Part shown: one piece after another, positions 1 to 33,783 of the stretch
How positions within the stretch are numbered: position 1 is the stretch's first letter
Layout of the letters: the number at the start of each line of letters is the position of its first letter
Assembly: GCA_009781695.1 (NCBI GenBank)
Contig: WQVH01000020.1
Span: forward strand, 1-33,783
Direction: 5' to 3'
Source: Oscillospiraceae bacterium
GTDB taxonomy: Bacteria > Bacillota > Clostridia > Oscillospirales > Oscillospiraceae
Length of the DNA stretch: 33,783 nucleotides
Notes under the pieces: model-generated
Told to the model about the DNA's origin: nothing
Databases searched by the model: none
The model's input: the letters and a program-made list of their open reading frames with translations, nothing else
Program-made: the position numbers and the translations under genes

Positions 1-123
1 AGTTGGTTTGTCAATAAGGTCGGCAGAGATTGCTGTGATGCACTGATTATTTCAGCCGGGTCTGTCGCATATAGGCGCAAAGATGGTATTGCCGTAGTTC
101 CTGCATCTTTGCTTGGGGCGTAA
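1..123 (+). CDS. C-terminal end of a probable DUF4143-type AAA ATPase (partial)
   Basis: The first frame is open from the window edge to a TAA at 121-123 and gives 40 residues. The tail contains a segment reading DALIISAGSVAYRRKDGIAVVP, here noted only by its key parts: a D-A-L-I-I strand, then A-Y-R-R-x-D-G-I-A-V-V-P and a short hydrophobic end. This closely resembles the last residues of bacterial ATP-binding proteins with a DUF4143 C-terminal domain, as I recall that family. The ATPase motifs lie outside the window, so the assignment rests on the tail alone. Such proteins are common in accessory regions, which fits the neighbouring broken gene and toxin-antitoxin pair. Confidence 0.55.
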   Translation, partial: SWFVNKVGRDCCDALIISAGSVAYRRKDGIAVVPASLLGA

Positions 124-304
124 TATGTAGCCGTAGCAGTTATATGATTTGCGCTTGCGTTGTCAATAATTCTTTCAAGGTGCGGTTATGGGATGCCGAG
201 AACAAAAAAGAAGAAATTCCGCAAGCTTGACCGAAATTAAGATGAAAGTTTATTAAGATGGATGTATGCAAGCTGAAACAAAATTCACTGCAAAGAGGTA
301 TTCA

Positions 305-460
305 ATGAAACAACTGTCCATAGCTTTTTCCGCACCCAACATAAACATCCCCATTAACTACCACCATGAGGTGCAGAGCTTGATTTACAATCTGCTCTGC
401 AGGGAGTGCACCAAAACTTTTCGTTTTGATACACTCCCTGCAAAAAGTGTAGATTCATAG
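305..460 (+). pseudogene. Truncated Cas6-like N-terminus
   Basis: An ATG at 305 with AGAGG six bases upstream opens a frame whose first 31 residues read like the start of a CRISPR endoribonuclease Cas6: a beta strand MKQLSIAF, then P-I-N-Y and the helix VQSLIYNLL. In Cas6 proteins the first ferredoxin-like strand is followed by the same P-(I/L)-x-Y and an S/x-I-Y-x-L-L helix. From about 399 the frame enters an inverted repeat, the protein no longer looks natural, and it ends at a TAG at 458-460. Full Cas6 is over 200 residues. No other cas gene or CRISPR repeat is visible, so this is probably the remnant of a lost CRISPR locus. Similarity is judged by eye over about 30 residues, so chance resemblance is possible. 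Confidence 0.42.
399..441. repeat. Perfect two-part inverted repeat inside the cas6-like remnant
   Basis: The arms GCAGGGAGTG (399-408) and CACTCCCTGC (432-441) pair perfectly. Inside them CAAAAC (412-417) pairs with GTTTTG (423-428) around a TTTTC loop. It interrupts the coding-like sequence exactly where similarity to Cas6 stops. It could be a small palindromic insertion or a terminator scar; there is no clear T-tract after the outer stem (AAAAAGTG follows). Confidence 0.6.
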
Positions 461-492
461 AGATATTAAATGGCGATGGAGATATTTTGTTC

Positions 493-690
493 CTACGATG
501 AAATACTTGCTAATTTTGCACGACGTTCCTCAATAGCGCGGCGAGTTCTCTCAGCGCGATGTTCGGTGTCGGCATGGTATTCTTCTTGAGTGGCATCTTT
601 CAATCGTTCATAATCCCATGTTCGTATTTTATGGATGTCTTCAATAGTGAACGCTGCACTGATCTTCGGTTTTGGAATATCATGTATCAT
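493..690 (-). CDS. Small antitoxin-like protein (partner of the PIN protein)
   Basis: This codes for a 65-residue protein. The N-terminal part has a short hydrophobic stretch (ISAAFTIEDIHKIRTWDYERL), and residues 33-65 are highly charged and probably one long helix rich in E, R and A. It has a strong AGGAGG eight bases before its ATG, and its start overlaps the last 11 bases of the upstream PIN gene, so the two are translationally coupled. Position and size suggest the antitoxin of the pair. No DNA-binding fold (AbrB, RHH, Phd) can be seen, so DNA binding is unproven. Similar small genes next to PIN proteins are, as far as I recall, common in Clostridia but poorly characterised. Confidence 0.65.
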   Translation of the reverse strand: MIHDIPKPKISAAFTIEDIHKIRTWDYERLKDATQEEYHADTEHRAERTRRAIEERRAKLASISS

Positions 691-1168
691 CGTCTACACC
701 TCCTGAAATTAAAATGGTTGGCGTATATATCGGCATTTCCTTGTAGCCTGCCAGTGCATTTACGCCTCGGACACCCGATATAGTTTTTACATTTACCATG
801 TGTTTGAAGTTCCAAGAGATAACCATGTCGCAGTTATAAACACAAGCATAGGCAATGTGTTGACGATCCCGTGCGCTTTTTGGTGGCATTATGCCTGCGT
901 CTAAGTATTGTGCTGCTAACTCTAGTACCTCGTTGTTTGCTTGAAGTTCGGTGTAGCTTATTTCACTTAGCCGGTCTAACAGATGAGAGCGCTTTGGTTC
1001 TGAACAGTCATCTAATTCAATCATTACCACTGGAGATATAGAAACCTCATATGTCTTAGCTTTTATAAAAGTCCACAATTTGTGCGTGTCTGCTTGCTTA
1101 TCCGGCACATCGGGGGCATATAAATGGCTGACAACGGAGGTGTCGAGATATATTTTAAGTTTCTTCAT
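680..1168 (-). CDS. PIN-domain ribonuclease, probable toxin
   Basis: This is a 162-residue single PIN domain. The acidic residues expected to bind Mg2+ or Mn2+ are visible: D9 in the first strand (IYLDTSV), E51 (VVMIELDD), D101 (ARDRQHIAYA) and D114 (CDMVISWN). The WNxKHMVN segment after the last strand is also typical. PIN proteins of this type are RNases, usually the toxins of type II toxin-antitoxin modules. The ATG has AAGGAGG seven bases upstream. The gene comes first and overlaps the small downstream gene by 11 bases, the reverse of the usual antitoxin-first order. A near-consensus promoter lies about 50-80 bases upstream. The target RNA cannot be predicted. Confidence 0.85.
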   Translation of the reverse strand: MKKLKIYLDTSVVSHLYAPDVPDKQADTHKLWTFIKAKTYEVSISPVVMIELDDCSEPKRSHLLDRLSEISYTELQANNEVLELAAQYLDAGIMPPKSARDRQHIAYACVYNCDMVISWNFKHMVNVKTISGVRGVNALAGYKEMPIYTPTILISGGVDDDT

Positions 1169-1217
1169 GCGCCGTCCTCCTTTTTGCAGCTTGGCGTTTG
1201 GTTATTATTACATCAAT

Positions 1218-1247
1218 ATTATATGACAATAACGCTATTTATGTCAA
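1218..1247 (-). promoter_or_regulatory. Promoter and candidate autoregulatory dyad of the PIN module
   Basis: On the minus strand, TTGACA (1242-1247) and TATAAT (1218-1223) are separated by 18 bases, both hexamers being perfect consensus. The spacer and flanks form an imperfect dyad, TGACATAA...TTATTGTCA, covering the promoter core. A repressor bound here would block transcription, as expected for an autoregulated toxin-antitoxin operon. Confidence 0.7.
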
Positions 1248-1318
1248 TGATTCAAAGCGCATATTGCAATGATGAACTGTAACATACAATGAGGTAGGGT
1301 TCTGAGGAATTGAACCTG

Positions 1319-1338
1319 CCCCCTTCGTTCGAAGGGGG
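1319..1338. repeat. GC-rich palindromic hairpin repeat
   Basis: CCCCCTTCG (1319-1327) and CGAAGGGGG (1330-1338) pair perfectly around TT. The sequence directly after it (GTCGTCCGCAGACGGCGGGG) can form a second small hairpin (CGTC/GACG). The style matches intergenic palindromic repeats scattered in Clostridia genomes. Its role is unknown. Confidence 0.6.
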
Positions 1339-1564
1339 TGTCGTCCGCAGACGGCGGGGGTTGTCTCCGGAATGTTACTTAAGATAAACCGGAGGTTGGT
1401 GTTTGTTCTTGATGCTTAGGGAGAAAAGAGTGGTTGTATGAGTCTTGACAAATCACGGGAGGTAAGTGATGTAAGGAATACGGAGGTGTGGGAGGATTGT
1501 TCTAGGTGCTCTTTAAACATGTGAATTGTGTTGTGTCGCAGCGTGTTTATGACTCTCTCAATCA

Positions 1565-1610
1565 GCGCTTACAACAGACACGGTGTAGTGTCCGTGCCTG
1601 TTGTAAGCGC
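1565..1610. repeat. Long hairpin, 19-base arms, one mismatch
   Basis: Arms 1565-1583 and 1592-1610 (GCGCTTACAACAG... paired with ...CTGTTGTAAGCGC) match at 18 of 19 positions around an eight-base loop. It lies about 155 bases beyond the stop codon of mnmE and could end that transcript, but no T-tract follows on either strand, so a plain rho-independent terminator is uncertain. Confidence 0.6.
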
Positions 1611-1764
1611 ATCGCATATTCAGATATAATTGCTGTATGCTGCTCATGCTATTTTGCAAGCATCACATATTCAGAGATCATATTGAGGTACAACTTCCAT
1701 TTCATTGTGTAGGCGAAACAAAAAGAACGCGACACGGGTTCGCAAGACCCTGAACAATCTCGAG

Positions 1765-3135
1765 TTATTTCCCGACACAAAACCGTTCGAAGATACGCGA
1801 GATGATATCTTCACGCATGGTTTTACCTGTAATTTCACCTATGGCAGAGAGCGCAGCTTCGATGTCAGTTACCACAGCGTCTGGAGTTACCGACGATGAA
1901 ATAGAGTCGATTGCCGCCATTGTGCAATCTGTAGATCGCATTATAGCGTCTGCTTGACGTGCGTTTGTGATAATCTCTCCGGAAACAGGCGTTCCAAGCT
2001 CGGGGAATATCTTTTTGATCTGCTGATCCAGCATATCAAGCCCAACGCCGGTCTTGGCAGAAATGTGGATACAATCCAGCCCTAATTGCTTGAGTACATC
2101 CGCATCCAATTGTGCGTTTAAATCCGATTTATTGATTACTGCAATTTTCGCAATGCCCTCCGGTATGGAGTCTAGCGCTTGATGGTCTTCATCTCGCAGA
2201 GGCTCAGAGCCGTCAAACACCAATATGATGAGTCCTGCATCGCTCAGTGCCAGTTGTGTACGTTCTACGCCCAGCTTTTCTACGACATCGTCTGTCTGCC
2301 GCAGTCCCGCAGTGTCGATGAGACGCAGTAGCACACCGCCAAACATGACTTTTTCCTCAATGGTGTCGCGTGTTGTGCCGGGAATGTCGGTGACAATGGC
2401 GCGGTCATATCCTAAAAGTGCATTTAAGAGTGAAGATTTGCCGGTGTTCGGGCGTCCGACAATGGCAGTCGGAATGCCCTTGAGCATCACTTTGCCTCTT
2501 TCGTGGGTGGCGAGCAAGCGTTCAAGTTCGTCTTTGGCATGATGCAATGAAGATAAATAGGTTTGCATTTTAAATTCATCGATGTCTTCGTCCGGATAGT
2601 CGATTACGGCATGGAAGTGTGCCATGACATCAACCAGTGTGGCATAGACTGTTTCCAGTTTAATGCCCACGGCACCTCTCAATTGACCTGCCGCATTTTG
2701 CGCAGTTGATACGGTTTCTGATTCGATGAGATCAATGACGGCCTCGGCTTGCACCAGATCCATGCGCCCATTCAAAAAGGCGCGTTTTGTAAATTCCCCT
2801 TGCAAAGCTTGCCGTGCGCCATGTGCAAATAGTGTTTTTAGCGCTTCGGATAATACGAGTGGAGAGCCGTGGCATTGAAACTCAGCGGTATTTTCACCAG
2901 TATAGCTGTTCGGGCCTCTTGATATCATGCACAGCACGATATCAATGAGATTTCCGTCTACGTCAAAAAGCTCACCGTAGTACATGTGGCGGTCTCTGGC
3001 ATCGCAGAGCCGTGTGCCGCTATATGCTTTAAAAGTTCTGTCGGCAATGGTTATGGCATCGTCGCCGCTCATGCGAATAATTCCGATTGCCGAGACCATC
3101 TGGCCTGTGGCAATTGCTGCTATTGTATCTACCAA
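1765..3135 (-). CDS. mnmE: tRNA-5-carboxymethylaminomethyl-2-thiouridine GTPase MnmE
   Basis: MnmE is a cytoplasmic GTPase that, with MnmG, modifies the wobble uridine (U34) of certain tRNAs. Visible features in order are the N-terminal formyl-THF-binding domain (DTIAAIAT...GIIRMSG, then SYTGENTAEFQCHGSP and RAFLNGRMDLVQAEAVIDLI), the G domain with G1 GRPNTGKSS, G3 DTAGLR and G4 NKSD, and the C-terminal FERFCVGK end with the catalytic C-x-G-K. I chose the TTG at 3135 (456 residues) because GGAGG lies nine bases before it; the in-frame ATG at 3144 sits directly against that GGAGG and a further ATG at 3174 would place it inside the gene. The usual ATPPGEG stretch is changed to ATGQMVS. mnmG is not in the window. 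This core gene marks the edge of the accessory region. Confidence 0.96.
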   Translation of the reverse strand: MVDTIAAIATGQMVSAIGIIRMSGDDAITIADRTFKAYSGTRLCDARDRHMYYGELFDVDGNLIDIVLCMISRGPNSYTGENTAEFQCHGSPLVLSEALKTLFAHGARQALQGEFTKRAFLNGRMDLVQAEAVIDLIESETVSTAQNAAGQLRGAVGIKLETVYATLVDVMAHFHAVIDYPDEDIDEFKMQTYLSSLHHAKDELERLLATHERGKVMLKGIPTAIVGRPNTGKSSLLNALLGYDRAIVTDIPGTTRDTIEEKVMFGGVLLRLIDTAGLRQTDDVVEKLGVERTQLALSDAGLIILVFDGSEPLRDEDHQALDSIPEGIAKIAVINKSDLNAQLDADVLKQLGLDCIHISAKTGVGLDMLDQQIKKIFPELGTPVSGEIITNARQADAIMRSTDCTMAAIDSISSSVTPDAVVTDIEAALSAIGEITGKTMREDIISRIFERFCVGK

Positions 3136-3183
3136 AATAAGCATCCTCCCGGAGATATAAAAATCATAAAGCATTCAGTATTC

Positions 3184-3211
3184 ATAATAGCACAAATAGT
3201 GTATATTACAA
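3184..3211 (-). promoter_or_regulatory. Probable mnmE promoter
   Basis: On the minus strand, TTGTAA (3206-3211) and TATTAT (3184-3189) are 16 bases apart and lie about 50 bases before the chosen TTG start. Confidence 0.45.
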
Positions 3212-3251
3212 GATAGCGACATGTGATTAATGTATTTCTACAATGAATTCA

Positions 3252-3267
3252 TTTCCAAATTTGGAAA
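3252..3267. promoter_or_regulatory. Perfect 16-base palindrome, candidate LysR operator of the grd-like operon
   Basis: TTTCCAAATTTGGAAA is a perfect palindrome of the T-N11-A type bound by LysR-family regulators. It is centred about 76 bases before the start point predicted from the promoter at 3301-3329, the usual place for an activator site. Its right half and what follows (TTTGGAAACTGATTATTGC) partly resemble the element repeated before other operons here. Confidence 0.45.
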
Positions 3268-3300
3268 CTGATTATTGCTTAAATCAAAAAGCTGCAATTG

Positions 3301-3329
3301 TTTACAGAATACGGATAAACATATATAAT
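3301..3329 (+). promoter_or_regulatory. Promoter of the grdE/grdB-like operon
   Basis: TTTACA (3301-3306) and TATAAT (3324-3329) are separated by 17 bases. Transcription would start near 3336, giving a leader of about 110 bases before the first gene. Confidence 0.6.
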
Positions 3330-3449
3330 TACCACCATAAATCAGTCAATACATCGCAGCATTATGTGCGATGTGCCATAGAGGCATCACGGCCGCGCGA
3401 GCTAAATACTGCGCAAGTAAAGAATGTATGAAGAGAAAGTGGGAAATAT

Positions 3450-4712
3450 ATGAAACTTGAGCGACTATACTTTGACATAGAAAATGTCAAATTCGGTGAA
3501 GAACCCTGCATTGACCACCACACTTTGATTCTTGAGCGCAGTGCACTTGAACAACTCGCGCAAGACAGTGCGTTTGCTCGTGTGCAAATAGACATTGCGG
3601 CACCGGGAAGTGATACGCGGATGCTTAATGTGGGTGATATGACGCAGCCGACAGTCCGTTTAGGGGCGAGCGAAACAACATTTCCCGGACTCACAGGCAA
3701 AATGGAGACCGTGGGCGATGGTCGGACGGCGTTACTTCGCGGTGTGGTGGTGACTGAGATCGTCGAAGTAAATGTAGATATTTCAAGCTATCTGCAATTA
3801 TCAGATGTGGCTGCGCAGATAACCGAGCTTGCAGCCATGTGGCATGTAACCATTGATGCATACAAAGCGCCGGGGGTAGAGAAATATGACTATCTATCTG
3901 CGCTCAATCTCGCATCAAAGCGTATTGCAAAATATATAGCAGATTTGGCCGTAGGGCTTAATCCTGATGAGCAAGAGACACTGGAGCTACGGCACGAGAT
4001 TCCGGATGATCTGCCGAGGGTGGCGTATTTGGCGAATGTCTTTTGCCACAGACCATATACCGAATCACTGATCTATGGTGCCAGTATGCTGGAGTCATTG
4101 CCAACCATACTGCATCCGAATGAGATATTGGATGGTGCACTGACCAATCGTGACTATGATAATGCCACCAATGCCGATCCGACATTTGTTTGGCAAAACC
4201 ACCCAATAATATTAGAATTATACCGCAGGCACGGCAAGGATCTAAACTTTGCCGGTGTTGTTGTCAATAATGTCCACCACGAGCTTTCTTGTAAGGAACG
4301 TAATGCAACGATGGCTTGCGCTTTGATCAATAATAATCTCAATGCGGATGCGGTCATCATCACCAAAGAAGGTGGCGGTCATCCTCAAGTTGATATTGGT
4401 ATTGCGACAGACATACTGGAAGGCAAATACGGAATCAAAACGGCGATACTGATGGTCGAGATGTTATCTGCAAAAAATGATTCATATGGGCAAGTGCTCT
4501 TTCAGTCTGAATATGCAGATGCTATGGTTTCTGCAGGGTGCGCCGCTTTTGTGACATTGCCGCCTGCAAAGAAGACTATCGGTATGATGGAGCAAGATAA
4601 CAGAGGCAATACCGCGCAGAGTGCATCCGGAGAGATGGTCATCAATCACCGTGCACTTAAGGGCGGGCAAAGTCAGTTAGGCTACACGAAATATGGCAGT
4701 TTAAAATTTTAA
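3450..4712 (+). CDS. Glycine/sarcosine/betaine reductase component B alpha/beta-type protein (GrdE-like)
   Basis: This 420-residue protein is about as long as GrdE (roughly 428), the proprotein of the substrate-binding component B of the clostridial glycine, sarcosine and betaine reductases. Family segments are clear: a start with VKFGEEP, then ESLIYGASMLESLPTILHPNEILDGAL (about 205-231), NHPIILELYRRHGKDLNFAGVV (250-271), ADAVIITKEGGGHPQVD and LPPAKKTIG. In GrdE the stretch after DGA, as I recall it, carries the Cys at which the chain self-cleaves to form a pyruvoyl group. Here that stretch (TNRDYDNATN, 232-241) has no Cys; the nearest are C199, C281 and C290. The protein may therefore be unprocessed and work differently. 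It is first in an operon with the selenoprotein that follows. Components A and C are not in the window. Confidence 0.85.
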   Translation: MKLERLYFDIENVKFGEEPCIDHHTLILERSALEQLAQDSAFARVQIDIAAPGSDTRMLNVGDMTQPTVRLGASETTFPGLTGKMETVGDGRTALLRGVVVTEIVEVNVDISSYLQLSDVAAQITELAAMWHVTIDAYKAPGVEKYDYLSALNLASKRIAKYIADLAVGLNPDEQETLELRHEIPDDLPRVAYLANVFCHRPYTESLIYGASMLESLPTILHPNEILDGALTNRDYDNATNADPTFVWQNHPIILELYRRHGKDLNFAGVVVNNVHHELSCKERNATMACALINNNLNADAVIITKEGGGHPQVDIGIATDILEGKYGIKTAILMVEMLSAKNDSYGQVLFQSEYADAMVSAGCAAFVTLPPAKKTIGMMEQDNRGNTAQSASGEMVINHRALKGGQSQLGYTKYGSLKF

Positions 4713-4834
4713 CTGTCTCGTATATAGCGCCCACTGATTGCGCATTTCATATTTTATTGAGTAAGATATCGCTACACGAGTTACTGTTTCGCAGCGTTGT
4801 AAGCGATAGCCCGAAGAAAGGACTGAATTTTCAC

Positions 4835-6118
4835 ATGCCGGAGAAACTAAAGGTCATTCATTACCTCAACCAATTTTTCGGACAAATCGGAGGAGAAGAG
4901 TCTGCCGATACCGGAGTGCAGATCAAAAGCGGAGCGATCGGGCCGGGTCTGATTCTGGAAAAAGCGCTAGGTGAGCGTGCGATGATAGAATACACCATCA
5001 TTTGCGGCGATAATTATTTTAACGAAAATGCCGAAAGTGCCATGCAGGAGATCATGAGTTTTGTCGCGGCACATCAGCCGGACTTGTTCTTTGCCGGCCC
5101 TGCGTTCAATGCGGGCAGATATGGTGTCGCTTGCGGTGCGGTCTGTGCGAAGGTGAAAAAGCAAATAGGCATTCCGGCAATTACTGCTATGTTTGAAGAA
5201 AATCCCGGACGTGAGCTGTATGCATCGGATTTGTTTATCCTCAAAGCGCCGGACAATGCGCGAAAAATGGCAGAAACTGTAACAGCCATGGCAGCGTTTG
5301 CTTATAAAATGATAGACGGAACGCTTGAGCGCAATCCCGAAACAGAGCATTTCTTTGAAAGAGGCTGGATGGTCGTAAAAAAATATGAGGACATGGCATC
5401 CAAGCGTGTTGTGGATATGCTGCTTCGTAAGGTGAAGGGGGAGGATTTCAAAACAGAAATGCTTATGCCGGAGAACAAAAAAGTAGATCCGCCCGCACCG
5501 CTTAAGAATCTCAAAGCCGCCACAGTGCTTCTGGCAACAGATGGCGCACTGTGTCCGCAGGGCAATCCCGATGGTATGAAAGTCGGTGATTCTGTGGTCT
5601 TTAATGAATATTCCATCGAGGGGTTGGACACGCTGTCCGAAGCAGATTACACCTGTGTCCATGGTGGTTTTGATACGAGTTTTGTTAAAGATAATCCGAA
5701 TAGGCTGATACCGCTCGATGCGATGCGTGTACTTGAAAATGAGGGGGTTACCAAATTTCACAATGCATTTTTGTCCACCTCAGGGCTGGTGACCGGTGTG
5801 GTTGCGAGTACCAAGATGGGAAAAGAGATGGCGCAATATGTTAAAGATCACAATATTGATGCGGTGATCTTGACATCGACATGAGGAACGTCTACGCGCT
5901 GCGGTGCAGTGATGACTAAGGAACTTGAGATAGCGGGTATTCCTGCGGTACAATATTGCAATATGACACCGGTTGCACAGGCGGTAGGTGTCAATAGGAT
6001 TATGGAGTCGGCGAGTATAAAGTATCCGTTTGGGAATCCGGATGTCCCGGAAGATATTGAGCAAGAAGAGCGTGTGGGTCGTTTGCGTTGTGTGCTGGAC
6101 CGGTTGACATCCCTGTAG
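4835..6118 (+). CDS. Selenocysteine-containing reductase component B gamma-type protein (GrdB-like)
   Basis: One frame runs from 4835 to a TAG at 6116-6118 if the TGA at 5882-5884 is read as selenocysteine, giving 427 residues, close to GrdB (about 436). Before the TGA are VIHYLNQFFGQIGGEE (start), FAGPAFNAGRYGVACG and VHGGFDTSF; directly before it VILTST, and directly after it GTSTRCGAVMTKELE and AGIPAVQYC. This is the GrdB active-site region, whose Sec attacks the substrate carbon in the reductive cleavage. The Sec is residue 350. A hairpin follows the TGA at a suitable distance. The family's U-x-x-C-x-x-C becomes U-x-x-S-x-x-C (S353, C356). I chose the ATG at 4835, which starts like the family, with AAGGA 12 bases before it; the frame is open back to a TTG at 4757. 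Selenium machinery must be encoded elsewhere. Confidence 0.88.
5882..5911 (+). promoter_or_regulatory. UGA selenocysteine codon with candidate bacterial SECIS hairpin
   Basis: The in-frame TGA is at 5882-5884. CGCTGC (5897-5902) can pair with GCAGTG (5906-5911, one G-U pair) around a GGT loop. The loop begins 18 bases after the TGA. Bacterial SECIS elements have a short stem with GGU in the apical loop at about this distance, which SelB recognises. No alternative start or frameshift is needed to explain the family-typical sequence on both sides. Confidence 0.75.
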
Positions 6119-6222
6119 GAGCTGGGGATACGGCGCAAATATGCCGGAAAAGATCCTTCGCTTTGCTCTGAGATGATATTTATAGTAATGATAAATCAAA
6201 AAGTAGAGAGGAACAGTAGCTT

Positions 6223-7131
6223 ATGGAAATGATGAAAGAGCAAATCAAAGCATTTTCAGAATCTTTGGGCATGGCAGTATGCGGAGTGGCCGGGGTAGAA
6301 AGGTTTGCGACATCACCGGAAGGAAAGCATCCCTGTGATATATTACCGGGGTGTAAATCGGTTATTGTCATCGGTGTCAATCTGCTCGATGGTGTTGTTC
6401 AGGCGAATTTTAGAGCATTTGAAGATGGGCGTGCGGACTTAAAGGGTATCTATGGTACATATGGATACACCATGTTGCCCAACTTCGAACTGACTTATGC
6501 CTGTTATGCCGTTGCAAAATATATTGAGGCAAATAGTGAAGGTATAGCGACACCGTGCTCCACAGGCCCTATGACCAATGGGCTGCAAATCAGTATTCGT
6601 CATGCAGCAGTTGCAGCGGGTTTGGGGCAGTTTGGATACATGAGCATTGTACTGACGCCGAAATATGGTCCAAGGATCCGATTCGGGGTAATATTGACCA
6701 CATTGGAGCTGCCGCAAGACCCAATGTATGATGGGCCGGAGTTGTGTAGCCCGGATTGTACAGTTTGTCAGCAGGTATGTCCGACAGAAGCCATCCGTGA
6801 AAAAGGGTCACATGAACTGGATCATGTACAAATGGGTGACAAGTCATATGATTATACCCATGTCAACTTGCCGAAATGCAGAAAAGCGCTTCAAGCGATG
6901 ACGAAGGAGCTGGGCGGTACGGAGGATTATCTGCTTGAAGAAAATCCAACGCTTGCCGATCTGACCAATGCAGAAAACCGTATGCCGATCAATGTAAGAG
7001 GGCTGCAACATGTAGATTCATGGCACTGCGGTAAGTGCCAAGCGTATTGTCCGGCAGGGGACTGGGCAGAGCGTTATAAAAAAACCGGGCTCAGCAAAGG
7101 GTTTAAAGCGATCTTAAACTCGGCGGAATAA
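6223..7131 (+). CDS. Iron-sulfur protein of the QueG / reductive-dehalogenase-like family
   Basis: This 302-residue protein combines a nitroreductase-like N-terminal half with two [4Fe-4S] sites. The stretch AAVAAGLGQFGYMSIVLTPKYGP (128-150) matches the cofactor-binding region of epoxyqueuosine reductase QueG and reductive dehalogenases (AGLGxxG...L). Cluster ligands are C175, C179, C182 and C186 (CxxxCxxCxxxCP) and C269, C272 and C276 (HCGKCQAYCP), with C219 as a possible eighth. QueG and RdhA use cobalamin; whether this one does cannot be read from sequence. It is too far from QueG in its C-terminus to be called epoxyqueuosine reductase. It lies 104 bases after the selenoprotein and 24 before the alcohol dehydrogenase, so it belongs to that operon, perhaps as an electron carrier or corrinoid reductase. 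No signal peptide is visible. Confidence 0.75.
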   Translation: MEMMKEQIKAFSESLGMAVCGVAGVERFATSPEGKHPCDILPGCKSVIVIGVNLLDGVVQANFRAFEDGRADLKGIYGTYGYTMLPNFELTYACYAVAKYIEANSEGIATPCSTGPMTNGLQISIRHAAVAAGLGQFGYMSIVLTPKYGPRIRFGVILTTLELPQDPMYDGPELCSPDCTVCQQVCPTEAIREKGSHELDHVQMGDKSYDYTHVNLPKCRKALQAMTKELGGTEDYLLEENPTLADLTNAENRMPINVRGLQHVDSWHCGKCQAYCPAGDWAERYKKTGLSKGFKAILNSAE

Positions 7132-7155
7132 ATAATATATAGGGAGAATAAAGTT

Positions 7156-8343
7156 ATGTTGGATTTTGAATTTTATGCGCCAACACGGATACTGTTTGGA
7201 AGAGATGCACTGCAAACGCTGCCGGATCAAATTCAAAAAGCAAAGGTCAAAAAACTCATGCTGGCGCATGATGGCAGTACCGCAACACAGTTTATCGTTG
7301 ATCAGGTTGAGGCAGTCCTCAAGAAGCATAACATCAGCTATGCCGAATTTAAGGGGATTGTACCCAACCCATTGTTATCTCGTGTACTTGAGGGTGTGGA
7401 TTTTTGCAAGGAAGAAAATATTGATTTTATTCTTGCAGTCGGTGGTGGCAGCGTCATTGATACCGCTAAAGGTATCGCGGCAGGTGTGAAGCTAGAAGCG
7501 GGCAAAGATTTGTGGAGGGATTATCTGTATCCGAAAATGAGAGTGACGGATGCGATTCCGATCGGCGTTGTGCTGACGATTCCGGCCGCGGGGAGTGAAG
7601 CGTCTTTTGGTACAGTAATTACTCATGATGAGCTGAAGATGAAGAGATATACCGGAGGGGAATCGCTGCTTCCAAAATTTGCCATTTTGAACCCTGAGTT
7701 TACCATGACACTTCCGCCATATATGACCGCTTGCGGTGTTTTTGATATATTGTCGCACTTGATGGAGCGGTATTTTGTGAGTTTCCCCCATGTCGATCTT
7801 TCTGATCGGATGATTGAAGCCGTTGCGCGTTGTGTGCTCAATTGCGGACCAATACTGATTGATGATCCGATGAACTATGATGCCCGTGCTGAGATCATGT
7901 GGGCGGCGTGCATTGCCCACAATAAGATCCTTGAGATGGGACGTACCCATGGTGACTGGGCGAGTCATGATACTTCGCACGAAATTAGCGCAACATACGA
8001 TCTGGCGCATGGTGCGGCGCTGGCCATCATCACACCGGCTTGGATGAAGTATGTATATAAGCATAATCCGGCGAAGTTCCATCAGTTTGCCGTCCGTGTT
8101 TTTGATGTGGATGTGGCTTTTGATCGAATGGATGATGCGATTTTGGAAATGATCCGGCGGCTTGAGAATTTTTGTGATACAATGGGGCTGGCGACTACAT
8201 TATCGGGTGCCGGAATTGATGATCGTAAGTTTGAGCTTATGGCTGGTAATGCGCTAGATGGTCGTGAGCATGTGGGTACCGGACATGGTATTTATCTGCT
8301 CAATAAAGAAGACGTGCTCAATGTGCTTCGATTGGCATTATAA
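7156..8343 (+). CDS. Iron-containing alcohol dehydrogenase (BDH/YqhD-like)
   Basis: This 395-residue group III alcohol dehydrogenase probably interconverts an aldehyde and an alcohol with NAD(P)H. The nucleotide-binding GGGSVIDTAKG is at 96-106. Metal ligands fit the family: D197 and H201 (FDILSHLMERYF), H275 (HEISATYDLAHG) and H285. The start ATG has GGGAG nine bases before it. It is the last enzyme gene of the grd-like operon; a palindromic repeat follows before the LysR gene. The HEIS...LAHG form and DWASHD are closer to butanol dehydrogenases than to AdhE-type enzymes. The substrate is unknown. Confidence 0.9.
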   Translation: MLDFEFYAPTRILFGRDALQTLPDQIQKAKVKKLMLAHDGSTATQFIVDQVEAVLKKHNISYAEFKGIVPNPLLSRVLEGVDFCKEENIDFILAVGGGSVIDTAKGIAAGVKLEAGKDLWRDYLYPKMRVTDAIPIGVVLTIPAAGSEASFGTVITHDELKMKRYTGGESLLPKFAILNPEFTMTLPPYMTACGVFDILSHLMERYFVSFPHVDLSDRMIEAVARCVLNCGPILIDDPMNYDARAEIMWAACIAHNKILEMGRTHGDWASHDTSHEISATYDLAHGAALAIITPAWMKYVYKHNPAKFHQFAVRVFDVDVAFDRMDDAILEMIRRLENFCDTMGLATTLSGAGIDDRKFELMAGNALDGREHVGTGHGIYLLNKEDVLNVLRLAL

Positions 8344-8359
8344 AATAATTACTGCTTTA

Positions 8360-8402
8360 GCGCCCTCGCGAGGGAGCTGTCAGCGAAGCTGACTGAGGGA
8401 GT
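8360..8402. repeat. Dispersed palindromic repeat, copy 1
   Basis: It contains the palindrome CCCTCGCGAGGG and a second hairpin GTCAGC-GAA-GCTGAC, ending GAGGGAGT. It is the reverse complement of the two copies at 14091-14198, with one change in the hairpin loop (GAA against GTA) while the stem is kept. It lies between the alcohol dehydrogenase and the LysR gene and may partly terminate the upstream operon. Confidence 0.75.
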
Positions 8403-8431
8403 ACACACGAGCTGTAGCAGAGGAGACGAAC

Positions 8432-9307
8432 ATGAACATTTTTCAGTTGTTATGTTTTGTTACATTGGCAGGCACTGCAACATTTAGCGAAGCCTCGGAT
8501 AAGCTATATATATCGCAATCATCATTTAGCAATAACATACAGACTATGGAAAAAGAACTGGAAGTCGATCTTGTCGTCCGGCAACGAGGCACGGTGACAT
8601 TTACAGATGCAGGTCATGCATTTTTGTCCCATGCCAGAAAAATCGTAGATGAGTACAGCAATGTCAATAAACTCCTGCGGGAATACAAGCAATCATCGGG
8701 CGAGCGTGTACTTTTGTACACGGATCGCCTGAGCAGCTACGGATATAATGACCTGATCACACGCTTTAAAAACAAGCACCCTGAAATACAGATAGAGATC
8801 ATTGAGCTGGTTGATGAAAATCTTGATGAAATGGTCAAAAAATCCAGTGACTTTGTGGGCATCACTTTTTCTTCGAAAAAGAAAGCCGGATTCGGAACAA
8901 AGTGCCACACACTGGTCACTGACAGACTTGCGGCATTTGTGACTAAAGCGCATTGTTTTTCGAAAAAGAGAAGCATTAAGCTCAGTGATCTGAGCAATGA
9001 GCCTTTTCAGATTATTTCCAATAGACAGTCGGATTTCTTAAATGAATTTACATTGGGGCAGTTCCATAAGGCCGGTGTTGCGCCGAATGTTGTATCGCTG
9101 GATTTGTGGTATAGCACATTGAGAGAGACCATTCGGGACTTGGGCGTCCCGGCGATTTTGCCGGAAAAAGTGGCGCGGATTTTCTGTCAAGAGGATATGA
9201 AAGTTACGCCAACCGATGCGGATAAGTTCTTCATCAATGTGGTGATACCGGAGGCATGTAAAAATAGCGCAGCTTTGCGATTTTTTGAATTTGCATCTGA
9301 GTCGTAA
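8432..9307 (+). CDS. LysR-family transcriptional regulator
   Basis: This 291-residue regulator has an N-terminal winged helix-turn-helix (about residues 1-60; the recognition part reads ATFSEASDKLYISQSSFSNNIQTMEKEL) followed by a periplasmic-binding-protein-like effector domain (from about 90). The ATG has AGAGGAG six bases upstream. It lies directly after the grd-like operon and directly before the aldehyde:ferredoxin oxidoreductase, with a copy of the shared operator-like element between it and that gene. It is a good candidate for the activator of the element, but the second LysR in the window is equally possible. The ligand is unknown. Confidence 0.93.
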   Translation: MNIFQLLCFVTLAGTATFSEASDKLYISQSSFSNNIQTMEKELEVDLVVRQRGTVTFTDAGHAFLSHARKIVDEYSNVNKLLREYKQSSGERVLLYTDRLSSYGYNDLITRFKNKHPEIQIEIIELVDENLDEMVKKSSDFVGITFSSKKKAGFGTKCHTLVTDRLAAFVTKAHCFSKKRSIKLSDLSNEPFQIISNRQSDFLNEFTLGQFHKAGVAPNVVSLDLWYSTLRETIRDLGVPAILPEKVARIFCQEDMKVTPTDADKFFINVVIPEACKNSAALRFFEFASES

Positions 9308-9318
9308 GGGTAAAAGAA

Positions 9319-9359
9319 AAATCAGACATCAGACAGTTTTTGTATCCAAATTTGATAGA
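9319..9359 (+). promoter_or_regulatory. Shared operator-like element, copy A (before the aldehyde oxidoreductase)
   Basis: It contains AGTTTTTGTATCC (9335-9347) followed by an AT-rich TTTGA, matching the core of copies at 16666, 19198 and 30330; the left part is more divergent (ATC...TC.G..AG). The core is about 72 bases before the start point predicted from the promoter at 9379-9406, typical of a LysR activator site. Confidence 0.6.
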
Positions 9360-9378
9360 TTGTTTTAGGCGTTGAGGC

Positions 9379-9406
9379 TTCAAATTAAGCGGCAAGTATG
9401 TATAAT
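9379..9406 (+). promoter_or_regulatory. Probable promoter of the aldehyde oxidoreductase gene
   Basis: A perfect TATAAT is at 9401-9406 with a weak TTCAAA (9379-9384) 16 bases upstream. A weak -35 fits activation from the element at 9319-9359. Confidence 0.5.
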
Positions 9407-9466
9407 TATGGAAACAGTAAAAAGTGCAAAAGCACTTAAAAAAGCAAATATGAATGGAGTGGAAGT

Positions 9467-11323
9467 ATGCACGGTTTTGTAGGTAAGGTTCTGATTGCGG
9501 ATTTGAGCAAGAAAACATATGTCATTGAGGACTTAAATGAAAAATGGGCCAGCGCATTTTTAGGAGGCCCATCACTGGGCGCAAGATACCTCTATGATCT
9601 GATGCCGGCCAAGACACCATGGGATGCACCGGAAAGTGTGTTGGGTTTTGTTACGGGGCCTGTCAATGATACCAAATCCTTTATGGGTGGAAGATACACC
9701 GTCGTGAGTAAATCTCCTGTGTACGATGGGTTTAACGACTCAAATTCCGGAGGCAACTTCGGGCCATTTATGAAAAGAGCCGGATTCGATGCCATATTTG
9801 TAAAAGGTATTTCAGAAACCCCTTGCTATCTGTACATAGATGATGGAAAAGTGGAGTTTCGTGATGCGTCGAACCTCTGGGGTAAGACCACATTGGATAC
9901 GGAAGCTGCACTGAGGGAAGAGATTGGAAATAACAATTTTTGTGCCGCACTCATTGCACCGGCCGGGGAGCGTCTGTCGCATATGGCGGCAGTGATGAAT
10001 GATGGTCATCGCGCCGCAGGTAGAGGTGGATCCGGAGCGGTGATGGGTTCGAAGAAGCTCAAGGCTGTGGTTTGTCGAGGCACTCATAAAGTAACTGTAG
10101 AAAAGCCGGAAGATATTTTAGAGGCCAACAAATCTTGGCAGAAGTTTGCCGACAGTCCTGAGGGAGTGCGGATCGGGCCGTGGAGTGCACATGGTACGGC
10201 ATCGAATTATGAGTTCTGCGTGATGATATCTGATGCAGGCATTAAAAATTGGGGCGGACAACCTGCCGATATGCCTGAACATATGGTCAAGCCCTTGACC
10301 GGAGAGGCGATGGATGCCAAGTATAAGGTGAAAAAATATGCATGTCATTCCTGTCCAATTGCTTGCGGGGCGCAGTATCATATCAAAGAAGGGGTACATG
10401 ATTTTAAAACCGAGCGTCCTGAATATGAGACATTGGGTGCCTTCGGCAGTATGCTGCTCAATGATGATCCCATCAGCGTAAATATCTGTAATTTACTGTG
10501 CAATGAATATGGATTTGATACGATTTCCATGGGTGGAACCATCGCATGGCTTATGGAATGTTATGATAACGGTCTGTTTACATTAGCGGAGCTTGATGGT
10601 ATAGATCTTAAATGGGGAAATGCAGATGCCATCGTTGCAATGACGAAGCGCATTTGTGCATATGAAGGAATCGGAGTTGTGTTGCATGATGCGACAGTCA
10701 AAGCTGCCGATCATTTCAAACGCGGTCATGAATATCTGGGTGTGGCCAGCGGTATTGAAATTCCGCACCACTGCGGAAGATGTAACCCGGCAATGGCCAG
10801 AACATTTACATATGATCCCACTCCTGGAAGACATGTGAAGGGCGGCAGAGGCGCAGGCCTTGGATTTCAGCCTCCTGAGGTTAAGTATGTGTACGAAGAA
10901 TGGGGTGCGCCTGATAAGGCCGGGGTCATCAATGCAGAATATGACAATCTATCCGGATTTTGCCACTTTGCATTTCTCATGGCTCCGGGTGCGAAATTTA
11001 AGTATCTCGATGCAGTGTTTGGCCGTGAGCACACAAAAGAGGAGCTGGACAAACTAGGGCTTCGCTCGTTTGCGATTCGTGCGGCATTTAATATTAGAGA
11101 AGGTATCACAAGAAAAGATTATACGATATCTGACCGCAACATTGGTAAGCCTCCGATTGTCGGTGGGCCGTTGGATCAGGTGACGATACCGCTTGAACAT
11201 ATTACCGATCAGTTTTTTGAGGCGATGGGATGGCATGTTGATACCGGTATTCCGACGAAGGACTTTTTGGAGGAAATCGGCGGGTTGGAATGTGTTATGA
11301 ATGATCTTTATCCTGTGAAATAA
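9467..11323 (+). CDS. Aldehyde:ferredoxin oxidoreductase family protein
   Basis: This 618-residue enzyme belongs to the tungsten/molybdenum bis-pterin AOR family, which oxidises aldehydes to acids with ferredoxin as acceptor. The N-terminal domain opens HGFVGKVLIADLSKKTY; the pterin-binding region includes GGRYTVVSKSP and GRGGSGAVMGSKKLKA (186-200). The [4Fe-4S] ligands are C293, C296 and C300 (CHSCPIACG) plus C499 (LSGFCHF), matching the family spacing. RPEYETLGAFGS (317-328) is the usual domain-two motif. Length is typical (about 605-620). The gene stands alone after its LysR neighbour, with its own promoter and the shared element. Paired with the alcohol dehydrogenases nearby it could carry an alcohol-aldehyde-acid sequence. 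Tungsten use is inferred from the family. Confidence 0.94.
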   Translation: MHGFVGKVLIADLSKKTYVIEDLNEKWASAFLGGPSLGARYLYDLMPAKTPWDAPESVLGFVTGPVNDTKSFMGGRYTVVSKSPVYDGFNDSNSGGNFGPFMKRAGFDAIFVKGISETPCYLYIDDGKVEFRDASNLWGKTTLDTEAALREEIGNNNFCAALIAPAGERLSHMAAVMNDGHRAAGRGGSGAVMGSKKLKAVVCRGTHKVTVEKPEDILEANKSWQKFADSPEGVRIGPWSAHGTASNYEFCVMISDAGIKNWGGQPADMPEHMVKPLTGEAMDAKYKVKKYACHSCPIACGAQYHIKEGVHDFKTERPEYETLGAFGSMLLNDDPISVNICNLLCNEYGFDTISMGGTIAWLMECYDNGLFTLAELDGIDLKWGNADAIVAMTKRICAYEGIGVVLHDATVKAADHFKRGHEYLGVASGIEIPHHCGRCNPAMARTFTYDPTPGRHVKGGRGAGLGFQPPEVKYVYEEWGAPDKAGVINAEYDNLSGFCHFAFLMAPGAKFKYLDAVFGREHTKEELDKLGLRSFAIRAAFNIREGITRKDYTISDRNIGKPPIVGGPLDQVTIPLEHITDQFFEAMGWHVDTGIPTKDFLEEIGGLECVMNDLYPVK

Positions 11324-11366
11324 CCAGTAAGTTCAATACAAACAAAACATAGTGTTCTAAATAAAA

Positions 11367-11409
11367 ATTCTTCGCTACTGCTCTGTCATTCTGAGCGATA
11401 GCGAAGAAT
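11367..11409. terminator. Bidirectional terminator-like hairpin between convergent genes
   Basis: ATTCTTCGCTA (11367-11377) pairs with TAGCGAAGAAT (11399-11409); CTTTT follows on the plus strand and AAAAT-derived T-rich sequence on the minus strand. The GTCATTCTGAGC...GAAGAATCTTTT wording is of the kind repeated in many Firmicutes genomes. It separates the aldehyde oxidoreductase from the convergent transporter gene. Confidence 0.6.
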
Positions 11410-11453
11410 CTTTTAAGCGTTATTTTGTGAACTCATGCGATAGCGACAACTTT

Positions 11454-12896
11454 TTACCGAATCACAGCATTTGCAAATGGGAACAGTATGAAGATAACCG
11501 GAACATACGCAATGACAAGATAAGTGAGGTTATACTTCCAGGTGTTTGCCACCGTAATATGGCCGGGGCCAAACATGAGCGGAGCCGCAACAGTTGAAGA
11601 CGGCACGAGCGCACCCAAACTTGCAGCCAGACCTATAAGAATAACAACGCCGCCCAGGCTGATATCGGAGCCTGCAATGAGCGGGAGTGTCAGATGAACA
11701 AACAACAGCATAGTCACGGTGTTGGAAATAAATTTTGTCATAATGAGTGAGCAGACGAGTGCAATACCAACAAGGACATATGGGCTTAGTCCATATGTGA
11801 TCGGCTCAAGTACCATGCGTAATTGTGCAATAATTCCTGCATCGGCGTGGTTGAGCGCATTGCCGAAAACAATAACCGCAGCAACAAAGCCAAGTACACC
11901 CAACGGAACTATTTTTGCAACTTCGGAGTAATTAGCAATAGGCTTGTTGTCAATGCGCAGGATACAAAGAATAGACACGCCGATAATCGGCGGTACTGCA
12001 AATCCCAGACTGCGTACCCATGCGGCAGCCTGCGGCGCAAAGGGTCGTGCATACTCAGGGAACAGCCAAGCTAAAATGACGCATATACCGACGACCGTAG
12101 CAATCTTACCTTGCTTAGAAAGCGGCGGTGAATTCTTTTTCGCTTGACTTACATCATAAGATGCATACTGCTTGGTATCCAGTTTTCTCCAGATTACACA
12201 TACGACGAGCATCATGATTCCATACATAATAAAGGCCCAAGGCACACCAATGGTGATCCATTGTCCCCATGAAATATAAATGCCATGCGCATTATATACC
12301 GCATCCATCATGATCAGAGGAAGTGCATTGGAAAATGGGGTGGCGACTGCGGTGATGGAGTTTACCCACAAGATACACAGCATTATGGCGGTATAGAAGC
12401 TGTCACCTTTTTTGTAACCCATCTCTTTTAAGAAGGTTTCGGCGATCATGATATAGATGATCATCAAAGCCATACTTTCAAGGAACAGACCAAGAAACAA
12501 ATTGGAGAAAACAAACATAGCAATAAATGCTTTGGGTTTACCTTCAACGAACTTTCTGGTGACAAACCAGCGAGCTACTTTTTCGATGACGCCGCTTTCC
12601 TTGAGGATGCCGTTGAGCACCAAGCAAACCATGATCAAAATGATGATCTGATTACCGAAGCTCTGCTGCCAAACCATGACAGGTGTCAATATACCTGTCA
12701 CAATCAGACCTGCGCACATGAGCAGGCTAACCCAGTCTGTGTGGTTTGTGACCCAAAGGTAGAGGGTTGGGATAAGTACAGCCAACACGTGTATACCGGT
12801 GCGTGTCAGATGTTCGCCCGGACTAAATGCAATCAATACGATGATTGAGAGCGCCAAAGCGATGAGATAGTGCCTGTAGGATTTTACTGTTGACAT
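11454..12896 (-). CDS. SLC13/DASS-type anion transporter
   Basis: A 480-residue, very hydrophobic protein with about 11-13 membrane spans, organised like the divalent anion:sodium symporters (SLC13, citrate/succinate type). The second-half signature SNTVTMLLFVHLTLPLI is present, as is the later PSSTVAAPLMFG loop; the first-half motif is less canonical (NSITAVATPFSNALPL). The substrate is probably a di- or tricarboxylate or sulfur oxyanion, which cannot be narrowed. I chose the ATG at 12896: AAAGG lies 11 bases upstream, while the in-frame GTG at 12908 overlaps that site and would leave almost no leader from the predicted promoter. It is divergent from the iron-sulfur protein gene at 13141. 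Confidence 0.88.
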   Translation of the reverse strand: MSTVKSYRHYLIALALSIIVLIAFSPGEHLTRTGIHVLAVLIPTLYLWVTNHTDWVSLLMCAGLIVTGILTPVMVWQQSFGNQIIILIMVCLVLNGILKESGVIEKVARWFVTRKFVEGKPKAFIAMFVFSNLFLGLFLESMALMIIYIMIAETFLKEMGYKKGDSFYTAIMLCILWVNSITAVATPFSNALPLIMMDAVYNAHGIYISWGQWITIGVPWAFIMYGIMMLVVCVIWRKLDTKQYASYDVSQAKKNSPPLSKQGKIATVVGICVILAWLFPEYARPFAPQAAAWVRSLGFAVPPIIGVSILCILRIDNKPIANYSEVAKIVPLGVLGFVAAVIVFGNALNHADAGIIAQLRMVLEPITYGLSPYVLVGIALVCSLIMTKFISNTVTMLLFVHLTLPLIAGSDISLGGVVILIGLAASLGALVPSSTVAAPLMFGPGHITVANTWKYNLTYLVIAYVPVIFILFPFANAVIR

Positions 12897-12920
12897 TGCG
12901 AGATTCACCTTTCTATCTTT

Positions 12921-12948
12921 ATTTTATTTGTTAATACATATTTTACAA
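12921..12948 (-). promoter_or_regulatory. Probable promoter of the SLC13-type transporter
   Basis: On the minus strand, TTGTAA (12943-12948) and TAAAAT (12921-12926) are 16 bases apart, ending about 25 bases before the chosen ATG. Confidence 0.45.
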
Positions 12949-12963
12949 AAATGATAAAAAAAC

Positions 12964-12999
12964 ATACACTGGTTTTGTTGAAGATTTTATCCAGTATAT
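12964..12999. promoter_or_regulatory. Inverted repeat in the divergent intergenic region, possible operator
   Basis: ATACACTGG (12964-12972) and CCAGTATAT (12991-12999) pair at eight of nine positions, 18 bases apart. It sits just upstream of the transporter promoter in the region between two divergent genes, as a regulator site would. The middle (TTTTGTTGAAGATTTTATCC) faintly resembles the shared element. Confidence 0.35.
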
Positions 13000-13019
13000 G
13001 GGTTATGATGCTTTGTTTG

Positions 13020-13060
13020 CAATCGCCTTTTGGCAACTTTATATAGCCATATTCGAAACG
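13020..13060 (+). promoter_or_regulatory. Shared operator-like element, copy E (before the second iron-sulfur protein)
   Basis: It starts CAATCGCC and continues TTTTGGCAACTTTATATAGCC, then ATATTCG. The left half matches copies at 16666 and 30330 almost exactly; the right half (TATATAGCC for TTTGTATCC) is more divergent. It ends 80 bases before the ATG at 13141. Confidence 0.55.
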
Positions 13061-13140
13061 ATTTTAGAGTTCACGAAAGTTGGTTTATATGAAATAATAT
13101 AAGCCGTGTGATATTTTAAGAAGAAAGGTAGAAAACTAAA

Positions 13141-14070
13141 ATGACAAGAGAGCATTTACAGACGATAATCAATGAATTCAGCGACAAATCGCCGCTCAAC
13201 TACCTCAGTGAAAAAGGGGTGCATACAGATGCGCAAATAGACAATTATGCGAAAAACAACCTATATCAGCATACCGCACCGTTTAGTGAAGATATGCTCG
13301 GTGCGGAGAAAGACAGCGGGTTGGTAGGTATGCGTTTTTACATGCATCCGATTTTTTCCATCGCACGTGCGGATGATCCGATGTTTGATGTCATCAAGCG
13401 CCCGGAGGTGGTCGGGGCGCATCATCTCATGCCTACAGAGTGGCTGCCGGAGGCAAAGTCTGTGATTACATTCTTTCTGCCATTTAATCATGACACGGTC
13501 GAGGCCAATAAAAAAGATCCCCAAGTTCCTGCTGTAGAGTGGGTGTATACAAGGGTTGATGGTCAAAGATTTTTGCTGGCGCTGGGTACGGCGGTGTGTA
13601 ATGCGCTGATTGCCGATGGGTACAAAGCGGTTGCGCCATATACGCAAGACAAATACATCATGCAGGTCAATCTTGAGCCGCCGCCCGGTACTGAGCATGT
13701 GCCGCCGTATTCAACGAATTGGTCGGAACGGCATGTGGGTGTGGTTTCAGGTCTGGGTACTTTTGGGCAATCAACGAATTTTATTTCTAAGATAGGATGC
13801 GCCGGGCGGCTCATCAGTGTGGTGACTGATTGGGAGGTTTCGCCTGATGAGCGTGATTACAGTGATTGGCTGGGGTATTGTAATGATTGTGGGTTGTGCA
13901 TCAAAAAGTGCCATGGCAATTGTTATTTTCCGGACAGGCATGGTAAAGATCATGCGTTGTGCAGTCAGCAGATTCGCAAGGTGTGTGCGCCGTTTGCGCC
14001 ACGGTATGGTTGCGGAAAGTGTCAGTCGGGTATTCCTTGTGAGTATCGGCCTATGAGGAAGAAAGGGTAA
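13141..14070 (+). CDS. Second QueG / reductive-dehalogenase-like iron-sulfur protein
   Basis: This 309-residue protein has two cluster-binding regions near the end: C247, C250, C253 and C257 (CNDCGLCIKKC) and C291, C294 and C300 (CGKCQSGIPC), with C274 and C282 as further candidates. The middle carries HVGVVSGLGTFGQSTNFISKIGCAGR (198-223), equivalent to the cofactor loop of QueG-like proteins and similar in layout to the protein encoded at 6223. The second cluster site is followed by a short R/K-rich tail. No twin-arginine signal is present, so it is cytoplasmic, unlike respiratory reductive dehalogenases. It stands alone behind the shared element, and a repeat pair and terminator follow. It may reduce a corrinoid or deliver electrons to a partner enzyme; this is inference. 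Confidence 0.7.
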   Translation: MTREHLQTIINEFSDKSPLNYLSEKGVHTDAQIDNYAKNNLYQHTAPFSEDMLGAEKDSGLVGMRFYMHPIFSIARADDPMFDVIKRPEVVGAHHLMPTEWLPEAKSVITFFLPFNHDTVEANKKDPQVPAVEWVYTRVDGQRFLLALGTAVCNALIADGYKAVAPYTQDKYIMQVNLEPPPGTEHVPPYSTNWSERHVGVVSGLGTFGQSTNFISKIGCAGRLISVVTDWEVSPDERDYSDWLGYCNDCGLCIKKCHGNCYFPDRHGKDHALCSQQIRKVCAPFAPRYGCGKCQSGIPCEYRPMRKKG

Positions 14071-14090
14071 CGTAAGTTAAAGCTGGAAGT

Positions 14091-14198
14091 AACTCCCTCA
14101 GTCAGCTACGCTGACAGCTCCCTCGCGAGGGAGCCAAAGCGGAAGTTGGAAATAACTCCCTCAGTCAGCTACGCTGACAGCTCCCTCGCGAGGGAGCC
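14091..14198. repeat. Tandem pair of the dispersed palindromic repeat (copies 2 and 3)
   Basis: Two near-identical copies (14091-14135 and 14154-14198) lie 63 bases apart, each with ACTCCCTCAGTCAGC, a small hairpin GTCAGC-TAC-GCTGAC and the palindrome GCTCCCTCGCGAGGGAGC. The linker CAAAGCGGAAGTTG is also repeated after each copy, so the duplication unit is longer than the hairpins. Copy 1 at 8360 is inverted relative to these. Confidence 0.85.
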
Positions 14199-14220
14199 AA
14201 AGCGGAAGTTGATTATATGT

Positions 14221-14257
14221 AATGCCCTCGGTCAGTGTGTTGCTGACCGAGGGCATT
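14221..14257. terminator. Strong hairpin between convergent genes
   Basis: AATGCCCTCGGTCAG (14221-14235) pairs perfectly over 15 bases with 14243-14257 around a seven-base loop. It lies between the 3' ends of the iron-sulfur gene and the URO-D gene, so it can serve both. The T-tracts are short. The CCCTCGGTCAG part suggests it derives from the same repeat family. Confidence 0.7.
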
Positions 14258-14274
14258 TAAATCACATATATTAA

Positions 14275-15378
14275 TTACTCGTAGAACTCCCTGCTATATG
14301 CATAGAGCTCATTGGCAACAGTCCACGTCTCTTTCGGATCGACATTGCGTAAAAACGGAACATAACCGCCGCCCGGTGCGTATTTTTCGACATTGTTCCT
14401 GACAATCTTGACGAGCTCATCATCGGTATATGTCTTGCCAATTTCCAGACCGTCCATTGGCGTGACAAACCCAATCTTATCGCCATACTTTGCCTTGAGC
14501 ATTTGCATATCATTTGCCCTGGGCTGCATCCAAACTAAATCAATATCCAACGCTGAGATGTATGGGAAAAAGCGTTCAATCTTACCGCATGAATGCAGCT
14601 CAAACACTTTGCCTGCGCCCTTGATATGATCTACTATTTTTTTTGTTGGTTCATATACCAGTTCTTCCATCATTTTTTCAGAGAAGAATGTGTCGCGCTC
14701 GGTACCCCAATCGTCGTGGTATGTAACATAATCGACAGGGTAAAGCTCATTGAGCAGATCAAAATAATCTGTCATATACTGAGCAAAGCGCCAGAAGAAA
14801 TCCCTACAGGCCTCCGGTTCTTCCGCAAGTGCCATCATGCCCTCGCCGTATCCACCGAGAAATGCCACAAGCATTTCGGTGAGACCTTGGTAAATGTTGA
14901 CATGCATTGCCTTTTCAGGGTCGTACTCGTTTTTCATGAATTGCGCTGCTTTTTCGCGGAAGTTCCAGTCATCAAAATTGGGGAATTTTATTAGTTTTTC
15001 CCAATCGCAAATATCCTCGACGACCTTGGTTCCGGGTGTAAGCATGGCACCATGGGCATCTGCACACCATGTCCAAGAGTTTCCAAATGAATCTAAAAAT
15101 GTATAGTCTACCGGCGAAGGGGCATGAAAGCGTGGTCCAAGTTGTTTGTCTCCTCTTTCGTCAGCCAGTTCGTTAGGGAGGCGATACTGTAAGTCCGAAT
15201 ATGAGATAGGTACCCACATTGGATTTTCGTGCCTTGCAGCACGCAAGAAATTTTCGCGGCGTGATATGGGCGCTTCAAACACAGGTGCAGTCGCAGGTGC
15301 AGCGCCGAAGAAGCCTGTGCCATTGGTGGTTGTTTTTAAAGCGGGGTCTTGATACGGATGCCTTGGATATTTCTTCAT
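14275..15378 (-). CDS. Uroporphyrinogen decarboxylase (URO-D) family protein, paralogue 1
   Basis: This 367-residue protein has the URO-D/methyltransferase TIM-barrel layout. Conserved blocks are RRENFLRAARHENPMWVP (40-57), HDDWGTERDTFFSE (221-234), H262-x-C264 (LHSCG), and near the end YAPGGGYVPF. Bacterial members of about this length are usually methyl-corrinoid:acceptor methyltransferases (MtaA-like) rather than haem enzymes. MtaA-type zinc sites use H-x-C plus a later Cys; no Cys follows HSC here, so zinc binding is incomplete. I chose the ATG at 15378 (AGGAG seven bases upstream; an ATG three bases earlier is also possible). It is 46 bases after the zinc alcohol dehydrogenase in the same operon. 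About half of its residues look shared with the gene at 30520. Confidence 0.85.
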   Translation of the reverse strand: MKKYPRHPYQDPALKTTTNGTGFFGAAPATAPVFEAPISRRENFLRAARHENPMWVPISYSDLQYRLPNELADERGDKQLGPRFHAPSPVDYTFLDSFGNSWTWCADAHGAMLTPGTKVVEDICDWEKLIKFPNFDDWNFREKAAQFMKNEYDPEKAMHVNIYQGLTEMLVAFLGGYGEGMMALAEEPEACRDFFWRFAQYMTDYFDLLNELYPVDYVTYHDDWGTERDTFFSEKMMEELVYEPTKKIVDHIKGAGKVFELHSCGKIERFFPYISALDIDLVWMQPRANDMQMLKAKYGDKIGFVTPMDGLEIGKTYTDDELVKIVRNNVEKYAPGGGYVPFLRNVDPKETWTVANELYAYSREFYE

Positions 15379-15424
15379 CATGATACTCCTCTTTACAAAA
15401 TTGATTAGGTAGACTCCCGGCAGC

Positions 15425-16555
15425 TTATAGTCCCAGTTTTTGCGCATATTCATCATCGCAGATGACGATGTTCTTCAGTGCGCCGCGCTCAGAGTCATCC
15501 AGCGCTTCTTGTATGTCATCTAATTTGAATTTGTTCGATAGCAGCGCATCGATATCTATTTGTCCGGTACGGTACATTTCCATATATTTCGGAATGTCAC
15601 GTCTGAGCGTTACCCCGCCCATAACGCAGCCGGTTAGTTTCTTGCTGAGCAGAAAATCAAAGAAGTTAAACTCATGCATTCCTTCATTGCGAAAATGCTC
15701 ATGCCCAACGACTACCATTTGACCATAAAGTGCAGTGAGGTCCCAAGTCATACGCTTTACATCTCCGGCCACGGCAACCATGCTGTGGTCAACACCATAA
15801 CCGCCGGTGATGTCTTTGACCGCTTGCACGACATCCTTTACCTCTTTTGGATTGATGCAATGTGTTGCGCCGAATTTTTTTGCAGCTTCTAATTTTACTG
15901 GATTTATATCAATTGCGATGATTGGAACGCAACCGCAATGCTTTGCACCCATGATGGCAGACAGGCCGACCCCGCCGCACCCTGTGACAGCATACGACTG
16001 TCCGGGGGTGGGTTTAGAGCGATTGAGCACCGCACCAAATCCCGACATGAAACCGCACGCAAGCGCCGAGCCGATTTCGAAAGGAATATCATCATCAAGC
16101 TTGCATAACATGGCCTCATGCGCATTAGTATATGTAGCAAACCCTGCGGTTCCGGAGCAGGTTTGTACAACACGCTCACCATTTAAGCGTGTGAAGCAGC
16201 CCGGTACTCTAAAGGACATCGGCGGGATATTTTCGCAGAACCAATGCCTGTCGTTATAACATTGTTCGCAGTTGCCGCATCCTTGGCGCACTTCGCTGCA
16301 TAGTACTCGATCTCCCGGCTTGACATAGGTCACTTTGGAGCCAATCTCGGTGACGACTCCGGCAATTTCATGTCCGGCAGCGCCGGGGCCTTCATATTCA
16401 CCATGCTCACCGGTGTTGGCATGTATATCGCTATGACAGATGGTGCAGGTCATTACCTTAAGCCGCACATCATGATCTCCAAGATCGTCAAGTATTACCT
16501 CTTCTACAACTACTTCACGCCCCATTCGCGGAGCTACTGCAAGTTTTACACGCAT
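15425..16555 (-). CDS. Zinc-dependent alcohol dehydrogenase (medium-chain family)
   Basis: This 376-residue enzyme oxidises an alcohol or reduces an aldehyde with NAD(P). The catalytic zinc site is visible as C40-H41-S-D (TICHSD) and H62-E63 (AGHE); the structural zinc ligands are C93, C96, C99 and C107 (CGNCEQC...C). The Rossmann motif GCGGVGLSA follows, then ID at the end of the second strand (AIDINPVK), which suggests NAD over NADP. The overall layout resembles class III / aryl-alcohol dehydrogenases. The start ATG has AAAGG 11 bases upstream. It is first in a two-gene operon with the URO-D family gene, behind a clear promoter and a copy of the shared element. Confidence 0.93.
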   Translation of the reverse strand: MRVKLAVAPRMGREVVVEEVILDDLGDHDVRLKVMTCTICHSDIHANTGEHGEYEGPGAAGHEIAGVVTEIGSKVTYVKPGDRVLCSEVRQGCGNCEQCYNDRHWFCENIPPMSFRVPGCFTRLNGERVVQTCSGTAGFATYTNAHEAMLCKLDDDIPFEIGSALACGFMSGFGAVLNRSKPTPGQSYAVTGCGGVGLSAIMGAKHCGCVPIIAIDINPVKLEAAKKFGATHCINPKEVKDVVQAVKDITGGYGVDHSMVAVAGDVKRMTWDLTALYGQMVVVGHEHFRNEGMHEFNFFDFLLSKKLTGCVMGGVTLRRDIPKYMEMYRTGQIDIDALLSNKFKLDDIQEALDDSERGALKNIVICDDEYAQKLGL

Positions 16556-16638
16556 TTTTTGTACGCCCTTTCTTTAATAAACTAATCATTTAGGATACGG
16601 TGCACTATTAGTCTAAATTTGACAGTATTTTGCCACAA

Positions 16639-16668
16639 ATTATACAGATTAATGAACAATATTATCAA
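16639..16668 (-). promoter_or_regulatory. Promoter of the zinc alcohol dehydrogenase / URO-D operon
   Basis: On the minus strand, TTGATA (16663-16668) and a perfect TATAAT (16639-16644) are 18 bases apart. The start point would be near 16632, about 77 bases before the ATG. Confidence 0.6.
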
Positions 16669-16706
16669 TCGTGGTTTGGCAAGTTTTTGTGTCCGTTTTC
16701 GGATGG
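16666..16706. promoter_or_regulatory. Shared operator-like element, copy B (before the zinc alcohol dehydrogenase)
   Basis: It reads CAATCGTGG then TTTGGCAAGTTTTTGTGTCC and GTTTTCGG on the plus strand, one of the best copies. The gene it precedes is on the minus strand, so it is inverted compared with the other copies, and its core lies about 55 bases upstream of the predicted start point and touches the -35 hexamer. Confidence 0.65.
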
Positions 16707-16748
16707 ATTTGTGTTAAAAAGTTTACAATGCTTTATCAGGACGTACAC

Positions 16749-16768
16749 CGAAGCTGACCGAGGGAGTT
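16749..16768. repeat. Remnant of the dispersed palindromic repeat
   Basis: CGAAGCTGACCGAGGGAGTT matches one half of the copy at 8360 with one difference. The partner arm is missing. Confidence 0.5.
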
Positions 16769-16854
16769 AACTTGAGTGTTGCGTGAGGACACCCAATAGG
16801 AACATACCCTGATTTCTACAATGTGAATCATATCGTAGGGGCTCTCCTATATAA

Positions 16855-16880
16855 ACACCCACGGATAAAGCTGTGGGTGT
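16855..16880 (-). terminator. Hairpin after the second LysR gene
   Basis: ACACCCAC (16855-16862) pairs with GTGGGTGT (16873-16880) around a ten-base loop; on the minus strand TTTATAT follows, consistent with a terminator 15 bases beyond the LysR stop codon. Apart from this hairpin, the promoter, the element and the repeat remnant, I see nothing in 16556-16894. Confidence 0.55.
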
Positions 16881-16894
16881 ACGATATCTATGAT

Positions 16895-17764
16895 CTAACA
16901 GCCATCAAGAAGATACTGTATGAGCGTGTCGTGCAATTGGTCAGGGTATTCAGCAAGACTGACTGCGCATGTCGTCAAAAGTGGATTTTCAGACAAATTT
17001 AAAGCAACAACACCGCTGATATTCTGGATATCTACAGTCTTCTCCGTCAGCAAAGTGACACCATTACCCGCCGCCACATTGATGAGTAACGTGCTCAAAC
17101 GCAATGTACTGTATTCCACATCGGGTACAAAGCCTGCCGCAATGCATACATTGAGCAAATATCTATACATGAGGCTATCGCCCTTGTATAGAAGAAATTT
17201 TTCGCCTTGAAGTGCATTGGTAGATATGGTCTTACACTGAGCCAGCGGGTGATCTGTAGATACAACAGCACAAAGCTTGTCTTGGCTAATGGGGTGTGCG
17301 CGTGGATATTTTTTGCTTATTATTTGCTCATAAACTATACCAATATCTGCCCGCCCAGAATTCAGCATGGAGCAAATTTCATTTGAAGAGCACTCGGTGA
17401 CGGCGACCTCAACTTTCGGGTGCGCCTTTATAAAGGCGGTGAGCTGTCTCATGACGTGAGATTGCTGATATCCTATGCCGATACTGATATGTGAGTCATA
17501 TGGAGAAGTATGCGTGCGGAGTTCTCTGCGCATATCATCATATTGCTTGGCCATGTATTTGATGCTGGGATATATGAGTTCGCCCTCTCGTGTCAGGACT
17601 TTTCTTGAGCCTTTTCTGATAAAAAGCGTGACTGAAAACTCATCTTCGAGTCTGTCGATGTATTTTGAGAGTGTGGATAAACTGAGTCCGAGTGCGGAGG
17701 CAGTGATGGACATTTTTTGAGTTTCTGCAAGACTTATAAAGCATATCATCTGCAAATATGTCAT
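16895..17764 (-). CDS. LysR-family transcriptional regulator
   Basis: This 289-residue regulator has an N-terminal helix-turn-helix (residues 1-60, with MSITASALGLSLSTLSKYIDRLEDEF) and an effector-binding domain from about 90 (SHISIGIGYQQSHVM; ADIGIVYEQ). The ATG has AGGAGG 11 bases upstream. It is divergent from the MFS transporter with a 222-base gap holding a promoter for each, the classical arrangement for a LysR protein controlling its neighbour. Together with the LysR at 8432 it is a candidate to bind the shared element. Confidence 0.93.
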   Translation of the reverse strand: MTYLQMICFISLAETQKMSITASALGLSLSTLSKYIDRLEDEFSVTLFIRKGSRKVLTREGELIYPSIKYMAKQYDDMRRELRTHTSPYDSHISIGIGYQQSHVMRQLTAFIKAHPKVEVAVTECSSNEICSMLNSGRADIGIVYEQIISKKYPRAHPISQDKLCAVVSTDHPLAQCKTISTNALQGEKFLLYKGDSLMYRYLLNVCIAAGFVPDVEYSTLRLSTLLINVAAGNGVTLLTEKTVDIQNISGVVALNLSENPLLTTCAVSLAEYPDQLHDTLIQYLLDGC

Positions 17765-17812
17765 TTTAGTTGTGTCCTCCTGCGCTCATTTTCGGTCAAT
17801 TACGATAAAATC

Positions 17813-17841
17813 AGTATATATTTGGGCAAAATGATTGTCAA
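17813..17841 (-). promoter_or_regulatory. Promoter of the second LysR gene
   Basis: On the minus strand, TTGACA (17836-17841) and TATACT (17813-17818) are exactly 17 bases apart, about 50 bases before the ATG. The spacer (CAATCATTTTGCCCAAATA across the -35) shares the CAATC...TTTTG start of the shared element and may be a weak autoregulatory site. Confidence 0.7.
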
Positions 17842-17896
17842 TGAAATTTCGAAAAGGAATACGTTACACTATTGGCTTCCAAAATGGTTAGATGTC

Positions 17897-17905
17897 TGAT
17901 ATAAT
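17897..17905 (+). promoter_or_regulatory. Extended -10 promoter of the MFS transporter
   Basis: TGATATAAT is an extended -10 element (TG-N-TATAAT, hexamer at 17900-17905). The -35 region (TTCCAA, 18 bases upstream) is weak. It precedes the TTG start by about 80 bases. Confidence 0.5.
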
Positions 17906-17986
17906 CTGGACGAGTTTTTAAACCCATATGCAAATCACATAGATGCTCAACGTTTACATGAAAACGCCGATAGGAGTAAATAACAA

Positions 17987-19180
17987 TTGGAAATAAACAA
18001 TACCGATGCAAAACAGTCAGGCAGCAAGGCGTTGATGTTGGTACTCTTGCTCATTGCCCTGATCCAAATGCCGCAGATCGCAGTTTTACCCGCCATTGAA
18101 CAACTGACAACCGAGGTCTTTCCCGACAGAACCTTACAATCCATCCAGACGGTGATGGGGCTGATTAGCTTCATGAGCGTGGCCACGGGAATTATAGGTG
18201 CAATCATCATAAGATGGGGCGTGTCCTCTAAAAAAACAGTGACGATATTGGGTATCGTTTTGATTGCGTCAGCAGGTGTTGGTGCGTTTTTCCTCAATAC
18301 TCGATTCTGGCATGTCATTGTGCTCAATGCTTTGATCGGTGCAGGTATGGGTTTTTGTATCCCCAATTCTCAGAGTATTGTGTTTGACAGTTTTGACGAG
18401 AAGAGACGTCAATTCATGGTGGGTATGACATCGGCGTTTCTCAGTGCCGGTGGCGTGATCATGGGTGTCGGCGGTGGACTGCTGATTGCCATCGTATGGT
18501 ATGGCGGGTACTTAATGGCATTATTGGCGCTTCCGGTCATCGTGCTGAGCATCATTTATATACCATCGGCAAGGCAGAGCGTTCTCAATGATGCGAAAAG
18601 AAGTTCAAAATTACCCGGTGCGGTATTCTTTTACGGCGCACTGATTTTTCTTTTCTCTGTTGTGTTTAATGTGGCGGGTATGAATATTTCAACACATATA
18701 GCCAATGGGAATATTGGTGATGCGGCGTTTGCCGGGCTTGCTGCTGCAATGCCCATGTTGGGTGGTATTGTCATGGGACTTTTGTTTGTTAAGATGTCCA
18801 ATGCGCTCGGTGATAAGATATTGCCGTTGGCCTTTTTCATGCTCTTTGTCGGGTTTACGATATTGAATGTGTTTCCGACTTCGCTTGTGATGACATTGCT
18901 TGCGATGTTTCTCAAGGGTCTGGGGTTAAGTATGTTCATGCCGCGCTGTTTGTTTAATGTTTCCAATATAACAGATCCGTCCAATTCGTCTACAGCGACA
19001 ATGCTTGTGCTAAGCATTGCACCCGGTAGCGGCGGATTTTTATCGCCCATAATTATGACCAATCTGACATTTGCGTTGGGCGGAGATTCTACCCGATTCA
19101 GATATCAGTTTACAGGATTTGTATGTCTGGCAATTTCGATTGTGGTATTTTTGATGATCAGTCGGAAGAAAACAGATTAG
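17987..19180 (+). CDS. Major facilitator superfamily transporter
   Basis: This 397-residue membrane protein has about 12 predicted spans in two halves separated near residue 205 by a charged stretch (ARQSVLNDAKRSSKLPG). It starts with TTG at 17987; AGGAG lies ten bases before it and no ATG fits the first span. The loop after span 4 has GMGFCIPNSQSIVFDSFDEKRRQ, an MFS-like arrangement. A small-molecule importer or exporter is likely; the substrate cannot be told. It is divergent from the LysR gene at 17764, its probable regulator. Confidence 0.85.
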   Translation: MEINNTDAKQSGSKALMLVLLLIALIQMPQIAVLPAIEQLTTEVFPDRTLQSIQTVMGLISFMSVATGIIGAIIIRWGVSSKKTVTILGIVLIASAGVGAFFLNTRFWHVIVLNALIGAGMGFCIPNSQSIVFDSFDEKRRQFMVGMTSAFLSAGGVIMGVGGGLLIAIVWYGGYLMALLALPVIVLSIIYIPSARQSVLNDAKRSSKLPGAVFFYGALIFLFSVVFNVAGMNISTHIANGNIGDAAFAGLAAAMPMLGGIVMGLLFVKMSNALGDKILPLAFFMLFVGFTILNVFPTSLVMTLLAMFLKGLGLSMFMPRCLFNVSNITDPSNSSTATMLVLSIAPGSGGFLSPIIMTNLTFALGGDSTRFRYQFTGFVCLAISIVVFLMISRKKTD

Positions 19181-19197
19181 GTGATATGTTAAAAAAG

Positions 19198-19238
19198 CCA
19201 TCGTCTTTCGGCAAGTTTTTGTATCCTTATTTGAATCG
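19198..19238 (+). promoter_or_regulatory. Shared operator-like element, copy C (before the molybdenum-hydroxylase-like operon)
   Basis: It reads CCATCGTC, then TTTCGGCAAGTTTTTGTATCC and TTATTTGAATCG. The core is about 77 bases before the start point predicted from the promoter at 19258-19286. Confidence 0.65.
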
Positions 19239-19257
19239 AAAATGAACTGGAACAAGC

Positions 19258-19286
19258 GTGACAAACCAAACTATAGCTGATAAATT
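19258..19286 (+). promoter_or_regulatory. Possible promoter of the molybdenum-hydroxylase-like operon
   Basis: GTGACA (19258-19263) and TAAATT (19281-19286) are 17 bases apart; both are imperfect, as expected for an activator-dependent promoter. Confidence 0.4.
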
Positions 19287-19325
19287 AGTAGTATTCATAT
19301 CAGTGCGTTATAGGAGGGGATGTAA

Positions 19326-21704
19326 GTGGCGGATATCGTTGGCGCAAACGGACAAAGAGCAGACTTTCGCGTGATTGGCAAGCCAAATCTTCCGGGCAAG
19401 GCATCATACGCATTGGCATCCGGCATCGCAAAGTTTGGCATAGATTACACCATGCCCAATATGCTTCATGCCAAGTTTCTCAGAAGCCCTTATGCAAATG
19501 CGCGTGTCTTAAGCGTGGATATATCAAAAGCAAGTCAGCTTGAGGGTGTTGTTGAAATCATCACATGGGAAGATGAGGACATCAAGAACCTCACACAAGG
19601 TGTGCGCCCATGGCTGGATAACTATGCGGATAGGGAAGGCATAGAAGTGGCAGTCATTGTGGTTGCTGAGTCACTTGAAATATGCGATGAGGCGCTGCGG
19701 CTGATGGATATTCAGTGGGAGGTGCTGCCGCATGTGGTAGAGATACTGGAGGGGATCAAACCCGATGCGCCGATTGTCAGACCTCCGGGAGACATGTTCC
19801 ACGGTCCGGAGTCGGTCATGCAACAGATGGCACAAACACCGAACGGAAAGCCCAAGCGCGGCAATGTTTCGTTTTGTGACTTTGCGCAAGGCGATGCCGA
19901 TAAAGCTATGGAAGAAGCGGAAGATATTATAGCGTATTCGCTCATGTTGCCCGGTTTTGCGTCGCATATACCGAATCCACCCGCATCCATAGCATGGTGG
20001 GGTAATGATCCTTATCGCGGCAGTGGTTTGTCATTGTTTATAGAAGGGGCCGTTCAGCGTAGGGAACATATTGCCCGTATGTATGGTGTTGCGGAAGATC
20101 GAACCATCCAAGAGGGTATCTTCCAAGGCGGGAAATATTGCGATTGGGGTATGCGCCGTGCACAAGAAATCACGCCGTTATTGGCCAAACGGACCGGACG
20201 CCCGGTGCGATGTGCGGATACACGTGAAGATACTTTTGAATTTCAAATGAATCAGCGCTATATCCATATGAAAGTAGGACATACGCAAGCAGGGCTGATT
20301 ACAGCGATAGATGATTATTCTATTGCCGATGGCGGGATATTTAAAAATGCCAGCTTCGGCACGACCGGAGATCAGCGATATGGGCCGTATTATACACTCA
20401 AGTGTAAAGACATCAAGCAATCCATGGAGGTTGTGGATTCCAATCGCGGCAAGATGTATCTCAGCGGGCAGCACTGCCCATTTAATTGGGATTCTGTAAC
20501 GATGGCGATTTATCTCATCGCCGAGAAGCTCGGCAAAGATCCCATAGACATTGCCAAACTCAATCTCCATGGGCCGGACTCGCAAGATGATGATCGGCCG
20601 GTGCCGAGCTTTGAGGCTTGCCTTGAAGCAGGTAAGCAGCTCATGAACTGGCAGTGGCACGCTGCCGGCACGAAGAGATTACCGGACGGCAGATATCATG
20701 GACAGTCTTTTCGTTATCAGATTTGTCCGCGCCATGCGTTTTCCGGGTATAAATGTAAGATTGAATTGCGTGATGGTGTGATTCGCATGCCGTCACAAGG
20801 TCCACTCTATGGTGTGTACAGTGTGGAAGTCAATGCGATGGTTGTCGCAGAAGAGCTGGGACTTGAATATGATGATGTCGTTGTCGATTATGATTATCGT
20901 GAGGCATTTAGTCCTGTCGGCGGCGGTTCGGATGGTACTGCGGCTTCGGCATGGGCGATGAAAGAATGTGCGCACATTATGAAAAAACAGATACTTGAAG
21001 CGGCCTTGCAAGATGCGGAAAATCCGCCTCCGGGTACAATTTCGGGAGGTACAGTCGATCCACCGAAGGCCGGTTGGGTGGGTGTCAATCCGTTTAAAGG
21101 CAGAGGCTTGCGGCCTGAGGATTTGGATATGGTCGATGGGCGTGTGATTGTAAAAAGCGATCCATCTGTTGGGCTTCCTTTAAAAGAAGTGACCACCAGA
21201 AATCTCTTTGCTACCTACGTGGGTATGCCTCCGGTTTCTGCATGGACGCGCGGGTTTGGGAAGATCTTGGATACAATGAATACGGCTTTTTGTGAGGTGG
21301 CTGTGGATGCCGAGACCGGTGAGGTTGAGGTGCTCCGCTTCGGAGTAGCGGCAGATCCCGGGAAGATTCTGCGGCCGACTTCGCTGGAGAGTCAAGTCGA
21401 TCAGGTCATGTATTTTAGTCAAGGTTGTCAGCTCTTAGAGGAGATGATCTACGATGACCGAACAGGAGTAAGGCTCAATAATAATATGCTCGATTATAAA
21501 AAGCCGACAATGTTGGATGTGCCGCTCGTGGATAAGACATTTCTTGAGACGCGTGCGGGTGATGCGGCATATGGTGCGGCAGGTATCAGCCATTCGCTGG
21601 CCAATACACATATGGTGATTATCGCAATACACAATGCAATTGGTGTGTGGGTTGATCCGCCTGCAACACCGGATAAAGTGCTCAAAGCTTTAAAACAGCT
21701 ATAA
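19326..21704 (+). CDS. Divergent xanthine-dehydrogenase-family molybdopterin-binding subunit
   Basis: This 792-residue protein has the layout of the large subunit of molybdenum hydroxylases: an N-terminal a/b hammerhead (residues about 18-130, GKASYALASGIAKFGIDYTMPNMLHAKFLRSPYANA) and the two Mo-pterin domains. The key motifs are altered. GGGFGGK is EGIFQGGK (263-270), the R-x-E-D-x is TREDTF (299-304), the Arg-containing FRGFG loop is SGQHCPF, and the catalytic G-E near the end is G745-D746. It starts with GTG (AGGAGG eight bases upstream). The usual [2Fe-2S] and FAD subunits are absent; the next genes are an ABM protein and an alcohol dehydrogenase. It may catalyse something other than hydroxylation or take electrons from a distant partner. 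Confidence 0.85.
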   Translation: MADIVGANGQRADFRVIGKPNLPGKASYALASGIAKFGIDYTMPNMLHAKFLRSPYANARVLSVDISKASQLEGVVEIITWEDEDIKNLTQGVRPWLDNYADREGIEVAVIVVAESLEICDEALRLMDIQWEVLPHVVEILEGIKPDAPIVRPPGDMFHGPESVMQQMAQTPNGKPKRGNVSFCDFAQGDADKAMEEAEDIIAYSLMLPGFASHIPNPPASIAWWGNDPYRGSGLSLFIEGAVQRREHIARMYGVAEDRTIQEGIFQGGKYCDWGMRRAQEITPLLAKRTGRPVRCADTREDTFEFQMNQRYIHMKVGHTQAGLITAIDDYSIADGGIFKNASFGTTGDQRYGPYYTLKCKDIKQSMEVVDSNRGKMYLSGQHCPFNWDSVTMAIYLIAEKLGKDPIDIAKLNLHGPDSQDDDRPVPSFEACLEAGKQLMNWQWHAAGTKRLPDGRYHGQSFRYQICPRHAFSGYKCKIELRDGVIRMPSQGPLYGVYSVEVNAMVVAEELGLEYDDVVVDYDYREAFSPVGGGSDGTAASAWAMKECAHIMKKQILEAALQDAENPPPGTISGGTVDPPKAGWVGVNPFKGRGLRPEDLDMVDGRVIVKSDPSVGLPLKEVTTRNLFATYVGMPPVSAWTRGFGKILDTMNTAFCEVAVDAETGEVEVLRFGVAADPGKILRPTSLESQVDQVMYFSQGCQLLEEMIYDDRTGVRLNNNMLDYKKPTMLDVPLVDKTFLETRAGDAAYGAAGISHSLANTHMVIIAIHNAIGVWVDPPATPDKVLKALKQL

Positions 21705-21729
21705 ATCATAAAAAATTGGAGGGTAATCT

Positions 21730-22020
21730 ATGTCAATCAGAGTGGTCGCAAAGCATAATATTAAGCCGGAGAAGCGAGATGAGTTTATTGCGCTCATGAA
21801 ACAACTTGTAGAGAATACGAAAAAAGAAGACAGAGGCGTCATTAACTACGGACTATATCAAGATGTCAAAGACCCGAATGTCATTGCAATGCTAGAAGAA
21901 TGGGAGAGTGAGGAAGCTATTGATGAGCATTTGAAGAAGCAGCATTTCCTCGATCTATTGCCGGCACTGAGAGAGTGTATGGCAGGCACTTCAAGTTTCA
22001 ATAATTTTAAAGCAGTTTAA
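21730..22020 (+). CDS. ABM-domain protein (YgiN-like, possible monooxygenase fold)
   Basis: This 96-residue dimeric alpha+beta barrel protein begins SIRVVAKHNIKPEKRDEFIALMKQLVENTKKEDRGVINYGLYQD, the usual ABM (antibiotic biosynthesis monooxygenase) pattern, and ends with EEWESEEAIDEHLKKQHFLDLLP and the HL...H region. ABM proteins in anaerobes are often cofactor-free isomerase-like or substrate-binding proteins rather than oxygenases, so an oxygen-dependent reaction is unlikely here. The ATG has GGAGGG six bases upstream, 25 bases after the molybdenum-hydroxylase-like gene, with which it is co-transcribed. Confidence 0.85.
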   Translation: MSIRVVAKHNIKPEKRDEFIALMKQLVENTKKEDRGVINYGLYQDVKDPNVIAMLEEWESEEAIDEHLKKQHFLDLLPALRECMAGTSSFNNFKAV

Positions 22021-22040
22021 ATGAAAAGGAGTAATGCGTT

Positions 22041-23297
22041 GTGAGAATACTAAATATGGAATTTGGCGTACGTCAGCACATCTATCAAGGCGCAGGTTGC
22101 GCTGCGACCGTTAAGGATATATTAGAACGTGAAAACTGGAAGCGTGTGCTGCTCGTATGCGGACCCGGTTTGTACAAAAGCGGTGCGGCGGCGCACATTG
22201 AAGAGTATATCAAAGCAGCCGGTGCGCAAGTTGCAGTGTTTACCAATATCAGACCCAACCCGGAAGCTGAGACGATTGATAGCCAAGGTGTTCCGCTTGC
22301 GCTTGAGTTTAAGCCCGATGTCATCGTGGCTGTGGGTGGAGGCAGCACATTAGACACCGCCAAAGGTATTGCGATTGTCGGTGATTCAGGAAAGTCGGTG
22401 TTGGAATTTATCGTGATGAAATTTCCGCCCGGCACAAAGGCGGTGCACAACACACTGCCAATGATTGTGATTCCGTCAACAGCCGGAACCGGTAGTGAAG
22501 TGTGCAAAAATGCTGTAATCTCCGATGCCAATGGTCTGAAACTGGTCATCGCAAATGATGAGGTATTGCCCAAGTATGCACTGCTTGATCCGGATATGCT
22601 CAAGACCACACCGCCGTCTGTCGCTTCGGCCACTGCAATGGATACATTTGTTCAGGCGCTTGAGACGTTTACCAACCGCAATGCCAATGATTTTACTCGT
22701 ACGCAGTCATTGCGTGCGCTTGAGCTGGTGGGCAAGCATATCAAAGCGTATGTGGCCAATCCAGCGGACAAAGAAGCGGCCAATGGGATGAGTCTGGCGT
22801 GTATGTATGCGGGCTTTTCATTGGGTTATGCAGGCATTGGGCAAGATCATATTATTTCACATCCGTTTAGCGAAGAGCCATTTTACATCGCCCATGGTGA
22901 TGCGTGTGCGATGCTGCTTCCGGCAGTCATTGAGTTTAATGGGCTGGCGTGCAAAGAGCTTTACAGGCAGGCGTATAATGCGCTGACAGGAGAGCGGCTG
23001 TCGTGTGCGGAGTTCGAGGTGGATTACCTGATTGATTGGGTGGTAACACTCAATGCGGATATACATGTATGCGGTGATCAGTCTATGGCAGAGCATGGGT
23101 ATGTAGAAGCGCAGCATTTGGATAAAATCATGCAGCATCCTGTGATCCAAGGGGCGCTTATGCGTAATGGTACAGCCGATACGACAGAGTTTCCGCGCCA
23201 TACGAGCGAGGCGGAGTTCCGTTATATTATCAAGCGTACGGCTGTCTATAGTCAGGCGCAGTCCGACCATGCCAAGGATCGTCTGGAAGAGGTATAA
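22041..23297 (+). CDS. Iron-containing alcohol dehydrogenase family, altered metal site
   Basis: This 418-residue protein starts with GTG (AAAGGAG nine bases upstream). The nucleotide site GGGSTLDTAKG is at 99-109 and PSTAGTGSEV at 145-154. The iron ligands in this family are Asp and three His; here D201 is present but the residue four on is Q205 (MDTFVQALETF) where a His is usual, while H274 (ISHPFSEEP) and H285 (AHGDA) are kept. The enzyme may bind another metal or be less active. It is the last gene of the molybdenum-hydroxylase-like operon, whose terminator is at 23347-23381. The gene at 7156 is a different subfamily. Confidence 0.88.
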   Translation: MRILNMEFGVRQHIYQGAGCAATVKDILERENWKRVLLVCGPGLYKSGAAAHIEEYIKAAGAQVAVFTNIRPNPEAETIDSQGVPLALEFKPDVIVAVGGGSTLDTAKGIAIVGDSGKSVLEFIVMKFPPGTKAVHNTLPMIVIPSTAGTGSEVCKNAVISDANGLKLVIANDEVLPKYALLDPDMLKTTPPSVASATAMDTFVQALETFTNRNANDFTRTQSLRALELVGKHIKAYVANPADKEAANGMSLACMYAGFSLGYAGIGQDHIISHPFSEEPFYIAHGDACAMLLPAVIEFNGLACKELYRQAYNALTGERLSCAEFEVDYLIDWVVTLNADIHVCGDQSMAEHGYVEAQHLDKIMQHPVIQGALMRNGTADTTEFPRHTSEAEFRYIIKRTAVYSQAQSDHAKDRLEEV

Positions 23298-23346
23298 CAT
23301 CTGATCGCTTGCTCCCTGTACAGTAACGATTGATTGAGTTGGGAAT

Positions 23347-23381
23347 AAAAAATTGAGAGGCGGGTAGCCTCTCAATTTTTT
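23347..23381. terminator. Bidirectional rho-independent terminator
   Basis: AAAAAATTGAGAGGC (23347-23361) pairs perfectly with 23367-23381 around GGGTA, with T-tracts on both sides. It lies between the 3' ends of the convergent alcohol dehydrogenase and substrate-binding-protein genes. Confidence 0.92.
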
Positions 23382-23397
23382 AGTCGATTGCTAAGTG

Positions 23398-24645
23398 TTA
23401 CCCTCCGGCAAAATGCGCCGGGGGATCAAGTCGTGCCGAGAACATATCAATTGTTGGCGTTACAGGGAAATTGCTGACATCGAGTCCGGTATATAAATCG
23501 ACCCACTCCATGTAGTAATGCCAAGTATCACGCGTGATGATGATTGTCGGCAGCATAAGATATGCAAAGGTTTCGTTGTTAGAATGGTTGATCCATTCGG
23601 GAGCAAACAGCGTCTCTTCTGTGGCATAGCCCATAACGAGTGCATAGAGTCCGAAGAATATCGGCTCTGCAAAAATCACACCGATAGACACAAACGATGC
23701 TTTAAAATCATTTTCAATGCCGGCTTCCCATTGTGCCATCAGACCCGGACCGCCCATAGAAATGGCTACAGTTTGGCCTTCCAGACCTGCATCACGTGCT
23801 GCGGTTACAGCGCCGTCTGCAAAGTCATCAACTGTGCCGAGAATCAGCCAGTGTGTGATATCAGGATTTGCGGCAAATACAGGGCCCGCCACTTGATAAG
23901 CTGTAGATGAGTTAAGTGTACCTACAATGGTGTCCGGTCTGAAAAATCTATCTTCTATGCCCGGAATAGCAGGGAAAATGATGTCTTTTGCACCATCGAT
24001 GCGGACGCTGATTTCATGAACATGTGACCAATCGACACCCATAAATCCTATGTTTTCAATCGGCACATCTTGCCAGTTGTCTTGCCAATACTGAACAAGC
24101 CATCTGCCCATTTCCTCACCAACGAAACGGAAATCAAATCCTACAAATGGATTGGTCAAGCGGCCTGTGTCTGCATCCAGAGGCAGTCCCATACCGGGCA
24201 TAAACGGAACACCCAGATCACGCATTATGGCGACTACCGCAGGGTAGTTGACCATTTCCGGATCAAGCAGAAGTCCATCGTAACCTTGCAGGACGAGCAT
24301 TTCAAGCATAGAGTTAAACAAATCATCATCATCGTTTGCATCAAATATGCTGACTTCAACGTTTGCAAGTTCGGCCCAGATTCTAAATGAGTTGGCCATG
24401 TCTTCATAGAGTGGACTGTTTCGGATGCGCAGGTATGCAAATCTCAGTCTGTCGTTTGCAAAATAATCATAGTCGGGATTAAAGAAGCCGATGTCTGTCT
24501 TCCCTGTGCGCAGTGGGGTAGCAGCACTGCCTCCATCATTTCCGCCGGCAGGTGTTGCGGGTGCATCGCCGCCATTATCTGCGGCACACGCTACGAGCGC
24601 AAATGTCATTGCCATTGCAAGCAGGATTGCCAATACTTTTTTCAT
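23398..24645 (-). CDS. Sugar-type ABC transporter substrate-binding lipoprotein
   Basis: This 415-residue protein starts with a lipoprotein signal: MKKVLAILLAMAMTFALVAC with the lipid-anchored C20, then a Gly/Ala/Pro-rich linker. The mature part has the type I periplasmic-binding fold (DIGFFNPDYDYFANDRLRF, then VEVSIFDANDDDDLFNSMLEMLVLQGYDGLLLDPE and later IGFMGVDWS and WLILGTVDDFADGAVTAARDAGLEG), typical of pentose/autoinducer-like binding proteins. The ATG has AAGGAG seven bases upstream. It is last in the operon, behind its two permeases and ATPase, and the terminator follows. The long linker and length are more than in RbsB. The substrate is unknown. Confidence 0.9.
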   Translation of the reverse strand: MKKVLAILLAMAMTFALVACAADNGGDAPATPAGGNDGGSAATPLRTGKTDIGFFNPDYDYFANDRLRFAYLRIRNSPLYEDMANSFRIWAELANVEVSIFDANDDDDLFNSMLEMLVLQGYDGLLLDPEMVNYPAVVAIMRDLGVPFMPGMGLPLDADTGRLTNPFVGFDFRFVGEEMGRWLVQYWQDNWQDVPIENIGFMGVDWSHVHEISVRIDGAKDIIFPAIPGIEDRFFRPDTIVGTLNSSTAYQVAGPVFAANPDITHWLILGTVDDFADGAVTAARDAGLEGQTVAISMGGPGLMAQWEAGIENDFKASFVSIGVIFAEPIFFGLYALVMGYATEETLFAPEWINHSNNETFAYLMLPTIIITRDTWHYYMEWVDLYTGLDVSNFPVTPTIDMFSARLDPPAHFAGG

Positions 24646-24747
24646 TTCTCATTCTCCTTTTTTGATTTTATTAAGTCCTCATAATATACAAAACATGGTG
24701 CTCCATTTATTCTTGCTTGAAGCTTACAAACCATGGTCTGTCCTATG

Positions 24748-25764
24748 TTACGCAGTGGTTGTCGTCTTTTTGCTCTTGCGCTTGGCGCGCGGACTTCTGT
24801 ATGTCGCCCTGCTGCGCATATAGTCAAATGCCAGCGATACCAGCAGCAGCATACCGAAGATCGCCTGATTCCAGAACGAATCGACCCGCAGCAGGAACAT
24901 CCCATTGGCAAAAGCTGAGAAAATCAGCAAGCCGACAAAAGCACCACCCAGTCCACCTGTGCCTCCGCCAAAAGAAACGCCGCCCAGAATTGCCGCAATC
25001 AGTCCGAAAAACTGTCTGTCGGTAATGCCCAATGTGGTGGCAGCAGCCACACGTGAGTTAAACATGATGCCTGCAAAAGCGCCCAGCACGGAGCTATTGA
25101 TAAACAGGATATATGAAATCCGCCGGGAATTGATACCCACCAACCTTGACGCTGTGGGGTTCGAACCCACGAGATAGATCTGGCGGCCGAATTTGGTTTT
25201 AGAAAGAATAATTCCATAAACAATGAAAAATACCAATAAAATGATTATGGAAAATGGGATGGTGTTATTCATAAACCGCCCGGTGGCTAAGTTGCGCATG
25301 AATGGATCGGACAAGGATACATTGGCACCCCCGGAGAACAAAAACGAAACACCCTCTGCAACGGAGGCCATGCCGAGTGTGGCTATAAATGCGGGGAATT
25401 TTGCAAAATTGACGAGTGTGGCATTGATGAGTCCGAATACCGCAGCGAGCGCCAAGCAAAGAATCAGCGCAACAGCCCAGTGGAAATGATGATATCTCAG
25501 AAGTACGGCAAACATCATACCTGCCATCGTACCGACAGTGCCAACGGAGAGATCCAGTGCTCCGGCAATCAAGAGTAGCGTTGCACCGATCGTCATCATT
25601 CCGGTAATGATCATCATGTCCAAAATGGTTCGGATATTGATCGGGTGTAAGAATATCCCATTAGAACCAATTTGTACAATGGTGGACAAGATTGCAAGCA
25701 GTACAATCAATGCGAACATCTTTGATTTTACGATTTTTATCATGCCGCCTAAAATATCTGCCAT
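24748..25764 (-). CDS. Ribose-type ABC transporter permease 1
   Basis: This 338-residue inner-membrane permease of the RbsC/XylH type has about eight to ten spans. The features GALDLSVGTVGTMAGMMFA (near 66) and, towards the end, AAILGGVSFGGGTGGLGGAFVGLL with GTGG are the family signature of the EAA-equivalent region. The C-terminal tail is rich in Lys/Arg. It sits downstream of the ATPase; a second, related permease is upstream, so the importer probably uses a heterodimer. Confidence 0.92.
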   Translation of the reverse strand: MADILGGMIKIVKSKMFALIVLLAILSTIVQIGSNGIFLHPINIRTILDMMIITGMMTIGATLLLIAGALDLSVGTVGTMAGMMFAVLLRYHHFHWAVALILCLALAAVFGLINATLVNFAKFPAFIATLGMASVAEGVSFLFSGGANVSLSDPFMRNLATGRFMNNTIPFSIIILLVFFIVYGIILSKTKFGRQIYLVGSNPTASRLVGINSRRISYILFINSSVLGAFAGIMFNSRVAAATTLGITDRQFFGLIAAILGGVSFGGGTGGLGGAFVGLLIFSAFANGMFLLRVDSFWNQAIFGMLLLVSLAFDYMRSRATYRSPRAKRKSKKTTTTA

Positions 25765-25806
25765 ATCTGTACGCCCCCTTGTGTTTTCAGGTGTCCTGTG
25801 TGCAGC

Positions 25807-27297
25807 TTAATGGTGCATTGCGAGTTTGAGAACCTTTTCTTCGGTTGCCTCTTGCCTTGAAAGCGACCCGGTGATGCGTCCTTGCGCCATAACAATGATG
25901 CGGTCGGCAAGATTAATGACCTCTGTCAGTTCGGAAGAAATAAAGATCACCGCCAGACCGGCCTTGGCAAAATCGCAAATGGCCTGATAAATCTCAGCCT
26001 TAGCCCCTACATCGATACCCTTGGTAGGCTCATCGAGAATGAGTACCTTGGTGACCATGGCCTCAGATGTCCATCGACCCAATATGACCTTTTGCTGATT
26101 GCCTCCTGAAAGCTCGACAACCTTCTTTTCTATGGAAGGGGTCTTGATGGAGTATTTTTCAACTGCGGCATGAGATAATTTGCGTTCTTTTTTCTTGTCT
26201 AGGAAGAGCCCGGTCTTGACCTTTTCCAGTACGGCTGAGGTGATGTTATTATTGATGGTGCGATCAAGTACCAGTCCTTGCTCTTTTCTATCTTCGGGGC
26301 ATAGCGCCATACCGGCAGCAATCGCATCTTTGGGAGATTTGAAATTTACCTTTTGGCCATTGAGAAAAATTTCTCCGGAACTGATCGGGTCGGCTGCGAA
26401 TATAGCGCGTGCAAGCTCTGTTCTTCCTGCACCGATCAGTCCCGCAAATCCAACGATTTCGCCCGCACGTACTTCCAGATTGATATCGTGGACATCATCT
26501 GTTTCGAGATTTCTTACTTCAAGCATGACTTCGCCTATATTTTCGTTTCGGCACAGTTCGGCATAGGTATCTCCGATATCGCGCCCGACCATTGCAGTAA
26601 TCAGCTCCTGCTCGGTGGTTTCATCTGCGTTTAACTCACATACAAGCTTGCCATCTTTGAGGACAACGATATCATCCGAAATCTGAAATATCTCAGACAT
26701 GCGATGTGAGACATAGATAATCACTTTGCCGGCCTCTTTGAGCCGCCGGATGACTTTAAAAAGCGTGTTGATCTCGCTTTCTGACAGCGGGGCAGTCGGT
26801 TCATCAAATGCAATGATTTCAGAATCACGCCGATATGCTTTCATAATTTCAATCATTTGCTGATGTGCAACAGATAAACGCCCAACCGGCTCTGATGGAT
26901 TGACATCCAGTTCAAACTCATCGAGAATATGCTGCGTCATTTTGCGCAGCGCCGCCTTATCGATACGAATACCCTTTTTAGGCAGATCCTCAATAAAAAT
27001 ATTTTCCATGACAGACAGACCCGGAACCAACTGACGTTCCTGATAAATAACACTGATGCTGGCTTTGAGCGCACCATGCGGAGAGTGATAACTTGCAGGC
27101 ATACCATCAATGATGATTGTGCCCTCATCTGCCTGATAGTCGCCGCTTAAAATCTTTAACATGGTGCTCTTGCCTGCGCCATTTTCGCCCATGAGTGCGC
27201 AGATGCGGCCGCCTTGCACCCGAAAGCTTACATCATCCAGTGCCTGTACACCGGGGAAGCCCTTGCTGATTTTGTTAAACTCTACATAGTTCGGCAA
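25807..27297 (-). CDS. Ribose-type ABC transporter ATP-binding protein (two nucleotide-binding domains)
   Basis: A fused ATPase of RbsA/MglA type. Domain 1 has Walker A GENGAGKST (37-45), signature LSVAHQQ and Walker B FDEPTAPLS. Domain 2 has a degenerate Walker A GAGRTEL, signature LSGGNQQKVILGRW and Walker B LILDEPTKGID, as usual in this family. I chose the TTG at 27297 (496 residues), with AGAGGA 11 bases upstream, because it starts like the family; a GTG at 27318 overlaps that ribosome-binding site. It energises the two permeases on either side. Confidence 0.93.
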   Translation of the reverse strand: MPNYVEFNKISKGFPGVQALDDVSFRVQGGRICALMGENGAGKSTMLKILSGDYQADEGTIIIDGMPASYHSPHGALKASISVIYQERQLVPGLSVMENIFIEDLPKKGIRIDKAALRKMTQHILDEFELDVNPSEPVGRLSVAHQQMIEIMKAYRRDSEIIAFDEPTAPLSESEINTLFKVIRRLKEAGKVIIYVSHRMSEIFQISDDIVVLKDGKLVCELNADETTEQELITAMVGRDIGDTYAELCRNENIGEVMLEVRNLETDDVHDINLEVRAGEIVGFAGLIGAGRTELARAIFAADPISSGEIFLNGQKVNFKSPKDAIAAGMALCPEDRKEQGLVLDRTINNNITSAVLEKVKTGLFLDKKKERKLSHAAVEKYSIKTPSIEKKVVELSGGNQQKVILGRWTSEAMVTKVLILDEPTKGIDVGAKAEIYQAICDFAKAGLAVIFISSELTEVINLADRIIVMAQGRITGSLSRQEATEEKVLKLAMHH

Positions 27298-27357
27298 ATT
27301 ATGACACCATCCTCTCACAGATTCTGACTCATATGAATGATCATTTTCCTAACTGTC

Positions 27358-28389
27358 TTACTGAGACTTAGCGGCGGCAATCTCCGCAGCTCCGGCTCGG
27401 AGTGCTTTAGCCCGCTGCCGCTCTCTGAAAAAGTCAAGCATCAAAGCGGCGATGAGGATCGCACCTCTTGCGATCGTCTGCCAATAAGGCCCGATGCCAA
27501 TCATCATCAAACCATTATTAAAGAAATTGAGCAGCAGCAAGCCAACCAAGAAGCCCCCGGTACCGCCTGCGCCGCCGGAAAAAGAAATGCCGCCCAGAAC
27601 AGCTGCGGTGACAGCATCCATGCCAAGCGTTATGGCCACAGGGTCACCCCTGCGGAAATTAGAAGCAAAAAGCACACCGCAAAACGCTGAAATAGCACCG
27701 CTGTTTATAAAAAGTATGCTTTGAATCTTCTTAGGATTGATGCCTGCAAGCCTTGCTGCTGTAGGGTTGCCGCCGACAATGTACACACTTCTGCCGAATC
27801 GGGTCTGTGAGAGTATGAAGCCGTACAGTGCGACAAAAAACAGCATGATAATAAACAAGAGCGGGATCGATTGAAAGAACCGTATGTCGGCAATAGCCCA
27901 GAATCCGGGATTGTTGATGGTTACGGGATTTCCGCGCGTGAGCACAAGCGCCAACCCACCCCAGACTGACATCATACCGATGGTTGCAATAAACGACATC
28001 ATACCCAGCCCATTGACGAGTATTGCGGTAATACCGCCTGCGGCTGCACCAAATAAAATAGTAATCAGCGCAGCGATAGGCCAAGGGATACCGGAGCTGA
28101 TGAGCATGGCGACAAGCACGGCGGCCATAACGGCTATTGCGCCGGTGGAAAGGTCGATCTGCCCTGAAATCAAAAGCAAGCCGACACCGAGACCCAATAA
28201 TCCGACGAAACTGGTTATGGTCAGGAGTATGAGTACATTTTGCCATCCGAGATAGTTCGGATTCATCAGCCGGAAGAAAACGATGACAACAATGGTCACT
28301 ACAATAAGCAAAGTGACTTTGTGGTTAAGAATGTACGAGCCGAGGCTCTGTGTGCCATGAACTTTTTTTTCTTTTGATGAATTTTCCAT
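27358..28389 (-). CDS. Ribose-type ABC transporter permease 2
   Basis: This 343-residue membrane protein is related to the permease at 24748 (shared ISGQIDLSTGAIAVMAAVLVAM and GISFSGGAGGTGGFLVG). The N-terminus is a cytoplasmic charged stretch before the first span. I chose the ATG at 28389 with AAGAGG five bases upstream; a GTG lies six bases earlier. It follows the aconitase X genes by about 50 bases, which places the importer in the same transcript. Confidence 0.92.
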   Translation of the reverse strand: MENSSKEKKVHGTQSLGSYILNHKVTLLIVVTIVVIVFFRLMNPNYLGWQNVLILLTITSFVGLLGLGVGLLLISGQIDLSTGAIAVMAAVLVAMLISSGIPWPIAALITILFGAAAGGITAILVNGLGMMSFIATIGMMSVWGGLALVLTRGNPVTINNPGFWAIADIRFFQSIPLLFIIMLFFVALYGFILSQTRFGRSVYIVGGNPTAARLAGINPKKIQSILFINSGAISAFCGVLFASNFRRGDPVAITLGMDAVTAAVLGGISFSGGAGGTGGFLVGLLLLNFFNNGLMMIGIGPYWQTIARGAILIAALMLDFFRERQRAKALRAGAAEIAAAKSQ

Positions 28390-28439
28390 AAGCACCTCTT
28401 ATCCGTAATAGATATATATGAGATAGATTCAAAAATGGA

Positions 28440-28844
28440 CTATGCTTCTTTTTTGGTGATTTCTATATATCCTTCATCGGCATTGACAAAAACCATATCA
28501 CCGGTTTCGATATACTGCATGGGGTCTTCTTCGAAATCAGTGACGCTGGGGACTCTGGCCTGTGCCATGCATAAGACAGTCAGCGGACTGGATTTGGTGT
28601 GAACAAAAGCTGCGGGTTTTGCGCCAAACCCATATTTCATAAATCCTCCGGAACCCCGCGGCGAATAGAAGACCAGAACCTTGTCGGTATATGGCACTCT
28701 GCACAGCGGATGATTGCGTTCTGTGGTAAAACCGCGTATAGAATCAACATTGGTAAAGCCTTGGAGATATTTCGGTGCAACCAGCGCCTCTGCAGTGACT
28801 TTACCCGGATATTGACAGCGTCCATAAATACGTTTCGTTGCCAT
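28440..28844 (-). CDS. Aconitase X swivelling subunit (DUF126)
   Basis: This 134-residue protein is the small subunit of two-part aconitase X enzymes (RIYGRCQYPGKVTAEALV at the start, GGFMKYGFGAKPAAFVHTKSSPLTVLCMAQARVPSVT in the middle, TGDMVFVNADEGYIEI at the end). The swivelling domain closes over the active site of the large subunit. The start ATG has GGAGG six bases upstream that overlaps the end of the large-subunit gene, and only three bases separate the two, so they are translationally coupled. Confidence 0.9.
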   Translation of the reverse strand: MATKRIYGRCQYPGKVTAEALVAPKYLQGFTNVDSIRGFTTERNHPLCRVPYTDKVLVFYSPRGSGGFMKYGFGAKPAAFVHTKSSPLTVLCMAQARVPSVTDFEEDPMQYIETGDMVFVNADEGYIEITKKEA

Positions 28845-28847
28845 GTG

Positions 28848-30167
28848 CTACCTCCATTCCCCGCGCCACTTACCTGTAATAGCGGCATCGATACACTCGT
28901 CTGTAGAGCCATAGCTGATATATAGCTGATCATGCTCATCAGGATAACAACCGGTGATATAAAATGCTTGCTTTGCCGTATCAACAGCGATGTTGCGGAC
29001 ACCATCCGGTACAGAACCGACAGCGGCAAGACATGTACCGGTAAGCAAGAGCGCTCCGGCTTTTTCGAATTTTTCAAGGAAGCCCAGCTCTTTTGCGGGA
29101 CCGTAAAGCCAAGGTGCTGTAACGATCCAGAGCGGTACTTTACATTTTTTGCCTTCGAGCTTTTGCGCAAGCATCATCAGATCAACAATATTTAAGTGCG
29201 GACAGCCGAGATAGACCATGTCCACATTGTCGCTCTGACGGTAGTTGAGCACGTCATATGTCCGTCTCAATGCCGCCTCGTCAATACGGATCGTTTCTTT
29301 GATGGGCCTTCCACCTGATGCAAATTCAATAGTCGGTGCCTCAGGGGTGATGCCCGGCAGATGGTACATGCGCACTGCGCCGCCGGTCGCAACAGCTGAA
29401 TTGAATTTTTGGTACTGCGTTGTGTTGGGAATGACCGTGCCTGTAACTATAGGCACTTCCACATCGCAAGCCTCACCGATGGCGAAGCCGTAGACATCCC
29501 ACTCCAGATCGCTTTTGATGAGCCGATCACTTTCAATCAAAATAGTTCCGTAGCGATTTTCAGTGATATGCATGTCATAATAGGGGGCTTTGCCCAACAA
29601 GCATGTCGCCAGTGTGCCGTCAAAATTAGTCCTTGCGCCGAGGGTAGCGTTACAGTAAGTCTGTTGGCTGCTCTCAAACCACGAACAATGCTGACCAACA
29701 CTCGGCAGATACGACATGACCAGATAATTGGCGCATGAATGCGTGGTGATAAGTCCCATCTTGTTGAGTACATCAAAGACATCGCGTTGCATGGCTCTTT
29801 CATGAAATACCGGATCACTCTGTAAAAAAGCGGGATTTTTGCCCGCACACAGGTTACAATGCTCCCAACCGTGGATGGGCGGCTGCTCCATAAAAGGTGA
29901 TTTGTCGGCAAAAGTCGGAATCTTAAATCGCCCGCCTCTATCGGCAAAATCACGCAGCTCATCAATCGTAATCACATGATGCTGGCTGAGATTGAGACCG
30001 GGTGTGTGCATATCACCTGTGCCGTCAAGGTCTACCAGACGCTCTGCGCCCGATATTTGACACAGCTCAACAAGATAGGCCATGCACTTTTGCTTTACTA
30101 TGCCCTCGCCGCCGTCCAGTATGCGCTTTTCCTCATCGGTGAGCGCTGGGTAAGCGAATAAACTCAT
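28848..30167 (-). CDS. Aconitase X catalytic subunit (DUF521)
   Basis: This 439-residue large subunit of aconitase X has the family features: THSCANYLV (142-150), the stretch ending in ESSQQTYCNATLGARTN (166-181) and, near the end, a G-T-C. Known members with two subunits dehydrate small hydroxy acids: cis-3-hydroxy-L-proline in bacteria, mevalonate 5-phosphate in archaea. The reaction here is unproven. The ATG has AAGGGAGAG upstream. It heads the six-gene operon that ends with the ABC importer, so its substrate probably comes in by that importer. Confidence 0.88.
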   Translation of the reverse strand: MSLFAYPALTDEEKRILDGGEGIVKQKCMAYLVELCQISGAERLVDLDGTGDMHTPGLNLSQHHVITIDELRDFADRGGRFKIPTFADKSPFMEQPPIHGWEHCNLCAGKNPAFLQSDPVFHERAMQRDVFDVLNKMGLITTHSCANYLVMSYLPSVGQHCSWFESSQQTYCNATLGARTNFDGTLATCLLGKAPYYDMHITENRYGTILIESDRLIKSDLEWDVYGFAIGEACDVEVPIVTGTVIPNTTQYQKFNSAVATGGAVRMYHLPGITPEAPTIEFASGGRPIKETIRIDEAALRRTYDVLNYRQSDNVDMVYLGCPHLNIVDLMMLAQKLEGKKCKVPLWIVTAPWLYGPAKELGFLEKFEKAGALLLTGTCLAAVGSVPDGVRNIAVDTAKQAFYITGCYPDEHDQLYISYGSTDECIDAAITGKWRGEWR

Positions 30168-30329
30168 ATCAAAATGCTCTCCCTTCTAAAGTACATTCAT
30201 ATTGGTGTCATATCGTGTGTTGCGAAAAATGATCATGTGCAACAATACCTGTTGTTCACATTATCTAAAATAAATAGCATATGATTTTTGGTTATTTAAA
30301 GTATTATATAAATTTTTGCCTTTTGTTTT

Positions 30330-30370
30330 CAATCGTCATTTGGAAAGTTTTTGTATCCGTGTTTGTGGTT
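30330..30370 (+). promoter_or_regulatory. Shared operator-like element, copy D (before the second URO-D gene)
   Basis: It reads CAATCGTCA then TTTGGAAAGTTTTTGTATCC and GTGTTTGTGG. It lies in the 352-base gap between the divergent aconitase X operon and URO-D gene. It is about 125 bases before the predicted start point of the URO-D gene, further than the other copies, so it may instead serve the minus-strand operon. The rest of this gap is AT-rich with nothing else recognised. Confidence 0.65.
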
Positions 30371-30436
30371 GTCGCCAAAACCTATGTTAATTCAAAAACG
30401 GAAAATGAATATTGCGGAATTCGCAAGGTATCGGCA

Positions 30437-30465
30437 TTTACAAAATTCAGTGCTAAAGATATAAT
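30437..30465 (+). promoter_or_regulatory. Promoter of the second URO-D gene
   Basis: TTTACA (30437-30442) and a perfect TATAAT (30460-30465) are 17 bases apart, about 55 bases before the ATG. Confidence 0.6.
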
Positions 30466-30519
30466 TTTAGACGCTCAAATAAGACGCTAAATGCACAGTA
30501 AATATCGTAGGAGGACTTC

Positions 30520-31629
30520 ATGAAATATGCTCGCCCGAAGTATCGTGATCCATCGGTGGAAACACAGACCGTAAGAATGGCATATGGCCCAAACACCGTA
30601 ACCGCACCCAAATTTAATACGCCGATTACCCCACGAGAGAATTTCCGCCGCAGCATTGAAAGGAAAGACCCCCTATGGATGCCTAACGCGCTAACCGATA
30701 AATTTACACTAGGCTCTAATGACGTAGCGCTCCACGAAGTGCGCGGCATGCAGATCCATTCAGACTTTTTGCGCAAGCCGACTGAGGACTATGCGTACAA
30801 AGACTGGTTTAACACGGATTGGACTTGGGTATGCTCTGCCGGAGGCGGTATGCTGACACCCGGAACGAAGCTCTTAGATGATATCACTCAGTGGGAAAAA
30901 AGAATAGTTTTTCCGGATTTTAGCGAATGGGGATTTGAGGAAAAAGCGGCGCAATACATGAAAGAAGTGCATGATCCGAACAAGGCACTATCTTATGATA
31001 TGGGACGCGGACTCACTGAGCGGCTGGTTTCCATATTGGGCGGCTATGAGGACTCTATGGAAGCGCTCGTTGTTGAACCTGAGGCTGTGCTGGATTTCTT
31101 CAATGCATATGCTGACTTTATGATTAAGTTTTTCGATAAAGTAAACGCGCTGTATCCGCTGGATATTGTAACAATACACGATGATTGGGGTACCGAAAGA
31201 GATACATTCTTCTCAGAAAAGGTGATGGAAGACCTCGTATTTGAGCCGACCAAACGTGTATTGGATCACATAAAGTCCAAAGATGTATTCATTGAATGGC
31301 ATACATGCGGCAACGTCACACGCTTTTTCCCATATATGTATGCGCTAAATTGTGATATTGCTCAAGTGCAGCGCAGGGCTGTGGATATGCCGAAAATGAA
31401 AGAAAAATATGGTGATCGCATCGGATTTTGCTGTGCTCCTGAGGGTTTGGATATCACAAAGCCCATAGTTCCGGAAGAATATATAGAAGCAATCAAAAAG
31501 ACTGTAGATATTTATGCTCCGGGTGGAGGCAGCTATATACTGATGTTTAACCCGGACGAGGAGCTTGTGTGGAATGCCTGTGCCGAAGCGTATTACCGCA
31601 GTATGGAACTATATGATAACGTGCGTTAA
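30520..31629 (+). CDS. Uroporphyrinogen decarboxylase (URO-D) family protein, paralogue 2
   Basis: This 369-residue paralogue of the protein at 14275-15378 shares the blocks MLTPGTK, DDWGTERDTFFSEK (221-234), the H261-x-C263 pair (HTCG) and YAPGGGSYI, and an N-terminus with PITPRENFRRSIERKDPLWMP. As in the other copy the later zinc-ligand Cys of MtaA-type methyltransferases is not in its usual place (GG instead of GC), although FCC occurs after the HTCG. The ATG has GGAGG six bases upstream. It is followed, 30 bases on, by an FAD oxidoreductase, and no corrinoid protein gene is nearby. Methyl transfer is thus only one possibility. Confidence 0.85.
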   Translation: MKYARPKYRDPSVETQTVRMAYGPNTVTAPKFNTPITPRENFRRSIERKDPLWMPNALTDKFTLGSNDVALHEVRGMQIHSDFLRKPTEDYAYKDWFNTDWTWVCSAGGGMLTPGTKLLDDITQWEKRIVFPDFSEWGFEEKAAQYMKEVHDPNKALSYDMGRGLTERLVSILGGYEDSMEALVVEPEAVLDFFNAYADFMIKFFDKVNALYPLDIVTIHDDWGTERDTFFSEKVMEDLVFEPTKRVLDHIKSKDVFIEWHTCGNVTRFFPYMYALNCDIAQVQRRAVDMPKMKEKYGDRIGFCCAPEGLDITKPIVPEEYIEAIKKTVDIYAPGGGSYILMFNPDEELVWNACAEAYYRSMELYDNVR

Positions 31630-31659
31630 ATATCAGGCCGCATGTTTGGAGGGAATGAA

Positions 31660-32901
31660 TTGAACAATTTTATCATCGAACCGGAACGCAAGATCAGCGT
31701 CAGCTCGTCATGTGATGTCTTGGTAGCAGGCGGGGGCATTGCTGGAATTGCGGCAGCGCTTGCAGCAGCCAGAGGAGGCAAAAAAGTCACGCTGGTTGAG
31801 CGTGAATACGGACTGGGCGGCATGGCAACGCTGGGGCTGATCACCATATACTTGCCGCTTTGCGATGGCGAAGGTAATCAGCTTATTTACGGCATTGGCG
31901 AGGAGCTTTTGAAGCTGTCCATTGAACATGGCGCTGAGGCAGGACTCTATCCGGAGGCATGGCTAAACGGCGGGAGCAAAGAAGCGCGCCAAAAGAACCG
32001 CTATGTCACGCAATATAATCCACATCTGTTTGCCCTCAGAGTGGAAGCACTTTTGACAAAGCTCGGCGTAACGATACTCTATGGTTCGGTTGTTTGTGCG
32101 GTACAGAAAAGTGGCAATGCGATATCTCATGTGATCGTTGAAAATAAATCCGGACGTACTGCGATAGAGGTACAATCTGTTATTGATTGTACCGGAGATG
32201 CGGATGTATGTCATCTTGCCGGAGCAAAGACAGCGCTTCATGCCAAGGGCAATGGACTGGCCAGTTGGTACTACTACATACAAAGTGGTGAAGTTAAGCT
32301 TAAGATGTTTGGTCTTGCGGATGTGATTCCGGGGCGTGAGCCGGACGGAATGAACGCGGCAGGTGCGGAAGAATATAAGAATGTCAAAGTAGAAAGTCTT
32401 GACCGAAGTCATCGCTTTTCGGGAATAGACGGCGATGAACTCAGTCAGGCGGTCATTGCTGCGCATGAAAAAATGTTTGACGATATCAAAAAACATCATG
32501 CCGGAGATCAGTCATATCTGCCGGTGACGATTTCTTCAATTCCACTGGTGCGGATGTCCCGCCGTCTTGTCGGTGCATATACTATGGATGATATCGAAGA
32601 AAGTATCTTTATGAAAGACAGCATCGGTATGACAGGGGATTGGCGCAAGCGAGGGCCTGCATACGAACTGCCCTTTGGCACACTCTATGGAAAAGAAGTG
32701 ACCAATCTGCTCGCTGCGGGACGCGATATTTCCGTAACGGACAATATGTGGGATATTACAAGAGTGATTCCCCCATGTGCGGTGACTGGGGAGGCCGCCG
32801 GAACAGCGGCAGCAATGTGTACTGATTTTACATGCATCAATATCTCAGAACTTCAAGAAAGGCTGACCTCCGCCGGAGTGAAGCTACACTTGGACAAATA
32901 A
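31660..32901 (+). CDS. FAD-dependent oxidoreductase
   Basis: This 413-residue flavoprotein has an N-terminal dinucleotide-binding motif GGGIAGIAAALAAARGGKKVTLVERE (near 20-45), a mid-domain CTGDADVCHLAGA, and a C-terminal FAD-contact LLAAGRDI. The glycine-rich start with the GMAT loop (YGLGGMATLG) is typical of the succinate-dehydrogenase-like / thiazole-related FAD oxidoreductases. I chose the TTG at 31660 because GGAGG lies seven bases before it; the in-frame ATG at 31642 would put that site inside the gene. It is transcribed with the URO-D gene. The reaction is unknown. Confidence 0.87.
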   Translation: MNNFIIEPERKISVSSSCDVLVAGGGIAGIAAALAAARGGKKVTLVEREYGLGGMATLGLITIYLPLCDGEGNQLIYGIGEELLKLSIEHGAEAGLYPEAWLNGGSKEARQKNRYVTQYNPHLFALRVEALLTKLGVTILYGSVVCAVQKSGNAISHVIVENKSGRTAIEVQSVIDCTGDADVCHLAGAKTALHAKGNGLASWYYYIQSGEVKLKMFGLADVIPGREPDGMNAAGAEEYKNVKVESLDRSHRFSGIDGDELSQAVIAAHEKMFDDIKKHHAGDQSYLPVTISSIPLVRMSRRLVGAYTMDDIEESIFMKDSIGMTGDWRKRGPAYELPFGTLYGKEVTNLLAAGRDISVTDNMWDITRVIPPCAVTGEAAGTAAAMCTDFTCINISELQERLTSAGVKLHLDK

Positions 32902-32945
32902 ATGACACTGTGCAGTGTTATGACAAATAACGCCAAGGTCAAATT

Positions 32946-32982
32946 AAAGAGGTTGGTGTTCACAGTGAGCCTCAACCTCTTT
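32946..32982. terminator. Hairpin between convergent genes
   Basis: AAAGAGGTTG (32946-32955) pairs with CAACCTCTTT (32973-32982) around a 17-base loop, after the FAD oxidoreductase and before the convergent small membrane protein. The T-tract is short. Confidence 0.55.
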
Positions 32983-33012
32983 GGACAAAGTGATCAAAAA
33001 ACATATCACATA

Positions 33013-33552
33013 TCAGCTTATTGTATAACTTCCACGAACCAAGACCCTGACGGTGTCAGCGGTGGCTCTGATACCATTACCCTCAATCGTAACGAGGTTC
33101 ATATGATTTACCGTAAGCGCAGTACCGGCAACAAGCGTATTGCCCGTGGTATAATTAACCAGCGCCGGAGGTGATGCGCCGAGCGCTGTAGCCGTGCCGA
33201 CTCTGAGCATAATCTCCGCACCGACCGAAGCGGTAAGCGTCTGATCTCTGCTGAGCGTCACCACGTGGAATCGGTCAGCCGTGCCGACTGCACCTTGCCC
33301 TGCACCGCCGGACTGGAGCTGACGCTCAAGCTCTGCGATGCGCGACTCAAATCGCTGAACCATCTCTTGCTCGGTCGCACGCACTTCGTTCATCACCTGT
33401 GGTCTAAAGATATTTGTCAGGTAACTGAGCGTGATAAACGGATCGCCCTGACTGCCCGGTAAATTGGGCGAAGCAACGGCGAGGATGCTTGCCCCGGATA
33501 TAAATACCACAGCTGCGATAATGACGAGTCCTATTGCCAATTTATTTCTCAA
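33013..33552 (-). CDS. Small membrane-anchored coiled-coil protein of unknown function
   Basis: This 179-residue protein, if started at the TTG at 33552, has GGAGG ten bases before that TTG (the in-frame ATG at 33582 would put GGAGG inside the gene). Residues 4-25 are one membrane span, followed by SQGDPFITLSYLTN, a coiled-coil-like EVRATEQEMVQRFESRIAELERQLQ (about 56-80), and a C-terminal domain that may be beta-rich. I do not recognise a named family, though similar proteins occur in Clostridia. The bulk is probably outside the cell. Confidence 0.7.
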   Translation of the reverse strand: MRNKLAIGLVIIAAVVFISGASILAVASPNLPGSQGDPFITLSYLTNIFRPQVMNEVRATEQEMVQRFESRIAELERQLQSGGAGQGAVGTADRFHVVTLSRDQTLTASVGAEIMLRVGTATALGASPPALVNYTTGNTLVAGTALTVNHMNLVTIEGNGIRATADTVRVLVRGSYTIS

Positions 33553-33750
33553 TACTCTAAATCCTCCATGCATCAGTATCAATAATTTGCGATTCTAATT
33601 GACATTTTATCAATAAATGACCATTTTCGCAATGGTGAATTTATGAGACGCCTTAACTACTTAACTGAAACTTCGCACATGAAAATATTCATTGCACCTT
33701 GAAAAATCAATATAATCTAGCCATAAAGAATGGCGAAAACCTTGTGAAAA

Positions 33751-33759
33751 TGGTATAAT
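33751..33759 (+). promoter_or_regulatory. Possible extended -10 promoter pointing out of the window
   Basis: TGGTATAAT has a TG before TATAAT (33754-33759), an extended -10. No good -35 is visible, and the gene it would serve is outside the window. Confidence 0.3.
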
Positions 33760-33783
33760 GTTGGTGTTACAAGCCTACAAAAA

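Follow-up and report, generated by a model that had tools for sequence, protein, structure and literature searches.

Reductases of the glycine reductase superfamily are known, from family models and papers, to act on glycine, sarcosine, betaine, D-proline and fluoroacetate. UxxC, in which U is selenocysteine (Sec), is the family motif, and GrdA likely interacts with UxxCxxC, according to the available text of a 2026 review (PMC13188914). In GrdE, a cysteine pair serves the formation of the pyruvoyl group; in fluoroacetate reductase, FarB is without a conserved CxxC and FarE is without the two processing cysteines, as stated in the available part of PMC10838667. FarEB is also the one UxxS-type case that was found described in the literature, again in the portion available of that paper (PMC10838667).

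Here, these systems are compared with a gene pair on a stretch of 33,783 nucleotides from an Oscillospiraceae bacterium (contig WQVH01000020.1), hereafter referred to as the window. GrdE/GrdB and GrdG/GrdF of Peptoclostridium acidaminophilum (L202) agree with the window pair in fold family, Sec site and SECIS. However, they have UxxC, and GrdG has the processing site GNCVAPC, neither of which is present in the window. In the case of betaine reductase GrdH from Enterococcus gilvus (L201), the accompanying alpha subunit likewise lacks the first processing cysteine, but GrdH keeps UGTC, unlike the window selenoprotein B. FarE/FarB of Pyramidobacter sp. C12-8 (L146/L179) are like the window pair in having a UxxSxxC protein B, an alpha without processing cysteines and a sister position in the B tree. 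They differ in their gene neighbours and in the alpha subunit, which is 33% identical to Pyramidobacter FarE; furthermore, Cys240 and Cys274 of B and Cys364 of alpha are found only in the clade of the window proteins.

The in-frame UGA and its SECIS hairpin

The selenoprotein B gene is located on the forward strand at 4835-6118 and encodes 427 residues, with Sec350 in the motif UGTSTRC. Its sole in-frame TGA (5882-5884) is preceded by VILTST and followed by GTSTRCGA, and the gene ends with TAG. A sequence-only reading had proposed a GrdB-like reductase subunit with Sec at this residue and between these flanks, and the read-through frame bears this out: TIGR01918 scores 455.5 bits (cut-off 65.45) over residues 6-424, spanning both sides of the UGA, and PF07355 scores 428.8 bits (cut-off 22). 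Exactly one in-frame TGA, in the same motif, occurs in the matched range of 80 out of 80 relatives (the best 80 of 106, from named genomes). The codon is also common to all 143 sequences of a B set gathered by the pattern U[GA][TSAC]xxRC, which a B with a different motif would escape (145 matches, from which two false ones in a wrong frame were dropped; loci repeating others were left out). Downstream of the UGA, 62 of 76 residues are identical to the protein of L007, an Oscillospiraceae MAG with a B that is 74% identical overall, and in this part the two genes differ at 16% of first, 9% of second and 58% of third codon positions. The window genome (G000; 106 contigs, 98.4% complete, 2.2% contamination) contains selA and selD on contig C4 and selB, above cut-off, on both C78 and C4, each selB being adjoined by a tRNA-Sec with anticodon UCA.

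The SECIS hairpin CGCTGC-GGT-GCAGTG lies at 5897-5911 on the forward strand. As the sequence-only reading had described, a stem with a GGT loop begins 13 bases past the UGA: the 5' arm CGCTGC (5897-5902) starts at the 13th base and is followed by the loop (5903-5905) and the 3' arm GCAGTG (5906-5911). The six stem pairs are, in order, standard in 127, 143, 143, 143, 143 and 141 of the 143 sequences. At the third pair, T-A (133), C-G (8) and A-T (2) are used and a broken pair is never seen; in the proteins with the UxxS motif it is C-G in seven out of nine, corresponding to Arg CGC with Val GTG. When the 3' arm is moved along by 1-3 bases, the share of cells that pair is 17-80%, versus 98% unshifted. 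The stem codons are strongly skewed compared with the remainder of the same genes: Ala GCA in 140/141 (28% elsewhere), Cys TGC in 141/143 (53%) and Arg CGT in 133/143 (14%). Because of this skew, and because the third pair is never broken across three pair types, the hairpin can be considered as going beyond chance. Its folding energy is ordinary (z 0.54 for 5876-5930, with 140 of 200 shuffles at least equally stable) and Rfam has no match within the window at the gathering score; therefore, the case for a SECIS rests on comparison. A covariance model, built with 40 further sequences that exclude the UxxS type, matches the window at 5882-5926 with 41.6 bits (E 3.3e-8), and thus this check, proposed beforehand, turned out in favour of the site. 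The three clade-mates score 37-38 bits and the more canonical grdB of the window genome 70.3 bits, while the next match has an E of 0.22. As coding sequence contributes to the score too, the match does not speak for structure only.

That the UGA is a genuine stop, or that the gene is in decay, is hardly credible. Under translation table 11 a 375-residue open reading frame does terminate at the UGA, closing at 5884, and the hairpin energy is ordinary; however, the SECIS is conserved, the sequence past the UGA is constrained and selA, selB, selD and tRNA-Sec are all in the genome. On these grounds, together with the covariance model match, a stop or pseudogene was rejected. In line with the read-through put forward earlier, comparative sequence evidence strongly supports the decoding of UGA 5882-5884 as Sec, under a SECIS that is conserved; neither of the two findings named beforehand as contrary to it, a genome lacking the selABCD genes or a loss of conservation past the UGA, is seen here. 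Calling the selenoprotein "hidden" is overstated: its family is a well-known one, and in RefSeq plasmid records grdH and grdF are each annotated as a single gene across the UGA. The Sec reading is correct but ordinary, the selenoprotein B family being already covered by TIGR01918 and PF07355.

The UxxSxxC motif and an alpha partner without processing cysteines

The GrdB label holds for the broad family, but it passed over the fact that the window protein is an atypical member. Its motif is UxxSxxC (UGTSTRC) and not UxxCxxC. The residue at Sec+3 is Cys in 134 of the 143 B subunits and Ser in nine, namely those of the window, L007, L093, L094, L149, L151, L146, L106 and L118. The alpha subunit of the component-B complex is encoded at 3450-4712 on the forward strand (PF09338, 281.9 bits against 22.2) and adjoins the B gene, as the selenoprotein B family requires; an alpha reading frame is found upstream of B in 138 of 143 cases. 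Canonical alphas have GNCVxxCDK. In the window alpha, Tyr236 and Thr240 occupy the two processing-cysteine sites, and the cysteine from which the pyruvoyl group is made is absent.

The first processing cysteine is present in none of the nine alphas of UxxS pairs, versus 125 of 129 in UxxC pairs (three are without it and one is gapped). These counts do not represent independent events, because the UxxS proteins mostly go back to a single origin; the same applies to the UxxS and non-pyruvoyl traits, so that few events underlie the link between them. Furthermore, the E. gilvus alpha without the first cysteine stands beside a GrdH with UGTC, and therefore the two losses can be separate.

The window clade has additional residues of its own. 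Cys240 and Cys274 are both present in B of all four members, in 0 of 134 UxxC proteins and in 0 of 3 proteins of the FarB group (L118 and L106 uncounted). In the clade, Cys353 is replaced by Ser, and Arg179, found in 134/134 UxxC proteins, by Met, while in alpha Cys364 takes the place of an Asn present in 124 of 133. Cys240 adjoins P241-x-G243-N244-P245 and Cys274 adjoins H276-G277-G278, columns that are invariant in 37 sequences. One guess would be that Cys240 and Cys274 stand in for the lost Cys353. The window clade is a natural setting in which to ask whether Sec turnover depends on the UxxC cysteine. An AlphaFold model of B, with Sec entered as Cys, has a pLDDT of 90.6 and a pTM of 0.58. 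Among solved structures, there was no match by sequence at E 0.001, profiles gave five at E 0.1-0.9, unrelated by name, and Foldseek gave four at E <= 0.001 with a TM of about 0.2 and an rmsd over 20.

Relationship to fluoroacetate reductase

The FarE model NF053623 is the best model for the window alpha, with 231.4 bits against a cut-off of 675 (GrdG model, 191.3 of 780), and the window-clade alphas score 217-241 bits. The alpha adjoining L146 (Pyramidobacter sp. C12-8) is above the cut-off with 935 of 675 bits, and for this reason the UGTSSRC protein of L146 was taken as FarB. Of the other alphas, that of L151 reaches 838 bits and that of L149 489 bits, below the cut-off.

A careful tree of B was built from 58 rows, for which the motif columns were kept, 34 of the other rows were drawn at random and the long-branched L118, L106, L079 and L028 were left out. 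The four rows of the window clade are grouped in it at 100/100 and joined with the three rows of the FarB group at 100/99.7. A quick tree of all 143 B rows unites eight of the nine UxxS proteins (98), with L106 outside. A FastTree of 129 alphas groups the four rows of the window clade (100), but two changes are required for the complete group of UxxS partners, and the set of eight around them includes one other row. Judged from these sequences, the window clade appears to be kin of FarEB and not a member.

Two observations concern the Far loci themselves. Beside farE of Pyramidobacter sp. C12-8, L179:8814-9635 encodes a 273-residue protein resembling the C-terminal half of selenoprotein B, in which Cys replaces Sec (STCGTSTRCGA). 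The FarB-type gene L151:1501-2779 (G610), which adjoins an above-cut-off FarE, has an in-frame TAA in addition to the TGA; the TAA is a matter of decay or of an assembly error.

Gene neighbourhoods

At 6223-7131 on the forward strand, 104 bases downstream of B, starts a gene for an Fe-S protein with a distant likeness to QueG and reductive dehalogenases, both scores being below the family cut-offs (TIGR00276, 52.4 of 200 bits; TIGR02486, 46.9 of 160 bits). A second protein of Fe-S type is encoded at 13141-14070 and had no match among the families scanned; both proteins have cysteine clusters.

On the contig (L178) of L007, the nearest relative, the pair is at the end of a run of genes on one strand, encoding LysR, zinc alcohol dehydrogenase, the large and small subunits of aconitase X, an ABC ATPase, two permeases, a binding protein, a URO-D-like protein, alpha and B. 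The window homologues of this run are spread over 14.3-32.9 kb. On the reverse strand, a URO-D-like protein (14275-15456), a zinc alcohol dehydrogenase (15425-16555), a LysR regulator (16895-17764), a sugar-type ABC transporter (23398-28395) and the small (28440-28844) and large (28848-30167) subunits of aconitase X all have homologues beside the pair in L178. On the forward strand, a second URO-D-like protein (30520-31629) and an FAD oxidoreductase (31642-32901) also have homologues in L178. Identity between window and L007 is 88% for the alcohol dehydrogenase and aconitase X, 81% for the small subunit of the latter, 80% for the FAD oxidoreductase, 66% for the ATPase, 62% for LysR and 32-49% for the permeases, binding protein and URO-D-like protein. 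The value of 88% for the genes at 15425-16555 and 28848-30167 exceeds that of MnmE nearby (73%), a difference that transfer or strong constraint may explain. Within the clade, the aconitase X set is common to the window and L007 only. The two window URO-D-like proteins are 46% identical, each near catabolic genes, and no solved relative was found for the second.

Elsewhere the surroundings are different. In G149 the genes after the pair encode a TRAP transporter and a glycyl radical enzyme. The G219 locus runs LysR, selA, selB, tRNA-Sec, alpha, B, trxB, trxA, grdA, grdC and grdD; this LysR is of the selenium-associated type (321 bits versus 250), and the B of the pair is the only protein B found. 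A search among viral contigs with the L093 protein gave one pattern match and no relative, and the 23 plasmid records that matched are all below 60% identity. Among 295 genomes around G400, the matches at E <= 1e-120 were G400 and one place with the contig number and coordinates of G149, which is probably the same genome.

In the window, no grdA, grdC or grdD was found among the scanned reading frames. In the same genome, contig C42 carries grdA with a TGA, a second grdB with a TGA, trxB and trxA, and contig C4 carries a grdC homologue followed by a grdD homologue. The C42 pair is more canonical, although its alpha is itself below the GrdG cut-off (634 bits of 780).

Possible function of the pair

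On the basis of sequence comparison, 3450-6118 can with good confidence be proposed to encode a substrate-specific component-B pair (alpha and selenoprotein B) of the glycine reductase superfamily that is of the Far type, forms no Schiff base and feeds GrdA and GrdC. The compound on which it acts is probably another than fluoroacetate. A carboxylate substrate would be bound without a Schiff base, after which Sec350 would displace its leaving group, giving a carboxyalkyl-selenocysteine. The carboxyalkyl group would then pass to GrdA (contig C42) and GrdC/GrdD (contig C4) would release an acyl-phosphate, with thioredoxin as the presumed reductant. That GrdA/GrdC are fed by the pair is best supported by the arrangement in G219. 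Against this proposal, few events link the UxxS and non-pyruvoyl traits, the alpha tree does not unite all the UxxS partners, L106 is outside the UxxS clade of B, the neighbours differ within the clade and the scanned reading frames of the window include no grdA, grdC or grdD.

Several other roles have to be weighed against this one. If it were a canonical protein B, with glycine, sarcosine or betaine as substrate, the family and the Sec site would be identical, and the alpha beside E. gilvus grdH is also without the first cysteine; however, the window B is below the curated cut-offs of all the models for these classes (TIGR01917, 392 of 602 bits; GrdF, 452 of 800; GrdH, 442 of 775), GrdF and GrdH have UGTC, and the C42 pair, albeit below cut-off as well, is already available for such a role. 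A canonical substrate class, rejected by the cut-offs, is thus unlikely. It is slightly less probable still that a Far-like pair bypasses GrdA and GrdC, the substrate being only dehalogenated or deoxygenated and then released. The distance of the window pair from grdA (C42) and grdC (C4) would fit such a bypass, but in G219 the pair is inside the grdA-grdC-grdD run as the only protein B found there.

A true but diverged fluoroacetate reductase is very improbable. FarE is indeed the top model for alpha, UxxS and the absence of processing cysteines are common to both, the clades are sisters and the alphas share residues, His132 and His311 among them. On the other hand, alpha stays at 231 of 675 bits and 33% identity to Pyramidobacter FarE, the clade is separate with Cys240, Cys274 and Met179 of its own, and neither a radical SAM protein nor an MFS antiporter was found among the scanned genes adjoining the pair, the nearest MFS gene being at 17987-19180. 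Membership of FarEB was rejected by the FarE cut-off.

For the preferred component-B pair of the Far type, the run in L178, in which the pair comes last after the genes for aconitase X, the zinc alcohol dehydrogenase, the sugar-type ABC transporter and the URO-D-like protein, suggests a possible role as a single step within a catabolic cluster. Only tentatively can one go further and suppose a new substrate class, in which Cys240 and Cys274 serve Sec350 in its redox cycle in place of the lost Cys353 and the cluster with aconitase X, the zinc alcohol dehydrogenase and the sugar-type transporter handles a non-amine compound. What appears to be new is a Far-type, non-pyruvoyl UxxS branch with conserved cysteines of its own. 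A sister clade of fluoroacetate reductase with its own conserved changes suggests that one more compound is reduced in a way that yields energy.

Duplicated selB genes

The window genome has two complete selB-tRNA-Sec pairs, on C78 (L091:354-2374) and C4 (L092:6894-8963), and is the only one with two whole copies among 19 genomes of the genus. Contamination may be a source of this doubling. Two compensated tRNA-Sec are on record in eight bacterial genomes, according to the available part of PMC5330540. G219 also has two SelB proteins, 42% identical (L138:5333-7249 and L139:5904-7802), one within the UxxS reductase operon and the other without a tRNA-Sec in the surrounding 14 kb. Among 14 chosen genomes, two SelB at E <= 1e-60 were found only in G000 and G219, with none in the genome of L007, and a link between a second SelB/tRNA-Sec set and the UxxS reductase was not borne out in this sample. 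The two SelBs of the window genome are sisters with 50% identity and a base make-up that agrees with the window, and both its tRNA-Sec have a GCCA end and seven acceptor pairs.
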